The notes under the pieces were generated by a model, which was given only the letters and a program-made list of their open reading frames with translations, was not told the DNA's origin and did not search any database. From positions 1,629,001 through 1,693,000 of the forward strand of contig NC_015422.1 in NCBI RefSeq assembly GCF_000204645.1: a DNA stretch of 64,000 nt. Reading direction: 5' to 3'. A program made the translations under genes and the position numbers. Positions 1-64,000 of this stretch are shown in pieces (within the stretch, counting starts at the first letter, position 1; every line of letters begins with the position of its first letter). Origin of the DNA: Alicycliphilus denitrificans K601. GTDB lineage: Bacteria > Pseudomonadota > Gammaproteobacteria > Burkholderiales > Burkholderiaceae_C.

Positions 1-1158
1 CGTGGGCTCGACGAAGTAGCCCGGGCCGTTCCACGCCTTGCCGCCCAGGCGCAGCGCGGCGCCGCTTTCCTGGCCCGCGCCGATGTAGGACCACACGCGG
101 TCGCGCTGCCTGGCGGAGATCAGCGGACCCAGTTTGGTGTCGGCCGCGAACGGGTCGCCCGCCTTCCACGTGGCGGCCTCACTGGCCACGCGCTCGGCCA
201 CCTCGTCGTGGATGCTCTCCTGCACGAACAGGCGCGTGCCGGCCGAGCACACCTGGCCCGAGTTGCCGCAGAAGGTCTTGACGGCCGTGGCGATGGCCTT
301 GTCCAGGTCGGCATCGGCGAACACCACGTTGGGCGCCTTGCTGCCGAGCTCCAGCGTCACCTTCTTGAGGTTGCTGGTGGCGTCGCGCACCACCTGCTTG
401 CCCACGGCCGTGGAGCCGGTGAAGGCGATCTTGTCCACGCCCAGGTGCTGCGCCAGCGCCGCGCCCGCCGTGGGGCCGAAGCCCGGCAGCACGTTGATGA
501 CGCCGGGGGGCAGGTCCGTCTCCTGGATCAGCTCGGCCAGGCGGATGGAGGTCAGGCACGCCAGCTCGGCGGGCTTGAGCACCACGGTGTTGCCGCAGCA
601 CAGCGCATTGGCGAACTTGATGGAGGCCATGAGCACCGGCACGTTCCACGGGATGATCTGGCCGCACACGCCCAGCGGCTCGCGCAGCGTGTAGATCAGC
701 GTGCTGCCATCCGAAGGGATGGTGGTGCCCAGCACCTTGGAACACCAGCCCGCGTAGTAGCGGAAGATGTCCGCGCAGGCCGTGGCCGCCGCCGTGGCGT
801 ACCAGAGCGGCATGCCGTTGTCGAGCGACTCGATGGCGGCCAGCTCGGGGATATGCGCCTCGACCTTGTCGGCGATCCTGAGCAGTGCGCGCGTGCGGGA
901 GTGGGGCGACATGGCAGACCACGAGGGCGCTTCGAACGCCTTGCGCGCGGCCGCGACGGCGGCGTCCACATCCGCTTGTTCGGCCTCTGCCACGCGGCAC
1001 AGCAGCTGCTCGGTGGCGGGGTTGAGGGTCTCGAAGGTCTTGCCCGATACGGCATCGACCCACTGGCCGCCGATCAGCAGGCGCTTCGGGGCCTGGCCGA
1101 TCCAGGCGATCGCCTGGGCGCGCGCGGCTTCGGCGGGGGAGGGGGGTGCAACGGTCAT
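1..1158 (-). CDS. NAD(P)-dependent aldehyde dehydrogenase, C-terminus beyond window
   Basis: Oxidises an aldehyde to the carboxylic acid in the cytoplasm. The frame is open from the ATG at 1158 to base 1 (386 codons), so roughly the last 100 residues are outside the window. Seen directly: the cofactor-binding motif FTGSTAVG, the ELGSKAPN motif, and GNSGQVCSAGTR with the catalytic Cys. The start is supported by an AAGGAGAC ribosome site just upstream (rc of 1161-1168). It lies 95 bp downstream of the enoyl-CoA hydratase on the same strand, so the two may be co-transcribed. The layout resembles phenylacetaldehyde- and betaine-aldehyde-type dehydrogenases, but the substrate cannot be read from sequence. 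Confidence 0.93.
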   Translation of the reverse strand, partial: MTVAPPSPAEAARAQAIAWIGQAPKRLLIGGQWVDAVSGKTFETLNPATEQLLCRVAEAEQADVDAAVAAARKAFEAPSWSAMSPHSRTRALLRIADKVEAHIPELAAIESLDNGMPLWYATAAATACADIFRYYAGWCSKVLGTTIPSDGSTLIYTLREPLGVCGQIIPWNVPVLMASIKFANALCCGNTVVLKPAELACLTSIRLAELIQETDLPPGVINVLPGFGPTAGAALAQHLGVDKIAFTGSTAVGKQVVRDATSNLKKVTLELGSKAPNVVFADADLDKAIATAVKTFCGNSGQVCSAGTRLFVQESIHDEVAERVASEAATWKAGDPFAADTKLGPLISARQRDRVWSYIGAGQESGAALRLGGKAWNGPGYFVEPT

Positions 1159-1192
1159 GGTGTCTCCTTGTGTCGCAAATATTCTTTTAGGG

Positions 1193-1210
1193 CTAACTAT
1201 TGTTTGTTAG
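1193..1210. promoter_or_regulatory. Imperfect inverted repeat upstream of the aldehyde dehydrogenase
   Basis: CTAAC and GTTAG arms of 5 bp flank an 8-bp AT-rich centre (CTAACTATTGTTTGTTAG). It sits 35 bp before the aldehyde dehydrogenase start, where an operator would lie. The minus-strand leader of the Bug gene (about 4811-4820) has a related CTAACGCTAG string. The arms are short, so this is only a candidate. Confidence 0.3.
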
Positions 1211-1253
1211 TTTTGTGGACGCACTGCTGCCGGCAGTGGCAGTGCGTCATGGT

Positions 1254-2063
1254 TCAACCCGGCAGCCGTGCCGAGGGGAAATCGGGCGTGCGCTTGGCGC
1301 GCAGCGCCGCGAGCCCTTCCTTCACGTCGGGCCCCAGGAAGCACAGCATTTCCATGGCCAGGGAGTTGTCGAAGATCGGCCCCGCCTGGCGCATCCAGTT
1401 GTTGAGCGACTTCTTGGTCGCGCGGATCGCCGCCTGGCTGCCGCGCGCAAGGTTGGCGGCGATGGCGAGCGACCTGGGCAGTACCTCGGAGCGCGGGGTG
1501 CAGAAGGTCACGAGGCCGATGCGCTCGGCCTCCTTGCCGTCGATGAAGTCCGCCGTCATCAGGTAGTACTTGGCCTTGGCCATGCCGCACAGCAGCGGCC
1601 AGATGATGGCCGCGTGGTCGCCGGCCGAGACGCCCAGGCGCGCGTGGCCGTCGGTGAGCCTGGCGTCCTCGGCGATCACGCTCACGTCCGCCAGCAGCGC
1701 CACGGCCAGGCCCGCGCCCACGGCCGTGCCGTTGATGGCGGAGATGATGGGCTTGTCGCAGGCCAGCATGTTGTAGACGATGTCGCTGGCCTCTTTCATC
1801 ACGCGCATGGTGGCTTCCTGGCTGTTGGCCATCTCCTCCACCACCGACAGGTCGCCGCCCGCCGAGAAGGCGCGCTCGCCCGCGCCCGTGACCACGACGG
1901 CCTTCACGCCGGGGTCGTCATTGACCACGCCCCAGAGCTGGGTCAGCTCCCAGTGCATGCGGTTGTTCGTGGCGTTCATGGCCTCGGGCCGGTTGAGCGT
2001 GGCCAGCAGCACGCCATCGGGCTTGCGGTCGAACAGGATGAACTGGAAATCTTCGTATTGCAT
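1254..2063 (-). CDS. Enoyl-CoA hydratase/isomerase family protein
   Basis: Crotonase-fold enzyme of 269 aa, expected to hydrate or isomerise an acyl-CoA. The oxyanion-hole segments are visible: AFSAGGDL near residue 65 and [18 protein letters not shown] near residue 110. The usual GLxPGxGGTxRL active-site stretch is replaced by [17 protein letters not shown], so this belongs to a divergent branch and the catalytic acid is not certain. I chose the start at 2063 because the family fold begins at MQYEDFQF; a longer frame opens at 2135 but adds a non-conserved leader. It is followed by the aldehyde dehydrogenase and probably works with the acyl-CoA ligase and dehydrogenase at 10-13 kb. Confidence 0.88.
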
Positions 2064-2169
2064 GGCGTCCACGGTCCAAGGTTCAAGAGTGCTGACGGAT
2101 GGTGCAATGTAGGCACCCGGCCGGCGCTTGTGCAACGCATGTCGGGTGCGTGTTCCGTACTTTGACGCG

Positions 2170-2616
2170 TTATATGCGATAGCGCCGGCCCAGGAGGACG
2201 CACGGCGCGATGCCCGTGGCCGTCAGCGCGAACACCCAGGCGCCTCCCAGCCAGGCGATGATGACGCCTGCCAGCAGGAGCACCAGCACGAGCGAGGCAT
2301 TCACCGCCATGCCATTGAACACGATGGCGGCGGCCAGCGCCGTCCAGCACTGCGCGGCCAGAAAGCCGCTGCGGCGATCGACGATGTCTGTGATGGCGCT
2401 GCCCGGCAGGGCCAGCAGGAAGACGGGCAGGGTGGTGCAGGTCTGGATCATGGCTACCATCAGCTTGCTGTCGGTGAGCGAGGTCATGGGCCAGACGGCG
2501 GCCACGTCGCTCATCCACATGCAGACGTTGGCCATGAGCCATACGCCCCACAGCCGGGGGAAGCTCGGGTGGCGCAGGAGCGCTCCAGGGGAGTCTGCGC
2601 GTGTACCGAGGGGCAT
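2170..2616 (-). pseudogene. MFS exporter remnant (EntS/MFS_3-like), internally deleted
   Basis: A 148-aa frame begins like a full MFS_3 transporter (RHPSFPRLWGVWLMANV, then LTDSKLMVAMIQ and the loop ADIVDRR-like TDIVDRRSG). After about residue 100 it jumps from a TM3-4-like segment into GGAWVFALTATGIAPCVLLG, which in intact homologues is the TM5-6 region, and then stops. Intact family members have about 400-550 residues with 12 helices, whereas only about four hydrophobic segments remain. This is a decayed gene left by an internal deletion and loss of the 3' part. It is unlikely to transport anything. Confidence 0.7.
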
Positions 2617-2630
2617 ATTCTTCACGGTAA

Positions 2631-2660
2631 GAAAAAAAGGGCATGACAGAGTCATGCCCC
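2631..2660 (-). terminator. Rho-independent terminator of the porin gene
   Basis: On the minus strand a 9-bp stem GGGCATGAC/GTCATGCCC with a 3-nt loop is followed by seven T residues (the A run at 2632-2638). It lies about 37 bp after the porin stop codon. Confidence 0.85.
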
Positions 2661-2696
2661 AACCCTTGGAAGTAACAACTATGCGTTCGGCGCGGC

Positions 2697-3752
2697 TCAG
2701 AAGGTGTGCACGACGCCGGTGCTGAACTGGTTCTGCTTGTCGCTGTCCGACGTGGCGGAGTACATGCCGGCCTTGCCGCCGTTCTTCACGGTCTGGTGCG
2801 AATACAGCGCATACAGCCAGGTGCGCTTGCTCAGCACGTAGTTGGCGCCCAGGTTGACTTGGCGCACATCGTAGTTCTGTACGGACTTGTCGTTTTGGAA
2901 CTGGAGGCCACCCATGACGATCCATTGCGGACTAAGCGGGACGCGCGCGTACATGGTGAACACGTCCGCATCGTTGCCCTGCACGTTGAGCGCGTTTTCC
3001 TGGCGGGTATAGACCGCGCCGTAGCGGGCGCCGTTGAGCTTGTAGGAACCGCCCAGGCCGAGGATTTTGTCCTTGGCCTTGCCTGGGGCGCATCCGCCTG
3101 CGTCTTTGCACTGTGTCTCGTGATAGACCAGGCCGGCCTCGATGCTGTCGCTGACGTAGCTGCCGCCGAGCGAGAGGACGCGGCCTGCAGAGTTGGAGCC
3201 GGCGACTTCGCCGAACGCTGTCAAGGCATGCACCTTGAAGCCCGAGAAACTCGGGGACGCGTACTTGATGGCATTGCTCACGCGCGTGCCCAGCATGTTG
3301 TTGAAGCGCGCTGACGCGCCGGCGGTAGCCGCGCCGTCGATGGTGGCGGTGGGGTTGCCCAGGTAGGGGGCCTGGGTCGATCCGATGAGGACATCGCTGA
3401 TGGAGGGCAACAAGCGGCCTGCCGTCACCTCGCCGAAGCTGGCGGAGCGCAGGCCAATCCAGGACTGGCGCTGAAAGAAATCACCCTGGATGGCGCCGGT
3501 ATCGGCCCAGATACCCGATTCCAGGTTGAAGATGGCGCTTAGGCCGCCCCCCAGATCCTCGCTGCCGCGCAAACCGAAGCGCGATGTCAGCGCACTGCCG
3601 CTGCGCACCTGATTGGAACTGGCTCCGCCGACGTTATCGATGTGGACAAGGCCCGCATCCATGAGGCCGTACAGCGTGACGCTGCTTTGCGCGAAGGCGG
3701 GCGATAGCGCCATGCCGGCCAGGCCGGCAGCGAGTGCGATGGTTTTTTTCAT
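2697..3752 (-). CDS. Gram-negative porin (betaproteobacterial general porin family)
   Basis: Outer-membrane diffusion channel of 351 aa. The signal peptide MKKTIALAAGLAGMALSPAFA is followed by the mature start QSSVTLYGLMDAGL, typical of beta-proteobacterial trimeric porins. The centre has FGLRGSEDLGGGLSAIF, and the C-terminus ends in FSTGVVHTF with the terminal Phe needed for BAM recognition. Length fits the family (330-400 aa). The ATG at 3752 is preceded by AAGGAGAC. A single CKDAGGC insertion could form a disulfide in an extracellular loop. It neighbours the Bug binding protein and probably supplies outer-membrane uptake for this catabolic locus. Confidence 0.93.
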   Translation of the reverse strand: MKKTIALAAGLAGMALSPAFAQSSVTLYGLMDAGLVHIDNVGGASSNQVRSGSALTSRFGLRGSEDLGGGLSAIFNLESGIWADTGAIQGDFFQRQSWIGLRSASFGEVTAGRLLPSISDVLIGSTQAPYLGNPTATIDGAATAGASARFNNMLGTRVSNAIKYASPSFSGFKVHALTAFGEVAGSNSAGRVLSLGGSYVSDSIEAGLVYHETQCKDAGGCAPGKAKDKILGLGGSYKLNGARYGAVYTRQENALNVQGNDADVFTMYARVPLSPQWIVMGGLQFQNDKSVQNYDVRQVNLGANYVLSKRTWLYALYSHQTVKNGGKAGMYSATSDSDKQNQFSTGVVHTF

Positions 3753-3816
3753 AGTCAAGGGTCTCCTTCGAGGTGGGTGAAAAATGTGCTGTCGTGCGTT
3801 TGCGCCGGGGCGCCGT

Positions 3817-4785
3817 TCATTCCTTGGCGTAGCCCAGGTCGGTCGCCACCTTCTCGGTCCGCGCGGCGTCTTCCTTCAGGAATTTCGTGAACTCCTCGGG
3901 GCTCATGCGGCCCGCTTCGGCGGCGTCGTTGCGGAAGCGCTTCTTCACGGGTTCGCTGGCCAGCGCCGTGCGCAGGGCCTTGGCCAGGCGCGGAACGACG
4001 TCCTTGGGCACGTTGGCCGGGGCCAGCAGGCCCAGGTACACGTAGAAGCTGTAGTTCGGCAGCCCCTGCTCGGCCAGGGTGGGGATGTCCGGGAAGACGG
4101 GGGAGCGGGTGGTCGAAGTGATGCCGAAGGCGCGCAGCTTGCCTTCCTTGACCAGCGGGCCGGAGGAGTTGGCGCCGTCGAACATCACGTTGGCGCGGCC
4201 GCCCACCACGTCGGGCAGGGCCGCCGCGGCGCCCTTGTAGGGCACGTCCAGGAACTTGGTGCCCGTCTGGTGGAAGAACAGAGCGGCCGCCATGTGCACG
4301 CTGGTGCCCTTGCCCGCGTGGGCCATCACCAGCTGGCCCGGCTGGGCCTTGGCGTTGGCGATGAGCTCGGCCAGCGTCTTGCTGGGCTGGCCGGGCGGGC
4401 CCACGAACAGGAAGGGCGCGCGGTTCATCATGCCGATGCCGGTGAAGTCCTTCTCCAGGTCGTAGCCGGGCTCCTTGCGGAACGCGGGCAGCTGGGCGAC
4501 GGTGTTGGCCGCGGCCAGCAGCGTGTAGCCGTCGGCGGGCGCGGCCTTCACGGCGCGGATGCCCAGCAGGCCGTCGGCGCCGGGGCGGTTCTCTATGACG
4601 ATGGGCTGCCCCAGGTCCTTGGACATCTCCTGCGCGACGACGCGCGTCGTCACGTCCAGCAGCGCGCCGGGCGACGAGTGGACGATGATGCGGATGGGAC
4701 GGCTGGGATAGGTGTCGGCCTGCGCGGGCAGGGTGCCGAACGCCACGAGGGTGCATGCGGCCAGGAAGCGGCGCTTGCTGGTCAT
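3817..4785 (-). CDS. Bug-family (TctC) periplasmic solute-binding protein
   Basis: Extracytoplasmic receptor of 322 aa in the tripartite tricarboxylate transporter receptor family. A signal peptide (MTSKRRFLAACTLVAFGTLPAQA) precedes YPSRPIRIIV, the usual mature start. Family hallmarks: GQPIVIENRPGADGLLG near residue 60, PADGYTLLAAANT near residue 90, YDLEKDFTGIG near 108 and PDIPTLAEQG near 225. No TctA/TctB membrane partners are in the window, which is common for these orphan receptors. Ligands are usually carboxylates, which would suit a locus that activates an acid to a CoA ester. It is divergent from the livHMGFK operon and shares a roughly 600-bp control region with it. Confidence 0.93.
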   Translation of the reverse strand: MTSKRRFLAACTLVAFGTLPAQADTYPSRPIRIIVHSSPGALLDVTTRVVAQEMSKDLGQPIVIENRPGADGLLGIRAVKAAPADGYTLLAAANTVAQLPAFRKEPGYDLEKDFTGIGMMNRAPFLFVGPPGQPSKTLAELIANAKAQPGQLVMAHAGKGTSVHMAAALFFHQTGTKFLDVPYKGAAAALPDVVGGRANVMFDGANSSGPLVKEGKLRAFGITSTTRSPVFPDIPTLAEQGLPNYSFYVYLGLLAPANVPKDVVPRLAKALRTALASEPVKKRFRNDAAEAGRMSPEEFTKFLKEDAARTEKVATDLGYAKE

Positions 4786-5042
4786 TGTTTGTCGTCTCCT
4801 TTATTTAAGCTAGCGTTAGTTTGGTTTTGCGGTATGGAAAGGCGCAATGCACCGGCGCTGCTTGTTCCGTACATCGGCGAAAAAGCGCGTTTGCGTGTCT
4901 GTTTTTGATGAATGTCAGTGGGCCCCGGCCGCGCGGGCCATCAGGCATAAGGGCCGGCGCACGCGGCAACGCCTGCGCCGGCCGGGCCCGTGCGCACCGG
5001 GCCGCGCAGCGGCATGCCGCCGCGCCCATTCGCGGCGCGTGA

Positions 5043-5057
5043 TTCCGCTTTGCAGAA
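5043..5057. promoter_or_regulatory. Candidate IclR operator, imperfect copy (liv promoter region)
   Basis: TTCCGCTTTGCAGAA, an imperfect 7-1-7 palindrome. The identical 15-mer occurs at 13886-13900 upstream of the SDR gene. Here it lies 124 bp (centre to centre) from a perfect copy at 5167-5181. The gene-free stretch 4786-5383 also has a GC-rich segment, 4930-5040, in which I see nothing else. Confidence 0.65.
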
Positions 5058-5166
5058 CATGAGGGACGGCATGCCGCCGTGCCCGTTTCGTGGGGAATGG
5101 GCCGCCTGGAGAGTCATCTAGGTGACTGGAGAAGCGCCCGCACCGTCGGTATTTACCCTGGAGTTG

Positions 5167-5181
5167 TTCTGCATTGCAGAA
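5167..5181. promoter_or_regulatory. Candidate IclR operator, perfect palindrome (liv promoter region)
   Basis: TTCTGCATTGCAGAA is a perfect palindrome around a central T. The same 15-mer recurs at 13796-13810 upstream of the SDR gene. It is 203 bp upstream of livH. The length and TGCA-TGCA character fit operators bound by IclR-family dimers, and an IclR gene lies at 14004-14801. Confidence 0.7.
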
Positions 5182-5383
5182 TCGCCGGAAATCGGCCGCG
5201 CGGCGCTGGCTAAGCTGCGCCCGCAACCCTGCAGACGCCTGCCCCGCAGTGGCCGGAGCATGGCCCGGGGTGGTGCTTGAACCCGAGGAGGAGTGAGACG
5301 ATGCGGACAGCTCTGGATGTGAACGCAGCCCCCCGCGCCCGCCGGTGGCGCGGGCCGGCGATCGGTGCGAGGAGGGGCGGCTG

Positions 5384-6247
5384 ATGGAGATGCTCATGCA
5401 GCAGGTCCTCAACGGGCTGACCCTGGGGGGCATCTACGGCCTCGTGGCGCTGGGGCTGACGCTGGTGTACGGCATCCTGCACGTGCCCAACTTCGCGCAC
5501 GGCGCGTTCTACATGGTGGGCGCGTTCGTGGCCTTCCATGCGATGAACGCCTGGGGCTGGGGCTACTGGGTCGCCATGCTGGCCGCCGCGGCGGTGGTGG
5601 CGGCCCTGGCGGTGGTGAGCGAGCGGCTGGTGTTCCACCCGCTGCGCAAGGCGTCGGGCATCCACCCGATGATCGCGGCCATCGGCGTGCTGCTGTTCCT
5701 GGAGGCCGGGGCGCAGGCGCTGTGGGGCGCGGACTTCCAGCGCATGCCCACGCCCTACACCTCCATCGTCGAGATGGGCGGCATCACGGCGCCGGCCCAG
5801 CGCCTGCTGATCATCGCCGCGGCCTTCGCGCTGATGGTGGCGCTGCACCTGTTCCTCACGCGCACGACCACGGGCTCGACCATCATCGCCATGGCCCAGA
5901 ACCGCGAGGGCGCGTCGCTCGTGGGCATAGACGCCAACCGCGTGTCCATGCTGACCTTCGCCATCTCGGGCATGCTCGCGGCCGTGGCGGCCACGCTGTA
6001 CGCGCCCATCAATCTGGTCTACCCGGCCATGGGGAACCTGGTCATCACCAAGGCCTTCGTGATCATCATCCTGGGCGGCATGGGCAGCGTGCCCGGCGCC
6101 ATCGTGGGCGGCCTGATCATCGGCTTCGCCGAGAGCTTCGGGGCCTTCTACATCTCCACCGACTACAAGGACATCGTCGCCTTCGTGCTGCTGGTGGTCA
6201 TCCTGTCGCTGCGCCCGCAGGGCCTGTTCGCGAAGAGGGGGCACTGA
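5384..6247 (+). CDS. livH: Branched-chain-type ABC transporter permease LivH
   Basis: Inner-membrane permease of 287 aa of the HAAT (LivH) family. The start MEMLMQQVLNGLTLGGIYGL is characteristic, followed by ALGLTLVYGILHVPNFAHGAFYMVGAF, the conserved N-terminal signature. About eight hydrophobic segments are visible, and NREGASLVGIDANRVSMLTFAISG near residue 178 is the cytoplasmic loop that docks the ATPases. GAGGAGGGG sits at the right distance before the ATG at 5384. Its stop overlaps nothing, and livM starts on the very next base. This is the first gene of livHMGFK. HAAT systems carry amino acids, amides, urea or aromatic acids; context favours an acid feeding the CoA ligase. Confidence 0.95.
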   Translation: MEMLMQQVLNGLTLGGIYGLVALGLTLVYGILHVPNFAHGAFYMVGAFVAFHAMNAWGWGYWVAMLAAAAVVAALAVVSERLVFHPLRKASGIHPMIAAIGVLLFLEAGAQALWGADFQRMPTPYTSIVEMGGITAPAQRLLIIAAAFALMVALHLFLTRTTTGSTIIAMAQNREGASLVGIDANRVSMLTFAISGMLAAVAATLYAPINLVYPAMGNLVITKAFVIIILGGMGSVPGAIVGGLIIGFAESFGAFYISTDYKDIVAFVLLVVILSLRPQGLFAKRGH

Positions 6248-7222
6248 ATGAGCGGATTCATCGACAGCCGCGCCGGCTGGGGCCTGCTGCTGGCCGCCAG
6301 CCTGGCGTTCCCCTGGGTCGCGGGCAACGACTACCACCTCACGGTGATGAGCACGGCCTACATCTTCGCCATCGCCACGCTGGGCCTGAACCTGATCACG
6401 GGCTACACGGGGCAGCTCAACCTCGCGCACGCGGGCTTCATGGCCGCGGGCGCCTACACCGTGGGCATTCTCACGGTGGACCATGGCTGGCCCTTCTGGG
6501 GCAGCCTGGTGATGTCGGGCGTGGTGTGCATGGTGCTGGGCTACCTGATCGGCGTCGTGTCGCTGCGCCTGAAGGGCCACTACTTCTCGATCTTCACGCT
6601 GTGCGTGGGCTACATCATGTTCCTCGTGATCGAGAAGTGGGAGGGCCTGACCCACGGCACGGTGGGCATCATGGGCATCCCGGCGCCGGAGGCCATCGGC
6701 GCGCTGAGCTTCGAGTCGCCGCTGGCGCTGTACTACCTGGTGCTGGCCTTCCTCGTGCTGTCGGTCTGGGCGATGCAGCGCATCGTCAAGTCGCTGCTGG
6801 GCCGCACCTTCATCGCCATACGCAACAGCGACGAGCTGGCCGAGGCGCTGGGCATCAACCTCATGCGCAACAAGGTGCTGGCCTTCATGCTGAGCGTGGT
6901 CTACGCGGGCGTGGCGGGCGGCCTGTACGCGGGTTTCGTGCGCTTCATCGGGCCGGACATGGCCGGCGTGCACCACACCTTCGACATGATGATCTTCGCC
7001 ATGGCCGGCGGCTTGGGCACGGTGCTCGGGCCGCTGCTGGGGTCGATAGGCATGCCCTGGCTCACGCAGTACCTGCAGTTCCTGCAGGAGTACCGCTTCA
7101 TCGTCTTCGGGCCCATTCTCGTGATGCTGGTGATCTTCATGCCCTACGGCGTGGTGGGCAGCGTCACCGCATGGCGCGCGCGCCGCAATGCCAGGAAGGG
7201 GCAGCAGCATGCTCAAGATTGA
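6248..7222 (+). CDS. livM: Branched-chain-type ABC transporter permease LivM
   Basis: Second membrane subunit of 324 aa. The signature LGLNLITGYTGQLNLAHAGFMAAGAYT (residues about 47-73) is the LivM hallmark, and IRNSDELAEALGINLMRNKVLAFMLSVVYAGVAGGLYAGF near residue 197 is the ATPase-coupling loop and following helix. The ATG follows the livH stop directly, and the end overlaps livG by 14 bp, so translation is probably coupled. Confidence 0.95.
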   Translation: MSGFIDSRAGWGLLLAASLAFPWVAGNDYHLTVMSTAYIFAIATLGLNLITGYTGQLNLAHAGFMAAGAYTVGILTVDHGWPFWGSLVMSGVVCMVLGYLIGVVSLRLKGHYFSIFTLCVGYIMFLVIEKWEGLTHGTVGIMGIPAPEAIGALSFESPLALYYLVLAFLVLSVWAMQRIVKSLLGRTFIAIRNSDELAEALGINLMRNKVLAFMLSVVYAGVAGGLYAGFVRFIGPDMAGVHHTFDMMIFAMAGGLGTVLGPLLGSIGMPWLTQYLQFLQEYRFIVFGPILVMLVIFMPYGVVGSVTAWRARRNARKGQQHAQD

Positions 7223-7973
7223 CCACCTGACCAAGCGCTTCGGCGGCCTGGCCGCCGTGAACGACGTGAGCACCGTGATCGAGGAGGGCAGGATCAACGC
7301 CATCATCGGCCCCAACGGCGCGGGCAAGACGACGTTCTTCAACCTCATCAGCTGCGTGCACAAGCCCACCAGCGGCACCATCACCTTCGACGGGCGCGAC
7401 GTGACGTCGCTGCGCACCGACCAGGTGGCCCGGCTGGGCGTGGCGCGCACCTTCCAGACCACCACGCTGTTCGACCGCTCCACCGTGCTCGACAACCTGA
7501 TCGTGGGCCACCGCCTGCGCACGCATTCGGGCCTGTGGGACGTGCTGCGCGGCTCCAGCCGCCTGCGCGAGGAGGAGCGCGTGTGCCGCGAGAAGGCGCG
7601 CGAGGCGCTGGACTTCGTGGGCCTGTCGCGCGTGGCCCACCGCCTGGCGGGCGACATCACGCAGGAGGAGCGCAAGCGCGTGGCCTTCGCGCTGGCGCTC
7701 TCCACCGACCCGCGCCTGATGCTGCTGGACGAGCCGGCTGGCGGCGTGAACCCCGAGGAGACCGAGGGCCTGGCCGAGCTCATCCGCAAGATCGTGCGCC
7801 ACGGCATCACGGTGGCGCTGATCGAGCACAAGATGAACATGATCATGAGCCTGGCCGACAAGATCCTGGTGCTCAGCTACGGCGAGAAGATCGCCGAGGG
7901 CACGCCCGAGGAGATCCGCCGCAACCCCGCCGTGATCGACGCCTACCTGGGGAGCGAGCATGCTGAAGTTTGA
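7209..7973 (+). CDS. livG: ABC transporter ATP-binding protein LivG
   Basis: ATPase of 254 aa that powers the LivHM pore. Walker A is [12 protein letters not shown] near residue 34, Walker B is [13 protein letters not shown] near residue 174, and the switch His lies in [27 protein letters not shown]. The ABC signature is unusual: where LivG proteins usually read LSYGxQRR, this one has [16 protein letters not shown], with no SGG or YGQ core. The start at 7209 gives the canonical [13 protein letters not shown]; a frame opening at 7188 only adds residues overlapping livM. It overlaps livM by 14 bp and livF by 14 bp. Confidence 0.95.
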
Positions 7974-8667
7974 CGACGTCTCGCTGAAGTACGGCAGCTT
8001 CCTGGCGCTGGACCGCGTGAGCCTGCACGCGGGCAAGGGCGAGCTGGTGGTGCTGCTGGGCGCCAACGGCGCGGGCAAGAGCTCGCTGTTCCTCACGGCC
8101 AGCGGCATCCACCGCGCGGCCGGCGGCTCCATCACCTGGGAGGGGCGCGAGCTGGTGGGCAGCAAGCCCTCGGCCATCGTGCAGGCCGGCGTGGTGCAGT
8201 GCCCCGAGGGGCGCAAGCTGTTCCCGCAGATGAGCGTGCGCAAGAACCTGGAGCTGGGCGCCTACGTGCACCGCCGCGACCCGGGCCCGAGCCGCCAGAC
8301 GCTGGAGGAGGTGCTGGAGCTGTTTCCCATCCTGCGCGAGAAGCAGCACGATCCGGCCGGCTCGCTCTCGGGCGGGCAGCAGCAGATGGTGGCCATCGGC
8401 CGCGCCATGATGGGGCGCCCGCGCGTGCTGCTGCTCGACGAGCCCTCGCTGGGCCTGGCGCCGCTGGTCATCAAGCAGATGTTCGAGGTGATCCAGCGCA
8501 TCAACCAGGCCGGCACCACCGTGCTGCTGGCCGAGCAGAACGCCTACGCGGCGCTGCGCATCGCTCACCGCGCCTACGTGCTGGAGAGCGGGCGCATCGT
8601 GCGCGAGGGCCTGCCCGGCGAGCTGCTGGCCGACGATTCCATCCGCAGGGCGTACATCGGCGCCTGA
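7960..8667 (+). CDS. livF: ABC transporter ATP-binding protein LivF
   Basis: Second ATPase of the importer, 235 aa. Walker [10 protein letters not shown] near residue 34, canonical signature [16 protein letters not shown] near residue 133, and Walker [16 protein letters not shown]. The C-terminal [27 protein letters not shown] is standard for LivF. Because LivG has a degenerate signature motif, the LivG-LivF dimer may rely mainly on the composite site formed by the LivF signature. The start overlaps the livG 3' end. Confidence 0.96.
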
Positions 8668-8711
8668 TCTCTTTTTTTCCCTTTCACCACTCGACTGCAG
8701 GAGGCACACCC

Positions 8712-9878
8712 ATGCGCGCATTCCCCCGCTTCACCCGCCGCCAGATGACGGCACTGGCCGTGGCGGCCGCGGCCCTCGCCGCCGGCCCGGCGCTGGCGCA
8801 GGAGGTGATCAAGATCGGCTACTCGGGCCCGCTGTCGGGCGGCGCCGCGCAATACGGCAAGAACGTGCTCGACGGCATGCAGATGGCCGTGGCCGAGATC
8901 AACGCCGGCAACCCGGAGGTCGGCGGCAAGAAGGTCCGCTTCGAGGTCGTCCCGCTGGACGACAAGTACAACCCGTCCGAGACCGCCATCAATGCCCAGC
9001 GCCTGGTGCAGCAGCACAAGGCGGCGGCCATCCTGGTGCCGCACTCGGGCGGCATCTTCGCGCTGCAGACCTCCAACGAGCGCAACAACTTCATCGTGCT
9101 GGCCTACAGCTCGGTGCCGCAGATCACCGAGCGCGGCAACAAGCTCACGCTGCGCATCCCGCCCGAGTTCACGAGCTACATCGCGCCGTTCTCCAGGTAT
9201 GTGATGGGGCGCTATGGCAAGAAGGTGGCCATGATCGGCGCGGACCACGACTACGGCAAGGCCTGGGCCGCGGCCTTCAAGCCGGGCTGGGAGAAGCTGG
9301 GCGGCACCGTGGTGGCCGAGAACCCCATGAGCTACAACCGCGCCACCGACTTCTACAGCGGCGTGAGCAAGGCGCTGGCCGAGAAGCCCGACGTGCTGTT
9401 CGTGGGCGGCGCGTCCGAGCCCACGGCGCTGGTGGTCAAGCAGGCGCGCGAGCTGGGCTTCAAGGGCGGCTTCGTGGTCATGGACCAGGCCAAGCTCGAC
9501 GAGATGGCCCGCGTGGTGGGCGGCTACGGCCTGCTGGAAGGGGCCATCGGCGTGATGCCCGTGTCGGAGGACACCAAGCCGGAGAACAAGGCGTTCATCG
9601 AGCGCTTCGGCAAGATGTACCCGGGGCGCATCCCCGGCTCCGAGGCGCTGTGGAACTACACCGCCGTGCACGCCACCTTCCGCGCCATGCAGCTCGCGGG
9701 CTCGGCGAGCGACACCAAGGCCATCCACGCGAAGCTGGACGCGGCCTACAAGGCGCTGCCGCCCGAGGTCAACCCCGGCGGCGTGCAGGGCGTGGACCAG
9801 CGCGGCGGCACCGTCACCACGGAGCGCGGCGCGGCCGTGCGCAACGGCAAGGTCGAGCCCATCCAGACCGGCCAGTGA
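8712..9878 (+). CDS. livK: Branched-chain-type ABC transporter substrate-binding protein (LivK)
   Basis: Periplasmic receptor of 388 aa. The N-terminus MRAFPRFTRRQMTALAVAAAALAAGPALA is a Sec (possibly Tat-like, RRQM) signal peptide. The mature protein begins QEVIKIGYSGPLSGGAAQYGKNVLDGM, the type I periplasmic binding fold signature. ADHDYGKAW near residue 178 and NAGNPEVGGKKVRFEVVPLDDKYNP near residue 75 are also typical. A GCAGGAGGCACACCC leader provides the ribosome site. It is the last gene of livHMGFK, followed by a strong hairpin terminator. Ligand is not predictable. Confidence 0.95.
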   Translation: MRAFPRFTRRQMTALAVAAAALAAGPALAQEVIKIGYSGPLSGGAAQYGKNVLDGMQMAVAEINAGNPEVGGKKVRFEVVPLDDKYNPSETAINAQRLVQQHKAAAILVPHSGGIFALQTSNERNNFIVLAYSSVPQITERGNKLTLRIPPEFTSYIAPFSRYVMGRYGKKVAMIGADHDYGKAWAAAFKPGWEKLGGTVVAENPMSYNRATDFYSGVSKALAEKPDVLFVGGASEPTALVVKQARELGFKGGFVVMDQAKLDEMARVVGGYGLLEGAIGVMPVSEDTKPENKAFIERFGKMYPGRIPGSEALWNYTAVHATFRAMQLAGSASDTKAIHAKLDAAYKALPPEVNPGGVQGVDQRGGTVTTERGAAVRNGKVEPIQTGQ

Positions 9879-9923
9879 CGCAGCAGGCCCGCGCCTTGGG
9901 GCGCGGGCCGTGCTTCAAAAACG

Positions 9924-10010
9924 GGAGCTGCCTGCGCTTGCCAGTTCCAGGTTTCAAAGCGAAATTTGCTTGAAAACCTGAACTGGCAAGCGCAGGCAGC
10001 TCCTTTTTTT
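9924..10010 (+). terminator. Large bidirectional hairpin terminator between livK and the CoA ligase
   Basis: Arms GGAGCTGCCTGCGCTTGCC...(9924 on) and its complement ending at 10003 form a stem of roughly 25-30 bp around a short AT-rich loop near 9961-9967, followed by seven T residues (10004-10010). On the other strand the stem is followed by CGTTTTTG, so it may also end the converging ligase transcript. The GCGCTTG core resembles intergenic hairpin repeats common in Comamonadaceae. Confidence 0.88.
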
Positions 10011-10018
10011 GAGAGCGA

Positions 10019-11719
10019 TCAGGGTGCCGAGGTCGCCTCGCTGTCCTGCAGCGCGCGCCACTGCACCTTGCCGGTGCCGGACTTGGGCAGGGCGTCCACG
10101 AACTGCACCAGGCGCGGGCTCTTGTAGGCGGCCATGTGGCCGTGCGCCCAGTCGGCGATCTCCTGCTCGGTGACCTTGCCCCTGAACGCCTCGCGCAGCA
10201 CCACCACGGCCTTCACGGTCTCGCCGCGGCGCGCGTCGCGCGCGGCGATCACGCAGACCTCCTGGATGGCGGGGTGGGCGTACATGAGCGCCTCCACCTC
10301 GGCGGGCCAGACCTTGAAGCCGCTGGCGTTGATCATGCGCTTGAGCCGGTCCACCATGTAGAAGTAGCCGTGCTCGTCGGCGCGGGCCAGGTCGCCGGTG
10401 CGCAGGAAGCGCTTGCCGTTCAGCGTGACGAAGGCGGCCGCCGTGGCCTCGGGCTGGCCCCAGTAGCCCTGCATGACCTGCGGGCCGTGCACGATGATCT
10501 CGCCCACCTCTCCGGGCGGCAGCTCCGCCAGGGTGGCCGGGTCCACCACGCGCGCGTCCACGTCGAAGATGGGGATGCCCAGGCATTGCTTCATGGGGCG
10601 CTGGGGCGGGTTGATGTGCGTGGCGGCCATGGTCTCGGACATGCCGTAGCCCTCCAGGTAATCGAGCCGGCACAGCTCCTGCAGCCGCGTGGCCACGGCC
10701 TCGGGCATGGCCGCGCCGCCGCCGCTCAGGCGCCGGATGCTGGAGAAGTCGTACTCTCCCAGGCGCGGGTTGGACAGCAGATCCACCACCATGGTCACGA
10801 TCATCTGCGTGCCCGTGACGCGGTAGCGCCCGATGAGCTGCGCGGCCGCGTCGCGGTCCCAGCGCGGCAGCAGCACGATGGTGGCGCCGGCGTAGAGCGA
10901 GCCGTTCATGCCGCCCTGCATGGCGGTCACGTGGAACAGCGGCAGCACCACGAGCGTGACCGCGTCCTGCTGCGTGTTCAGCCACTGCGTGCCGGCCACG
11001 GCGTTGTACATGACGCTGCGGTGCGTGTGCATGCAGCCCTTGGGGTGGCCCGTGGTGCCCGAGGTGTAGGGCATGACGGCCAGGTCGTCGGGGCCGGCCG
11101 CCAGCGGCGCGGGGTGCAGGCCCGCGGCGAGCGCGTCGCACCAGGCCACGGCGCCGGGCTCGTCCACGCTCTCGCGCGGGGCGGCCACGAAGGCGGGCAC
11201 GGGCAGGTCGGTGGGCGCGGTGAGGTAGTCGCCGTACGCGGCCACCACGGAGTGGCGCAGCCCGGGGGCCTGCGCGTCGTCGTCGGCCGCGGCCCGGCCC
11301 TCGCGCAGCAGCGGGCGCACCTGGGCGAACAGGTCCTGCGCCGCGAGGATGGTGCGCGCGCCGGCGTCGTCCACGTAGTGGCGCAGCTCCTCGGTCAGGT
11401 TCATCGGGTTGACCGGCACCACCACCGCGTCGGCGCGCAGGATGGCGTAGTAGCCGATCACGAACTGCGGGCTGTTCTGCATGTACAGCAGCACGCGGTC
11501 GCCCTTGCGCACGCCGCAGGCCTGCTGCAGGTGGGCGGCCAGGCGCTCGGTCTCGTCCTGCAGGCGCGCGTAGGACAGGACCGAGTCGTAGAACACCAGC
11601 GCCGCCTTGTCCGGGTAGCGCATGGCGGAGACCTCGATGTTGCGGTACAGGTGCGTGGCGGGCACCGTGAGGTGGCGCGGCAGCAGGTGCGGCCAGTGGG
11701 CGAAGTGGCGGTCGGACAT
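10019..11719 (-). CDS. AMP-dependent acyl-CoA synthetase (fatty/aryl acid--CoA ligase)
   Basis: ANL-superfamily enzyme of 566 aa that activates a carboxylic acid to its CoA thioester through an acyl-AMP. Motif A3 is YTSGTTGHPKGCMHTHRS near residue 220. The A5-type motif is EGYGMSET near residue 355, A7 is LRTGDLARADEHGYFYMVDR near residue 437, and A10 is PKSGTGKVQWRAL at the end with the catalytic Lys. Length is normal. It starts 9 bp after the acyl-CoA dehydrogenase stop, so SDR, dehydrogenase and ligase form one minus-strand operon. The sequence does not reveal chain length or whether the acid is aromatic. Confidence 0.93.
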   Translation of the reverse strand: MSDRHFAHWPHLLPRHLTVPATHLYRNIEVSAMRYPDKAALVFYDSVLSYARLQDETERLAAHLQQACGVRKGDRVLLYMQNSPQFVIGYYAILRADAVVVPVNPMNLTEELRHYVDDAGARTILAAQDLFAQVRPLLREGRAAADDDAQAPGLRHSVVAAYGDYLTAPTDLPVPAFVAAPRESVDEPGAVAWCDALAAGLHPAPLAAGPDDLAVMPYTSGTTGHPKGCMHTHRSVMYNAVAGTQWLNTQQDAVTLVVLPLFHVTAMQGGMNGSLYAGATIVLLPRWDRDAAAQLIGRYRVTGTQMIVTMVVDLLSNPRLGEYDFSSIRRLSGGGAAMPEAVATRLQELCRLDYLEGYGMSETMAATHINPPQRPMKQCLGIPIFDVDARVVDPATLAELPPGEVGEIIVHGPQVMQGYWGQPEATAAAFVTLNGKRFLRTGDLARADEHGYFYMVDRLKRMINASGFKVWPAEVEALMYAHPAIQEVCVIAARDARRGETVKAVVVLREAFRGKVTEQEIADWAHGHMAAYKSPRLVQFVDALPKSGTGKVQWRALQDSEATSAP

Positions 11720-11728
11720 GGGCGGCGC

Positions 11729-12955
<1,227 letters not shown>

Positions 12956-12977
12956 GGGTGTGGTCCTGTTGGGTGGA

Positions 12978-13751
12978 TCAGATGAGACTCGCGCCGCCGT
13001 CGATCACCAGCCCCTGGCCGGTGATGTGGCGCGAGGCCTCCGAGGCGAGGAACACCACGGCGCCCTTGAGGTCCTCGTCGCCGCCGATGCGCCGCAGCGG
13101 CGTGCGCTGGACCAGCGTGGGGCCGAGCTTGTCGATCAGCCCGCTGGCCAGCTTGCTCGGGAAGAACCCCGGGCACAGCGCGTTCACGCGGATGCCGTAG
13201 GTCCCCCACTCGGACGCCAGCGTGCGCGCGAAGTGCAGCGCCGCGGCCTTGGATGTGTTGTAGGCGATGGTGTTCATGCCCGGCGGCGTGCCCTTGAGCG
13301 CGGCCACCGAGGCGGTGACGATGATGTTGCCCCGCCCCTTGGGGATCATCACGCGCTTGCCCACCTCGCGCGAGAGGAAGAAGGGCGCGTTCACGTTCAG
13401 GTCCATCACCTTGTGCCAGGCGGCGTCGGGGTAGTCCTCGGCCTTCTCGCCCCAGGTGGCGCCGGCGTTGTTGACCAGGATGTCGATGGTGCCGAAGCGC
13501 GCGAGCACCTGGTCCACCATGGCCGGGATCTGGTCGAACTTCGACAGGTCATTGACCACGGTCTCGACCTCGTAGCCCAGGCCTTCGAGGTGGGCCTTGG
13601 CCTGCGCCAGCTCGTCGGCCTTGCGCGCCGTGATGGCCAGCCGCGCGCCCATCTCGCCCAGTGCCTCGGCCATCTGCAGGCCCAGGCCGCGCGAGCCGCC
13701 GGTGATGAGGGCGACTTGCCCGGTCAGGTCGAAAAGCTGTTTCACGCTCAT
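12978..13751 (-). CDS. Short-chain dehydrogenase/reductase
   Basis: Classical SDR of 257 aa, probably oxidising a 3-hydroxyacyl-CoA or related alcohol. The cofactor loop TGGSRGLG is at residues 17-24, NNAG at 94-97, and the catalytic set is Ser148, Tyr164 and Lys168 (YNTSK). The Ala-Arg-Lys after strand 2 (ITARKADEL) suggests NADP(H), but this is inference. The start at 13751 is preceded by AGGAG; a longer frame to 13781 adds no conserved sequence. First gene of the SDR-dehydrogenase-ligase operon, 45 bp downstream of a perfect IclR-type palindrome. Confidence 0.92.
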
Positions 13752-13795
13752 GGTGGGAATGCTCCTGGGTGGTTTGTGCAATGGAGGGGGGCGAT

Positions 13796-13810
13796 TTCTG
13801 CATTGCAGAA
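13796..13810. promoter_or_regulatory. Candidate IclR operator, perfect palindrome (SDR promoter)
   Basis: TTCTGCATTGCAGAA, identical to 5167-5181. It lies 45 bp upstream of the SDR start, close enough to overlap the promoter. Confidence 0.7.
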
Positions 13811-13885
13811 TTTGAGTGGGGTCATGCTAGCCACCGCCCGCCGCGCCGTCTGTCACCTGCGAAACTCGCGGTGCGGCTGCCATGG

Positions 13886-13900
13886 TTCCGCTTTGCAGAA
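13886..13900. promoter_or_regulatory. Candidate IclR operator, imperfect copy (SDR promoter)
   Basis: TTCCGCTTTGCAGAA, identical to 5043-5057, 90 bp (centre to centre) from the perfect copy at 13796-13810. Confidence 0.62.
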
Positions 13901-13940
13901 CCGATGGGAATGCCGGTCCGTGCGTTTCGGGGGGTAAGCA

Positions 13941-13986
13941 AAAAACGGCTCCAGCGCTTTATAGGCAAGCGCCAGCAGCTATGAAA
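13941..13986. repeat. Comamonadaceae-type intergenic hairpin repeat, degenerate copy
   Basis: AAAACGGCTCCAGCGCTTT, then ATAGGCAAGCGCCAGCAGCTATGAAAA: imperfect arms CCAGCGCTT/AAGCGCCAG with flanking A runs. I recall this pattern (AAAA-GCTNCCAGCGCTT...AAGCGC-GGCTATTTT) as a widespread small repeat of Acidovorax, Comamonas and Delftia relatives. It sits just downstream of the IclR gene and may act as its terminator. Confidence 0.6.
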
Positions 13987-14003
13987 AGTGGGTACTGGCG
14001 CGG

Positions 14004-14801
14004 TCAGCGGCAGAGCGCGGCCTCGATGCGCACCACCATCTCGATCAAGCGCGGGCGCACCTCGGCGAGCAGGAACTCGGGCGGCAGGTTGAACGACGGG
14101 CCACCGCAGTTGATCACCATCGGCGGCAGGCCGCCGCCGGGGTGGAAGGCGCGGGCGATGGCGTTCACGTTGCGCTGCCATTCGCCGAACGAGCAGGTCA
14201 CGCCCAGGCTGCGGTAGTCCTGCAGGGCCTTGTCGATGCCGGCCTGCACCTCGCCCCAGGCCATCTTGTCGCCGCGCGCACGCATCTGCTCCAGCGCGGG
14301 GCTGCGCACCTCCTCGGGAACGGCCGCCAGCCAGGCCCGGCCCATGGCCGAGGTGGCCAGCGCGATGCGCGAGCCCACGTCCAGGCTCAGCGTGAGCAGG
14401 GCCGAACTGCGGCAGTTCTCCACGTAGATCATCGAGAAGCGGTCGCGCGTGCCCAGCGAGACCTCGGCCTTGGCGAAATCGGCCAGCTCCTGCATCAGCG
14501 GGCGGGCGATCTGGCGCACGTCCAGCCGCACCAGCATGGCGCTGCCCAGCGACAGCGTGGCCGTACCCAGGCGGTACTTGCCCGCGTCCTCCACGTGGAT
14601 CAGGTAGCCCAGCCGCGTGAGCGTGTACGTCAGGCGCGAAACGGTGGACTTGGGCAGCCGGCAGCGCTGCGCGATCTCCTGGTTGCCCAGCACCTTGTCG
14701 CCCGAGCGGAAGCACGCCAGCACCTCCAGGCCGCGCGCCAGCGCCGTGACGAAGTGGCGGTCTTCCTTCGGCGGGCGGGGAGCGTTGCGCGGCGCGGGCA
14801 T
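14004..14801 (-). CDS. IclR-family transcriptional regulator
   Basis: DNA-binding regulator of 265 aa. The winged helix is at residues about 20-85 (ALARGLEVLACFRSGDKVLGNQEIAQRCRLPKSTVSRL, then LTRLGYL and GKYRLG), followed by the IclR effector-binding domain with a typical AMGRAWLA segment near residue 152 and a C-terminal NAIARAFHPGG that replaces the common NALAAPV motif. It is adjacent to the SDR-dehydrogenase-ligase operon. Paired 15-bp palindromes upstream of that operon and of livHMGFK are its most likely targets. Effector unknown. Confidence 0.92.
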   Translation of the reverse strand: MPAPRNAPRPPKEDRHFVTALARGLEVLACFRSGDKVLGNQEIAQRCRLPKSTVSRLTYTLTRLGYLIHVEDAGKYRLGTATLSLGSAMLVRLDVRQIARPLMQELADFAKAEVSLGTRDRFSMIYVENCRSSALLTLSLDVGSRIALATSAMGRAWLAAVPEEVRSPALEQMRARGDKMAWGEVQAGIDKALQDYRSLGVTCSFGEWQRNVNAIARAFHPGGGLPPMVINCGGPSFNLPPEFLLAEVRPRLIEMVVRIEAALCR

Positions 14802-14882
14802 GCGCGGATTATCGAGGGCGGCGCGGATCCTGTCCGAAGCGCTATGCTATTTGCACCGATGAACATTCCTAGCAAAACGACG

Positions 14883-15155
14883 ATGAGCACCTACCAAGCA
14901 TTGCTGGAGCAAAAGAAAGCCCTGGACCAACGGATCGCCGAGGCCCGCAAGACCGAGGCCAGGCAGGCGCTGGCCACCGTCCATGCGCTGATCGCGGAGT
15001 TCGGCTTCACGGCGCAGCAGGTCTTTCCGTGGAAGCCCGCGGCCAGGAAGGTGCCGGCCAGGTACCGAGACCCCGTGACGGGTGCGACCTGGAGCGGGCG
15101 CGGCAAGCCGCCCAGGTGGATCAACGGCAAGGACCGGGCGGCGTTCGAGATCTGA
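14883..15155 (+). CDS. H-NS-family histone-like DNA-binding protein
   Basis: Nucleoid-associated protein of 90 aa. The N-terminal coiled-coil (STYQALLEQKKALDQRIAEARKTEARQ) should mediate dimerisation. The C-terminal AT-hook-like domain KVPARYRDPVTGATWSGRGKPPRWI carries the H-NS family core motif. I use the ATG at 14883 because family members begin MSTYQ-; an in-frame ATG at 14859 adds eight residues and neither has a strong ribosome site. It is divergent from the IclR gene and could silence nearby acquired DNA, though no such link is shown. Confidence 0.9.
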   Translation: MSTYQALLEQKKALDQRIAEARKTEARQALATVHALIAEFGFTAQQVFPWKPAARKVPARYRDPVTGATWSGRGKPPRWINGKDRAAFEI

Positions 15156-15170
15156 GCCGGCCCGCGGCGC

Positions 15171-16400
15171 TCAGCCCCGCCGCGGCGCGTGCCGGCGCGC
15201 CAGCGCCGCCGATGCCGCCAGCAGCACCAGGCTCGTCGCCAGCATGAGCCACAGCGTGCCCGCGTGGCCCCAGCCGTCGAGCGCGAAGGCCAGCGCCACG
15301 GGCGCCGCCGCCGAGAGCACGAAGGCCGGCTTCAAGACCGCGCCGACGATGCGCCCGTAGCTCGCCGTATCGAACAGCAGCAGTGGCATGGCGCCGCGCG
15401 TGATGGTGGCGATGCCGTTGCCAGCGCCGTAGAGGAAGGCGAATGCCGCCGCGCCGTACAGCGTCGTGCCCACCACGAGCGAGACCGCGTAGCCGCCGGC
15501 CAGCAGGGCGCTGGGCAGCAGGTTGAGCCGGATGGCGTTGTAGCGGTGGCCCCAGGCCACCACCCACACCCGTCCCGTGAACTGCCCTATGCCCAGCAGC
15601 GCCGACAGCGTCACGGCCACCGAGGCGCTCCACCCCAGCCCCCGCAGCAGCTCGATGAAGTGCGCGGAGATGCCGGTCTGCATCACCATCGCGAGCACGG
15701 CGACGAGGCCGTAGAGCAGCGTGTCGGCGCGCGCCGGTGCAGCCCCGGGCCCGCCGGCCGGGGCCGCATGCCGCGGCGCATGGGCCGCGACCCGCGCCGC
15801 CGGAATGGCCAGGTGCAGGCCCGAGGCCAGCAGCAGGAACAGCGCATACACCCCCAGCGCGCCGCGCCAGCCCAGCGCCTGCGCGAGCGCCTGCCCCAGC
15901 GGCCAGAACACCGTGGAGGCCAGCCCGCCGAAGAGCGTGATCTGCGACATGGCCCGCTTGGAGGCCGCGCCGCCCAGGTGGGCCAGCGCCGCGAAGGCCG
16001 CGTCGTACAGCGCCAGCCGCATGCCCAGGCCCAGCAGCGCCCAGCCCGCCAGGTACTGGGCCGCGCCCGTGGTGGTGGCCAGCAGCGCGCAGCCGGCCGC
16101 GCCGATCCAGCAGCCCGTCATCATGGCGGCGCGGCCACCCTGCGCGTCGATCCAGCGCCCGGCCAGCGCCGACGCGCCGCCCATGACCACCAGCGCCAGC
16201 GAGAAGCCGCCCTGCACGAAGGCCGCACTCCAGCCCATCTCCTGCCCGATGGGCCGGCCAAAGACCGCTATGAGGTAGTGCATCGTGCCCCAGGCGACGA
16301 GCTGCGAGAGACCCAGGCACACGACCAGGGTCGCCCCGATGGAGGAGTCGCCCGGCGGCTGCATCGCGGGGCTGGAGGGGAGGGGTTTTCCGTGCGTCAT
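15171..16400 (-). CDS. Major facilitator superfamily transporter
   Basis: Inner-membrane transporter of 409 aa with about 12 hydrophobic segments. The N-terminal helix LVVCLGLSQLVAWGTMHYLI and the loop ALAGRWIDAQGGRAAMM after TM2 match the MFS loop 2-3 pattern. The central loop is Ala/Pro rich (HAPRHAAPAGGPGAAPA). It resembles sugar-phosphate or drug-type MFS proteins of beta-proteobacteria, but I cannot assign a substrate. An in-frame ATG 12 codons later (16364) is an alternative start. It is convergent with the H-NS-like gene, 15 bp between stops. Confidence 0.85.
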   Translation of the reverse strand: MTHGKPLPSSPAMQPPGDSSIGATLVVCLGLSQLVAWGTMHYLIAVFGRPIGQEMGWSAAFVQGGFSLALVVMGGASALAGRWIDAQGGRAAMMTGCWIGAAGCALLATTTGAAQYLAGWALLGLGMRLALYDAAFAALAHLGGAASKRAMSQITLFGGLASTVFWPLGQALAQALGWRGALGVYALFLLLASGLHLAIPAARVAAHAPRHAAPAGGPGAAPARADTLLYGLVAVLAMVMQTGISAHFIELLRGLGWSASVAVTLSALLGIGQFTGRVWVVAWGHRYNAIRLNLLPSALLAGGYAVSLVVGTTLYGAAAFAFLYGAGNGIATITRGAMPLLLFDTASYGRIVGAVLKPAFVLSAAAPVALAFALDGWGHAGTLWLMLATSLVLLAASAALARRHAPRRG

Positions 16401-16554
16401 GGGCTGCCTGCTGACTGTAGCGGCTCACCCGCCCATCCGGGGCGGGGGCAGCGCGAAAATCCTGCGGAGCTGGAAAGCCGGCCTGAAATTCGTGTTATAG
16501 TTCCAGTCTTTCCAGGGTGCACTGCCGAACAGGCGGCGCGGAGCGGAAGAAAAC

Positions 16555-16630
16555 GCGGGAATAGCTCAGTTGGTAGAGCGCAACCTTGCCAAGGTTGAGG
16601 TCGTCGGTTCGAGACCGATTTCCCGCTCCA
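16555..16630 (+). tRNA. tRNA-Gly (anticodon GCC)
   Basis: A 76-nt cloverleaf: acceptor GCGGGAA/TTCCCGC, D-arm AGCTCAGTTGGTAGAGC, anticodon arm CAACCTTGCCAAGGTTG with GCC, T-arm GTCGGTTCGAGACCGAT, and an encoded CCA end. Followed by its own terminator. Confidence 0.97.
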
Positions 16631-16640
16631 GAAATTGCAA

Positions 16641-16664
16641 GGGAAGCCAAGGCTTCCCTTTTTT
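16641..16664 (+). terminator. Terminator after tRNA-Gly
   Basis: Perfect 8-bp stem GGGAAGCC/GGCTTCCC with an AA loop and a run of six T residues. Confidence 0.9.
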
Positions 16665-16769
16665 GTTGGCCGAAATGGTCGCTCGGCGGCGTGCAGGGGC
16701 GCGGCGGGGCATTGCGCTCGCGTGCTGCTCCAGTTACCCTGCGCCGATATACCCTGCCGGGTGGCGGGC

Positions 16770-16812
16770 GCCCCGATGGTGAAATTGGTAGACACTGCGG
16801 ACTTAAAATCTG
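16770..16812 (+). pseudogene. tRNA-Leu(UAA) 5' fragment
   Basis: GCCCCGATGGTGAAATTGGTAGACACTG is a tRNA-Leu 5' half and D-arm, followed by an anticodon arm with loop CTTAAAA (UAA). After 16812 there is no variable arm, T-arm or 3' acceptor strand: no GGTTCGA-like sequence occurs in the next 150 nt. The downstream segment instead forms an unrelated hairpin (CAAGTCC at 16819 with GGACTTG at 16867, inner GCCAC/GTGGC). It cannot yield a functional tRNA and lies 200 bp before the intact intron-containing tRNA-Leu(UAA). Confidence 0.75.
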
Positions 16813-16969
16813 TTTTGTCAAGTCCTTTCTGCTTTCGCCACCAAGCCGGAAGGTCAATAGTGGCAAGGACTTGGGAGCATCCAAGGCGTAGCTTCGCGGC
16901 TCGGCTTGATGGTCAGGAGCCAACTAGGAGCCAGCAGGGAGAGGTGTAGGCTCCAGTGCATCATGTAAT

Positions 16970-17280
16970 GCCCGAGTGGTGAAATCGGTAGACACAAGGG
17001 ACTTGAACAATTTGAGCCCTCCGGGGGAAACCCCAGAGGTGAAGCCCGTCAAAGTCGGCGAACGCCCTGGATGCCCCGGCATCCGAGCCAACGCCGAGCC
17101 AAGCCCAGGCCCAATGCCTGGGAAGGTGTAGAGAGCAGACGGCGGGCACCTACGGCTGCAAGGCTATGGTGAAGGCGTGCTCCAGACCACGAACAGCGCA
17201 CGCGCTGGCGGCGAAAGCCGAAGTGGTAAGAAAATCCCTCGCCGAAAGGCGTGCCGGTTCGATTCCGGCCTCGGGCACCA
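16970..17280 (+). tRNA. tRNA-Leu (UAA) interrupted by a group I intron
   Basis: The 5' exon 16970-17004 (GCCCGAGTGGTGAAATC...GGGACTT) and 3' exon 17231-17280 (AAAATCCCTCG...CTCGGGCACCA) join to an 85-nt tRNA with all arms: acceptor GCCCGAG/CTCGGGC, anticodon stem AGGGA/TCCCT with the 7-nt loop CTTAAAA, long variable arm CGCCGAAAGGCG, T-arm GCCGGTTCGATTCCGGC and encoded CCA. The intron splits the anticodon between U34 and A35, the same position used by the classic cyanobacterial/plastid tRNA-Leu(UAA) intron. Without splicing the anticodon is broken. Confidence 0.93.
17005..17230 (+). ncRNA. Group I self-splicing intron (IC3-like) in tRNA-Leu(UAA)
   Basis: A 226-nt ribozyme without an ORF. The 5' exon end GGACTT pairs with the internal guide GAGCCC (17014-17019), giving the expected U-G wobble at the splice site. 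P2 is capped by a GAAA tetraloop (17027-17030). P3 is GCCC-GTC with GAC-GGC-GGGC. The core strings GTCGGCGAACGCC, CAACGCCGAGCCAAGC and GAAGGTGTAGAGA closely follow the Azoarcus tRNA-Ile intron. P7 is GAGCA/TGCTC where Azoarcus has GACUA/UAGUC, a compensatory change. P9 has GGCGAAAGCC. The last intron base is G, as required. Confidence 0.92.
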
Positions 17281-17287
17281 ATTCAGG

Positions 17288-17319
17288 GGCCGCTTCTGTT
17301 GGCGCAGAAGCGGCCTTTT
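17288..17319 (+). terminator. Terminator after tRNA-Leu
   Basis: Perfect 11-bp stem GGCCGCTTCTG/CAGAAGCGGCC with a 6-nt loop, then TTTT. The T tract reads on into TTTTCAT, similar to the TTTTTCAT target of Tn4371-type elements. Confidence 0.88.
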
Positions 17320-17378
17320 CATAGGGGGCAATGACACGGCTCATCCAAGCGCGTTCAGTCAAGGTTAACTCCGCTGCG

Positions 17379-18326
17379 CTAGATGTAGTTTCTCAACACG
17401 TTGTTCCCCTCGAAGCCAAGGCGAGTGATAGGAGGACGATGTGAAGTTGCCGAGTGTGGCCGATGGAAGTTGTAGTGGTACATCCACGGCTGCAGTTCCC
17501 GCGCTCGATGTTCCGAGGACGGGTAGACGAAGGCATAGGCCCACTCGCGCAGCAAGGTCTGGATGAAGCGTTCGGCTTTGCCATTGGTCCTTGGCGTGTA
17601 GGGGCGCGTGCGGATGTGCTTGATGCCCAGGCGACGCAGCAATTTGGTGAAGCGGCGTGACTTGTAGGCCGAGCCGTTGTCGGTCATCACTCGCTCAACG
17701 TTCACGCCCAGGCTCTTGTAGTAGCGCAGTGCGGCCAGCAGGAAGGCAAAGGCGCACTTGGCCGTCTCGTCGGCGAGCATCTGGCTGAAGCCCACGCGCG
17801 AATGATCGTCGATAGCCACATGCAGCGCTTGCCAGCCGGCACGCGGGGTGTTCTGTGTGCGATCGCCCGTGACACGGTGGCCAGGCTTGTCGAAGCGCCC
17901 AAGCTTCTTGGTGTCCAGGTGCAGCAATTCGCCCGCGCTTTGGCGTTCGTAACGGCGCACGGGCACCGTGTCTTGCAACGCGGGCAAGCGCGCCACCGCA
18001 GCGGCCTTGCAAGCACGTGCCACGACGCTTATGGACAGGCCCACCCGCTCGGCAATGCACGCGTAGGTCAGGCGCTGATTGCGGCGCAGCGCCACCGCCC
18101 GCTCGAGCTTGAGGGCATCGCTGCGTCGCGGACTGCGCTCGGGTCGGGAACTGCGATCAAGCAGGCCGGGCGCGCCCTGGCTGGCCCAGCGACGCTGCCA
18201 CTTGCGTGCGGTGTGTGCGCTCAAGCCTGCGGCTGCAGCCGCAGGCTTGAGCCCGATGCGATCGATCTCGCGCACCAGATGCTCTCGACCTCTGGGCGTC
18301 ATTGAGGCATTCTTGTGGATGTTCAC
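17379..18326 (-). CDS. IS481-family transposase
   Basis: DDE transposase of 315 aa. An N-terminal helix-turn-helix (LKPAAAAAGLSAHTARKWQRRW) is followed by the rve catalytic core: LHLDTKKLG with the first Asp, VMTDNGSAYKS with the second Asp and NGKAERFIQTLLREWAY with the Glu. The GTG at 18326 gives the usual start VNIHKNA; an upstream frame to 18392 adds no family sequence. The TAG stop (17379-17381) lies in the target duplication outside the element, so the reading frame is closed by host DNA. Confidence 0.92.
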   Translation of the reverse strand: MNIHKNASMTPRGREHLVREIDRIGLKPAAAAAGLSAHTARKWQRRWASQGAPGLLDRSSRPERSPRRSDALKLERAVALRRNQRLTYACIAERVGLSISVVARACKAAAVARLPALQDTVPVRRYERQSAGELLHLDTKKLGRFDKPGHRVTGDRTQNTPRAGWQALHVAIDDHSRVGFSQMLADETAKCAFAFLLAALRYYKSLGVNVERVMTDNGSAYKSRRFTKLLRRLGIKHIRTRPYTPRTNGKAERFIQTLLREWAYAFVYPSSEHRARELQPWMYHYNFHRPHSATSHRPPITRLGFEGNNVLRNYI

Positions 18327-18409
18327 ACGGGGAGTCCTGAAGAAAGTTGGCCGGCTTGAGAACCTCCATCTTCCTTCACCTCGGGTGAACAACCTCTTGG
18401 GAAACTACA
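17384..18409 (-). mobile_element. IS481-family insertion sequence, complete
   Basis: Ends TGTAGTTTCTCAACACGTTG (left) and, as complement of the right end, TGTAGTTTCCCAAGAGGTTG, are clear terminal inverted repeats continuing into GTTC-CCC-GAGG. The element is 1026 bp and flanked by a perfect 6-bp duplication GCTAGA (17378-17383 and 18410-18415). Intact ends and duplication point to a recent insertion. It lies between the tRNA-Leu and the Gabija-like helicase gene and interrupts no gene that I can see. Confidence 0.9.
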
Positions 18410-18480
18410 GCTAGATCGCGACAAGCCCAGGAGCAAGGTCCAGCGGCCTTCACCGATTGACTGCCCGATGTGTTGAAACC

Positions 18481-20358
18481 TCAGCCCAGATGCTCCGCAC
18501 CTCGGATTACGGCCTCGGGGAATAGATTCTGCGCCACGATCGCGGTGCGAGCCGCTGCGACATCGGGCACAAAGGCCACGACTGCCAAGTCCTTCGTTGC
18601 ACGCGAGCAGCACACATAGAAGAGGCGGCGGGTTCGATCGAGTACGGACTCTTCACCTGCCGCCAGGTTGGCTTCGTCCTTGTCCGAGAGGGGGACGTAC
18701 CCGAGATACTTCCCGTAAGAATACTGCCGGAAGCCCGCTTCCTCATCGTCGATGACGACCAATACGCGCTCAAATTGGGCACCCTTCACCCCATGATGCG
18801 TCGCGAACGGTGACTCCTCTGTAAAGTAGCGCCGGTAGGCCCAGAGTTCGTCGACACCGCATGCCAGATAGGCTTGAACGTTCTCGAAGCCGCTGCTGCC
18901 GTCATCCACAGGCTCTGCAACCAGATGCATGGCGAAGCGATCATCGAGGCGCAGCAACTCGTTATCTCGCACATGCGTCAAGACGTCCCGGATAGTCGCC
19001 TGCGATCCTGCTGCCAACAGACCGACAAGCCCGTCGAGCGCTTGCTGTAGCGCTGTAAGAACGGGGGCCGTCGCTTGCCCTCGAAGCCGCGCTGGTTCAA
19101 GCCTCGGGCATTCGCTGCGCAAGGTCGATATCACTGTGAACCGATCACCCGCTTGCGCCGCGACAACGAGCGGAAGTATGTGCTGGACAAGTGGACGGAG
19201 CGGCCAGGCTGTGCCATCGCTCAGCCCTTCACTCAGACTCATGGGGGCTCGGTCATTGAGCGCAGCATACAGATTAGGGAACCCGAGCCGGTTGGCCGCC
19301 ATGCGGTGCACCAGTACAAGCAGGCGGACATCGCCTTCCCGCACGTCGCTTAGCCACAGACCGTCGCCGGTTTCGGCGGCCAGCCACTGCCTAATGGCCG
19401 CGAGGCGCGCACTCCGCTCCGCGTCCGCCGGCAGGATGAACAGATTGGAGGTACCGGCAACCGGCTGCTCGATGCCATCAACGGTTATCGTCCGACCACG
19501 CACCTGCTCAAGACCGTCGCCAGGGGCGCGGATTGCATTGATGACCCCGAGCACCGATGTCGGGCACCGGAAGTTCTCGGGCTTTGTGATCTCCGCCCAG
19601 CCGTCGTTCAGCGGGACAGTGCCTACTCCGCTCATATAGATCTTCTGCATCGGGTCTCCGAAGAACCCGACACACAGGCCAGGATGTTCGCCCGCAATGT
19701 GCCGTAACGCCTCGACGACCTCCGGATTGGTGTCTTGGCTCTCATCGACGAAGATGTAGGGAAAGCGCTTAGCGACGAGTTGTCTCAGCAGCGGATGCGC
19801 TGCGACGCAGGCTGGGGTGAGCTTGAGGATATCGTCATGGCCAAGGATGCCTTCAGCGTAGCTGCTGCCGGTGCCGTAGACGAACTTCTCTACTTCACTG
19901 ATCGCAGCCAGATCGGCTTCGAGATCTGCGATCTCCTGTTCGAGGCGGGCCTTCGTTTTCGCCTGAGTCCGAGGCTTGTCGTAGTGTGCGCGTCGCTCCG
20001 CGATCTTCTCGTCGATGCGGATGGCTACCCAAGCCGCGATATCCGAATGGAACGGCCGGATGACTGACCACAGGAAACTGTGGATGGTCGAGATGTGGAA
20101 TAGCGGCGAGGCCCCGACATCGGCCGAAATCTCACCGACGGCGACTTCGGTATATGTGATGCAGGCGATTTGTTGCCCGGCGCGGCGCAGGGCAGGACCG
20201 CGGGTCTCGGCTAGGTGCGCCATAGCCTTGATCAGCGAGGTCGTTTTCCCCGACCCCGCACCGGCGACCATGACAAACGAGCGTGGCGGCATCCGATCGA
20301 GACACGCTCGAACATCTAGATCGGCTTGTGTGTCAGGACTGCCGATCCGGCTTGTCAT
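18481..20358 (-). CDS. gajB: UvrD/PcrA-like ATP-dependent helicase, Gabija GajB-like
   Basis: SF1 helicase of 625 aa. Motif I is VAGAGSGKTTS at residues 31-41, motif Ia is ITYTEVAVGEI, motif II is FVDESQDTNPE near 203, motif III is FFGDPMQKIYMSG near 234, and motif VI is RRLFYVCCSRATKDL near residue 587. A coiled-coil-prone insertion lies near residues 130-155 (QAKTKARLEQEIADLEADL). It overlaps the upstream OLD-nuclease gene by ATGA, the usual arrangement of class 2 OLD/UvrD pairs, including Gabija anti-phage systems. In those systems the nuclease and helicase act together, so splitting of the partner gene probably leaves this one without function. Confidence 0.82.
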   Translation of the reverse strand: MTSRIGSPDTQADLDVRACLDRMPPRSFVMVAGAGSGKTTSLIKAMAHLAETRGPALRRAGQQIACITYTEVAVGEISADVGASPLFHISTIHSFLWSVIRPFHSDIAAWVAIRIDEKIAERRAHYDKPRTQAKTKARLEQEIADLEADLAAISEVEKFVYGTGSSYAEGILGHDDILKLTPACVAAHPLLRQLVAKRFPYIFVDESQDTNPEVVEALRHIAGEHPGLCVGFFGDPMQKIYMSGVGTVPLNDGWAEITKPENFRCPTSVLGVINAIRAPGDGLEQVRGRTITVDGIEQPVAGTSNLFILPADAERSARLAAIRQWLAAETGDGLWLSDVREGDVRLLVLVHRMAANRLGFPNLYAALNDRAPMSLSEGLSDGTAWPLRPLVQHILPLVVAAQAGDRFTVISTLRSECPRLEPARLRGQATAPVLTALQQALDGLVGLLAAGSQATIRDVLTHVRDNELLRLDDRFAMHLVAEPVDDGSSGFENVQAYLACGVDELWAYRRYFTEESPFATHHGVKGAQFERVLVVIDDEEAGFRQYSYGKYLGYVPLSDKDEANLAAGEESVLDRTRRLFYVCCSRATKDLAVVAFVPDVAAARTAIVAQNLFPEAVIRGAEHLG

Positions 20359-22384
20359 GCCGCTACCTCGTCGCCGGCGGCGACTGGTGCCCCCTGGGGC
20401 GCGTCCTCATGCGGCTGGCCCTCATGCGGCTGGTCCTCGTCCGGTTCCGGCGGCGCAATCTCGGTCTCAAGCCAGCTCAGGCCCTCGGCGATATAGGTTG
20501 GGACAGACCAACTGCTCGGATCTTCGGCTAACAAGGCGAGCGCGAAGTCGGTCTTGCTGAAGCTCTTAGCCTGCACGCGCTTGTGGATGCGTTCCGCAAG
20601 CGTGGTCAGGTTCTTCTCGTCGGCCTTGGCGATGCGGAGCTGAAGCGGCTTACGGTTCTTGTCCTGACACCATTCAAGATTTTCGAGTGCGAATGCTTCC
20701 TCCAGCGTGCGCCCGGCTAGCGCCAGGGTTTCTCCGCCCCAAGTGACATCGGTCCGGCACTGATAGGCAACGCGTACCAAAGCGTCATTGTCGTCCGTCC
20801 TCGCCTGGATCTTCTGCTCAGCCGTCGCCTCCCACAGGGCGGCGACCGTGTCGCATTTCGGTAGCCATTGGAGCAAAGTCTGATTGGACGTCGCCGCGCC
20901 CGGATGACCGGCTATGCACGCCTTCCCGGGCTTCTCCGCAGCCACAGGCAAATCGTCCTCGTCATCGTCAATGTCCTCAGCGTCAGCGCCGGCAGCCTGC
21001 GCGTTCTCGGCGGCTGGTTCCGCGGCTTCCGGTTGACCAGCGGGTGCCGCACCCTCGCCATCCTGCCCCAGTGGACCGAACACGCTGTCGAGATCGGTGA
21101 TGATGAGCGTTGTCAGTCCGAGAAACTCGATCAGCGTTTTGAATCGGTAGCCGAACGCTCCGCCGATCTCTAGGACGGTGAGATAGGTCGATTGCAGCCG
21201 CGGCGCGGCATTGGCGATCATCTGCGGCAATAGCAGCCGTTCGACATTGCCTTCGACCAGCACGGCGCCATCGGCGAAGAACAGATCGCAGTGCGCGAGT
21301 TTCAAATAGCGCTCGAGGAAGCTTCGGATGTCCGGATCGGTGCTGTCGTAGAAAACCGAGAGGTTGAGCACATCGGAGGTCGACACATTCTGTGCACGGC
21401 TTCGACGAAAATAGCGGATCGGCCGGAAGCCTCGTTCGTAAAGGATATGAGTCGAATGGGTCGTGACGACGACCTGGCTCGTATAGTGCGTGCGGTCCTC
21501 GCCCTTGAGCGCTAGGATGTCCATCACCTTGCGTATGAAGGCCTGTTGAAGCTGGGCATGGAGGTGCGCTTCGGGCTCCTCGATGAAGATCAGGTGGACC
21601 GGCGGACGGTTTTCCTCGATCGCCAGCCATTGAGCGTGGAGGTCGAGCAGCTCAACGACCATGAAGATGAGGTTTTTGAAGCCAAGACCGTTATACCGAT
21701 CGGGCAAGGTAGGCGGGTCGGGCTTCCCGTCATCGGCTCCCAACGCATAGTGAACGATCGCGCCATCTCGACCGCTCATGATCTGGGCAGGGTCGAGGGC
21801 CGAGCGGATCATCATGCGCGGGTTTGAGAGGCCCGGATAGCCGAGCTTCGACAAGCTCTTGAGCGTCGGTTCGAACACTCGTTCGAGATGCTCATTAAGC
21901 GAGACTTCGGATGCTGCGAGGGCGCGCAACGCTTCGATATCTTCGCCTTTCTGTTCGAGGTTGCGCCCGTAGAAGCGACTGAGTACACGGGAGAGATCCT
22001 CGGCGCGAGAGCCACCTGGGCCGTCCGAGAGATGGCGCTGTGCGTTCAAGAAGTCAATGTGGAGAAGGCCGTTCAAGATCTCACGGCCGCTCCGGTCGCG
22101 TCCGGTGAGAGTGGCTGGGTCATAGCCAGCCTCTGCGACCATCTTCGCATCGAACCGCGCGGGATCGAGTACGAAATAGCGCAGCTCATATTCGTCATGT
22201 AGCCTGTCGCGAAGGAACTCCCGCAGGTTACGTGGCGAGGGATCGAAGGCGGGTGCTCCGTCTTCACCCTTAGCGACCGCATCGAGCACGCGCTGGCGCA
22301 CTTCGACATAGCGTGCATGCGTCGCCGCAGGATTGGTGGGCGCGTTGAACAGCCCCGGATTTCGAGGAGGCACCAACTCTTGAG
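20355..22384 (-). pseudogene. gajA: OLD-family nuclease, Gabija GajA-like, C-terminal part (IS-split)
   Basis: About 675 residues carrying the distal ATPase motifs and the TOPRIM nuclease domain of an overcoming-lysogenization-defect protein. Walker B and D-loop read LIFIEEPEAHLHAQLQ, followed by QVVVTTHSTHIL. The TOPRIM domain has VLVEGNVERLLLP (catalytic Glu) and LIITDLDSVFG (DxD). The Walker A half of the protein is missing here but present at 23636-24014, on the other side of an IS3-family element. A linker near residues 460-510 is rich in Ala, Asp and Glu. Any translation from internal starts would lack the ATP site. Confidence 0.82.
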
Positions 22385-22395
22385 AAGATGGAGCC

Positions 22396-22719
22396 ATGAA
22401 CAAGTCACCGAAGTTCTCCCCGGAAGTCCGCGAGCGCGCCGTTCGCATGGTGCAGGAGCACCGAGCCGACTACCCGTCGCTGTGGGCAGCCATTGAATCG
22501 ATTGCGCCCAAGATTGGCTGCGTGCCGCAGACCTTGAATGACTGGGTCAAGAAGGCCGAGGTCGACAGCGGCCAGCGCCCCGGCACCACCACGGCAGACG
22601 CCCAGCGCATCAAGGAACTGGAGCGTGAGGTCAAAGAGCTGCGCCGGGCCAACGACATCCTGAAGACGGCCAGCGCGTTTTTCGCGCAGGCGGAGCTCGA
22701 CCGCCGATTGAAGTCTTGA
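22396..22719 (+). CDS. IS3-family transposase OrfA
   Basis: DNA-binding protein of 107 aa. The helix-turn-helix [16 protein letters not shown]...[18 protein letters not shown] is followed by a leucine-zipper-like helix ([22 protein letters not shown]) that mediates multimerisation in IS3 elements. OrfB begins in the -1 frame just before the OrfA stop (TTG at 22716), the position for a programmed -1 frameshift. The C-terminal [13 protein letters not shown] segment is typical of this subgroup. Confidence 0.9.
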
Positions 22720-23631
22720 AGAACTACATCGACCGCCACCGTGATGACTACGGGGTCGAGCCCATCTGCCGGGTGCTGCAGATGGCCCCGTCGTGTTACT
22801 GGCGCCACGCAGCCCGGCAACGCAACCCGCAACTGCGCAGTCAACGCGTCCAGCGTGACGAGGGTTTGAAAGCCGACATCCAGCGCGTGTGGCACGCCAA
22901 CTGGCAGGTCTACGGGGCCGATAAGGTCTGGCTGCAGATGAACCGCGAGGGCATCGCAGTGGCGCGCTGCACGGTCGAGCGCCTGATGCGTGCCATGGGC
23001 TTGCAAGGAGCACGCCGTGGCAAGACAGTGCGCACCACCACGCCGGACACATCGGCACCGTGCCCGCTGGACCACGTCAACCGGCAATTCAAGGCCAGCC
23101 GGCCCAACGAGCTGTGGGTGTCGGACTTCACCTACGTCTCCACCTGGCAGGGCTGGTTGTACGTGGCCTTCGTGGTGGACGTGTACGCCCGGCGCATCGT
23201 GGGCTGGCGGGTCAGCCGCAGCATGCAAACGGACTTCGTGCTGGATGCGCTGGAGCAGGCGCTGTATGACCGCCAGCCAGCACGCCCATGCCTTGACGCA
23301 CCATTCCGACAGGGGCAGTCAATACGTTTCCATACGCTACACCGAACGCTTGGACCAGGCGGGTATCCAGCCATCAGTGGGCAGCCGGGGTGACAGCTAC
23401 GACAACGCACTGGCCGAGACCATCAACGGGCTGTACAAGGCCGAGCTGATTCACCGCCGGGGACCCTGGAAGACCAGGGAATCCGTGGAGCTGGCCACCC
23501 TGCAGTGGGTGCACTGGTTCAATCACGTCCGACTGCTCACGCCGATTGGGGGCATCCCTCCGGCAGAAGCTGAGGCAAACTACTGGAGGCAACTCGCCGT
23601 CAGCGACACCTCGACAGAGGTGTCAACTTAA
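22716..23631 (+). pseudogene. IS3-family transposase OrfB, frameshifted
   Basis: The N-terminal part has the HTH_21 region and rve core start (NELWVSDFTYVSTWQGWLYVAFVVDVYARRIVGW) up to about 23270-23285. There the reading frame changes by +1: the continuation THHSDRGSQYVSIRYTERL, with the second catalytic Asp, and NALAETINGLYKAELIHRRG, with the Glu, are read in the next frame. Without a second recoding event the DDE triad cannot be assembled in one protein. Whether it is a true mutation or a sequencing error cannot be told here. Confidence 0.85.
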
Positions 23632-23635
23632 ACCA

Positions 23636-24014
23636 ATCGGCCTCCTTGAAAGCCGGGGCGGTTCACGTAGGCAACACGCATCCCCACCAGCTTGCCTTCC
23701 CAAGCAAGGCTGGGAAGAAGATCGATGACGCGGTGAACATCGTCCGGACCGATTTCGAACCAAACGTCGATTTCCATCGTGGGAAGGCTCGCCTCGCCAT
23801 CGCCCTCACCAAACGCAACGATGTCGGCCCAAAGTTCGGCACTAAAGTCGTGAATGTTGAAGCGGCCACTGCCAGTGAATAACTGGAGTGCGTGCCCGAC
23901 TGATGTCTTGCCGCTGTTGTTGGCACCGACAAAAATAGAGATGTCGGAAGCAAGATCAATTACAACGTTTCGCAGCCGCCTGAAATTCCGGACGGCCAAC
24001 TTCTTCAAATGCAT
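23636..24014 (-). pseudogene. gajA: OLD-family nuclease, Gabija GajA-like, N-terminal part (IS-split)
   Basis: About 126 residues with the start of an SMC/ABC-type ATPase: MHLKKLAVRNFRRLRNVVIDL, then Walker A FVGANNSGKTSVGHAL at residues about 28-43. The frame runs into the IS3-family element at about 23637. Read together with 20355-22384 the original protein would have been about 800 residues with an ATPase-TOPRIM layout. The 88 bp between this start and the first IS5 element probably hold the promoter (AT-rich segment 24064-24090). Confidence 0.8.
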
Positions 24015-24102
24015 CCTAACCTCCCCCGGTTATCGGATCATCTGGCTGGTCAAAAGGCCAGCATTTTTATGCAGATTACTATAACTATAGCGTTTCCCTT
24101 AG

Positions 24103-25280
24103 GGAAGGTCTGCACAAAGCGCAGTCAGTTGAGCTCTGCGCCGTTTGAAGAAGTGTCGTGACGGCTGCGACGCCATCGCTGGCCGGGTTGGCGTGCATTT
24201 CGGGGTGCATAGGCCGCCGATGCGGCTGATCTCGCGCTGTGCAGGCGCACTCATCCCTGCACCCCGCCCAACTGGCGACGCACCATCCATAGATTGGACA
24301 GAGCAAACAGCGTGTGCAGCTGCGCTGTGTTCTTCGCCAGTCCGCGGTAGCGCACCTTCACATGGCCGAACTGGCGCTTGATCACGCGGAACGGGTGCTC
24401 CACCTTGGCCCGGATGCTGGCCTTGAGTTTCTCCAGCTCGTCGATCAGGCGGTTCGACTCCCGACTCTTGTCCAGCGCCCGGCGCTTGCCTGGGCGCATG
24501 GCGATGTTCCAGCGCACACCCAGCCTGGCATCGGGGCGCTTGTCCACACCCTGGTATCCAGCGTCACCGAAGCCTTCCGTCTCTTCACCATGCAGCAGCG
24601 CGTTGGCCTCGGTCACATCGCCCGCGCTGCCGGCTGTGCCGCGCACCGTGTGCACCAGGCCCGACTCCGCATCCACGCCGATGTGCGCCTTCATGCCGAA
24701 GTACCACTGATTGCCCTTCTTGCTCTGCTTCATCTCCGGGTCGCGCTCGCCCTCAGCGTTCTTGGTCGAACTCGGTGCTGCGATCAGCGTGGCGTCCACC
24801 ACCGTGCCTGCTCGCAGCATCAGGCCCTTGCTGCGTAGCAGGTCGTTGATCGTCTGAAGGATCTTGGGCGCCAGCTTGTGCTTCTCCAGCACGCGCCGGA
24901 AGCGCAGGATGGTCGTCTCGTCCGGCACGCGCTCATCCCAGCCGCCCAGACCCGCGAAGTCCCGAAACAGCGCCATGTCGTGCAGCGCCTCTTCCATCGC
25001 TGGGTCACTCAGGTTGAACCACTGCTGCATGAAGTGAATCCGCAGCATCACCTCCACCGCGAATGGCGGCCGGCCGCGCCGGCCCTCGGGCATGAAGGGG
25101 CTGATCAACGTGACCAGCTCCGACCACGGCACTACCCGGTCCATCTCTTCGAGAAACACGCGCCGCCGCGTGCGCTTGCTCGATTGGCCCAGCCCCAAAC
25201 TTGTCTGCTTCATGCCAGCATCGTCTCAGCTGTTAAGCCTGCGCGGTAGCTGACTTGCCCTGGGTTTATGCAGACTGTCC
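24103..25280 (-). mobile_element. IS5-family insertion sequence 1, complete
   Basis: Left end GGGAAGGTCTGCACAAAG and complement of the right end GGACAGTCTGCATAAAC are imperfect inverted repeats. The element (1178 bp) is flanked by TTA (24100-24102 and 25281-25283), fitting the short TNA/YTAR targets of the family. It abuts a second IS5-family element, with only the shared TTA between them. Confidence 0.88.
24251..25213 (-). CDS. IS5-family transposase 1
   Basis: DDE transposase of 320 aa, intact. The N-terminal DUF772-type domain reads PPFAVEVMLRIHFMQQWFNLSDPAMEEALHDM. The catalytic domain has VVDATLIAAPSSTKNAEGERDPEM, GDAGYQGVDKR and the C-terminal VEHPFRVIKRQFGHVKVRYRG with the Glu-region Y-R-E-K-like block. 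It is clearly homologous to the next element's transposase but not the same, so the pair arose by two separate insertions. Confidence 0.93.
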   Translation of the reverse strand: MKQTSLGLGQSSKRTRRRVFLEEMDRVVPWSELVTLISPFMPEGRRGRPPFAVEVMLRIHFMQQWFNLSDPAMEEALHDMALFRDFAGLGGWDERVPDETTILRFRRVLEKHKLAPKILQTINDLLRSKGLMLRAGTVVDATLIAAPSSTKNAEGERDPEMKQSKKGNQWYFGMKAHIGVDAESGLVHTVRGTAGSAGDVTEANALLHGEETEGFGDAGYQGVDKRPDARLGVRWNIAMRPGKRRALDKSRESNRLIDELEKLKASIRAKVEHPFRVIKRQFGHVKVRYRGLAKNTAQLHTLFALSNLWMVRRQLGGVQG

Positions 25281-25283
25281 TTA

Positions 25284-26439
25284 GGGAAGGTCTGAACAAC
25301 ACGCCCTGACCCTTGGATTCCAGTGTCCGAGCGCTTGAGGCACGCCAATTCGTGTGTCTTCTCGCCCTTTTTGGCGCTATCGGATGGGTTTTCCCATCCA
25401 GCAGACGCAATTACCCCACGGCAGCTGCCAACTGCCGCCGCACCATCCACAGGTTCGACAGCGCGAACAGCACGTACAACTGGCCGGCATTTTTCGCAAG
25501 CCCGCGATAGCGCACCTTCATGTAGCCGAACTGCCGCTTCACCACCCGGAACGGGTGTTCCACCTTGGCCCGCACGCTGGCCTTGAATTGCTCCCAGCGC
25601 TTGACGTACATGCGCTCGCGCGCATTGCCAATGGCCTTGACCTTCGAGGGCTTCTCGGCAATCCGGAACGCCGCGTCCACATCTTCCAACTCCGGTCGAT
25701 GCTCGGCGCCGGTGTACCCGCTGTCACCCCAGATGACATCTTCCTTGCCATGCAACAGCGCGTGCAGCCGCGTCACGTCGGCCACGTTGGCTGCCGTGCA
25801 ATCCACGTGGTGCACCAGCCCGGAGTCCTCGTCCACCCCGATGTGCGCCTTCATCCCGAAGTGCCACTGGTTGCCCTTCTTCGTCTGGTGCATCTCGGGG
25901 TCGCGCGTGCCTTCGGCGTTCTTGGTCGAACTGGGCGCGGCGATGATCGTGGCATCGACGATCGTCCCGGCCCTCAGGCTCTGACCCCTGCGCGCCAAAT
26001 GCGCGTTGACCCGCTCGAACAACTGCCGCGCCAGGTCGTGCGTCTCCAGCAAGCGGCGGAAGTTGAGGATGGTCGTCTCATCCGGAATCGCGTCCAACCC
26101 GCTCAGCCGCGCGAAGCGCCGCATCACCGCAGTGTCGTACAGCGCCTCCTCCATCGCCGGGTCACTCAAGGCGTACCACTGCTGCAGGAAGTGGATGCGC
26201 AGCATCGTGGCCAAGGCATACGGCTGGCGACCGGGGCGCCCCAGCTTCGGGTAGTGCGGCTCGATCAGCTTCAGCAGCGCCGACCACGGCACCACCCGCT
26301 CCATCTCGTCCAGGAACACCTCACGTCGCGTCCGCTTGCGCTTGCCCATGCCCTCGGCATCTCCGAACGAAAGCTGCATCGTCATCACCTCGACTTCGGT
26401 GCGCTATTGTCGCTGATGGGGGAGTTGTTCAGAGCTTCC
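25284..26439 (-). mobile_element. IS5-family insertion sequence 2, complete
   Basis: Left end GGGAAGGTCTGAACAAC and complement of the right end GGAAGCTCTGAACAAC are strong inverted repeats. The element (1156 bp) is flanked by TTA at 25281-25283 and 26440-26442. It is in the same orientation as IS5 element 1 and directly adjacent to it. Confidence 0.9.
25411..26388 (-). CDS. IS5-family transposase 2
   Basis: Intact DDE transposase of 325 aa. It shares the layout of the neighbouring transposase: QPYALATMLRIHFLQQWYALSDPAMEEALYDTAV, IVDATIIAAPSSTKNAEGTRDPEM, WGDSGYTGAEHRPEL and VEHPFRVVKRQFGYMKVRYRGLAKN. By eye it is about half identical to transposase 1. The last codons before the stop are VRRQLAAAVG. 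Confidence 0.93.
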   Translation of the reverse strand: MMTMQLSFGDAEGMGKRKRTRREVFLDEMERVVPWSALLKLIEPHYPKLGRPGRQPYALATMLRIHFLQQWYALSDPAMEEALYDTAVMRRFARLSGLDAIPDETTILNFRRLLETHDLARQLFERVNAHLARRGQSLRAGTIVDATIIAAPSSTKNAEGTRDPEMHQTKKGNQWHFGMKAHIGVDEDSGLVHHVDCTAANVADVTRLHALLHGKEDVIWGDSGYTGAEHRPELEDVDAAFRIAEKPSKVKAIGNARERMYVKRWEQFKASVRAKVEHPFRVVKRQFGYMKVRYRGLAKNAGQLYVLFALSNLWMVRRQLAAAVG

Positions 26440-26593
26440 TTAGGGCGACGAACTTGGCGGCCACTGGTTGCTGCCGATCCACAAGGACACTTTCGACTGG
26501 TGCTGCATCGGTGGAACGGCCTATCGAACGCGTCGCGGCGTTAGCCGCCCCGATTCGTAAGCTCCGCGATCCCCTTGCCCTTTGGAGGAGGAG

Positions 26594-26929
26594 ATGCATT
26601 TCACTGCAATGAGTAGAAACTTGGAGCGCATGCGTGCCGCTCTTACCGAATGGATGATTAAAGAGGAAATCCTGGGGGATGCGTTCTTCGTCGATATCGA
26701 GGCTTGGAGAGCTCGAAACGAGCCCTATGGGAACGACTCGCTCTTAGTCTTGGTGTTCGACAGCAGCACGCTTCATACCATGTTGAACTACGGTGGCGAC
26801 ACGATGGAGTTCGACGATCTGGTTGAGTCGTTCGGATTCTGGTACGAGCTTGGTCACTCTTGGAACATGGGCTTCTACCCTATTGAGGGGGGCGAATTCA
26901 ACATTGAAGTGCAATGTGGTTGGGGTTGA
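26594..26929 (+). CDS. Hypothetical protein, 3' end replaced by IS30
   Basis: Acidic soluble protein of 111 aa with no signal peptide or membrane segment. I do not recognise the family. It contains aromatic-rich segments (FGFWYELGHSWNMGFYPIEGG). A very strong ribosome site GGAGGAGGAG precedes the ATG at 26594. The IS30-family element begins at about 26905, so the last seven codons and the stop are IS sequence and the native C-terminus has probably been lost. The 150 bp upstream to the IS5 element show no gene. Confidence 0.6.
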   Translation: MHFTAMSRNLERMRAALTEWMIKEEILGDAFFVDIEAWRARNEPYGNDSLLVLVFDSSTLHTMLNYGGDTMEFDDLVESFGFWYELGHSWNMGFYPIEGGEFNIEVQCGWG

Positions 26930-27842
26930 AGAATACCTCGCTTGGGGTTAGGTAGCCGAGCCTCTTTCTGGGCCTGTCGTTGAGACGATCCTCGGCGGCT
27001 TGTAGCTCTTCCATGGTGATGGTCGAGAAGTCGCGGCTGCGCGGGAAATACTGTCGAAGCAGGCCGTTGAGGTTCTCGTTGCAGCCGCGTTGCCACGGGC
27101 TGTGCGGATCGGCGAAGTAGATCGCAGCCTTGAGTGATTTCTCCAGCCTGCGGTCCTCGGCGAACTCGCTGCCTCGATCGAAGGTGATGGTGTGGATGTA
27201 GTCGGCCAGCCGATCCATGCGGCACTCGATGGCTTGCGAGACGGCATCGGCGGTGCCGTCCGGACTCCAGGTCAGGCGCACGAAGCCGCTTCGCCGCTCG
27301 ACCAATGTGATCACCGCGCCCGTGCCGCGTGCGGGACGCACCGAGTCGCCTTCCCAGTCGCCAATGCGGCTTCGCTCGGCGACTTCAGGCGGTCGCGCCT
27401 GAATCGGCTTGCGGTCGGCGAAGCGGCCCGTGCGGCGCTGGCCGTAACCGCGACGCCGCTTCGGTTGCCGCAAGTGCGAGTGCAAGCCGAGCTCGCGTGC
27501 ATACCGGTAGACCGTCGTGTGGCTCACCTTGCCGGCCTTGAGCAGACCCAGACGGCCGGCGATCTGCTCCGGGCTGTGCTCCTGCTTCAGGCGGGCGGTG
27601 AGCTCGGCCACCACGCCTGGCGCCAGCGGACTTCGAGAGCTCGCCAAGGTTCGGCGCTGCGTCGCGAGGCCATGTGCATGCGAGGCGGTGTACGCCTTAC
27701 CGCACCGATTGCGGGATAGCTCTCGCCCAACGGTACTCGGATGGCGGCCGATCTTCTCGGCGATGGACTTGCGGCTTTCGCCCGCGCCATGCAGCGCCGC
27801 GATCTGGTAGCGTTGCTCCAGGGTCAGGTGTCGATAGTTCAT
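26898..27842 (-). CDS. IS30-family transposase
   Basis: Transposase of 314 aa. The N-terminal helix-turn-helix is YRHLTLEQRYQIAALHGAGESRKSIAEKIGRHPSTVGREL. The integrase core has IGDWEGDSVRPARG with the first Asp, TITFDRGSEFAEDR with the second and HSPWQRGCNENLNGLLRQYFPR with the Glu. I use the ATG at 27842 (MNYRHLT); a frame from 27854 adds four residues. The TGA stop lies just outside the left inverted repeat. Confidence 0.93.
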   Translation of the reverse strand: MNYRHLTLEQRYQIAALHGAGESRKSIAEKIGRHPSTVGRELSRNRCGKAYTASHAHGLATQRRTLASSRSPLAPGVVAELTARLKQEHSPEQIAGRLGLLKAGKVSHTTVYRYARELGLHSHLRQPKRRRGYGQRRTGRFADRKPIQARPPEVAERSRIGDWEGDSVRPARGTGAVITLVERRSGFVRLTWSPDGTADAVSQAIECRMDRLADYIHTITFDRGSEFAEDRRLEKSLKAAIYFADPHSPWQRGCNENLNGLLRQYFPRSRDFSTITMEELQAAEDRLNDRPRKRLGYLTPSEVFFNPNHIALQC

Positions 27843-27918
27843 GTGCAGCTCCACTTGCCGGTGAAGCGGTGCAGGCTACGACACCTGGCTCGCTTCGGGT
27901 CTGGGAAGTTGCACTTCA
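26905..27918 (-). mobile_element. IS30-family insertion sequence, complete
   Basis: Left end TGAAGTGCAATGTGG and complement of the right end TGAAGTGCAACTTCC share the perfect first 10 bp. The element is about 1014 bp. No convincing target duplication is visible (CAT on the left, GGG on the right), which suggests that flanking DNA was rearranged or lost. It lies between two truncated genes. Confidence 0.85.
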
Positions 27919-27926
27919 GGGTTTAA

Positions 27927-28376
27927 TCCGCCGGGTATGACTACTCACGGCTTTCAGGCACCTATGCATCCAAGCTGCAAGATGAAAGGTGGCGTAAGAA
28001 GGCAGCAACCGTGAAGAAGCGGGCAGGACATCAATGTCAGGACTGCGGAGCCACGAAGCCTTTGGATGCCCACCATTGCTACTACGCAAATATGCGAGAA
28101 GGCTTCGAGCCGTGGGAATACCCACTCAGTGCCCTGCGTGCTTTGTGTCGTGAGTGTCACATCCGGCGCGAGAGATCAGAGATCCGGCTACGTGCGTTTG
28201 CTGCGTCCCTGACGAGCGAAGAACTTGACGCGCTGCGCCCCGCCATCAGTCACGCCATCTATTGGCACCAAACCGCAGCGGTGTTCTCGTCCCTTTCCGC
28301 CCTGGGGCCAGAAGAACGACACCTACAGGCAGCGCTGGAGATTCTCAGAAACGGCCGAAACGATCCCGACCGCTGA
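27927..28376 (+). pseudogene. HNH-endonuclease-like zinc-finger protein, 5' end lost
   Basis: The open frame SAGYDYSRLSGTYASKLQDERW then KKRAGHQCQDCGATKPLDAHHC and LRALCRECHIRRE carries two CxxC pairs and the HH of an HNH-type nuclease. About 149 codons are readable from 27927, but there is no ATG before the Cys-rich region; only a GTG at 28011 could start a 121-residue protein. The conserved DERW segment upstream of that GTG shows that the original start lay further left, where the IS30 element now sits. The stop is 9 bp from the ICE-encoded DUF2274 gene, which converges on it. Confidence 0.65.
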
Positions 28377-28384
28377 AGGGGCGT

Positions 28385-28603
28385 CTACCTTGCGTGGCGT
28401 CTAAATCCCCGGTCCCCCGCCATGAACGCCTCCAGCATATGCGGGATCAGCGTCATGGCGTCGACCGTCTCGCCATACGTCTGTGCGTGCAGCGCGGCGT
28501 AACGATCGAGGTCTGCCTTGAGGCTGCCCGAGCAAACAAAGGTCAGCTTGACGCTCTCGGTCTTGGGCAGCGGCCCGAGTCGCAGCTTGCGGGTCGTGCT
28601 CAT
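28385..28603 (-). CDS. DUF2274 protein, end of trb operon
   Basis: Small cytoplasmic protein of 72 aa found next to trbI in Tn4371-type elements. It begins MSTTRKLRLGPLPKTESVKLTF, family-typical, and has no membrane segment. It overlaps trbI by ATGA and so is translated with it. The function is unknown. It is the last gene of the trb operon and abuts the HNH remnant. Confidence 0.85.
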   Translation of the reverse strand: MSTTRKLRLGPLPKTESVKLTFVCSGSLKADLDRYAALHAQTYGETVDAMTLIPHMLEAFMAGDRGFRRHAR

Positions 28604-29886
28604 CTCGAACTCCCCCGGTTGAAGAACAGCGGCTGATAGGGGCGGAGAACCAGGTCGCGGTTGACGATGATCCGCACCGGCAAACCCGGCCGTTCGGTCA
28701 GCGTCGGCTGGATGTTGAGGTTGCGCCGGGTCATTTCCTGTCCGACCTGGTTCACGCTGTCCTGCAAGCTGTCGCGTCCGGCGATGATGACGCGGTCGCC
28801 GTTCTGGCGGTTCCCCGGCGAGGCCAACTCGGCACCGACGCCCAGCAGCGTCGTCAGGGCGGCGCCGGCGAAGATGCGATCCCAATGCCAATCGACACCA
28901 TCCTCCAGGCCGGCATAGCCGGCCGGGTCGGTGCCGGCCAGGTTGTCCAGCGTCAACGAGGACGTGTCCGGCAGAATGATCCGGTTCCACACCACCTGCA
29001 CCCGGCTCTGGCCGTAGCTGACCTGGCTGTTGTAGCGCCCGAGGATGCGCGCCCCCTGTGGAATCAGCAGATGCCGGCCCGTAGCCGTGTCGTAGACAGG
29101 CTCCGTCACCGTAGCGATCACGTCGCCCGGCAAGTCCGACTTGATGCCCGTCACCAGCGCGCCCGCGATCACGGTTCCGGCCATCACCTGATACGGAGAC
29201 GCCGGCAGCGCCAGGTTGCCGGAGTTGCGGGTTTCCGTAGAACCGGCTTTCAGGAACGCTTCTTTCTGGTCTTGCCGGTTCTGCACGGTCGTCGGGTCGG
29301 CGGGCTGGGCCGCCGTCGAGGCAGGCCCGGCAGCGAGAGGAGCGAAGGCCGCGAGTGTGTTTGCAACACCAGGCGCACCCGGCGCAGCTTGCGCGACCGT
29401 GGTGGCGGCCTGGCCCTGGGCGCCCGAGCGGAAGAACACCGACGAGGCCGCCGCCGCGTCCGCCTCCTTGCGCAAGGCATCTTCGGGATCATGGCCTGGC
29501 GGCGAATAGCCCGGCGTCACCGGCTGCTGCGAAGCGACGATGGCCGGGCCAAGGTCGCCGGGCAACGGCGGCCCCAGCTCGGGCACATCGGGCGGCAAGG
29601 CTGGTGGCAGCTTCGAGTAATCCGTCGGCAGCGCATCCAGTCCTTCGGACTTCGAGACGCGATCGACGTTGTAAAGCTCGGTTTGCTCGCCCGTACCGCG
29701 CCGCTGCGGTTGCAGCGACCAGATCGTGGCCCCAAGCACGGCGACCGACAGGCCGCCGACGAGGATGGCCAGCGTGCGCCGGTTCAGGCGCGTGACCGGG
29801 CGCGGCTGGGCGCGCAGCGCCACCGCCTCGGGCGCGACCTTGCCCGCCTGCGGCGTGGCGAGGTCGGGGGTGTTGTCCTGGCTCAT
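28600..29886 (-). CDS. trbI: Conjugal transfer protein TrbI (VirB10-like)
   Basis: Type IV secretion core-complex protein of 428 aa spanning inner and outer membrane. A cytoplasmic N-terminus is followed by one membrane helix (LAILVGGLSVAVLGATIWSL, residues 39-58), a long Pro-rich periplasmic region (PPALPPDVPELGPPLPG) and a C-terminal beta-barrel domain (PASPYQVMAGTVIAGALVTGIKSDLPGDVIATV, LLIPQGARILGRYNSQV). All are VirB10 hallmarks. It links ATPase energy to the outer-membrane pore formed with TrbG. Confidence 0.95.
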   Translation of the reverse strand: MSQDNTPDLATPQAGKVAPEAVALRAQPRPVTRLNRRTLAILVGGLSVAVLGATIWSLQPQRRGTGEQTELYNVDRVSKSEGLDALPTDYSKLPPALPPDVPELGPPLPGDLGPAIVASQQPVTPGYSPPGHDPEDALRKEADAAAASSVFFRSGAQGQAATTVAQAAPGAPGVANTLAAFAPLAAGPASTAAQPADPTTVQNRQDQKEAFLKAGSTETRNSGNLALPASPYQVMAGTVIAGALVTGIKSDLPGDVIATVTEPVYDTATGRHLLIPQGARILGRYNSQVSYGQSRVQVVWNRIILPDTSSLTLDNLAGTDPAGYAGLEDGVDWHWDRIFAGAALTTLLGVGAELASPGNRQNGDRVIIAGRDSLQDSVNQVGQEMTRRNLNIQPTLTERPGLPVRIIVNRDLVLRPYQPLFFNRGSSR

Positions 29887-29888
29887 GG

Positions 29889-30872
29889 TCAGTTCCTCCG
29901 TGCCACGCCATCCGTGCGCTCGATCCGCACCACGTCGCCCTTGTCACCGCCCAGGCGCAGTTCGGCCGCGCCGAACAGCCGATCCACGATGTAGTACGGC
30001 GAGCGGAAGCGGTAGTTCACCAGTTGCCCGTCGCCCTGCGCGCCGATGACAAACAGCGGCGGCAGCTCGCCTTGCGCGATGCCCGCCGGAAACTGGATAT
30101 AGACCTTTTCGCCGTCATCGAACGCACGCAGCGGCTTCCAGGGCGGATTGCTGCCGCTGATCGCGTAGCGGAAGCGCAGGTTCTCCAGCGCCAGCCCGGT
30201 ATCGACAGGCGCGGCGGCATTGGCCGCCTGCGCCTGACGCTGTAGCGCCAGCATCCGGTCGCGCGGATACTCCCAGGACACGGACGCCATCCACGTCTTC
30301 TCCGTCGAAGCCAGCTCCAGCAGGTACGTCCTGCGGCTGGTGGTAATGACGAGATTGGTCTTGAGGCCCGAGCGGATCGGCTTGACCAGCACGTTCACGC
30401 GCAGGTCGGCACCGCTACCGCTGGACGTGTCGCCCACGATCCAGCGCACGGTATCGCCGGCGGCCACCGTCACCAGTTCCTCGCCCGGCTGGAGCGAAAC
30501 CACGGTCACACGGCCGACGGCCGCATAGACCTGATACAGCGCGCCATCGGTGAAGGGCCAGACCTGAATCGCATTGACGTAGCCCTCGCGCGTGGGCGCG
30601 ACGCGGGCCTCGGCATTGGCGCGCGAGACGCGCACCTTCTCGTCGGCCGGCTCCGGCGCGGGTTTGGCGTCCTCGAGCGGCTTCAACTGCGCCGGCATTG
30701 GCAGCACCTCGGGCACGGCCACCACTTCCACCGGCGCGGGCGGCTCCGGCAGCGGCTGCGCCTGCACCGGCTCATCGAGCGAGATGGTTGGCGGTGGCTT
30801 GCCCTGCGAGGCGCAGCCCGCGAGGGCGAGCAGGATCGCCGGCAAAGAGGATTTACGGAAAAGATCATTCAT
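29889..30872 (-). CDS. trbG: Conjugal transfer protein TrbG (VirB9-like)
   Basis: Outer-membrane core protein of 327 aa. The N-terminus MNDLFRKSSLPAILLALAGCASQG is a lipoprotein signal with LAGC lipobox. A Pro-rich stretch (VQAQPLPEPPAPVEVVAVPEVLP) leads to the VirB9 domain with VWPFTDGALYQVYAAVGRVTVVSLQPGEEL and TSRRTYLLELASTEKTWMASVSWEYP. The C-terminal DRLFGAAELRLG is typical of the domain that joins the VirB10 barrel. It overlaps trbF by ATGA and is 2 bp from trbI. Confidence 0.95.
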   Translation of the reverse strand: MNDLFRKSSLPAILLALAGCASQGKPPPTISLDEPVQAQPLPEPPAPVEVVAVPEVLPMPAQLKPLEDAKPAPEPADEKVRVSRANAEARVAPTREGYVNAIQVWPFTDGALYQVYAAVGRVTVVSLQPGEELVTVAAGDTVRWIVGDTSSGSGADLRVNVLVKPIRSGLKTNLVITTSRRTYLLELASTEKTWMASVSWEYPRDRMLALQRQAQAANAAAPVDTGLALENLRFRYAISGSNPPWKPLRAFDDGEKVYIQFPAGIAQGELPPLFVIGAQGDGQLVNYRFRSPYYIVDRLFGAAELRLGGDKGDVVRIERTDGVARRN

Positions 30873-31573
30873 GGCTTGGCTCCTTCGGAAGAATCCAGTT
30901 CGCGGCTCCACGACAGGCCGTTGACGTAGATGCCCAGGGGGTTCTTGCGCAGGCGTTCTTCGGTGCGCGGCGGCTGGAGCACGATGGACACCACGGCCGT
31001 CCATCGCTCCAGCCCAGCCGCGGCGCCGTTGACGTAACGGCGTTCCGTCCAGCGCACGTTGAAAGAGGTGTCGCTGGCGCGCACGACGCTGGTGATCTGT
31101 ACCGTCACAGACTCCTTGCCGATGCGCGCGAACGGGTCGTTGACCCGCGCGTAGTCGTTGAGCACGGCCGCGCCCTTGTCGGTCGTGTAGTCGTAGGCGT
31201 CGAGCCAGTTCTGGCGGACGACGATGGAGTCGATGGACAGCGAGCGCACCAGCGTCACGAAGCGCGCGATGTGGTGCGCGGTCTGCGCATCGTTGGGCCG
31301 GTATGGCGTGGCGGCTTCGCCCACGGCGCGTACCTGGCCCGCGTTGTCCACCTCCACGACGTAGGGCGTCACGATGGATTGCGCCGAGCGCCACACCAGC
31401 CCGCCGGCCATCAGCAGCGCAAGCGTCAGGCAACCGAAGGCCATCAGGCGCCAGTTCTTCGCCTGGACGCGCGGCGAGCCGATGCGCTCGTCCCACACCT
31501 GGCCGGCAGCTTGGTACGGCGTGGCAGGCTGCGGCGTGTCGGCGTAGCGCACCTGCGGTTTCTTGAATCGCAT
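30869..31573 (-). CDS. trbF: Conjugal transfer protein TrbF (VirB8-like)
   Basis: Inner-membrane assembly factor of 234 aa. The N-terminus RFKKPQVRYADTPQPATPYQAAGQVWDERIGS precedes one membrane helix (MAFGCLTLALLMAGGLVWRS) and a periplasmic NTF2-like VirB8 domain with VRSLSIDSIVVRQNWLDAYDYTTDKGAAVLNDY. The C-terminus ENPLGIY-like KNPLGIYVNGLSWSREL is strongly conserved. It nucleates contacts between VirB9, VirB10 and the inner-membrane complex. Confidence 0.95.
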   Translation of the reverse strand: MRFKKPQVRYADTPQPATPYQAAGQVWDERIGSPRVQAKNWRLMAFGCLTLALLMAGGLVWRSAQSIVTPYVVEVDNAGQVRAVGEAATPYRPNDAQTAHHIARFVTLVRSLSIDSIVVRQNWLDAYDYTTDKGAAVLNDYARVNDPFARIGKESVTVQITSVVRASDTSFNVRWTERRYVNGAAAGLERWTAVVSIVLQPPRTEERLRKNPLGIYVNGLSWSRELDSSEGAKP

Positions 31574-31585
31574 GGTCAGTTCTCC

Positions 31586-32971
31586 TTATGAATCGGAATC
31601 GCGCAGGCTCGGCCCCTGGCCGGAGCCGCCGCCATCGCCACCGCGCAGCGCGTGGGCGGTGGTGGTCGCGGCGTGGGTGAGTTGCTGGCGGCGATGCAGG
31701 CGCTTGGCCCAAGCGGGCTGTTCCTGTGTCTGCGCCGTAGCGGCGCCGGATGCGGCCTCGCCTGCGGCACCCTGACCGGATGCCGCGCCCGCGCCGCCAT
31801 CGGCGGCAGCGCCGTTCCAGCCAGCGCGGAAGGGAGCGGCCATGCGTTGCCCGGCAGCGGATGCACGGGATGCAGCCGCACGTCCGGCGGACTGCGCGCC
31901 GGTCTTGGCGACGTTGCCCAAGCCCGCCATCGCGCCCTTTGCGCCGCCGCCAGCGGCGGCGGAGCCGGCCTGGAACGCCGATTTCGCACTGCCAGCCGCC
32001 GACGTGGCCGCACGCGCACCAGCGCCGGCCAGCTTGGCGGCAGCCGGTGCCATGCGCGCGCCAGCGGTCACGGCACCGCCTACGCCCGTCGCGGCAGCAC
32101 CAACAGCCACCGCCGTCCCGGCTGCGCCGATGGCAGCGCCTGCCATCGCACCCGCGCCGAGCTGCGGCGCACCGGACACAAGGCCCGTGGCGATGCCAGG
32201 GCCGAAGATCCCCAGCGCCAGCAAGGTGAGCGAGGCCAGCATGATGACCAGTGCGTGGTCGAGCGACGGCTCATCGGGATGGACTTGGAACTGAGTGAAC
32301 AGGCCCGAGCCGATACCGACGATCACGGCCAGCACCAGCACCTTGACGCCGGAGGCCACCACGTTGCCCAAGACCTTTTCGGCCAGGAACGAGGTCTTGT
32401 TCCAAAGCGCGAACGGCACCAGCACGAAGCCCGCGAGCGTGGTCAGCTTGAACTCGATCAGCGTGATGAATAGCTGGATCGCCAGCACGAAGAAGCAGAG
32501 CACCACGACCAGCCAGGCGAGGAACAACACCAAGATGGCATCGAGGTTCAAGAACACCTCGGGAAATCCCATCATGTCGTCGAGCTGGAGGAAGATCGGC
32601 CCGCCCGCGTCAAGGCCGGTTTTCGCCAGCCGGCCCGGCTGCAAGAAGTTCTCCATCGTGATGGCAGAGCCGGTGGCGGTGATGCCCAATCCCGCGAACG
32701 AGCGGAAGACGATGCTCGCCAGCCAGTTGAAGTTGTTGATGATGTAGGCGAAGGCGCCGACGTACAGCACCTTGCGCAGCAGCTTGGCGATCACGTCCTC
32801 GCCCTGGCCGGTGGCGTGGCTCATGGCCCAATACAGGCCGGCGATCGTCATGTCGATGACGATCAGCGTGGCCGTGAGGAACGCCACTTCGCCCCGCAGC
32901 AGCCCGAAACCCGAGTCGATGTAGGCAGCAAAGGTGTTGAGGAATTGGTCGATGATGGTCACGTCATTCAT
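31586..32971 (-). CDS. trbL: Conjugal transfer protein TrbL (VirB6-like)
   Basis: Polytopic inner-membrane protein of 461 aa forming part of the DNA channel. About six hydrophobic helices fill residues 30-270 (for example VAFLTATLIVIDMTIAGLYWAMS and AILVLFLAWLVVVLCFFVLAIQLFITLIEFKLTTLAGFVLVPFALWNK). From about residue 280 the tail is extremely Ala/Gly rich and of low complexity, common in TrbL. It overlaps the trbK-like lipoprotein gene by ATGA. Confidence 0.95.
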   Translation of the reverse strand: MNDVTIIDQFLNTFAAYIDSGFGLLRGEVAFLTATLIVIDMTIAGLYWAMSHATGQGEDVIAKLLRKVLYVGAFAYIINNFNWLASIVFRSFAGLGITATGSAITMENFLQPGRLAKTGLDAGGPIFLQLDDMMGFPEVFLNLDAILVLFLAWLVVVLCFFVLAIQLFITLIEFKLTTLAGFVLVPFALWNKTSFLAEKVLGNVVASGVKVLVLAVIVGIGSGLFTQFQVHPDEPSLDHALVIMLASLTLLALGIFGPGIATGLVSGAPQLGAGAMAGAAIGAAGTAVAVGAAATGVGGAVTAGARMAPAAAKLAGAGARAATSAAGSAKSAFQAGSAAAGGGAKGAMAGLGNVAKTGAQSAGRAAASRASAAGQRMAAPFRAGWNGAAADGGAGAASGQGAAGEAASGAATAQTQEQPAWAKRLHRRQQLTHAATTTAHALRGGDGGGSGQGPSLRDSDS

Positions 32972-33288
32972 GGCGTGTCCTCCGGTTCGGCAGGAACGAC
33001 CGGCGCCACGCCATCGGCCGGCTCATCAAAACTCGGCGGGATCGGTGGCAGCTCGGCCAAGGTCTGGTATTCATCCGGCCCGGCTTGGCCGGAGAAGAAG
33101 CGCCGCCGGAAGGCTTCGGCGGCGGCGCGGCAAGCGTCCTCGCCCGTGGCCTGCCGGTCGGCCGCGCATTGCGCGCGCAATGCCTTGAGCCGCACGGGAT
33201 CAGCGGCCAGGGCATCGGCAAGGTGGTCGGCCGGCTGCTCGCCGCAAGCGGCCAGCAGCGCGGCACACAGGACGAGGACGCATCGCAT
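32968..33288 (-). CDS. trbK: TrbK/EexN-like entry-exclusion lipoprotein
   Basis: Small lipoprotein of 106 aa with signal MRCVLVLCAALLAACGE (lipobox LAAC). Its core LAADPVRLKALRAQCAADRQ...CRAAAEAFRRRFFSG matches the lipoprotein encoded at 40887-41165. In related conjugation systems the gene between trbJ and trbL encodes the entry-exclusion protein that blocks redundant transfer. The C-terminal part is Pro/Glu/Asp rich. It is 12 bp after trbJ and overlaps trbL. Confidence 0.82.
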   Translation of the reverse strand: MRCVLVLCAALLAACGEQPADHLADALAADPVRLKALRAQCAADRQATGEDACRAAAEAFRRRFFSGQAGPDEYQTLAELPPIPPSFDEPADGVAPVVPAEPEDTP

Positions 33289-33300
33289 GGCGGCCTCCCG

Positions 33301-34026
33301 TCAGTTGCCGTAGAAATCCACGCGCTGCGGCGTGTACGGCGTGCCATCGCCCATGAACCGCCGCCGTACTTCGCGCGCGCGCTCGGTGGCCGCCGCCTGC
33401 CGCGCCAGCTCCAGCGCGGCAGCGCGATCCTGCGTGATCTGGAGCCGCTGCGACTGGATCGACTGCTTGGCCTGCAAGGCGAGCAACTGGTTCATGGCCT
33501 GCATGGCTTGGAGCGCCCCTTCGGCCGACTGGCTCTTGCCCACGAGGTCGGCCAGCACGCTTTCGTCTTCGCCCAGGTTCTGCGACACCTGCGCCTGCAT
33601 CTGCATCGTGGTCTGCAAGCCGTTGAGCGTGTTCCGCCAACGCTCCTGCGCGTCGCGGTACATCTGGTCGCCGCTGACGGTGGCGGCGTACTGCTCGGGA
33701 TACAGGCGCGCGAACTCCCGATCCAGATTCGTCACGTCGTAGGCCAAGCCTCGGGCCTGGGCGATCAGCCGCTCGGTCGTTGCCAGATTCGCGCGCAACT
33801 GGCCGACCACGCTGGACGGCAGGCTGGCGAGGTTGCGCGCCTGGTTCATCAGCATCTGCGCTTCGTTCTGAAGCTGCTGGATCTGGTTGTTGATCTGCTC
33901 CAGCGTGCGGATCGCGGTCAGCGTGTTCTGCACGAGGTTCGTGGGATCGACCACGACCCATTGCGCATGGGCGGTGGCAGTGCAAAGCATGGCCGCAATG
34001 GCTGCGGCGATAAGGCGCTTTTTCAT
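33301..34026 (-). CDS. trbJ: Conjugal transfer protein TrbJ (VirB5-like)
   Basis: Periplasmic/pilus-tip protein of 241 aa. The signal peptide MKKRLIAAAIAAMLCTATAHA precedes QWVVVDPTNLVQNTLTAIRTLEQINNQIQQLQNEAQML, the TrbJ signature. Most of the protein is helical and Gln rich. The C-terminus VRRRFMGDGTPYTPQRVDFYGN shares a short motif with the EexN-like lipoprotein at 40887-41165. It overlaps the trbE 3' side by ATGA. Confidence 0.94.
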   Translation of the reverse strand: MKKRLIAAAIAAMLCTATAHAQWVVVDPTNLVQNTLTAIRTLEQINNQIQQLQNEAQMLMNQARNLASLPSSVVGQLRANLATTERLIAQARGLAYDVTNLDREFARLYPEQYAATVSGDQMYRDAQERWRNTLNGLQTTMQMQAQVSQNLGEDESVLADLVGKSQSAEGALQAMQAMNQLLALQAKQSIQSQRLQITQDRAAALELARQAAATERAREVRRRFMGDGTPYTPQRVDFYGN

Positions 34027-36476
34027 GACAGGTTCTCCAGGGGTTGGTCAGCGAGGGAACCCGGCGCGAGGCCGGGGAACGAGGGCAGCAGGTCGGCCGC
34101 CCAATCGAGGCCGCGATGGCGCAGCCAAGCGCCCGCGAAGCCGGGCACGCCGGCGTCCAGCAGCACGCGGCCTATGTCGCGCTGGTCTTGCGGCGTGGAC
34201 GCGCCCGCGAAGGCCAGGGCCGCCGGCCCCAGGTCGAGGTCGAACAGGCGGTTGCCGAGGCGGGATTGGTAGTAGTAGTCACGCTTGGGCTGCGCGGTGG
34301 CGACGATTTCGATCTGCCGCCTGTTGAGGCCGAAGCCCTCGTAGATCGTGCGAATCTGCGGCTCTGTCGCCTGCGGGTTGGGCAAGAAAATCCGACTCGC
34401 ACAGCTCTCGATGATCGCGGGCGCGATGCTCGAATCCTTGATGTCGGCAAGGCTCTGAGTGGCGAAGATGACGCTGACGTTCTTTTTCCTGAGCGTCTTG
34501 AGCCACTGCCGGATGCGCGCCGCGAACACCGGGTCATCGAGGAACAGCCACGCTTCATCGAGGATCAGCAGCGTGGGCGCCCCGTCGAAGCGTTCATCGA
34601 AACGCGCAAAGAGGTAATGCAGCACGGCCATGACGGCGGCCTTGCTGTGCATCAGTTCCTCCATCTCGAAGCACTGCACGTCGGCCATGCCCAGCCGGTC
34701 GTGGTCGGCGTCCAGCAGCTTGCCGTGGGCGCCACCCAGCACATAGGGCGAAAGCGCCTGCCGCAGCGTGTTCGATTGCAGCAGCACGGAAAGTCCCGTC
34801 ATCGTGCGCTGCTCCACCGGCGCACCGGCGAGACTTCCCAGCGCCGACCAGATAGCCGCCTTCTCGTCGGGGCCGACTGCCACGCCTTCGTGCAGCAAGC
34901 GGCCTTCGATCCATTCGGCGGCCCAGGTGCGGTAGCCCTCACTGTCGATGCGCGCGAGCGGCTGGAAGGCGATTTCGCCATCCGTGCCCAGGTCGTAGTG
35001 CTCGCCGCCCAGGCCGAGGATGGCGGCCCGCATGGAACGGCCCATGTCGAAGGCGAAGATGCGCGAGCCGCGATAGCGGCGGAACTGCATCGCCAGCGTG
35101 GCGAGCAAGACCGACTTGCCCATGCCGGTCGGGCCTGCGACCAGCGTGTGGCCCACGTCGCCGATGTGCGTCACCAGCCGGAACGGCGTAGCGCCATCGG
35201 TACGTGTCACGATCAACGGTGGGCCGTCCAAATGATCGTTGCGCTCCTGGCCGGCCCATACCGCCGACACCGGCATCATGTGCGCCAGATTCAGCGTCGA
35301 GACGATGGGCTGGCGCACGTTGGCGTAAGCATTGCCGGGGAGCGAGGACAGCCACGCATCCACGGCGTTGAGCGTTTCGGGGATGGTGACGAAGCCCCGA
35401 CCCTGTATGACGCGCTCCACCATGCGCAGCTTCTCGTCGGCCACGGCGGCGTCCGCGTCCATGACGGTGACGGTCGCCGTCAGGTAGCCGAAGGCGACTT
35501 GATCGCTGCCCAGCTCCTGCAAGGCAGCATCGGCGTCGGCGGCCTTGTTGTTGGCGTCGGTATCGACCAGCGGGCTTTCCTGCTGGAAGATCGTTTCGCG
35601 TAGCAGCGCGATGACGTTCTTGCGCTTGGCGAACCACTGGCGGCGCAGGCGGGCGAGTTCTCTTTCCGCCTCGGCTTTGTCGAGGCAGAGAAAGCGCGTG
35701 CTCCAGCGGTACGCAAAGCCCAGGCGGTTGAGGTCGTCCAGAATCCCCGGCCAGGTCGAGGTCGGGAAGCCCCGCACCGACACCACGCGCAGGTGCTGGT
35801 CGCCCAGCATGGGCGCCAGGCCACCGACCAGCGGCGAGTCGGTCAGCAGCGCGTCGATGTGGAACGGCACTTCGGGCACGCCGACGCGATAGCGCCGCGT
35901 CGAGATGGTCGCGTGCAGGTAGGTCAGCGTCTGCGCGTCATCGAGCCAGTCAATCTCCGGCATCACGCCGTCGAGCAGGTCAAAGACGCGATCCGTTTCC
36001 GCGACGAAGGCTTGCAGCCGCTCGCGCCAGTCCACGCCATTCGTCGGCGTGTTCTCGTAGAGCATCTTGGCTGCACGGGCGCGGGATTCTTCCGGCGGCA
36101 GGTAAAGCAGCGTCAGGTGATAGCCGCTCTCGAAGTGATTGCCCGATTCCTCGAAGGCGGCCCGGCGTTCTTCCTCCACCACCCAGGAAAGCGGCTCGGG
36201 AAACTCCGAGTGCGGATAATCGGCCGCAGGCCGACGCTCGGCTTCGATGAACAGCGCCCAGCCCGATCCCATGCGGCGCAGCGCGTTGTTCAACCGTGCC
36301 GACGTGGCGATCAGCTCGCCTTGCGTCGCGCTGTCGAGGTCAGGCCCGCGAAACCGGGCCGTGCGCTGGAAACTGCCGTCCTTGTTCAAGACGACGCCCG
36401 GCGCGACCAGCCCGGCCCAGGGCAGCCAGTCGGCAAGCAAGGCCGGCCGCTGGCGGTATTCGGCGAGGTTCAGCAT
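34023..36476 (-). CDS. trbE: Conjugal transfer ATPase TrbE (VirB4-like)
   Basis: Largest mating-pair ATPase, 817 aa. The N-terminal CagE/TrbE/VirB region starts MLNLAEYRQRPALLADWLPWAGLVAPGVVLNKDG. Walker A is AGPTGMGKSVLLATLA near residue 447, and Walker B is PTLLILDEAWLFLDDPVF near residue 635. The NVSVIFATQSLADI segment is the conserved sensor region. It energises pilus assembly at the inner membrane and lies between trbD and trbJ, in the standard trbBCDEJ order. Confidence 0.96.
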   Translation of the reverse strand: MLNLAEYRQRPALLADWLPWAGLVAPGVVLNKDGSFQRTARFRGPDLDSATQGELIATSARLNNALRRMGSGWALFIEAERRPAADYPHSEFPEPLSWVVEEERRAAFEESGNHFESGYHLTLLYLPPEESRARAAKMLYENTPTNGVDWRERLQAFVAETDRVFDLLDGVMPEIDWLDDAQTLTYLHATISTRRYRVGVPEVPFHIDALLTDSPLVGGLAPMLGDQHLRVVSVRGFPTSTWPGILDDLNRLGFAYRWSTRFLCLDKAEAERELARLRRQWFAKRKNVIALLRETIFQQESPLVDTDANNKAADADAALQELGSDQVAFGYLTATVTVMDADAAVADEKLRMVERVIQGRGFVTIPETLNAVDAWLSSLPGNAYANVRQPIVSTLNLAHMMPVSAVWAGQERNDHLDGPPLIVTRTDGATPFRLVTHIGDVGHTLVAGPTGMGKSVLLATLAMQFRRYRGSRIFAFDMGRSMRAAILGLGGEHYDLGTDGEIAFQPLARIDSEGYRTWAAEWIEGRLLHEGVAVGPDEKAAIWSALGSLAGAPVEQRTMTGLSVLLQSNTLRQALSPYVLGGAHGKLLDADHDRLGMADVQCFEMEELMHSKAAVMAVLHYLFARFDERFDGAPTLLILDEAWLFLDDPVFAARIRQWLKTLRKKNVSVIFATQSLADIKDSSIAPAIIESCASRIFLPNPQATEPQIRTIYEGFGLNRRQIEIVATAQPKRDYYYQSRLGNRLFDLDLGPAALAFAGASTPQDQRDIGRVLLDAGVPGFAGAWLRHRGLDWAADLLPSFPGLAPGSLADQPLENLS

Positions 36477-36491
36477 CGCGGCGTCCTCCCC

Positions 36492-36764
36492 TCACACGTC
36501 CAGCAGCGGGCGGTGCCTGATGTGCCGGGCGAACACGGCCATGAACTGCGGATCGACGCGCGCACCCCACACCGCCAGCGAATGGCCGACGATCCAGAAC
36601 ACCACGCCGGGAATCCACAGTTGCAGGCCCAGGCCGACAGCGGCGGCCAGCGTGCCGTTGGCGATCGCCACGGTTCGCGGCGCACCGCCCAGCAGAATCG
36701 GCTCGGTCAGCGAGCGATGCAGCGGTACCTCGAAGCCGTCCGCGAAGGTGTCGGGGGCACTCAT
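36492..36764 (-). CDS. trbD: Conjugal transfer protein TrbD (VirB3-like)
   Basis: Short inner-membrane protein of 90 aa. The segment VPLHRSLTEPILLGGAPRTVAIANGTLAAAVG is the family signature, followed by a second hydrophobic helix LGLQLWIPGVVFWIVGHSLAVW and the conserved DPQFMAVFARHIRH. It overlaps trbC by ATGA and ends 16 bp before trbE. Confidence 0.93.
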   Translation of the reverse strand: MSAPDTFADGFEVPLHRSLTEPILLGGAPRTVAIANGTLAAAVGLGLQLWIPGVVFWIVGHSLAVWGARVDPQFMAVFARHIRHRPLLDV

Positions 36765-37144
36765 ACGACGGCCCCGCCGGAGAAGCTGAAGAACGACAGG
36801 AAGAAGCTCGAAGCCGCGAAGGCGATGGACAGACCGAAGACGATCTGGATCAGCTTGCGGAATCCGCCGGACGTGTCGCCGAAGGCGAGCGCGAGGCCCG
36901 TGGCGATGATGATGATGACCGCGACGATGCGCGCCACCGGCCCTTGAATCGACTCCAAGATCGACTGCAAGGGGCCTTCCCACGGCATCGAGGAACCGGC
37001 GGCCTGCGCGGTTCCGGCCAGGAACAGCAGCAGCGCGGCCAGCAGCAGCCCTTGCCCCGCAGGGCGGGCCAGGCAGCGCAGCCGCGCAAGACGCAAAGCC
37101 GGATTTGCAGAAAAACGGAAAGCAGGAACGTACATCTGCGTCAT
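36761..37144 (-). CDS. trbC: Conjugal pilin TrbC (VirB2-like)
   Basis: Major pilin precursor of 127 aa. It has a long N-terminal leader with a hydrophobic core (GLLLAALLLFLAGTAQA) and probable cleavage after AQA. Two mature hydrophobic helices follow (ARIVAVIIIIATGLALAFG and LIQIVFGLSIAFAASSFFLSFF). The motif PWEGPLQSILESIQGPVARI is typical. Some TrbC pilins are cyclised by the TraF peptidase, and a traF gene is present at 55414-56001. It overlaps trbB and trbD. Confidence 0.94.
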   Translation of the reverse strand: MTQMYVPAFRFSANPALRLARLRCLARPAGQGLLLAALLLFLAGTAQAAGSSMPWEGPLQSILESIQGPVARIVAVIIIIATGLALAFGDTSGGFRKLIQIVFGLSIAFAASSFFLSFFSFSGGAVV

Positions 37145-38193
37145 GGCAGTTCTCCAAGTGAGTGAGGGGATGGGGAAGTCGCCGCAGCGGGTGCGGCATC
37201 GGGAAGTGGCGGCAGCTCGGGAAACGGCGTTTCCAGCGCGTCCGCCAGTTGGTAGCCCACGCCGTCGAAGCCGACGACGCGGGCGATGCTCTCGATGCGG
37301 CGCTTGCGCCCGCGCCCGGCGATGTGGATCACCACGTTGACCGCCTCGGCGATCAGCGCACGCGGCGGGTTCACCGCCACTTCGAGAATCAGTTGCTCCA
37401 GGCGCAGCAGCGCGCCGAGCGCGGAGCCGGCATGGATCGTGGCGATACCGCCCGGATGGCCTGTGCCCCACACTTTGATGAGATCCAGTGCCTCGGCGCC
37501 GCGCACTTCGCCAACGACGACGCGATCAGGCCGCAGGCGCATGGACGAGCGCACCAGCTCGGTCATCGACACCACGCCTGCGCGGGTGCGCAGAGGAACG
37601 TGGTCGCGGGCCGTGCATTGCAGCTCCACCGTGTCTTCGAGCACCAGCACGCGGTCGCCGGTGGCGGCGATTTCGGCGAGCAAAGCATTGGCGAGCGTGG
37701 TCTTGCCGCTGCTGGTGGCGCCGGCTATCAGCACGTTCTGCCGCTCGCGCACGGCGCGAACGAGAAAGCCCGCTTGCGCGCTGGTCATCATCCCGTCGAT
37801 GACGTACCGCTCCAGCGGAATCACGCCGATGGCGCGCTTGCGCAGCGCGAAGGCCGGCCCCGGCGCTGCCGGCGGCAAGATGCCCTCGAAGCGTTCGCCC
37901 GTTTCGGGCAACTCGGCGGACAGCAGCGGCTGGCCGCGATGGACTTCTGCGCCAACGTGGGCCGCGACCAGGCGGATGATTCGCTCGCCGTCCGCCTCGG
38001 GCAGTTCCACGCCCATCGGCGCGCGTCCACTGGAAAGCCGATCCACCCAAAGGGTGCGATCAGGATTCAGCATCACCTCCACCACGTCCGGGTCTTCGAG
38101 CGCGGCGGCGATCAGCGGCCCCATCGCCGTGCGCAGCATCTGGATGCGGCGGTCGAGCGACGTGGCACTCATGGACTGCGGAACGGCGCTCAT
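37141..38193 (-). CDS. trbB: Conjugal transfer ATPase TrbB (VirB11-like)
   Basis: Hexameric secretion ATPase of 350 aa on the cytoplasmic face. Walker A is [19 protein letters not shown] near residue 158, the Asp box [12 protein letters not shown] follows, and the His box region is [26 protein letters not shown]. It is first of the trb genes, overlapping the CopG-family gene by ATGA. A Pro/Ala-rich tail follows [12 protein letters not shown]. Confidence 0.96.
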
Positions 38194-38654
38194 GACGCAC
38201 GCTCCTGCGCTTGCGCGGCTGCCGCCGCGTCTTCCATCCGCATCGGGTCGGGATGCAGTTCCTCCACCACGTCGCGCACCAGGCTGCGGCCCCGCAGCAG
38301 GTGGCGGCCAAGCTGCTCGGTGAACTGCTCGAAGCGCGCTTTGCCCTGCGCGCGTGCCGCGTCTTGGTGCGCCTCGGGAACCGGCGTGCTCACGGTCAGG
38401 TAGTAGCGGATGAACAGCGCCAGCGTTTCGATGGCGATGTTCTGGTCGCGCTCCATGCGCTCGGCTTGGCGCGACAGGCGATCAAGCCGCTTGGCAATAG
38501 CCGCCTCGCGCTGGTCGGCGGCATCGGGCGACAGCCACGATGCGAGCGCCGCCGCGACGATGGACGACTTGGACACGCCTTTCTTGGCGGCCAGCTCATC
38601 GAGCCGCTTGGCGTGCTCCGGCTGGATGAACAGGTTGAGGCGGTAGTGGCTCAT
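38190..38654 (-). CDS. CopG-family ribbon-helix-helix protein
   Basis: Putative DNA-binding protein of 154 aa between traG and trbB. The N-terminal ribbon-helix-helix reads [39 protein letters not shown] coiled-coil-prone middle ([35 protein letters not shown]) follows. It overlaps both neighbours by ATGA, so it is co-translated with the transfer genes. It is standard in Tn4371-type elements and could autoregulate the operon or act as an accessory transfer protein; this is inference. Confidence 0.85.
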
Positions 38655-40651
38655 AGCTCGATTCCGTCGTTGGGGTCGAGGGAAGCCAGCCGGGCCGTGC
38701 GCTGCATGGCTGGATCGAGCTGGCGCGGAAGGGGAAGCGGCAGGTCGTCGTCGTCATCGAGCAGCCCAAGGTCGGCCACGGGGGCGGCCAGCTCGGGGTC
38801 GTAGGCGACGGTTTCGGAGAGTTCGGGCTGACGGCGTGGGCCACCGTCATCGGCGGAACCCAGGCCATCAGCGGATGCCGCGGCCGGTGCGATGGGCACG
38901 GCGGGAATCGCCAACCCGCTCCAGTCGTCGGGCCGCAATGGCGGCGCGTCGGCGTACTGCCCATCCGCCAGCGCGGGCGGTGGCAGCACACGACGCTTGA
39001 AATTGGCGTCCGCGTAGTAGCGCAGCTTCTTCGCCTTGATCGGCGCCCGGCTTCCCACCATCACCACAGCCTCGTCAGGCGGAAGCTGCATGACTTCGCC
39101 CGGCGTCAGCAGCGGGCGCGCGGTTTCCTGACGCGACACCATAAGGTGGCCCAGCCACGGCGCGAGCCGATGGCCCGCGTAGTTGCGCTGGGCGCGCAGC
39201 TCGGTGGCCGTGCCCAGCGTCTCGGAGATCCGTTTGGCGGTGCGCTCGTCGTTCGTGGCGAACGTCACGCGCACATGGCAGTTGTCGAGGATGGAGTGGT
39301 TTTGCCCATACGCCTTGTCGATCTGGTTGAGCGACTGCGCGATGAGGAAGCTGCGGATGCCGTAGCCCGCCATGAAGGCCAGCGCCGTCTCGAAGAAGTC
39401 CAGGCGCCCCAGCGCAGGGAACTCATCGAGCATCAGCAGCAGCTTGTGGCGGCGCTTGATGCCATCGGAGCCATCGAGCGATTCGGTGAGGCGCCGCCCG
39501 ATCTGGTTGAGGATCAGGCGAATGAGCGGCTTCGTCCGCGATATGTCCGAAGGCGGCACTACCAGATACAGCGATACCGGATGCTCGGCCGCGATCAGGT
39601 CAGCGATGCGCCAGTCGCAGCGCGAGGTGACTTCGGCCACGGTCGGGTCGCGGTACAGGCCGAGGAACGACATGGCCGTGGACAGCACGCCCGAGCGTTC
39701 GTTGTCGCTCTTGTTGAGAACTTCACGCGCCGCCGATGCGACGACCGGATGCGGCCCATCGCCGAGGTGCGGCGTGGTCATCATCCGGTGCAAGGTCAGC
39801 TCGAACGGGCTGGCCGGATCGGACAGAAAGTTGGCGACGCCGCGCAGCGTCTTGTCCTCGCCCGCGTAGAGCACATGCAGGATGGCCCCGACCAGCAGCG
39901 CGTGCGAGGTCTTCTCCCAATGGTTGCGCTTCTCCAGCGCGCCTTCGGGATCAACCAAAATGTCGGCAATGTTCTGAACGTCGCGCACTTCATGCGCGCC
40001 GCGTCGCACCTCCAGCAGCGGGTTGTAGGCGGCCGACTTCGCATCGGTCGGGTTGAACAGCAGGCAATGCGAGAAGCGCGAGCGCCAGCCGGCGGTGATC
40101 TGCCAGTTCTCGCCCTTGATGTCGTGGATGACGGCCGACGCCGGCCAAGACAGCAGCGTTGGCACCACCAAGCCCACGCCTTTGCCCGAGCGGGTGGGCG
40201 CGAAGGTCAGGACGTGTTCCGGCCCTTCGTGCCGCAGGTACTGGCGGTCGTGCTGGCCGAGGAACACGCCGGCCGGCTGTGTGAGGCCGGCTTTGCGAAT
40301 GTCCTGAGCGTTCGCCCAGCGCGCAGAGCCGTAGGTCGTGACCAGGCGCGCTTGGCGCGAGCGCCAGACCGACATGGCGATGGCGACGACCACGGCGACC
40401 ATGCCGCTGGCGCCGGCAATGGCGCCGCCGGTGTCGAAGACTTCCGGCGCATAGGCGCCGAAGAAGAACCACCACTCAAACAGCTTCCACGGGTGATAAA
40501 TCGAAGTGCCAAGGAAGTCGAACCAGGGCGAGCCAAGGCGTACTTGATAGCCAAGGGCCGCGGCTGTCCATTGTGTGGCGCCCCACACTCCGGCGATCAC
40601 GATGCCGAATACCACGGCGATCTGACCGAACAGCACGTTCGTCCCTTGCAT
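38651..40651 (-). CDS. traG: Type IV coupling protein TraG (VirD4-like)
   Basis: ATPase of 666 aa that brings the relaxase-DNA complex to the mating channel. Two N-terminal membrane helices (NVLFGQIAVVFGIVIAGVWG and GAIAGASGMVAVVVAIAMSVW) precede Walker A FAPTRSGKGVGLVVPTLL near residue 150. TraG/VirD4 motifs include VIHDIKGENW, Walker B LLLMLDEFPALGRLDF near residue 405 and FLIAQSLNQIDKAYG. It heads the long traG-trb operon; the 235 bp upstream of it (40652-40886) show no gene and probably hold the promoter. Confidence 0.96.
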   Translation of the reverse strand: MQGTNVLFGQIAVVFGIVIAGVWGATQWTAAALGYQVRLGSPWFDFLGTSIYHPWKLFEWWFFFGAYAPEVFDTGGAIAGASGMVAVVVAIAMSVWRSRQARLVTTYGSARWANAQDIRKAGLTQPAGVFLGQHDRQYLRHEGPEHVLTFAPTRSGKGVGLVVPTLLSWPASAVIHDIKGENWQITAGWRSRFSHCLLFNPTDAKSAAYNPLLEVRRGAHEVRDVQNIADILVDPEGALEKRNHWEKTSHALLVGAILHVLYAGEDKTLRGVANFLSDPASPFELTLHRMMTTPHLGDGPHPVVASAAREVLNKSDNERSGVLSTAMSFLGLYRDPTVAEVTSRCDWRIADLIAAEHPVSLYLVVPPSDISRTKPLIRLILNQIGRRLTESLDGSDGIKRRHKLLLMLDEFPALGRLDFFETALAFMAGYGIRSFLIAQSLNQIDKAYGQNHSILDNCHVRVTFATNDERTAKRISETLGTATELRAQRNYAGHRLAPWLGHLMVSRQETARPLLTPGEVMQLPPDEAVVMVGSRAPIKAKKLRYYADANFKRRVLPPPALADGQYADAPPLRPDDWSGLAIPAVPIAPAAASADGLGSADDGGPRRQPELSETVAYDPELAAPVADLGLLDDDDDLPLPLPRQLDPAMQRTARLASLDPNDGIEL

Positions 40652-40886
40652 GACCTGGCCTCCGATTTCTCCTGCGCTGATTCCTCATGGAAGAAGCGAC
40701 ACAAGGGCGTGCCGCAGGCGTCAGGTTCGGTGCCGGGTCAGTGCCGGTCAAAGACCGTTTTCAGCAGAAAGGTCGAGCAAAAAGACAGAATGAGTGCGAC
40801 AGCCAGCCAAAGAAAAACGCCGCAAGCGCAGGCGCATTGCGGCGTGTCGATCAAAAAATGAAGACGATGCGGCGAACCGCCAACGA

Positions 40887-41165
40887 TCAGAACTTGGGCG
40901 GTTCTTTCGGCGGCGTGTACGGCGTTTCGCCGTCGCCATAGAACCGCTTGCGCGTGGCTTCGGCCACCCGATTGCACAGCACGTCGCCGAGCTTCGGGCG
41001 GTCGGGCTTGCATTGCTGGCGCAGTTCCTTGAGCCGTTCGGGATTGGCCGCCAGTTCTTCCACCGTTGGGATATTCGCTTCCGAAGTGTTGGCCTTCTGA
41101 GGCGTTTCGGACTGGCCGCAGGCAGTCAACGCGGCCACCAGCAAGAATGGGACGATCTTCTTCAT
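40887..41165 (-). CDS. EexN-family lipoprotein (entry exclusion-like)
   Basis: Lipoprotein of 92 aa, signal MKKIVPFLLVAALTACGQ with lipobox LTAC. The core LAANPERLKELRQQCKPDRPKLGDVLCNRVAEATRKRFYGDG parallels the TrbK-like lipoprotein at 32968-33288 and carries two conserved Cys. The C-terminus GDGETPYTPPKEPPKF resembles the TrbJ C-terminus. It overlaps the LysR gene by ATGA. A second exclusion or surface-recognition factor of the ICE is the simplest reading. Confidence 0.8.
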   Translation of the reverse strand: MKKIVPFLLVAALTACGQSETPQKANTSEANIPTVEELAANPERLKELRQQCKPDRPKLGDVLCNRVAEATRKRFYGDGETPYTPPKEPPKF

Positions 41166-42106
41166 GGCGCAGGTTCCTCCAGGGAATCGGAATGATGGCC
41201 CGGCTTGGGCCTTGGGGGTTCCGGTGATTCGACGGCCTGCACGCGCTCAATGAACCGCGCAAGCTCCTCGGACGGCTCGCCTGCGGCGTGCAGTAGGTAG
41301 GTCGTTAGCGGTGGCACGCGCAGCGCCAGCGGCCGGGCGACTACGCCCGGTTCATGGCTGGCGGCAATACGCGCGGCACCTGCCAGACCAAGCGCGAAGC
41401 CGGCCGATACCAGCGCCATCATCAAATCACACGAAGCGACTCGTTCTGCGACCAATGGCTCCATGTCCACCCGGCGCAGTATCCGATCGACGTGCTTGGC
41501 GGGGCCTTCACACACTTGCGGATCACACAGGACGAGCGGATAGCGCAGCAGTTCATCCAGCGGAATGCGCTTGTGGGCTAGCAGCGGATGCCGTGCGGGC
41601 ACCGCCACCATGATCGGGTCGCTCCAGACAGGTATGGCGGTGATGCCATCACCCACTTCATCGGACTGCGTGAACCCCACGTCGTACAGGTCGTCATGCA
41701 GGCCCTTGATCTGCTGCGACAGCGGCACCTCGAAGAACCGTATTTCGACTTCCGGCTCCTCCTGCCGGCATAGCGCCAGCACGGCCGGCAAGCGCGAGGG
41801 CGTAATGCCGTCCGACAAGGCCACGCGCAATTGGCCATGAAAACCGTTTGCCGCCGCTTTTACACTGTCGCGTGCTTGTTCCAAGGCCGTGAACACGCGG
41901 CGCACGTGTTCCAAGAACAGCGTGCCAGCGCGGGTCAGTCGAGTGGTGCGCGTGGTGCGGACGAACAGCGCCACACCCAAGTCTTCTTCCAACTCCTTGA
42001 TCGCCCGCGACAATGGCGATTGCTCCATGTGCAGTCGTTCCGCTGCCCGCGCAAAGCGCAGTTCTTCAGCTACCGCAAGAAAGCAGCGCAGGTGTCGGAT
42101 CTCCAT
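41162..42106 (-). CDS. traR: LysR-family regulator of Tn4371-type ICE (TraR)
   Basis: LysR-type regulator of 314 aa. The winged helix covers residues 1-60 (MEIRHLRCFLAVAEELRFARAAERLHMEQSPLSRAIKELEEDLGVALFVR), and the LysR substrate-binding domain follows (LRVALSDGITPSRLPAVLALC). I use the ATG at 42106; an upstream frame to 42208 precedes the conserved start. Tn4371-type elements carry a LysR gene named traR next to traG, and position and orientation agree. It overlaps the EexN-like gene, so the pair is co-expressed. Its effector is unknown. Confidence 0.85.
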   Translation of the reverse strand: MEIRHLRCFLAVAEELRFARAAERLHMEQSPLSRAIKELEEDLGVALFVRTTRTTRLTRAGTLFLEHVRRVFTALEQARDSVKAAANGFHGQLRVALSDGITPSRLPAVLALCRQEEPEVEIRFFEVPLSQQIKGLHDDLYDVGFTQSDEVGDGITAIPVWSDPIMVAVPARHPLLAHKRIPLDELLRYPLVLCDPQVCEGPAKHVDRILRRVDMEPLVAERVASCDLMMALVSAGFALGLAGAARIAASHEPGVVARPLALRVPPLTTYLLHAAGEPSEELARFIERVQAVESPEPPRPKPGHHSDSLEEPAP

Positions 42107-42208
42107 AACTCTGCTGCCCCCTGATGAAGTCTGTCTTAGCCTGATGACATCTGGATCAGACGCTTGGATTGGAAGCTCTACCCCCCACAACCTGACGGCA
42201 GTGAACAC

Positions 42209-43462
42209 TCAGAAAATCGGACGTTCCCGTTGCTGCATGACGGGCAGAAATTTGCCCACGTGCGAGAACACCCAGCGCACTATGGGATTGGTCAAAAGTG
42301 ACATCGCACGCTTGCGGATGCGGATTGCCTTGTCGCTGGCGGGGGTGAAGACGCCAATGCCGGTTCCGGCCGACTTCTGGAACTCCGCTATCCGTGGCCG
42401 CATCGTGGCTTCCCAGTCGGCGAGGGCGGCTGCGATGTCGTCGCCATGTTCTTCGAGACGCTTGCCCAGCACATTGGCGCCGGCCAGGCCGCTCGACGCG
42501 CCCATGCCCGAGTAAAGTGATGGGCACCAGGCCGAATCACCGACCAGCACCACGCGCCCCTGATACCAAGTGGAAAGGCGAACCTGCTCGGCGATGTCGA
42601 ACAGGGCCGCCTCGCTCGTCTCCAGTTGCCCCAATGCAGCTTCCAGGATAGGGCCGAGAGGCTCTGGCCCGAATGCCTTGCGGATTTGTTCGGCGGCCTT
42701 CCCTTTACGCTCGGCATCAGGATCGGCCGCATACCAGGAGAACAGTACCGTCGATCGCCGATCATCGAAGGGAAAGACGGTGAACGAACGGCCAGGCTCG
42801 ATGATCTGCCCTCCGACCCCGCTTGGCAGCGTGGGTAGATCCTCCTGAAGCGCATAGGCGCAGATCATGGTGCCAAGACGCTGCAAGCCGCCAAGCGCAG
42901 GAGGGAATGCAAGACGGCGCACCGTGGAGCGGATGCCATCGGCACCGATCACAAGGTCGAACCAGCGGCGGCTCACGCCCTGCGGCCCTTCAAGCGTCAC
43001 CTCGACACAATCCCCATTTTGCTCGATCGCGGTCGGAGTGGTCGAGAAGTGGATTTCCGTGTCGGGCGCGACCTCTTGCAATGTCTTCCAAACTGCGTCT
43101 TCGACATCACCCCGCATGGTGAGGTAGGGATTGATCGGTATGTCGGCGAAACTCAGGCCCGGAGATCGATTCCCTTGCCGATCGATGACATAGGTCATGC
43201 TTTCGGCCCTGTGATCGACCAAGCGGTCTCCGACTCCTAGATCGGCGGCAGCCGATCGCCCCACACCCATCACGGCAATGAAGTAGCCGCCCCGGCGGCG
43301 GGCTGGCGCACGTTCGACAACGACGGGAAGCCACCCCGCACGGTGCAGCGCAATCGCGCACGCGATGCCACTGATGCCAAGTCCTACCACCAGCGCAGTG
43401 CGCCTTGCCACGGCAGGGGTCTTCGACATGTCTGCTTCCAGCTCAGGGCCATTTTTCCGCAT
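42209..43462 (-). CDS. FAD-dependent monooxygenase (TetX/PHBH-like)
   Basis: Class A flavoprotein monooxygenase of 417 aa. The FAD dinucleotide motif GLGISGIACAIALHRAG begins at residue 27, the DG motif is VIGADGIRSTVRR near residue 175, and the GD motif is VVLVGDSAWCPSLYSGMGASSG near residue 302. The general plan matches TetX-type antibiotic-inactivating enzymes as well as many hydroxylases of aromatic compounds, and substrate cannot be assigned. GAGGAGAG precedes the ATG. It ends 102 bp from the LysR gene and follows the efflux operon by 10 bp, so it is probably part of the same transcript. Confidence 0.87.
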   Translation of the reverse strand: MRKNGPELEADMSKTPAVARRTALVVGLGISGIACAIALHRAGWLPVVVERAPARRRGGYFIAVMGVGRSAAADLGVGDRLVDHRAESMTYVIDRQGNRSPGLSFADIPINPYLTMRGDVEDAVWKTLQEVAPDTEIHFSTTPTAIEQNGDCVEVTLEGPQGVSRRWFDLVIGADGIRSTVRRLAFPPALGGLQRLGTMICAYALQEDLPTLPSGVGGQIIEPGRSFTVFPFDDRRSTVLFSWYAADPDAERKGKAAEQIRKAFGPEPLGPILEAALGQLETSEAALFDIAEQVRLSTWYQGRVVLVGDSAWCPSLYSGMGASSGLAGANVLGKRLEEHGDDIAAALADWEATMRPRIAEFQKSAGTGIGVFTPASDKAIRIRKRAMSLLTNPIVRWVFSHVGKFLPVMQQRERPIF

Positions 43463-43472
43463 GGTTCTCTCC

Positions 43473-44990
43473 TCACTCCATCCCTTTTCCTGCCGCGTTC
43501 TCCGTGTCCAACGGCACGTTGCCGATGGCCTTGTTGACGGTGACGTAGCGCGTACTCAAACGTCCCTCGCTGGCCGCCAGGTCACGGCGGGCTTGTAGAT
43601 AGCTGCGCTGGGCGTCGAGTACGGCAGTGAAATCGGTGACGCCACCGTCGTAGCGCGCCTGTGCAAGCTGATAGGCATCGCCAGCCGCATCGCTGCGGGT
43701 TTGCAGTTCGCGCGCCTGACGCTGCTCGGCGCTGTAGGCGGACAGCGAATCGTCGATTTCCTGCCAAGCTTTCAGCACGGTCTGTTGGTAGTTGATGGCG
43801 GCTTCTTGCTGTTGCAGTTCGCGCAGTTGCACGGTGGCCTTGCGTCGGCCATGGTCGAAGATCGGCAGGCCGAGGCTGGGGCCAACCGACCAGGTGCGGC
43901 TGCCCCAGTCAGAAAATTCGCCGCTCAGGTAGGACTCGTAACCGAACGTCGCACCAAGCCGGATGCTGGGGTACAGGTCGGCCCTGGCGATGCCGATGCT
44001 GGCGGTGGCGCTGTGCAGGCGCGCTTCGGCGGCGCGGATGTCGGGGCGGCGCAGCGCAACTTCCGATGGCAAGCCGAGGGCAAGATCGGGCAACGAAGTC
44101 CCGGCGTCGGCTTCGCGCGGTGCGAGTTCGGCCCGCAGCGCGCCCGGGCGTTCGCCCAGCAGCAGTGCGATCTGATTGGCGCTGGCGGCTTCCTGTGCCA
44201 GCAGCGGCGGCAGTTGCGCTTTCAATGCGGCCAGTTCGGCGCGCTGGCGTTGCAGGTCGGTGTGGTCGAGCACGCCGCCTTCTACGCGCGCTTGCAGCAG
44301 CGCGGCGCGGTCTTCCAGTGCGGCGATGTCCTCGCGCATCAAGCGGATCTGCCGCTGGGCGGTGCGCAGCTCGAAGTAATTGCGCGCCACGTCGCTGGTC
44401 AGGCCAAGGCGGGCCAGATCGAGCAGCGCAGCCTGGTGGCCGACATCGGCATCGGCGGCTTCCACGGATCGGCGCACGCGGCCCCACAAATCCAGCTCCC
44501 ACGAGGCGTCGAAGCCGGCCTGGTACAGCGTGAACGGTTCGGCCAGCAACTCGGTGAGGCTGGGGTCGGCCCCCATGATGCCGATCATGCGCGTGCCGGC
44601 ACCGCTCTGGCTCTGGCGCTGGCGGGTGGCGCTGCCGCTGGCGTTGATTTCCGGCCCGCGCTGCGCGGCCACCGTGTTGCGCTGCGCGCGCGCCTGGGCG
44701 AAGCGCAGCGCGGCGGTGCGCAGGTCGGGGCTGGCATCGAAAGCGCGCTGCTGCAACGCATCGAGGGTTGCGTCGTTGAATGCCAGCCACCACTGGGCCG
44801 GCAATGCCTGAGTGGCTTCGGTCGGAATGCGTAGCGACGCATCACCGCTGCGCCAACTCGTCCAATCGTCCGGTGCGGCGGGCGTGGGCTTGACGAAATC
44901 CGGGCCAACGGCGCAACCGGCGAGTGCGGCGGCAAGCGCACCGGCGAGCAGGCGGGGGACGAGACGATTGGAACAGCGCGGTGCGTGCAT
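43473..44990 (-). CDS. RND/ABC-type outer-membrane efflux lipoprotein (OprM/NodT family)
   Basis: TolC-like outer-membrane channel of 505 aa. The signal VPRLLAGALAAALAGCAVGPDF carries the lipobox LAGC and the family start VGPDFVKP. Two OEP repeats are visible: WELDLWGRVRRSVEAADADV and VARNYFELRTAQRQIRLMRE in the first, and YDGGVTDFTAVLDAQRSYLQARRDLA near the end. It follows the ABC permease genes and would provide the exit duct for the ABC exporter and its membrane-fusion protein. Confidence 0.93.
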   Translation of the reverse strand: MHAPRCSNRLVPRLLAGALAAALAGCAVGPDFVKPTPAAPDDWTSWRSGDASLRIPTEATQALPAQWWLAFNDATLDALQQRAFDASPDLRTAALRFAQARAQRNTVAAQRGPEINASGSATRQRQSQSGAGTRMIGIMGADPSLTELLAEPFTLYQAGFDASWELDLWGRVRRSVEAADADVGHQAALLDLARLGLTSDVARNYFELRTAQRQIRLMREDIAALEDRAALLQARVEGGVLDHTDLQRQRAELAALKAQLPPLLAQEAASANQIALLLGERPGALRAELAPREADAGTSLPDLALGLPSEVALRRPDIRAAEARLHSATASIGIARADLYPSIRLGATFGYESYLSGEFSDWGSRTWSVGPSLGLPIFDHGRRKATVQLRELQQQEAAINYQQTVLKAWQEIDDSLSAYSAEQRQARELQTRSDAAGDAYQLAQARYDGGVTDFTAVLDAQRSYLQARRDLAASEGRLSTRYVTVNKAIGNVPLDTENAAGKGME

Positions 44991-45002
44991 GACGATACTC
45001 GA

Positions 45003-46118
45003 TCAGGAAAGGCGATTGCGGAACAGCCACGCCGCCAGCGGCAGCGATATGGCGCCCATCACCAGCAAGGGAATGAAATCGCGCCAGATGTCGAGGAAAC
45101 CGGCGCCTTCCAGATACACCCGGCGCACGATGCTCATGCCGAAGCGCAGCGGGTTGGCGTAGGTGGCGACCTGCAGGATTTCCGGCATGTTCTTCACCGG
45201 CGTCAGCAAGCCGGAGAGCAGCATCAGCGGCATGATGAGCAGGAAGGTGTAGAGCATCGCCTGCTGCATGCTCAGAGACACCGCCGACACCGACAGGCCG
45301 ACGCCGACCGCGGCGATGTTGAAGGTGAGCAGCCCTGCGTACAGCAGCCACACCGAGCCGTTCATCGGGATCTGGAACCAGAACAGGATGACCAGGAAGA
45401 TGATGGTCGATTGCAGCAGGCCGACCAGAATCGCCGGGATCGCCTTGCCGATCAGGATCTGGAACGGCGTCAATGGCGTGACCAGCAACTGGTCGAAGGT
45501 GCCTTGCTCGCGTTCGCGCGCCACCGACAGCGCCGCGATCAGCAAGGTCTGCAACATGCTCAGTGCGCCGATCAGCCCCGGCATCATGTTCCAGCGCGAT
45601 TCCAAGTTGGGGTTGAACCAGGCGCGGCGCTCGATCGCGATACCGGCTGCACCGCCGCCCAGCGAAGCGTTGTAGCTGGCGACGATAGAGCCGACGTAAG
45701 CAGACGCCGAACCGGCGGTGGAGGAATTGCGCCCGTCCAAGATCACCTGCAGCGGCGCGCTCTGGCCGGCATTCAGGCGCTGCTGGAAATCGGCGGGAAT
45801 GCTCAGCACCATCAGCGCATCGTTACCGTCGATCATTCCTGCGATCTGCGAGGAGTTGGTCAGGGTGGCGGCGCGGTGGAACACGCCGGTTCCGTCCAGC
45901 CGTGCCAGTAATTCAGCCGACGCTTGGCCACGGCTCTGGTCAAGCACCGCGTAGGGCACGTTGGTGAGGTCGTAGGTGGCGCCATAGCCGAACAGCAGCG
46001 CCTGCATCAGTGCTGGAGCAAACAGCATGGCGCGGTTGGCGGGGTCTTTGACCAAGGCGAGGATTTCCTTGCGGATCAGCGCGCCGATCTGGGCCAGGGT
46101 GGCGAAAAAGGCATGCAT
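45003..46118 (-). CDS. ABC-2 type permease, YbhR-like
   Basis: Exporter permease of 371 aa. An N-terminal helix (LFAPALMQALLFGYGATYDL) is followed by a large periplasmic domain (residues about 45-180) and five C-terminal helices, including MMPGLIGALSMLQTLLIAALSVAREREQGTFDQLLVTPLTPFQILIGKAIPAI, the ABC-2 signature. It is paired with a homologous permease directly upstream (5-bp gap). The two resemble YbhR/YbhS drug-export permeases. Confidence 0.9.
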   Translation of the reverse strand: MHAFFATLAQIGALIRKEILALVKDPANRAMLFAPALMQALLFGYGATYDLTNVPYAVLDQSRGQASAELLARLDGTGVFHRAATLTNSSQIAGMIDGNDALMVLSIPADFQQRLNAGQSAPLQVILDGRNSSTAGSASAYVGSIVASYNASLGGGAAGIAIERRAWFNPNLESRWNMMPGLIGALSMLQTLLIAALSVAREREQGTFDQLLVTPLTPFQILIGKAIPAILVGLLQSTIIFLVILFWFQIPMNGSVWLLYAGLLTFNIAAVGVGLSVSAVSLSMQQAMLYTFLLIMPLMLLSGLLTPVKNMPEILQVATYANPLRFGMSIVRRVYLEGAGFLDIWRDFIPLLVMGAISLPLAAWLFRNRLS

Positions 46119-46123
46119 CGCAG

Positions 46124-47266
46124 TCACCTCAAGGTCTTGCGCAACGTGCGCTGCGTGGCGAACATCAACACCAACGCATACAGCGCGAGAATGCCGCAAT
46201 TCAGGAAGATCACCGGCCAGTTGTTGCCGGCCATGAACAGGGTCTTGATCAACGCCATGAAGTGCGTGGCCGGCAGCAGTTGGCTGATGACCTGGATCAC
46301 CACCGGCACGTTGCGCAGGTCGAACACGAAGCCGGAGAGCATCATCGCCGGCATGAAGCTGGCCAGCAGTGCCATCTGGCTGGCCTGGAACTGGTTGCGG
46401 GTGACCCCGGAGATCCACAGCCCGAGCAGCAGCGACACCATCAGGTACAGCAGGCCAGCGATGACGATGACGACCAGCGAGCCGCGCATCGGCACGTGAA
46501 ACAGGAAGTGCGCGGCCAGCAGGCACAGACCCAAGTCGATCACTCCGACCACCATGTACGGCGCGATCTTCGACAGCACGATCTCCATCGGCCGCACCGG
46601 GGTGACGAACAGCGATTCCAGCGTGCCGCGCTCCCATTCGCGCGCGATCAGCAGCGAGGTCAGGAAGCCGCCGATCAGGGTCAGCACCAGCACGATCAGG
46701 CCGGGGATCAGGAACCAGCGGCTTTCGCCGGCCTCGTTGAACCACATCCGCTGCACGACCTCGACGTTGCCGATGCCGGCGGGCTTGTTGCCGGCGCGAT
46801 CCGCCTGTTGCTGCGCCCATGAACCTATCGCGCCGCTCACATAGCCTTCGATGGTCTGCGCCGAGCTGGAATCCACGCCGTTGAGCAGCAACTGGATGCG
46901 CGCATCGCCGGCGTTCAAGCGGCGCGAGAAATCCATCGGCACTCGGACGATGCCATCCACCGTGCCGGCCATCATCAAGCGCTCGGCCTCGGCCATGTCG
47001 GCAGCAAACAACGGCGCGATATACGGCGAGCCTTGCAGGCCATCGACCAGTTCGCGCGCGGTCGGCGAGCGGTCTTCCAGCACCACCGCGACCGGCGCGT
47101 TCTTCACGTCGAATGACAGGCCATAGCCAAACAGCAGGATCAGCGCGACCGGCAACAGCAGGCCGACCGCAAGGTTGCTCTTGTCTCGCAGCATCTGCCG
47201 CACTTCCTTGCGCAGCAGGGCGGTGAAGCGGCGCAGAAACCCGCTTTGTGTGTCGTGCGTGCTCAC
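46124..47266 (-). CDS. ABC-2 type permease, YbhS-like
   Basis: Exporter permease of 380 aa with the same plan: N-terminal helix (LAVGLLLPVALILLFGYGLSF), periplasmic domain and C-terminal helices with IPGLIVLVLTLIGGFLTSLLIAREWERGTLESLFVTPVRPMEIVLSKIAPYM. It overlaps the ATPase gene by ATGA. Together with the next permease it forms a heterodimeric pore. Confidence 0.92.
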   Translation of the reverse strand: MSTHDTQSGFLRRFTALLRKEVRQMLRDKSNLAVGLLLPVALILLFGYGLSFDVKNAPVAVVLEDRSPTARELVDGLQGSPYIAPLFAADMAEAERLMMAGTVDGIVRVPMDFSRRLNAGDARIQLLLNGVDSSSAQTIEGYVSGAIGSWAQQQADRAGNKPAGIGNVEVVQRMWFNEAGESRWFLIPGLIVLVLTLIGGFLTSLLIAREWERGTLESLFVTPVRPMEIVLSKIAPYMVVGVIDLGLCLLAAHFLFHVPMRGSLVVIVIAGLLYLMVSLLLGLWISGVTRNQFQASQMALLASFMPAMMLSGFVFDLRNVPVVIQVISQLLPATHFMALIKTLFMAGNNWPVIFLNCGILALYALVLMFATQRTLRKTLR

Positions 47267-49041
47267 GCCGCCACTCCTTCGGCCGCCTTCGCTCGGCCTT
47301 GCTCGACGATGGCGATGAACGCGCTGTTCATGTCGCCGCCGGCGTCGCCGGCTTGCTCGCGCACCTGTATCGGCGTGCCCAGCGCCAGCATCCTGCCGGC
47401 ATCTTGGATCGCGATGCGGTCGCAGTATTCGGCCTCCTCCATGAAGTGGGTGGTGATGATGATGGTGGTGCCGCCCTGCGCCAGGGCGGTGATGGTGCGC
47501 CAGAACGCGCGCCGCGCCAGCGGGTCGATGCCGCTGGTCGGCTCATCGAGGAACAGGATCTCCGGTTGGTGCAGCAGGCCGGCGGCCATCGCTAGGCGCT
47601 GCTTGTAGCCGCCGGGCAACTGGCCGCTGAGCGCCTTCGGTTCCAGCGCGAACTGCTCGATGATCGCGTCCACCCGCGCGTCTCGGGCCTTGCCGCGCAG
47701 GCCGTAGGCGCCGCCGAAGAACTCCAGGTTCTCGCGCACGCTCAGGTTGCCGTACAGCGCGAACTTCTGCGACACGTAGCCGATGCGCGCGCGTGCCTTG
47801 GCGCGGGCATGGCGCAAGTTCAGGCCGGCCACTTCCAGATGGCCGCTGGTCGCCGGCAGCAGGCCGCACAACATGCGGAAGGTCGTGGTCTTGCCGGCCC
47901 CGTTGGGGCCGAGCAGGCCGAAGATTTCTCCGCGTGCGACCTCGAACGAGGTGCTGGCCACGGCGGTGAAATCGCCGAACTTGCGCACCAGGTCGCGCAC
48001 CACGATCACGGGTTTTCCGTCATCGCGCGGCGCATCGACGTTCGCTTCCTGCGGTGTCGTGGCTTGTGGCGAAGCCGCTTCGTCGCCGTCCTGATGCTGG
48101 CGCAACAACATCATGAAGGCGTCTTCCAGTTCTTCCGTGCGCGATTGCGGGGGCGAACCATCGAGCAACGCGGCGATCTTTGCTTCGTCCGCATTCGGCT
48201 GGCGGATGAAACGCACTGCGCCGCCGCTGGGAACGGCATCGACAATCAACTCGCTGGCGTCGATCAGCCTGGCCTGCAAGTCGCGGGCTGGCGTGCCTGC
48301 GGCCGGCGGCGCAACGAAGGCCAGCCCGCGTGCGCGTTCGGCCAGCGTCTGCGGCGTGCCTTCGGCCAATACTTTGCCCAGGTTCATCACGAACACTTGC
48401 GCGCAGCGCTCGGCCTCGTCCATGTAGGCGGTGCTGACGATCACGCTGAGCTGTTCGTCCTCGACCAGTTGCTGCACGATCTTCCACAGTTCGCGCCGCG
48501 ACAGCGGATCGACGCCGACGCTGGGTTCGTCCAGCAGCAGCAAGTCAGGCGAACGCACCAGGGTGCAGGCCAGGCCGAGCTTCTGCTTCATGCCGCCGGA
48601 GAGCTTGCCGGCGGGCCGGTCGGTGAAGCGCGCCAGGTCGGTCATGTCCAGCAGTCGGGCGAAGCGTTCGCGGCGCTGCTGCTGCGGCACGCCATGCAGG
48701 TCGGCGTAGAGGTCGAGGTTCTCCTGCACGCTCAGGTCTTCGTACAGGCCGAAGCGCTGCGGCATGTAGCTGATGCGATCCTGTACAGCCTGCGGGTCTT
48801 GCGCCACGTCGATCCCGAGCACCCGCAGGCTGCCGGCGTCGGGCTTCAACAGGCCGGCCATCATTCGCAGCAACGTGGTCTTGCCGGCGCCATCCGGGCC
48901 AACCAATGCTGTCAGCTCGCCTTGGCGCACCTGTAGCGACACGCCATCGACCGCGTGCAGCGGCCCGCCGCCCGGCGCCTCGAAGGTCTTGCGCAGGCTG
49001 TCGGCGACGACGCTGGCGCCGGCTGGCTCGGCTCGGCTCAT
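47263..49041 (-). CDS. ABC exporter ATPase with two nucleotide-binding domains (YbhF-like)
   Basis: Tandem ATPase of 592 aa. Domain 1 has Walker A LVGPDGAGKTTLLRM at residues 47-61, signature LSGGMKQKLGLACTL and LLLLDEPSVGVDPLSRRELW. Domain 2 has Walker [16 protein letters not shown] near residue 383 and LSGQLPGGYKQRLAMAAGLL with EILFLDEPTSGIDPLARRAFW. The link between them (about 300-345) is acidic and Ser/Thr rich. The second signature is LPGGYKQR instead of LSGGQ, common in YbhF-like proteins. It overlaps the HlyD-like gene by ATGA. Confidence 0.93.
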   Translation of the reverse strand: MSRAEPAGASVVADSLRKTFEAPGGGPLHAVDGVSLQVRQGELTALVGPDGAGKTTLLRMMAGLLKPDAGSLRVLGIDVAQDPQAVQDRISYMPQRFGLYEDLSVQENLDLYADLHGVPQQQRRERFARLLDMTDLARFTDRPAGKLSGGMKQKLGLACTLVRSPDLLLLDEPSVGVDPLSRRELWKIVQQLVEDEQLSVIVSTAYMDEAERCAQVFVMNLGKVLAEGTPQTLAERARGLAFVAPPAAGTPARDLQARLIDASELIVDAVPSGGAVRFIRQPNADEAKIAALLDGSPPQSRTEELEDAFMMLLRQHQDGDEAASPQATTPQEANVDAPRDDGKPVIVVRDLVRKFGDFTAVASTSFEVARGEIFGLLGPNGAGKTTTFRMLCGLLPATSGHLEVAGLNLRHARAKARARIGYVSQKFALYGNLSVRENLEFFGGAYGLRGKARDARVDAIIEQFALEPKALSGQLPGGYKQRLAMAAGLLHQPEILFLDEPTSGIDPLARRAFWRTITALAQGGTTIIITTHFMEEAEYCDRIAIQDAGRMLALGTPIQVREQAGDAGGDMNSAFIAIVEQGRAKAAEGVAA

Positions 49042-50036
49042 TGCGTGTCGCCGCCCAATACGACAGTGGCAGGCTGGCCCAGGCGCAGCGCATCGTCGTT
49101 GTCCTCGACGACCACCCGCACCTCATAGACCAGGCTGGTGCGCAGTTCCTCGGTCTGTACCGCTTTCGGGGTGAACTCGGCGACCGAGGAGATATAGCCG
49201 ACCTTGCCGGTGATGGGCCTGTCCGGTGCGCTGTCGGTGGTGACGCGCGCGGACTGGCCGGGCTTGACCTTGCCCAAATCCGGTTCATTCACATACACGC
49301 GCACCCACTTCGGACGGGTGATCGCCAATGCGTACACCGGCTTCTGCGGGGTGGCCATGTCACCCGGTTCCAGCAGGCGCGAGCGCACCACGGCATCGGA
49401 TGGCGCGATCAACTGGCCCTGAGAAACCTGATGCTGCAACAGTGCCAATTGCGCCTCGGAGGACTTCAGTTGCGCCTCGGCGGCGGCGATGTCTTCCTTG
49501 CGCGGGCCGATTTCTGTCAGGCGCAGCGCGTCGCGCTGTTGCGCCGCCTGCGCGTCGGCGACCTGCACGGCGGCACGGGCGCGATCCAATTCCTGTGCGC
49601 TGACCCCACGGTTGTCGGTATTGGCGGCAATCCCCTGCAATCGCGCCAAGTCCTTGCGCGCACGCTCGGCATCGGCCTGTGCAGCGGCGTAGCTACTTCT
49701 CGCCTGCGCCAGTTCTTCGGGGCGCGAGCCGTTCTTCAGGCGCAACAGATTCTGCTGCTGCACGCCGATCTGTGCCTGCGCCTGTTCGGCCTGCAAGGCC
49801 AGCGTTTGCGTGTCCAGCGTGGCCAACAGTTGACCCGCCTTCACCGCATCGCCTTCATCGACCTTCAATTCGGCCACGCGGCCACTGCCATCGAAAGCCA
49901 GCGACACCTGCCGGATGTCCACGTTGCCGTACAGCACCAGCGCACCGTCGTGGTCTTTATCCCGCTGATGCATCCAGGCCCATGCGCCGAGCGCCAGCAC
50001 TACAAGGAGACCAAGGGCAATGAGGGGCTTCTTCAT
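49038..50036 (-). CDS. HlyD/YbhG-like membrane fusion protein
   Basis: Periplasmic adaptor of 332 aa. A signal-anchor helix (LIALGLLVVLALGAWAWM) is followed by lipoyl halves (GNVDIRQVSLAFDGSGRVAELKVDEGDAVKAGQLLATLD), a long coiled-coil hairpin (residues about 85-190, rich in Ala/Gln/Glu) and a beta-barrel domain (LGKVKPGQSARVTTDSAPDRPITGKVGYIS). It bridges the YbhFSR-like exporter and the outer-membrane channel. First gene of the operon, directly downstream of a palindromic site and the divergent TetR gene. Confidence 0.93.
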   Translation of the reverse strand: MKKPLIALGLLVVLALGAWAWMHQRDKDHDGALVLYGNVDIRQVSLAFDGSGRVAELKVDEGDAVKAGQLLATLDTQTLALQAEQAQAQIGVQQQNLLRLKNGSRPEELAQARSSYAAAQADAERARKDLARLQGIAANTDNRGVSAQELDRARAAVQVADAQAAQQRDALRLTEIGPRKEDIAAAEAQLKSSEAQLALLQHQVSQGQLIAPSDAVVRSRLLEPGDMATPQKPVYALAITRPKWVRVYVNEPDLGKVKPGQSARVTTDSAPDRPITGKVGYISSVAEFTPKAVQTEELRTSLVYEVRVVVEDNDDALRLGQPATVVLGGDTQ

Positions 50037-50093
50037 GTCAAACGATCCAGGAAGTCGGAATGGAGGCAGAACGATGCGGTGCGCTACGATAAC

Positions 50094-50110
50094 ACTAAAG
50101 TGATTTTAGT
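50094..50110. promoter_or_regulatory. Candidate TetR operator between tetR-like gene and exporter operon
   Basis: ACTAAAGTGATTTTAGT, two perfect 6-bp arms ACTAAA/TTTAGT around a 5-bp centre. It lies in the short divergent promoter region, 58 bp from the HlyD-like start, where a local TetR repressor would bind. Confidence 0.7.
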
Positions 50111-50162
50111 TTTAGTCTAGGCGAGAATGCAAGCCGTACCTGCTGCTCTGGACAATCGAGGA

Positions 50163-50855
50163 ATGAACAAACCTGCACGCGGACTTCGCTCGGATGGCGA
50201 GGCCACCCGAACCCGGATACTTGAGGCGGCGGGCGAGCTGTTCGCCACCACGGGGTATGCCGAGACCTCCAACAAGGCCATCGCTGCCCAGGCCCAGGTG
50301 GATTTGGCGTCGATCAACTACCACTTCGGCAACCGCAGTGGTCTGTATCAAGCCGTGCTGGCGGCGTCTCATGGCCGGCTGCTGGACATGGCCGCCCTGC
50401 GGCAACTCGTCGGCAGCGGGTTGTCTCCCTCGTCGAAGTTGCGCGTGCTGATCGAGCAGTTGGTCGAGCGCGCGACTCAGGAACCCCAAGCATGGCAGTT
50501 GCGTGTCCTGGCCAGGGAAGTGCTGTCCCCGACCTCGCACCTGCAGATCCTTTTCCAGGACGAAGCACAGCCGAAGATGGCGCTCCTCAAGCACATGCTC
50601 GGCGAGATCACGCAGATACCCCCGGAAGACCCCGCCCTGACCCGGTGCCTGCTCAACGTGATCGCCCCCTGCCTAATGCTGCTGGTCGGTGGACGCAGTT
50701 TCCCCGGCCCGTTGCAGGAGATCTTCCAGATGCCTTCTCAGACGATTGCGAGCCACCTGTACCACTTCGCCATAGGGGGGCTGGAGGCGATATCCAGGGA
50801 GTACGCGGAGCAGGCCGAAATCCGAGGCAAGCCCGGATCGCCAGCGACGAAGTAG
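50163..50855 (+). CDS. TetR/AcrR-family regulator (CecR/YbiH-like)
   Basis: Repressor of 230 aa. The helix-turn-helix covers ATRTRILEAAGELFATTGYAETSNKAIAAQAQVDLASINYHFGNRSGLYQAVL, and a C-terminal ligand domain (DUF1956-like) follows. I favour the ATG at 50163; an in-frame ATG at 50127 would add 12 residues, and neither has an ideal ribosome site. It is divergent from the YbhGFSR-like operon, as cecR is from ybhGFSR in Escherichia coli, and should repress it until an exported compound binds. The lipoprotein hydrolase gene starts 4 bp after its stop. Confidence 0.88.
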   Translation: MNKPARGLRSDGEATRTRILEAAGELFATTGYAETSNKAIAAQAQVDLASINYHFGNRSGLYQAVLAASHGRLLDMAALRQLVGSGLSPSSKLRVLIEQLVERATQEPQAWQLRVLAREVLSPTSHLQILFQDEAQPKMALLKHMLGEITQIPPEDPALTRCLLNVIAPCLMLLVGGRSFPGPLQEIFQMPSQTIASHLYHFAIGGLEAISREYAEQAEIRGKPGSPATK

Positions 50856-50859
50856 CGCG

Positions 50860-52881
50860 ATGAAAAGCCGGTACGCAAAGCTGGTGGTTCTGGCGGTGGC
50901 ATCGCTGCTGCTGAGCGGTTGTGCGGTTCTGCGCGAATTCCGCCCGGCGGTGGAAGTCGCCGCAATGACGCCCGGCGAATACATCACGCTCAAGCGCGGC
51001 GACATCCTGACCAGCGGCAAGCTCAGCGCCGCCACCCTGGAGACGATCCGCGTTGCCGGTCTGGACGATGGTGCCTGTGCGAAGCCGGAGGCCGCCGGGT
51101 GCATCCATGCCGTGTCGGATGTTCAGGGGTTGACCAGCGAGCAGCGCCTGTCGGCCTTGTCGGAGTTGTGGCTACAGCAGGCGCAGACCTTGCCGGATAC
51201 CGAGCAACAGGTCGCTCCCGATGCCGGCGATCAACGCCTGAATGCCTGGCTGGAGGTGGCTCGGCATGCCTATGCCTACCTGTTCTTCAGCGAGCGCTCG
51301 CCGGACGCGCGCGCCTTTGAGGATCGCCAGACTCAGGTGCGCGACTACTACAACCTGGCGGTGCAGGAGGCGGCATCGCTCGTGTTCGCCAGTTATCGCG
51401 GTAAGGCGCTGGCGAGTGCGGAGATGATGTTCAGGGATGGGCCGTGGATGGTGACGCTCGAACCGCCGGATGTGGTGTCCCCCGGTCGGGCGCGGGCAAT
51501 CCTGCCGCACGAACTGCTGCCGGCTTCGTCGCTGTCGTTCGCCGGGCTGCGCAGCACGTTTCGACGCGATGGCTTCGGTGCCGAACTGGTGGCAGTGATG
51601 GCCCCTGATCCCGTGACGACGGCGGCAGCGGACTCTGGCGGCGCAGGAACCGAGCAACCGCATCAGCGGCCCGACCAAGCGTGGAGCGAAATGCCGACAG
51701 CGGCAATCACTGCGTTGCTGCGCTTTTCTGGCGAAAACCTCGCCCAAGTGCTGTCCACTCGCGAGGTCGCGCTTTCCGTTCACGACCCATACCGGGACGC
51801 GAAAATCGAACTGCATGGACAGGATGTGCCGTTGGCGGCGAACTTCACCGCCAGCTACGGACTGTGGCTGGCGCGCTCGGGTTTCAACCGGCAATCGCTG
51901 CGCAGCCTGTTCGGACGTGAGCAGGGCATCGAACGCCCGCACCTGTACCTGATGCAGCCCTATGACCCGGATCGTCGCATCATCCTGATGATTCACGGCC
52001 TGGCCAGCAGCCCGGAAGCCTGGGTCAACGTGGCCAACGAACTGATGGGCGACGAGGAGATTCGCCGCCAGTTCCAGGTCTGGCAGTTCTACTACCCGAC
52101 CAACATGCCGATCGCACTGAACCACCACGCGATTCGTCAGACGCTGGACGGGGCGCTGCGGCACTTCGATCCACAGGGGAACGCTGCCGCCTCCCGTGAC
52201 ATGGTGCTGATAGGTCACAGCATGGGAGGCGTGATCTCGCGCTTGATGGTGTCATCGTCGGGGGGCGACGCCCTGTGGAACGAGCTGCTGGCCGGACGCG
52301 AATTCGACGATGGCAGACTGGAGCGACTGCGCAAGCGGGTCGGCCCGCTCATGCACTTCGAGCCGCTTCCCCAAGTGGAACGCGCGATCTTCATTGCAGC
52401 CCCGCACCGCGGCACCGAGGTTGCCGGTGGTCGCCTGGGGCGTTTCGCCAAGCGCCTGGTGCGCCTGCCACTGACCCTGCTGGAAGGCTTCGCCGACGTA
52501 TTGGACGATCTTGCCCATGGCGAGGCGGCAAAGGCTGGCGGGGATAAGCTCAGGCTACCCAACAGCATCGATAACCTCGACCGCTCCGACCCATTCGTCC
52601 AAGCCGCCGCCGGGCTGTCAATTTCGCCGTGCGTACGCTTCCACTCGATCATCGGCCATCAAGATCCCGAGGTTCCGCTGACCAAATCCGACGACGGCCT
52701 GGTGCCCTACTGGAGCGCCCATCTGGACGGTGCCGTATCCGAAAAAATCGTCCATTCCGCGCACAGTGTCCAGGGAACCGCGCCGGCGATCGTCGAAATG
52801 CGCCGCATCCTGCACGAGGACATCCGCGATCGTGCCACGGTTCCGGTAGCGACAGCAGCGGAAAATGGATGCCGGAGCTAG
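50860..52881 (+). CDS. Large lipoprotein alpha/beta hydrolase (esterase/lipase-like)
   Basis: Predicted cell-envelope hydrolase of 673 aa. The signal MKSRYAKLVVLAVASLLLSGC carries a lipobox (Cys21). The C-terminal half has the fold: IILMIHGLASSPEAWVN forms the oxyanion-hole HG region, LIGHSMGGVISRLM carries the nucleophile Ser454, and SDDGLVPYWSAHLDGA plus HSAHSVQG offer the Asp and His. The N-terminal 330 residues are unfamiliar. It is co-transcribed with the TetR gene and belongs to the exporter cargo. It could act on envelope lipids or esterified drugs, but substrate is not visible. Confidence 0.82.
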   Translation: MKSRYAKLVVLAVASLLLSGCAVLREFRPAVEVAAMTPGEYITLKRGDILTSGKLSAATLETIRVAGLDDGACAKPEAAGCIHAVSDVQGLTSEQRLSALSELWLQQAQTLPDTEQQVAPDAGDQRLNAWLEVARHAYAYLFFSERSPDARAFEDRQTQVRDYYNLAVQEAASLVFASYRGKALASAEMMFRDGPWMVTLEPPDVVSPGRARAILPHELLPASSLSFAGLRSTFRRDGFGAELVAVMAPDPVTTAAADSGGAGTEQPHQRPDQAWSEMPTAAITALLRFSGENLAQVLSTREVALSVHDPYRDAKIELHGQDVPLAANFTASYGLWLARSGFNRQSLRSLFGREQGIERPHLYLMQPYDPDRRIILMIHGLASSPEAWVNVANELMGDEEIRRQFQVWQFYYPTNMPIALNHHAIRQTLDGALRHFDPQGNAAASRDMVLIGHSMGGVISRLMVSSSGGDALWNELLAGREFDDGRLERLRKRVGPLMHFEPLPQVERAIFIAAPHRGTEVAGGRLGRFAKRLVRLPLTLLEGFADVLDDLAHGEAAKAGGDKLRLPNSIDNLDRSDPFVQAAAGLSISPCVRFHSIIGHQDPEVPLTKSDDGLVPYWSAHLDGAVSEKIVHSAHSVQGTAPAIVEMRRILHEDIRDRATVPVATAAENGCRS

Positions 52882-52967
52882 TCGAGGTTGATAAGGAAGA
52901 ACAGGGCCTGGTTGTGTAGTTCCTATCGGCCAGGGACTATGTTGACGAGCATTGGGCATGGACTTGT

Positions 52968-54965
52968 TCAGCTAACGGACTGACCTCGCTGTCTCCCGAC
53001 TTCCCATGTAGCTCCGCCGCCGCGAACCGTCGCGGCAAGCTGTTGCCCCAGCCGCTGCTCGATCACTGGCCGCCATGGCACTAGGCTGAACCCCATGCCG
53101 TCATCGAGCATCGCATAGCGACCGCTGGCGAGCATGACGCTGCGACGGTAGATGCCTGCTACACGCTGGCCGTCGGCCACCGGGCGATGCTCCAGGCCGG
53201 TTTCGGTGGCAATGTCCTTGGCGGCCTGCGCCAGTTCCCGGTTGCGTAGCGTGCGCAGCAGGTTGCGCGCCAGGATCACGCGCTGCCCGCGCCGCTCGGC
53301 TAGCCCCTGTTCGGCCAGGAAGTCGGCGCGCTGCTGCATCGCCTGTTTGGCCTCGCCGCCAAAGCCCAGGTCGCCCAGGCCTGAGCCGCCGCCGATCAAC
53401 TGCTGGTCGAGCCAGGTGGCCCCGATCACGCGGGCCTGCCGCTCGATGGGCAGGTGCGATTTCAGTTCCACCGCCACGCCGCCCAGGCGCTGCGCGTCGT
53501 ACTGGCGACCGCGCTCGGCCAGGTCGCCCGGCACCTTCCATAGCCCCTCGGCCACGCGCTCCACGATGCCGGCCCGGCGCAGGGCTTCGAGCCGGCGGAT
53601 GTGGGCCGCGACGACTTCCTGCGGATCGCGGCCGGGCACGGGCTGGCCTTGCGCGATGGCGAGGTGGTGATCGGTGCGGTACAGGCCATTGCTCGCCAGC
53701 GAGGCGATGTTGCGGTCGGCCGCGCGCACGTCGGCCGACCCCTTCACCTCCACCACGGCGCCGGTCGGATAGTTCGCCAGCTCGTCGCGGGCGTTGAGTG
53801 CGACGTAGTGGGCTTTGCCGTCCACCCCGTCGATGACCAGATAGCCCCGGTCGCGCAGCTCGTCGGCCAGCCCTTTCGCGGCTACGCGGCCGAGAATGGT
53901 TCGGCCGCTTCCGTCGGCATCCTGGCCCGGCTCGAACACCGCCAGCTCGCGCGGCTCGCCGCGCATAGCCCGCTGCATGGTGCGGATGATGTCGCCACGC
54001 TCGCCCAGGGCGCGCAGGGTCTTTTCCGCATCGGCATGGACGGCCCAGGTGCCGGACTGCATTTCGTCGGCCAGGCCCAGGCGCTGCAAGCTTTGCAGGC
54101 GGCCGATCAGCAGCAGGCGCTGGCGTTGCAGCCGCGGTTCGTTGAAGCGTTCGATCCGCACCCGGCCGTCCTCGCCGGCCTCCCGTTGCAGGGTGCGATC
54201 CAGGCTCGTCCACCGCTCCTGCTCCACCTCGCGCTGCAAGGTCTGCTGGATCTCCAGCTCGGTGCGCGGCCCCAGCCATTCGGTCGCCAGCTCGGCGGCG
54301 CGATGGCGGAAGCCATCGGCGATGTAGTCGCCCGCGATGATGAGGTCTTTGCCGGTGTCGTCGCGCCCGCGCGCGACGATGTGCGTGTGCGGGTTGTCGG
54401 TGTTCCAGTGGTTGACGGCCACCCAATCGAGGCCCGTGCCCAGGTCGGCTTCCATGCGGCCCATGAGGTGCCGTGTGTAGGTGCGCAGGTCTTCCAACTC
54501 GGCGCCATCCTCGGGCGAGAGGATGAAGCGGAAATGGTGCCGGTCGTCGGCGCAGCGTTCCTTGAAGGCGTCGAGGTCGGCGGCATCGGTCTGCGGCCCG
54601 TAGGCTTGGCCCGGTTCGCCATCGCGGCCCACGCCGTCGCGCTCGATATAGCGTAGGTGCTTGGCAAGTGACTGCGGGCTGGCCTGGCGCTGGTTGACCA
54701 GCAGCGTCTTGATGGTCGCGCGCCGCGACATGGGCGTGAGCTTCGCCCCTGCGAAGCGCGCCGCCGTGTGGCCGCGCCCCAGGCGCGAACCGGGCCGCTG
54801 GCCGGTGCCACGCGCCGATGCCGGACGGCGCACCGAGGACTTGCCGCCGCTGGCCTTGCCAGCCTGCTTGAGCACCTTGGAAACGAAGCTCTGGCCCTGG
54901 CCTTTGCCCCGGTTCTTCGGGGCGCTGGGGCGGATGCGGAAATCGTCGTCGCGGCGGTCGGTCAT
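52968..54965 (-). CDS. Relaxase of Tn4371-type ICE (DUF3363 family)
   Basis: DNA-nicking transfer protein of 665 aa. The relaxase domain includes DRHHFRFILSPEDGAELEDL near residue 142 and the metal-binding histidine cluster HWNTDNPHTHIVARG (His186, His193, His195). The catalytic Tyr is probably among YIERD or nearby; it is not certain. The C-terminal DUF3363 region (from about residue 330) has GRVAAKGLADELRDRGYLVIDGVDG. The N-terminus is basic and Gly/Ser rich (KGQGQSFVSKVLKQAGK). I use the ATG at 54965; a longer frame runs to 55340 through a GC-rich non-conserved stretch. It would cut at oriT and be led through TraG. Confidence 0.9.
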   Translation of the reverse strand: MTDRRDDDFRIRPSAPKNRGKGQGQSFVSKVLKQAGKASGGKSSVRRPASARGTGQRPGSRLGRGHTAARFAGAKLTPMSRRATIKTLLVNQRQASPQSLAKHLRYIERDGVGRDGEPGQAYGPQTDAADLDAFKERCADDRHHFRFILSPEDGAELEDLRTYTRHLMGRMEADLGTGLDWVAVNHWNTDNPHTHIVARGRDDTGKDLIIAGDYIADGFRHRAAELATEWLGPRTELEIQQTLQREVEQERWTSLDRTLQREAGEDGRVRIERFNEPRLQRQRLLLIGRLQSLQRLGLADEMQSGTWAVHADAEKTLRALGERGDIIRTMQRAMRGEPRELAVFEPGQDADGSGRTILGRVAAKGLADELRDRGYLVIDGVDGKAHYVALNARDELANYPTGAVVEVKGSADVRAADRNIASLASNGLYRTDHHLAIAQGQPVPGRDPQEVVAAHIRRLEALRRAGIVERVAEGLWKVPGDLAERGRQYDAQRLGGVAVELKSHLPIERQARVIGATWLDQQLIGGGSGLGDLGFGGEAKQAMQQRADFLAEQGLAERRGQRVILARNLLRTLRNRELAQAAKDIATETGLEHRPVADGQRVAGIYRRSVMLASGRYAMLDDGMGFSLVPWRPVIEQRLGQQLAATVRGGGATWEVGRQRGQSVS

Positions 54966-55413
54966 AGCTGCGCTTCCTGCAAGTTCTGGCGTGTCCGGGC
55001 GTGCGAAGCACGCGGACATGCCTGCATTGGCGCGACCCTCGCGCCCCACGCGGCACGGCGGCGAAGCCGCTCCGTGCTGCGCCACCCCCACGTGCAGACT
55101 GGCTTTCGACGCGGCCCGGTGCCGCGTCCTTTTGTCTTGCCTTCCGCCTTTGCCCCTCGCTGACGCTCCGGGCAGCGGCGGCCCGGCGGCGCTGTGCTGC
55201 GAGCAGCCAGCCCGCCGGCGAACGCGGACACGGCCGCAGGCCGGGCGCGTTCGAGGCAAGACGCCTGCATGTAGGACGGCTGCGCCGGAGGCAGCGCGAA
55301 GTGCGGTGCGAATGCACCCGCACTGCACGCGCGACGACACGGCGACGGCCAGCAGAACAACACGCCCGATGGCACGACAAGATGCACGGCAACGTGCAGC
55401 GAGTCGGCGACCA
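54966..55413. other. Gene-free region between relaxase and traF, candidate oriT
   Basis: 448 bp with no convincing gene and several inverted repeats. GTCCGGGCGTGC-GAA-GCACGCGGAC (54993-55017) is a compact hairpin with one unpaired G. AGTGCGGTGC-GAAT-GCACCCGCACT (55300-55324) is a second with one mismatch. A third, looser stem lies near 55050-55075. Relaxase genes are often next to their oriT, and this region lies at the relaxase start, so one of these repeats is a likely recognition site. The nic position cannot be given. Confidence 0.45.
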
Positions 55414-56001
55414 TCATGGGCGGGACTCCAGCCAGACCGGATGCGCGACGCCGATCACGGCGGATGCGCTGACCGGCCCAAAGTACCTGCTGTCGAACGA
55501 CGCCGGGTTGGTCACACTGAGCAGGAACAGTTCGCCGGGTTCGATGCGACGGCATTGCTGCCAGGATGGCAGCGGGCGGCCCCAGCGGTCAGCGGGCAGC
55601 ACGGCGGCCGAAGGCACGCCGTCGATGCGGACGATGCGGCCAGTGATGCACACCTCCTGCGGCGCGACGGCGCCCACGCGCTTGAGCAGCGGCACGCGCG
55701 ACGGCAGGTAGCCGCGCTGCGCAGCCAGCGCGGCGGCATCTGGCGGCAGCGTGGTCAGGACGATGCTGCCCACGGACAACGGGCGTGGCGGCGAGCTGGT
55801 GCCGCGGCCCAGCGTTTCGACACGATACCAGCCGACCGCCACGCTGACGGACGGGTTGTAGATCAGGCGCGGCAGCGGCTGCACGAAGGACGCCCAGGCC
55901 AGCGCAGCGAGGCCGCAGGCGGACAGGCTCGCCAGCACCAAACGAGCGCGCAGGCGCGATCGAGAACGCGGTGCGGTGCCGGAATTGGAAACGGCGGTCA
56001 T
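55414..56001 (-). CDS. traF: Conjugal transfer peptidase TraF (S26 signal-peptidase-like)
   Basis: Membrane serine peptidase of 195 aa needed for pilin maturation in related systems. A signal-anchor helix (LVLASLSACGLAALAWASF) precedes PRLIYNPSVSVAVGWYRVE, the box B-like region with the Ser expected in SVSVAVG. The segment PLLKRVGAVAPQEVCITGR contains the conserved Lys, and GRPLPSWQQCRRIEPGELFLLS with SFDSRYFGPV is the C-terminal S26 pattern. It is overlapped by DUF2840. Confidence 0.92.
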   Translation of the reverse strand: MTAVSNSGTAPRSRSRLRARLVLASLSACGLAALAWASFVQPLPRLIYNPSVSVAVGWYRVETLGRGTSSPPRPLSVGSIVLTTLPPDAAALAAQRGYLPSRVPLLKRVGAVAPQEVCITGRIVRIDGVPSAAVLPADRWGRPLPSWQQCRRIEPGELFLLSVTNPASFDSRYFGPVSASAVIGVAHPVWLESRP

Positions 56002-56543
56002 GGCAGCGCCCTCCCGGCCAGCCAGGCGGCATGCCGCTCGGCAGTGTATTCGGGCAGCGGCAGGCGCGCAGCGAGCCGGTTGGCGAGCGTGCGCCAGTAC
56101 GCAGGCGAGACAGCGGCGGGCGCGATGCGCAGCACCTCGATGGCGTCGATGCGCTCCAGCACGGTGCGAACCTGGTTCTCGCCCTCGGCGTGCAGCAGCA
56201 GGCGCGCGCCCGGCTGCACGCCGGGAATGCGCTGCGCCGCATCGAGCGGCGTGCAAGTCTGCATCACCATGAGCTGCCAGCGGATCGTGCCGTAGTCGTT
56301 GGCCTGCCAGCGGATGCGGCAGAACATGGCGCCCGGCAGAAACACCGCGCAGCGCCGCCAACGGTCGAGCTGGTGCGTGCGCGCGGGTTCGCCAAAGCGC
56401 AGGTAGAGATTGAAACGCGGTTCGATGTAGGCCAACGCCACGCGCGTCAGCGGCGCGCTGGCAGGCTGTGCGGAAGGCGCTGCGAGCGCTGCCGTGGCCG
56501 CGAAGGCAACAGGCGCGGGGGCAAGAGAAGCGGATGCGGTCAT
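55998..56543 (-). CDS. DUF2840 protein
   Basis: Conserved ICE protein of 181 aa of unknown function found between parA and traF in Tn4371-type elements. The N-terminus is Ala/Pro rich (possible leader), followed by LTRVALAYIEPRFNLYLRFGEPARTHQLDRWRRCAVFLPGAMFCRIRWQANDYGTIRW, the DUF2840 core. It overlaps traF and the ribbon-helix-helix gene by ATGA, so parA to traF is one transcript. Confidence 0.85.
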   Translation of the reverse strand: MTASASLAPAPVAFAATAALAAPSAQPASAPLTRVALAYIEPRFNLYLRFGEPARTHQLDRWRRCAVFLPGAMFCRIRWQANDYGTIRWQLMVMQTCTPLDAAQRIPGVQPGARLLLHAEGENQVRTVLERIDAIEVLRIAPAAVSPAYWRTLANRLAARLPLPEYTAERHAAWLAGRALP

Positions 56544-56824
56544 GGGGTGTTCTCCCTGCGGTGTTCTGGAAACTCCCGCTCCAACAGGCCGCGCAGCAGG
56601 TCGGCCACGGTCACGCCCTGCGTGAAGGCTGACACCTTGATGCGCGCCCGCATGGCGGGCGTGATGTCGAGGGTCAGCCGAGCCGTGTAGAGGTCGCCCT
56701 TGCCCAGCGCATCGGCATCGCCTTGGCGAATCCACGCCTCGGCGTGCGGATTCACGGGCGGACGCGCGCCGATGCCGACGCGCTTTGCCGTGCGTTTGCT
56801 GTTCGGCAGCGGTTTCTCGGTCAT
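56540..56824 (-). CDS. Ribbon-helix-helix protein downstream of parA
   Basis: Basic protein of 94 aa. The C-terminal half LYTARLTLDITPAMRARIKVSAFTQGVTVADLLRGLLEREFP is a ribbon-helix-helix fold, and the N-terminus is Lys/Arg rich. It overlaps parA by ATGA at the site where small partner proteins of ParA (ParG/ParC-like) are found. It may serve as the centromere-binding partner, which is inference from position. Confidence 0.78.
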   Translation of the reverse strand: MTEKPLPNSKRTAKRVGIGARPPVNPHAEAWIRQGDADALGKGDLYTARLTLDITPAMRARIKVSAFTQGVTVADLLRGLLEREFPEHRRENTP

Positions 56825-57459
56825 GTCGGCCACCGCAGCAGTTCGTCCACCAGCGCAGTGATTTCGCGTGCGGCGGCGCTGTCCGGTGCCGTCTCGCGTG
56901 CGAGCCGGCCAGTGGCCACGCTGTCGGCGAATACGATGCGTTGATGCACTTCCGCGCGTAGCGCAGGAAGCGGCTGGTGAGCGAGCGCCTGGCGCGCTTC
57001 GCGCCCGATCACGGTGGTACTGACGCGCCGGTTGATGACGAAGGCCGCGCGCAGCGCAGGCCGAAACACCTGCGCCTCGCGGATCAGCGCCACCATCTCG
57101 GCGCTGGCCCAGAGATCGTAGGGGCTGGCTGCGACGGGGATCAGCACGCGCTCGGCCGCCAGCAGCGCGGAGCGCGCCAAGGCGGCGATGCGCGGCGGGC
57201 CGTCGATGATGACGTGATCGGCCCTCCTGGCGAGTTCTGGCGCCTCTTGGTGCAGCGTTTCGCGGGCGAGGCCCACGGCGCTGAACAGCCGTGGCAAGCC
57301 TTGCTGGCTTCTGCGCTGCGTCCAGTCCAGCGATGAGCCTTGCGGGTCGGCATCCAGCAGCACGACGTGCTGGCCGCGCATCGCCAACTCTCCAGCGATG
57401 TGCGTGGCGAGCGTGGTCTTGCCCACGCCGCCTTTCTGGTTGAGCAGAGCAACGATCAT
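56821..57459 (-). CDS. parA: ParA-family partition ATPase
   Basis: Walker-type partition ATPase of 212 aa. The deviant Walker A QKGGVGKTTLATHIAGEL is at residues 8-25, Walker A' is VVLLDADPQGSSLDW near residue 35, and VIIDGPPRIAAL is Walker B. The ATG at 57459 gives MIVALLNQKGG, the family start; a longer frame adds unconserved residues. With RepA it suggests the excised ICE circle is maintained by limited replication and partition. Confidence 0.94.
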   Translation of the reverse strand: MIVALLNQKGGVGKTTLATHIAGELAMRGQHVVLLDADPQGSSLDWTQRRSQQGLPRLFSAVGLARETLHQEAPELARRADHVIIDGPPRIAALARSALLAAERVLIPVAASPYDLWASAEMVALIREAQVFRPALRAAFVINRRVSTTVIGREARQALAHQPLPALRAEVHQRIVFADSVATGRLARETAPDSAAAREITALVDELLRWPT

Positions 57460-57631
57460 GGCGCGGCCCTCCGTGTTGGAAAGCCGGGCTGTTGCCGCTG
57501 CGCTTCGTGCCGCGTGGCGGTTGTCCACCGTGGCGCGGCGCTTCTACTACCAGTTAGAGGTTTTAAGTTAGGGAAGTTAGAGGGGCCGCAAACCCGCGCC
57601 GTTATTGGCTTTGCGGCCGATTCGTACTCCT

Positions 57632-57688
57632 GATAGCACGATAGCCGTACTCCCGATAGCACGATACCTGGCACGCCTGATAGCACGA
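57632..57688. repeat. Iteron-like direct repeats next to repA (candidate oriV)
   Basis: GATAGCACGA occurs three times, at 57632-57641, 57655-57664 and 57679-57688, spaced 23 and 24 bp, about two helical turns. Longer context is shared (ACTCC/CCTGATAGCACGATA). Two GTTAGAGG copies plus a GTTAGGGA lie at 57553-57584. The whole region 57460-57712 has no gene. It lies just after the repA stop, so RepA could bind it to start replication. Confidence 0.7.
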
Positions 57689-57712
57689 CACCATTCACAG
57701 GCTGTCCCGGAG

Positions 57713-58570
57713 TTATTCCCGTGCCGTCTGCGGCACGGGCCGGAACGTCAGCAGCTCCATGCCGTTGTCGGGCATCCGCTCGATGCCCAGTACGTAGCCC
57801 GGCAGCGACTGCCGCGCGACCAGCACGCGCAGGTCGTAGGCGAAGTCCGAGAAGCGCGTGGCACTGCCCGATTTCCGATACAGGTGTCGGAAATCGAACT
57901 GCCAGCCGCCCGGCTGTCGGCCACCGTGCTTGCGCACCAGCCGGTACAGCCAGCGCTCGATGCCGCCCGTCAGCCGGAAATACGCCGGGTCGATGGTCAG
58001 CACCAGGGCGGCGTCCATGACGCCGGCATAGAACCAGTCCGGCAAGATCAGCTCCAGCCCCAAGGGCGTGCCCTTGGCATCGGCCAGTTCCTTCCACTCG
58101 TTGATCCACGAGAAGCGATGCAGGCGCCGTCCGGTCGTCTCGCGGATCGACGTGGCCACCGTGGTCGATTGCAGCCGGTCGAGGGCGGCCTTGAGGCGCT
58201 GGTAGTCGCGCAGCGACGTACCGCGCCCGATGAACCGCAGGATCTCGTAGGGCGTGGCCTGCATCAGCCGCGACGAGCGGAAGCCCGCGTCGCGGGCTTC
58301 CACGATCTGCGAGGCCGCCCATATCAGAACGTCCGCGTCCCAAATCGTGGCGATGCCATGCTCGGCCGTGCCTTCCACGCGGATCGTGACGTTCCCCGCC
58401 CGGAAGTCGATCGGCGCGACGCGCCGCGACTTCGCCAGCGAGAAGAACGGAAAGGCCATCAAGTCCTGGCTGTCGCGCGGCGCCATGTCGCCGGGCAAGG
58501 CGCGGAACAGGTCGAGCTGTTCGCGCTCTTGCAACGGCCGCTGCCGGGACGGCAGCGCAGGGCTGGACAT
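57713..58570 (-). CDS. repA: Replication initiator RepA of Tn4371-type ICE
   Basis: Plasmid-type initiator of 285 aa of the RPA (replication initiator protein A) family. The conserved core is MAFPFFSLAKSRRVAPIDFRAGNVTIRVEGTAEHGIATIWDADVLIWAASQIVEA, then MQATPYEILRFIGRGTSLRDYQRLKAALDRLQSTTVATSIR. The C-terminal RWLYRLVRKHGGRQPGGWQFDFRHLYRKSGS follows the winged-helix pattern. It precedes parA by 253 bp that contain three iterons. It probably supports replication of the excised circle. Confidence 0.93.
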   Translation of the reverse strand: MSSPALPSRQRPLQEREQLDLFRALPGDMAPRDSQDLMAFPFFSLAKSRRVAPIDFRAGNVTIRVEGTAEHGIATIWDADVLIWAASQIVEARDAGFRSSRLMQATPYEILRFIGRGTSLRDYQRLKAALDRLQSTTVATSIRETTGRRLHRFSWINEWKELADAKGTPLGLELILPDWFYAGVMDAALVLTIDPAYFRLTGGIERWLYRLVRKHGGRQPGGWQFDFRHLYRKSGSATRFSDFAYDLRVLVARQSLPGYVLGIERMPDNGMELLTFRPVPQTARE

Positions 58571-58596
58571 GGCGATGGCCTCCCGCGCTCCAGTGG

Positions 58597-58878
58597 TCAG
58601 CGCGCACGGCTGTCGGCCGAGTGGTGCTCGGCGTATTCGGGATCGGAAGTCGTCTCGAAGCTGCGGTCGGCGGCCCAGGCATCGAGGTCGGCCACGGCGT
58701 ACATGACGCGCCGGCCGAACTTGCGAAAGCGCGGGCCGCCGCCGATCACGCGCTGCTTTTCCAGCGTGCGCGGCGACAGGCGCAGGTATTCGGCGGCTTC
58801 GTCGTTGGTCAGATAGCGTTGGGGCTGCGCGGCAGCAGTTGAGACAGCGGCGGCAGGCCGCAAAGGAGCGGGACGCAT
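58597..58878 (-). CDS. AlpA-like helix-turn-helix protein
   Basis: MerR/AlpA-type DNA-binding protein of 93 aa. The core YLTNDEAAEYLRLSPRTLEKQRVIGGGPRFRKFGRRVMYAVADLDAWAA is the excisionase-like HTH_17 domain. GGAGG at 58888-58892 (as complement) places the start at 58878. It lies between the DUF2285 gene and repA on the same strand and may control repA or act in excision. Confidence 0.88.
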   Translation of the reverse strand: MRPAPLRPAAAVSTAAAQPQRYLTNDEAAEYLRLSPRTLEKQRVIGGGPRFRKFGRRVMYAVADLDAWAADRSFETTSDPEYAEHHSADSRAR

Positions 58879-58962
58879 GAGATGAACCTCCATCGGTTGC
58901 AAAGCTCCGGCCACACAGCGCAACCGGATGGAAGCCAGTCTCAGAAAACGAAGCTGCTCTGC

Positions 58963-59736
58963 TCAGGGACGTTTTGCGTCTCCATCAAAACGTCCCTTCT
59001 CAAGCGGCGACAGTTGTGCTAGGCGGCGGTAGCCGCCGCGCATCAACGCATCGCCGCGCCGCACCAGGCGGCGCACGCGGGCACGCAGATCGCCATCGGC
59101 GTGCCAGTCGGCGGCCACGGCATCGGCGCCGAACAGACCTTCGGCCACGTCGCGCAAGGACGCACCCGCCAGGGTCGCGTCGAGCGCCTGCAAGGTGTGC
59201 AGTTCCAGCAGCGCGGCAGGTGTCGGCCTACGTCTGGCATCGGCCAGTGCCGCGCCGAACACATGACCGCGCGCAGGCGCGGCAGCGCCGCCGCGGTGGG
59301 CATAGGCGACGGCCATGCCGTCTTCCAGTCCAGGCGCGAGCGCGAAGCGCAGGCAATGGCCGGGGCTGCGTGCGGTGAGCGCCAGCCCCTTGCCATCGTG
59401 GAGCAGTTGCTTATGGCCGGGGATACGCCAGAACGCGAAGGATTCGGCATCCACGGGCGGATCGGCATCGGGGTAGAGTTGCACCACGGCAGCGTGGCCG
59501 GGCTGCCAGGCCGGATGCGCGTCGCGCGCATCCAGGGCCGGGTCTTCCAGCAGGCGCAGGCCCCAGCGATGCGCCGCGTCCTGTGCTGCCTGTGACCGGC
59601 GACGATGGCGCAGCCAATCGAGCCGGTAGTCGGGGTGCCTGCGCAGGTACTCCCAGGCGAGCGCAAGGCTGTCCAGATGCAGCACGTACAGATACGCGGC
59701 AGTCGGATACCAAGACTCGGCGGCGCGATCGGCCAT
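58963..59736 (-). CDS. DUF6499/DUF2285 protein
   Basis: Conserved ICE protein of 257 aa. The N-terminus ESWYPTAAYLYVLHLDSLALAWEYLRRHPDYRLDWLRH is DUF6499-like, and the C-terminal half (LHTLQALDATLAGASLRDVAEGLFG...ADGDLRARVRRLVRRGDALMRGGYRRL) is DUF2285, which has a helix-turn-helix appearance. Function is unknown; it is found near repA and parA in this ICE family. It is 84 bp upstream of the AlpA-like gene. Confidence 0.88.
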   Translation of the reverse strand: MADRAAESWYPTAAYLYVLHLDSLALAWEYLRRHPDYRLDWLRHRRRSQAAQDAAHRWGLRLLEDPALDARDAHPAWQPGHAAVVQLYPDADPPVDAESFAFWRIPGHKQLLHDGKGLALTARSPGHCLRFALAPGLEDGMAVAYAHRGGAAAPARGHVFGAALADARRRPTPAALLELHTLQALDATLAGASLRDVAEGLFGADAVAADWHADGDLRARVRRLVRRGDALMRGGYRRLAQLSPLEKGRFDGDAKRP

Positions 59737-60045
59737 GACGCAACCTCCTGGGAACAGGAATCGCCGCCACGGCCGGGCTACGCGCTACATCGCCATCGTC
59801 AGAACGTCATGGGTAAAAATTGTGGCTCGGGTTGTCAAGACCAATTGGCTCCGATGCGTTGCGGTTTCCGTCTCAATGTGGCAGTGGCAGCGCCCCGACC
59901 GTGGGACGCCGTACAGGCCAGCCTGCCGCAGCCCAGGCCGGACATCATGACTGTTTCGATCAGATTTGCCGGGGTATGCCGCAAGAGTGCCGATTAAGAC
60001 CTATCCGGCATGACACCAGACTGAGAAAGCCACAGTAGGCCGTAC
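59737..60045. other. Gene-free stretch between DUF2958 and DUF2285 genes
   Basis: 309 bp. I see no protein with family signature and no strong hairpin. A short AT-rich segment with GGGTAAAAATTGTGG (59810-59824) may belong to the promoter of the DUF2285-repA-parA series. Confidence 0.5.
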
Positions 60046-60396
60046 TCAGTCCGGGATGGCCCCGTCGCGCTCGGCCAGCCGGGTGTATTCCGACAGCGTG
60101 CGCGTGGGGCGGAAATAGAGGTCGCGCATCACGGGCTGCTGATGCGGCCCGACGATGCCAGCCAGCTCGGACAGCTTGACGGTTCCTTGCGCCGGCATTC
60201 CGATTCCCAGGTCGATGAGGCCCCAGGCGGTGTCGCCATCGGCGGGATCGAGCGCAGCCAGCAGCCAGGTCACATGCGCGTCCGGCGTGAACAGCCGCAC
60301 CACGGGCACCGGGTCGATGGCCCGGCCAGCGGCGCGGGCCTCGCCGTTGGCGAGCAGTTGCGCGCGCTCCGGGACGGTGGCGAGTGGCTGGGGCAT
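60046..60396 (-). CDS. DUF2958 protein
   Basis: Conserved accessory protein of 116 aa. The core VPVVRLFTPDAHVTWLLAALDPADGDTAWGLIDLGIGMPAQGTVKLSEL and DLYFRPTRTLSEYTRLAERDG are the DUF2958 signature, found in many ICEs and plasmids. Function is unknown. It is divergent from the XRE gene. Confidence 0.87.
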   Translation of the reverse strand: MPQPLATVPERAQLLANGEARAAGRAIDPVPVVRLFTPDAHVTWLLAALDPADGDTAWGLIDLGIGMPAQGTVKLSELAGIVGPHQQPVMRDLYFRPTRTLSEYTRLAERDGAIPD

Positions 60397-60572
60397 GGTC
60401 GGCAATCCCACAAATCCAATGATGCACGGATGCGGTTTCACGCCCAAGCGCAGAACCGCCAAACCGGATTTACGCCTTCGTGCGCAAGCGCGGATGCGCT
60501 TGCGTGGCTTTGCTGGAACCCGCCGATGCGGATTTCCGTAAAGGCACAAAAACGTAGAACACCAAATGAACA

Positions 60573-60593
60573 CTATAGATTGTAGCTCTATAG
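60573..60593. promoter_or_regulatory. Candidate operator of the XRE regulator (paired CTATAG)
   Basis: Two self-palindromic CTATAG hexamers (60573-60578, 60588-60593) with a 9-bp ATTGTAGCT spacer, 44 bp upstream of the XRE start. The region 60397-60636 is the divergent promoter of the DUF2958 and XRE genes. Confidence 0.5.
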
Positions 60594-60636
60594 GACGCAA
60601 TGGGCTGTCATCTTGGTTTTTCGAGGGAAACCATAG

Positions 60637-60942
60637 GTGGCGGCTGGGAACTCATTGGCGAAGGCGTTGAAGACAGTTAGAAAGGCCCGTGGCTTGAGCC
60701 AGGAAGCCTTCTCTGACGTGTCCAGCCGTACCTATATGAGTACCCTCGAACGCGACCTGAAAAGCCCGACCTTGAACAAGCTGGCCGAGCTGTGCGAGGT
60801 GATGGAGATCCATCCGCTCACACTGCTGACGCTGGCCTATGCGGGCAATAGCCCGCACAAGGCCGACGAACTGCTGGCGCAGGTGCGCCAGGAGCTGGAG
60901 GCGGTGTTGAAGGAACGCGACGCGGCGAAGCCGCGCGCGTGA
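60637..60942 (+). CDS. XRE-family helix-turn-helix regulator
   Basis: Small regulator of 101 aa. The helix-turn-helix is LAKALKTVRKARGLSQEAFSDVSSRTYMSTLERDLKSPTLNKLAELCEVMEIHPL, followed by a basic/acidic helical tail. The start is GTG at 60637. It is typical of Tn4371-type elements and faces the DUF2958 gene; paired CTATAG motifs upstream may be its target. Confidence 0.87.
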   Translation: MAAGNSLAKALKTVRKARGLSQEAFSDVSSRTYMSTLERDLKSPTLNKLAELCEVMEIHPLTLLTLAYAGNSPHKADELLAQVRQELEAVLKERDAAKPRA

Positions 60943-60969
60943 CGTTGTGATGTGCTGCGACCAGCAGCA

Positions 60970-61001
60970 CAGCGCCCCGCCGCGATGGGCGGGGCGCTGC
61001 G
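60970..61001. repeat. Hairpin repeat, copy 1 of an inverted pair
   Basis: GCGCCCCGCC/GGCGGGGCGC stem around GCGATG. It is repeated in the opposite orientation at 61852-61883 with 29 of 32 positions alike. It lies between the convergent XRE and DUF736 genes and could terminate either transcript, although no T tract follows. Confidence 0.65.
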
Positions 61002-61005
61002 GCGG

Positions 61006-61320
61006 TCACGCCGCCTGGGGCTTGCTGCGCGACCAGATAAGGTCGTGCGTGCCGTCCTCGCCTTCGATCAGGCGGGCATAGACCGGAGCCGGGAACGAAG
61101 GATCGTCGAGGGTCACGGACAGGTAATCGCGCCCGGCCTCGCTTGTCTTCTTCCACGCCGCGCCGATGTCGTGGCCGGCGGCCTGGAGGCGGAAGTCGGG
61201 GGCGTTCTCGCTGCTGCCCTTGTCGTTGGGAACCAGCTTGGCCTTGACGTTGAGTGTCAGGGTGCGAAGCGTGCCGGTGAAGCCGTCTTTGTCTGCGGTG
61301 AAGGTGCCGATGTTGGCCAT
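61006..61320 (-). CDS. DUF736 protein
   Basis: Conserved protein of 104 aa. It starts [35 protein letters not shown] and contains [45 protein letters not shown], the full DUF736 family. Common in ICEs and plasmids of proteobacteria; function unknown. A GGAGAA ribosome site precedes the ATG at 61320. Confidence 0.9.
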
Positions 61321-62077
61321 GATGTTTTCTCCTTTCGGTTGAACAAGGTTCGCGCCCATCGCGTCCTTGTTGTGATCCGGCCGGCAGGGGACGGGCTGGC
61401 CGCACCGCTTGCGGTCGAAACGCAGTGGAGAGCCGGGAGGCGAAAAGAATTTGCTGCGCGAGGAAGCCGTGCAGCGGCGGGGAAATTGTTTTCGCCGGAC
61501 GGTTGCAGCCATGAAGCCCGAGGCGCAGCCGCGCCACCGCCAGGATTCACAACGAGACAAGGACGCCTTGGGTCGAACCGCTCCGAAAGGAGATAGGGCC
61601 TGCTCGGCATCCCCGCTCGAAGGCTTCTCCGGCTCGCCCGCTGACGCGGGCGAGGTCAACCCCGCAACGACAGGCGAGAACGCCTCCACCACACCTTGCG
61701 GCGCCGGTCTTGAGGCGTGGCGTGGAAGCTCCATAGCGATGCCGGGCGGGTTGTCCGTGAACCGTCCTTCGTGACGTGATGGGCAGGAACCGCCAGCGTT
61801 GAGGACGGCACGCACCTGCACAACCTGCCGCAGCAAGCGCCAGCGTGTTCGCCAGCGCCCCGTTCATCGCGGCGGGGCGCTGGACGGGCCGATCCGGCGC
61901 AGCCGGTTCGGCCACATCGAGGGGCGCCAAGCTGCGCGCGGCGGGGATAGCCCGCAGGGCTTTCCCCTGGAGGCAAGCGAAGCGCGCAGCGCCGCAGGCG
62001 CGAAGGCGTGAGCAACTGTCTTGAAAGTCAAGCCTCGCAAGCGCGCAGGCTCCATTCAATTGAAGCGTTTTGCCAAT
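61321..62077. other. Gene-free stretch between DUF736 and the arsenic operon
   Basis: About 757 bp of GC-rich sequence. Open frames are present on both strands but have shuffled composition and no family signature. It contains hairpins, including CCAGCGCCCCG/CGGGGCGCTGG at 61852-61883 (inverted copy of 60970-61001). It may be a cargo junction of the ICE. Confidence 0.55.
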
Positions 62078-62105
62078 GATTCAATAAATGTTGTATTATC
62101 GAATC
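62078..62105. promoter_or_regulatory. ArsR operator/promoter
   Basis: Inverted repeat GATTCAATAA and TTATCGAATC (9 of 10 pairs) with an 8-bp centre, ending directly at the arsR start codon. The size and AT-rich nature fit operators of ArsR/SmtB repressors, which respond to As(III). A TTGAAG box at 62060-62065 could be the -35 element. Confidence 0.75.
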
Positions 62106-62435
62106 ATGAACGAGACCCAAGCCATTTCCGCCCTCGGCGCCCTGGCCCATACCCAGCGGCTGCGCGTGTTCCGCGCCCTGGTGGTCGCCGGCCCCGAAGG
62201 GCTGACACCCAGCGTCCTCGCCGACCAGCTCGACGTGGCCCGCAACTCCCTGTCCTTCCACCTGAAAGAACTGGCCCATGCCGGCCTGGTCACCATCGAG
62301 CAGCAGGGCCGCAACCTGATCTACCGCGCCGACTTCACCAAGATGAATGGGCTGCTCGGCTATCTGACCGAGCACTGCTGCCAGGGCGGCGCGTGCGAGG
62401 TCACCGAATCCTCCTCTGCCTGTACTTCCTGCTGA
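62106..62435 (+). CDS. arsR: Arsenic-responsive repressor ArsR
   Basis: ArsR/SmtB repressor of 109 aa. The winged helix covers LSALGALAHTQRLRVFRAL-like sequence and LADQLDVARNSLSFHLKELAHAGLVTIEQQGRNLIY. As(III)-binding Cys are at the C-terminal side: Cys91-Cys92 (HCCQGGAC) with Cys97, Cys106 and Cys109. This is not the classic CxCxC motif on the DNA-binding helix, so it belongs to a C-terminal-site variant. I use the ATG at 62106 that follows the operator. It leads the operon arsR-arsI-arsC-acr3. Confidence 0.92.
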   Translation: MNETQAISALGALAHTQRLRVFRALVVAGPEGLTPSVLADQLDVARNSLSFHLKELAHAGLVTIEQQGRNLIYRADFTKMNGLLGYLTEHCCQGGACEVTESSSACTSC

Positions 62436-62448
62436 AAGGATCACCCCC

Positions 62449-62919
62449 ATGAAGCGCTTTCACGTCCACCTGCACGTCGATGACCTGAACCGCAGCATCG
62501 GCTTCTATTCCCAACTGTTCGCCGCGCAGCCCGCGCGCGTCGAAGGCGACTACGCCAAATGGATGCTCGAAGACCCGCCGGTCAACTTCGCCATCTCCAC
62601 ACGTGGCAACAAGCCGGGCATCGACCACCTGGGTATCCAGACCGACGATGCCGAGGAATTGGCGGTGCTGAAGGCCCGCGCCGAGGCGGCCGACATGACG
62701 CTGCTGGACGAGGGCACCACGACCTGCTGCTACGCGCGCAGCGAGAAGCACTGGATCACCGATCCGCAGGGCGTGGCCTGGGAGCACTTCCACACGCTGG
62801 GCAACATTCCGGTCTTTAACGAAGCGGCGCCTGCAGCGACTTCCGCCGCAGCGTGCTGTACCCCGGTGCGCGGCAAGCCGGTGGGCGTTGCGGTGAAGCC
62901 GGCTTCCTCCTGCTGCTGA
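62449..62919 (+). CDS. arsI: ArsI-type glyoxalase-fold dioxygenase (C-As lyase/CadI-like)
   Basis: Vicinal-oxygen-chelate enzyme of 156 aa. The N-terminal MKRFHVHLHVDDLNRSIGFYSQLFAAQPARVEGDYAKWMLEDPPVNFAIS and GTTTCCYARSEKHWITDPQGVAWEHFHT are ArsI/CadI signatures. Cys93-Cys94 match the As-binding vicinal pair, and His5, His60 and Glu113 are the probable Fe(II) ligands (by analogy). ArsI cleaves the C-As bond of trivalent methyl and aryl arsenicals. The tail is Cys rich (AACCTP and SSCC at the end), unlike the shortest family members. It is 13 bp after arsR. Confidence 0.88.
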   Translation: MKRFHVHLHVDDLNRSIGFYSQLFAAQPARVEGDYAKWMLEDPPVNFAISTRGNKPGIDHLGIQTDDAEELAVLKARAEAADMTLLDEGTTTCCYARSEKHWITDPQGVAWEHFHTLGNIPVFNEAAPAATSAAACCTPVRGKPVGVAVKPASSCC

Positions 62920-62931
62920 TGTGAGATACCC

Positions 62932-63429
62932 ATGACCACCGACAAGACCTACAACGCCCTGTTCATCTGCACGGGTAACTCGGCCCGCTCCATCCTGGCC
63001 GAAGGCATCCTCAATGAATTGGGCCAGGGGCGCTTTCGCGCCTACTCGGCGGGCAGCCACCCCAAGGGCGAAGTCCACCCACTGGCGCTCGCCACGCTGG
63101 AGCGGCTGCACATGCCGACCGCCGGCTACCGCAGCAAGAACTGGGACGAGTTCGCGGCGCCCGGTGCGCCGGAGCTGGATTTCATCTTCACGGTCTGCGA
63201 CAACGCCGCCGGCGAGGTCTGCCCCGTGTGGCCGGGACGCCCGATGTCGGCGCATTGGGGTGTGCCTGATCCCGCAGCCGTCGAGGGCACCGACGAACAG
63301 AAGCGCAAGGCATTCACGGATGCGGCGCTGACCTTGCGCCGGCGCATCGAGCTATTCCTGTCGCTGCCGATGCAACGCCTGGATGCCATGTCGCTGCAGC
63401 ACGAGCTGCGCAGCATCGGCACGAAGTGA
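62932..63429 (+). CDS. arsC: Arsenate reductase ArsC (LMW-phosphatase type)
   Basis: Arsenate reductase of 165 aa with the low-molecular-weight tyrosine phosphatase fold. The P-loop CTGNSARS has the nucleophile Cys13 and Arg19. The middle segment VCDNAAGEVCPVWPGRP supplies further Cys, and HWGVPDPAAVEGTDE is conserved. It reduces As(V) to As(III) for export by Acr3. It lies 12 bp after arsI and 10 bp before acr3. Confidence 0.93.
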   Translation: MTTDKTYNALFICTGNSARSILAEGILNELGQGRFRAYSAGSHPKGEVHPLALATLERLHMPTAGYRSKNWDEFAAPGAPELDFIFTVCDNAAGEVCPVWPGRPMSAHWGVPDPAAVEGTDEQKRKAFTDAALTLRRRIELFLSLPMQRLDAMSLQHELRSIGTK

Positions 63430-63439
63430 GGTCTGCGCG

Positions 63440-64000
63440 ATGAGTGTTGGAACCCAAACGGCCAGCCGCGTGCCGGCCGCCCCCACCATGAGCGTCTTCG
63501 AGCGCTACCTGAGCGTGTGGGTACTGCTGTGCATCGTCGCCGGTATCGCGCTCGGCCAGTTCGCGCCCAGCGTGTTCCATGCCATCGGCCGCATGGAGAT
63601 CGCGCAGGTCAACCTGCCGGTGGGCCTGCTGATCTGGGTGATGATCATTCCCATGCTGCTCAAGGTGGACTTCGGCGCTCTCGGCCAAGTCAAGCAGCAT
63701 TGGCGCGGCATCGGCGTGACGCTGTTCGTCAACTGGGCCGTCAAACCCTTCTCGATGGCGCTACTCGCCTGGATCTTCATCCGCCAGGTCTTCGCGCAGT
63801 GGCTGCCCTCCGACCAGCTCGACAGCTATGTCGCGGGCCTGATCCTGCTGGCCGCCGCACCCTGCACGGCAATGGTGTTCGTCTGGAGCCGGCTGACCGG
63901 GGGCGATCCTGTGTTCACGCTGTCGCAGGTGGCGCTGAACGACACCATCATGGTCTTCGCCTTCGCCCCAATCGTGGGCCTGCTACTGGGCTTATCGTCC
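63440..64000 (+). CDS. acr3: Arsenite efflux transporter Acr3, 3' end beyond window
   Basis: Inner-membrane As(III) exporter. 187 codons are visible and the frame is open to the edge; the family has about 350 residues and ten helices. Hallmarks: MSVFERYLSVWVLLCIVAGIALGQ, NLPVGLLIWVMIIPMLLKVDF, VNWAVKPFSMALLAWIF and AAAPCTAMVFVWSRLTGGDPVFTLSQVALND, with the conserved Cys in PCTAMVFVWS required for transport. It starts 10 bp after arsC. Confidence 0.93.
   Translation, partial: MSVGTQTASRVPAAPTMSVFERYLSVWVLLCIVAGIALGQFAPSVFHAIGRMEIAQVNLPVGLLIWVMIIPMLLKVDFGALGQVKQHWRGIGVTLFVNWAVKPFSMALLAWIFIRQVFAQWLPSDQLDSYVAGLILLAAAPCTAMVFVWSRLTGGDPVFTLSQVALNDTIMVFAFAPIVGLLLGLSS

Follow-up and report, generated by a model that had tools for sequence, protein, structure and literature searches.

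Results

An intron-split tRNA-Leu(UAA) gene lies next to a broken one

The window analysed here is a 64,000-nucleotide stretch of the Alicycliphilus denitrificans K601 genome (G000; contig NC_015422.1, positions 1,629,001 to 1,693,000). It contains a tRNA-Leu(UAA) gene interrupted within the anticodon by a 226-nt intron, the 5′ half of an intronless tRNA-Leu(UAA) gene and most of an integrative and conjugative element (ICE). The features are as follows, in window coordinates unless a prefix is given.

16770-16810, plus strand: 5′ half of the host's intronless tRNA-Leu(UAA) gene, through the attL core (rejoins with the 3′ half; intact in genomes G819 and G821)
16802-16810, plus strand: attL core CTTAAAATC, reverse complement GATTTTAAG (identical 9 bp at the right end, L176:16512-16520)
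16811-16969, plus strand: left end of the element, 159 nt (contains CTAGGAGCCAG at 16924-16934)
16970-17004, plus strand: 5′ exon of the putative replacement tRNA-Leu(UAA) (ARAGORN intron mode)
17005-17230, plus strand: group I intron, 226 nt, within the anticodon between U34 and A35, dividing CTT/AAAATC (ARAGORN; Rfam 32.1 bits, below cut-off; covariation)
17231-17280, plus strand: 3′ exon of the putative replacement tRNA-Leu(UAA), with CCA end (ARAGORN)
16811-64000, no strand assigned: window part of the 63.7-kb ICE (conjugation genes), which runs on to about G000:C1:1709520
28600-40651, minus strand: TrbI, CagX/TrbG, TrbL, TrbE, TrbB-type ATPase and TraG coupling protein (Pfam)
52968-55340, minus strand: relaxase with DUF3363 (Pfam)
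G000:C1:1708133-1709335, minus strand: tyrosine integrase beside the 3′ half (Phage_integrase 65.1 bits, Arm-DNA-bind_3)

Run in intron mode, ARAGORN reads 16970-17280 as a tRNA-Leu(taa) gene whose nucleotide 35 is followed by an intron of 226 nt. This reproduces exactly the exons that the original prediction had drawn from the letters alone (16970-17004 and 17231-17280), as well as the insertion point it had named, between U34 and A35. In default mode the program missed the tRNA, and Rfam at its gathering threshold called neither tRNA nor intron at 16970-17280. The covariance match that had been anticipated for Intron_gpI (RF00028) was obtained as far as the E-value goes (2.7e-6), but its 32.1 bits fall short of the curated cut-off of 50. 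The related introns L281 and L318 (36.8 and 35.8 bits) likewise score below 50, and a whole-genome RF00028 search at E 0.001 left the window intron unmatched. T17004 sits in P1 (CTTGAA/TTTGAG), where the U at the 5′ splice site is paired with G, and the last base of the intron is G17230; the splice-site wobble and the terminal G had both been predicted. The claim of an Azoarcus-like core agrees with the Rfam match, the ARAGORN call and the 76-intron alignment described next.

The intron core is conserved and widespread in tRNA-Leu(UAA)

A one-genome-per-species scan gave at least 120 stretches with the two core motifs (121 including the window). These 121 listed stretches comprise 75 tRNA-Leu(taa) genes, 24 with the label tRNA-Met(cat), five in which no tRNA was called and a remainder of other kinds; given the 75 tRNA-Leu(taa) cases, the same core is frequent in tRNA-Leu(UAA). 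Within the window's order it was found in 20 of 399 genomes (about 5%). No second exact copy of the core was found in G000.

That the insert is a group I intron, as originally proposed, is borne out by the ARAGORN reading and by covarying core helices in an alignment of 76 introns (70 distinct rows, with a single Leu(CAA) intron, after exclusion of four Leu(taa) rows for which ARAGORN placed the intron elsewhere). Pairing in P3, P4, P7, P8 and P9 holds in 94-100% of cells (P7 and P8 100%, P4 99%, P3 94%) and falls to 21-52% for these core helices when one strand is slid by one column. Two-sided changes occur at 4 of 7 pairs in P3, 0 of 6 in P4, 3 of 5 in P7, 3 of 4 in P8 and 2 of 4 in P9. Outer helices are less regular (80-87% paired; P1 95%, P6a 85%), and P2, with 3 two-sided changes vs 4 in the slid version, shows no gain over the control. 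All 76 introns end in G; the exon ends are CTT/AAAATC in 75, the remaining one being the Leu(CAA) gene. Judged from this alignment, the ribozyme core fold is conserved across the 70 distinct introns, and the precursor would be expected to self-splice. At 226 nt, the intron offers little room for a homing endonuclease gene as its mover.

An ICE separates the two halves of the host gene

The broken tRNA-Leu half at 16770-16810 (GCCCCGA...GGACTTAAAATC), about 160 nt upstream of the intron-tRNA, had gone unmentioned in the original prediction. A whole-genome search and reading located the matching 3′ half at G000:C1:1709512-1709571 (L176:16512-16571). When the two are rejoined, ARAGORN recognizes a tRNA-Leu(taa) with an acceptor stem paired at 7 of 7 positions. 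The other half being found at the element's far end, a chance tRNA fragment upstream of the intron-tRNA is ruled out. The two CTTAAAATC cores are 63,710 bp apart. An 11-bp sequence at 16924-16934, CTAGGAGCCAG, occurs also at the right end (by script) and is a candidate arm-type repeat for the integrase; its left copy stops 35 nt short of the intron-tRNA. The inner sequence of the left end, TCTGTTTTGTCAAG, recurs in other tRNA-Leu(UAA) elements, in some of them with small changes. The left-end pattern had no exact match in viral contigs, and a strict promoter search within 16400-17450 gave no match.

Besides the conjugation genes and the integrase, the element holds a ParB-type gene and a RadC-like gene (the latter by eye). 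Pfam finds the markers of the Tn4371 family: integrase, relaxase, traG and trb genes. The att sequence of the ICEKKS102Tn4677 subtype, GATTTTAAG, is present as its reverse complement CTTAAAATC at both ends. The classic Tn4371 att, TTTTTCAT in the parts of the literature available to us, is not present at the ICE ends, where the core is CTTAAAATC; in this the window ICE differs from classic Tn4371. On these features we take the element as a Tn4371-family ICE of the ICEKKS102Tn4677 type.

The ICE and its genome show several further features. Close to the left end, window positions 18481-22448 encode a Gabija pair (GajB-type helicase and GajA-type OLD nuclease). Near the integrase, three TIR-like ThsB-type proteins are clustered with MazG_C, UDG-like and Nmad2 genes (L176 9066-14235). 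Rfam places an ALIL pseudoknot in an IS-type transposase region (window 22674-22790). A second, 92% identical copy of the integrase occurs in G000 at C1:3137955-3139157 (L211); the right end of this copy, GGCTTAAAATCCATAAATT, lies at a non-tRNA site, and no left end turned up within 99 kb.

Above the Rfam cut-off, 48 tRNA genes were counted in G000, with Leu anticodons CAG (twice), CAA, UAG and GAG. Among the tRNAs found, none other than the intron-tRNA has the UAA anticodon. Were both tRNA-Leu copies dispensable, the intron-tRNA could be a dead relic. UUA is a rare codon (none of the 154 Leu codons of four core genes, and 8 of 786 in 13 ICE genes). It is used by the ICE genes all the same, no other UAA tRNA was found, and the ribozyme core helices are constrained over the 70 distinct introns; we consider the relic reading very unlikely.

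Occupied and empty sites occur in the same genus

Empty sites were sought with a 216-nt joined-flank query in 39 genomes, G000 included. In G819 and G821, of the same genus, the site is uninterrupted and holds an intact, intronless tRNA-Leu(taa) gene; this gene follows a Gly-Cys-Gly cluster (Cys-Gly in the stretch fetched from G821). In a third member of the genus, G818, the gene is split at the same point and 58.6 kb separate its halves; the right-hand side holds a 97% identical integrase, the left-hand side an intron-tRNA-Leu(taa). The same survey returned the right half only in G817, and the left half with the intron-tRNA in G820, which is probably the same genome as L107 and was left out of the element count given below.

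The arrangement recurs, in part with a closely similar integrase

Once the five stretches without an ARAGORN intron tRNA had been removed, 116 loci were compared. The comparisons used 34 nt and covered up to 1.5 kb upstream of each intron-tRNA. A broken 5′ half is present in 18 of the 75 Leu(taa) loci listed, the window included (23-31 of 34 positions, 73-193 nt upstream, same strand). The other 57 reach no more than 21, with less than 700 nt of upstream sequence for seven of them and 20 nt for L078. Downstream or on the opposite strand, none of the 116 loci listed exceeds 22 of 34. A locus labelled Phe and read as Leu (L116) has a broken half at 27 of 34, and so does one of the two Leu(CAA) loci listed (L092, 24 of 34).

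The integrase of this ICE was then sought in 18 of the 19 Leu-group genomes, that is, those of the 17 Leu(taa) loci with a broken half besides the window, plus L116 and L092, with L026 left out. It is matched at 85-97% identity in nine, in pieces (80-93%) in one and at 66% in one; at E 1e-30 the other seven gave no match. The 3′ half of a tRNA-Leu adjoins the integrase in all 11 genomes with a match. As a control, 22 genomes with an intron-tRNA and no broken half, drawn from the 57 loci above, gave no integrase of at least 85% identity and four of 65-69%. These four, and most of the similar integrases elsewhere, lie at terminator-like A-tracts or in tRNA-Leu(CAA) (by eye). Most integrases of 65-70% identity adjoin A-tracts, several of them followed by hairpins, as in L190 with ATGAAAAA (by eye). 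A class-wide search (369 genomes) added no integrase of at least 85%, L286 and L287 being matched at 69%, nor did 116 plasmid records (60-80% identity).

When 15 pairs of halves, taken from 14 genomes, were put back together, ARAGORN recognized a tRNA-Leu in every case, 13 with anticodon taa and two with caa. The acceptor stem pairs at 7 of 7 positions in 14 of them (G402a by eye) and at 6 of 7 in G008. Mixing halves from different hosts makes a weak control, common acceptor stems often pairing equally well across hosts; it is telling mainly for G014 (2-5 of 7 when mixed), G017 and G000, and for G008 several mixed halves pair better (7 vs 6). With G818, which was read and not rejoined, the elements number 16, from 15 genomes; all have an intron-tRNA close to the left half. 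In G001, G004, G009 and G013 the two halves fall on different contigs; the other 12 elements have them on a single contig. A pattern for the intact gene is absent from 14 of 15 element-bearing genomes (G820 included) and present in all seven relatives picked for an empty site; it fits all 13 rejoined UAA genes, and a divergent second copy could slip past it. The exception, the draft assembly G013, has an intact tRNA-Leu(taa)-like gene elsewhere.

Such data bear on the possibility that 16970-17280 is an ordinary intron-bearing host tRNA gene, with the upstream fragment and the ICE as chance neighbours. Introns of this kind are frequent in the class, and tRNA clusters do gather fragments. Against chance, however, cognate halves lie at both ends of the element in 15 of 15 rejoined cases (11 on one contig), filled and empty sites coexist inside one genus, and identical introns occur across different host families. 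We regard such a coincidence as extremely unlikely.

Two of the 16 elements are inserted in tRNA-Leu(CAA) genes (G017 and G402b), and these carry an intron-tRNA-Leu(CAA) (L092 and G402b), from which it appears that the replacement matches its target. By eye, the G402b intron would have C-G instead of U-G at its 5′ splice site. G035 also has a Leu(CAA)-type right end, but 80 kb of its sequence yielded no broken 5′ half. Twelve of the elements had been found through the intron and four by other routes (G402a, G402b and G404 via the integrase, G818 via the empty-site query). All four of the latter have the intron.

Introns of ICEs and of other loci are intermixed

In a tree of 80 introns (six of them Ile2), the 20 ICE-borne rows require 7 label changes, vs 18.1 in shuffles, none of 500 shuffles being as low; support values are rough and six rows sit on very long branches. 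Over the columns kept, Lysobacter L037 and G404 (the latter a member of the window's order) have identical introns. Since ICE-borne introns intermix with the others in the tree, exchange between ICEs and host genes is likely.

Related arrangements involve other tRNAs

The Met(cat)-labelled loci, which we read as Ile2, have a broken 5′ half in 9 of the 24 listed (27-32 of 34, 140-440 nt upstream). No complete 3′ half was found in these loci or beside the integrases fetched; L117 has a short 3′ tail at 6208. For this group the arrangement is thus half-proven. The idea that the same integrase serves the tRNA-Ile2(CAU) cases was rejected: no close match was found in 12 genomes (those of the nine loci with a 5′ half, of L080 and L086, where such a half is not clear, and of L075, the tRNA-Arg case), the single match having 28% identity. 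In Polynucleobacter (L061), two Ile(CAU)-type intron-tRNA 3′ ends lie near 3205 and 4924, 1.7 kb apart, possibly as tandem elements.

A more distant case comes from another phylum. In a Fimbriimonadaceae assembly (L075, about 1250-7910), a 6.5-kb element splits a tRNA-Arg(UCG) gene and carries a cognate intron-tRNA-Arg(UCG). The broken half matches at 33 of 34 positions, the halves rejoin to tRNA-Arg(tcg), and two genes match Phage_integrase, one slightly below the family cut-off.

Finally, Gordonia phage Daredevil (L284, NC_048021.1) has an unannotated tRNA-Lys(ttt) with a 238-nt intron at 1419-1730, in the order integrase, attP-like CGGACTTTTAATCCGC, intron-tRNA-Lys(ttt). The usual TTC is missing from the T-loop of this tRNA (by eye), and an Rfam search at E 0.01 detected no intron at the locus. 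In the part of the published account available to us, the phage is described as not encoding a tRNA-Lys replacement and as forming clear plaques (PMC10865867). The intron-tRNA-Lys evidently escaped notice there, but the clear plaques suggest that it does not work well.

Intron-tRNAs were also seen on plasmids. The one in pCTX-M3 (L281, 2495-2793), called Stop(tta) by ARAGORN and read by us as tRNA-Leu(UAA), is preceded by CGGACTTAAAA at a distance of about 190 nt; a 501-nt query matched in some part 1286 plasmid records, of which five were inspected. pBB1 (L279) and L280, both Cupriavidus plasmids, have a similar left end and a truncated intron-tRNA-Leu without its 3′ part.

Discussion

The most probable explanation of this locus, which we hold with considerable confidence, is that a Tn4371-family ICE splits the host's single tRNA-Leu(UAA) gene in the anticodon loop and carries a cognate, intron-split replacement. 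Sequence analysis establishes that the gene is split with both halves still present, that an element lies between them and carries the replacement, that the intact gene is lost and that the ribozyme fold is conserved. The tyrosine integrase would insert the ICE into the anticodon loop of the sole tRNA-Leu(UAA) gene. The attP and attB sites having just the 9 bp of CTTAAAATC in common, the host gene would be split and not rebuilt. The complete tRNA-Leu(UAA) gene, about 160 nt inside the left end and in the same orientation, would serve as the replacement, its spliced product presumably supplying UUA decoding. Transcription, we would guess, may enter this gene from the host tRNA side.

In the middle of the replacement gene's anticodon loop, the intron divides the CTTAAAATC core. 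With less confidence, we propose that a core split in this manner at the DNA level could not be taken by the integrase as a second target, while splicing would restore the anticodon loop in the RNA. A replacement without the intron would show CTTAAAATC in the anticodon stem, like attB. Left uninterrupted some 160 nt from attL or attP, it would invite deletion or further insertion. Drawn from the logic of the sequence, this shield role has about an even chance of being correct. The same balance applies to the broader proposal that group I introns act as att-site shields in the cognate replacement tRNAs of ICEs, small integrative elements and phage, and that such elements also spread the introns; it might hold or fail with equal ease. 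If true, elements as vehicles of the intron would explain why group I introns are so patchy in bacterial tRNA genes. Against our explanation of the locus stand the 57 of 75 Leu(taa) intron loci listed that have no broken half in the upstream sequence compared (up to 1.5 kb), the intron living also outside such elements.

These loci are among the reasons to weigh a simpler account, in which the tRNA is a real replacement and the intron a neutral passenger, the ancestral ICE having taken its tRNA-Leu gene from an intron-bearing host. The presence of the core in 20 of 399 genomes of the order sample agrees with it, as does the intermixing in the tree (7 label changes for 20 ICE rows); furthermore, replacement tRNAs are described for actinobacteriophages with no mention of an intron in the accessible part of that work (PMC10865867). 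What weighs against a mere passenger is that the intron is present in all four elements found by routes other than the intron, vs a genome background of about 5%, and that it is seen again in the cognate tRNA of the Leu(CAA) branch, in the tRNA-Arg(UCG) gene of a 6.5-kb element from another phylum and in a tRNA-Lys gene beside a phage attP. We give this account a real, though minority, chance.

Neither the intron nor the element is new in itself. Group I introns known from bacterial tRNA genes sit in the anticodon loop and have an Azoarcus-like core; one in a gamma-proteobacterial tRNA-Leu(UAA) was reportedly published by Vepritskiy et al. in 2002. They are known in cyanobacterial tRNA-Leu and Azoarcus tRNA-Ile (PMC3984707) and in tRNA-Leu-TAA of Thiomargarita and BOGUAY (PMC4853749). 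The window intron is a further member of this group, and the link between cyanobacterial and beta-proteobacterial introns raised in the original prediction is not where the unusual character of the locus lies. In the passages of these two papers that we could consult, by contrast, no intron is said to travel on an integrative element that disrupts the cognate tRNA gene. As for the ICE, the att repeat printed for ICEKKS102Tn4677 and ICEbphKF708 is GATTTTAAG (PMC11448139, PMC6563109, PMC9960961, PMC2789088). Like the window ICE, they have this sequence (the reverse complement of CTTAAAATC) and tra/trb genes, and they are of similar size, about 62 kb. The word intron does not occur in the main texts of these four papers, and their accessible passages mention no replacement tRNA.

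A close parallel is the tRNA-dependent lysogeny of actinobacteriophages (Guerrero-Bustamante and Hatfull 2024, PMC10865867). According to the text available, these phages, like the ICE, use a short core (about 10 bp), destroy the host tRNA gene and carry a cognate tRNA gene; they turn to secondary sites if the carried tRNA is missing. They differ from the present case in being phages rather than ICEs, and in the same text the word intron occurs solely in a reference title (PMC10865867). The locus described here combines a 9-bp core, truncation of both halves and a cognate tRNA on the element, all features of tRNA-dependent integration. The integrant may depend on the carried tRNA for its survival, no other UAA tRNA having been found in G000. 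Islander genomic islands also use a tyrosine integrase and an anticodon-loop crossover; unlike the ICE, they carry an attP tRNA fragment that rebuilds the target, as described in the part of the source at hand (PMC4383910). For archaea, it is likewise proposed that tRNA introns are brought by mobile elements (Sugahara 2012, PMC3293823; PMC8371274) and that an intron in an att-bearing tRNA gene bars further elements (PMC3293823). From the sections available, the archaeal introns differ in that they are spliced by protein and in that attP carries the intron and the tRNA is rebuilt (PMC3293823, PMC8371274).

Among the matches listed from the open-licence literature, neither the titles nor the opening lines of the abstracts point to a replacement tRNA that contains an intron and is carried by an integrative element. 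Group I tRNA introns, this type of ICE and tRNA-dependent lysogeny are each known, and it is their combination for which the literature searched holds no report. We regard the intron-split replacement on an ICE as a previously undescribed form of tRNA-dependent integration.

The ICE setting changes the meaning of the intron-tRNA, which becomes cargo of the very element that split the host's own gene. Default-mode tRNA finders overlook such genes, as exemplified by the intron-split tRNA of Daredevil, functional or not. The older idea that tRNA introns guard against integration becomes assayable by recombination. Bacterial tRNA introns thereby gain a possible job and a possible vehicle, and a ribozyme would be tied to the life cycle of a conjugative element.
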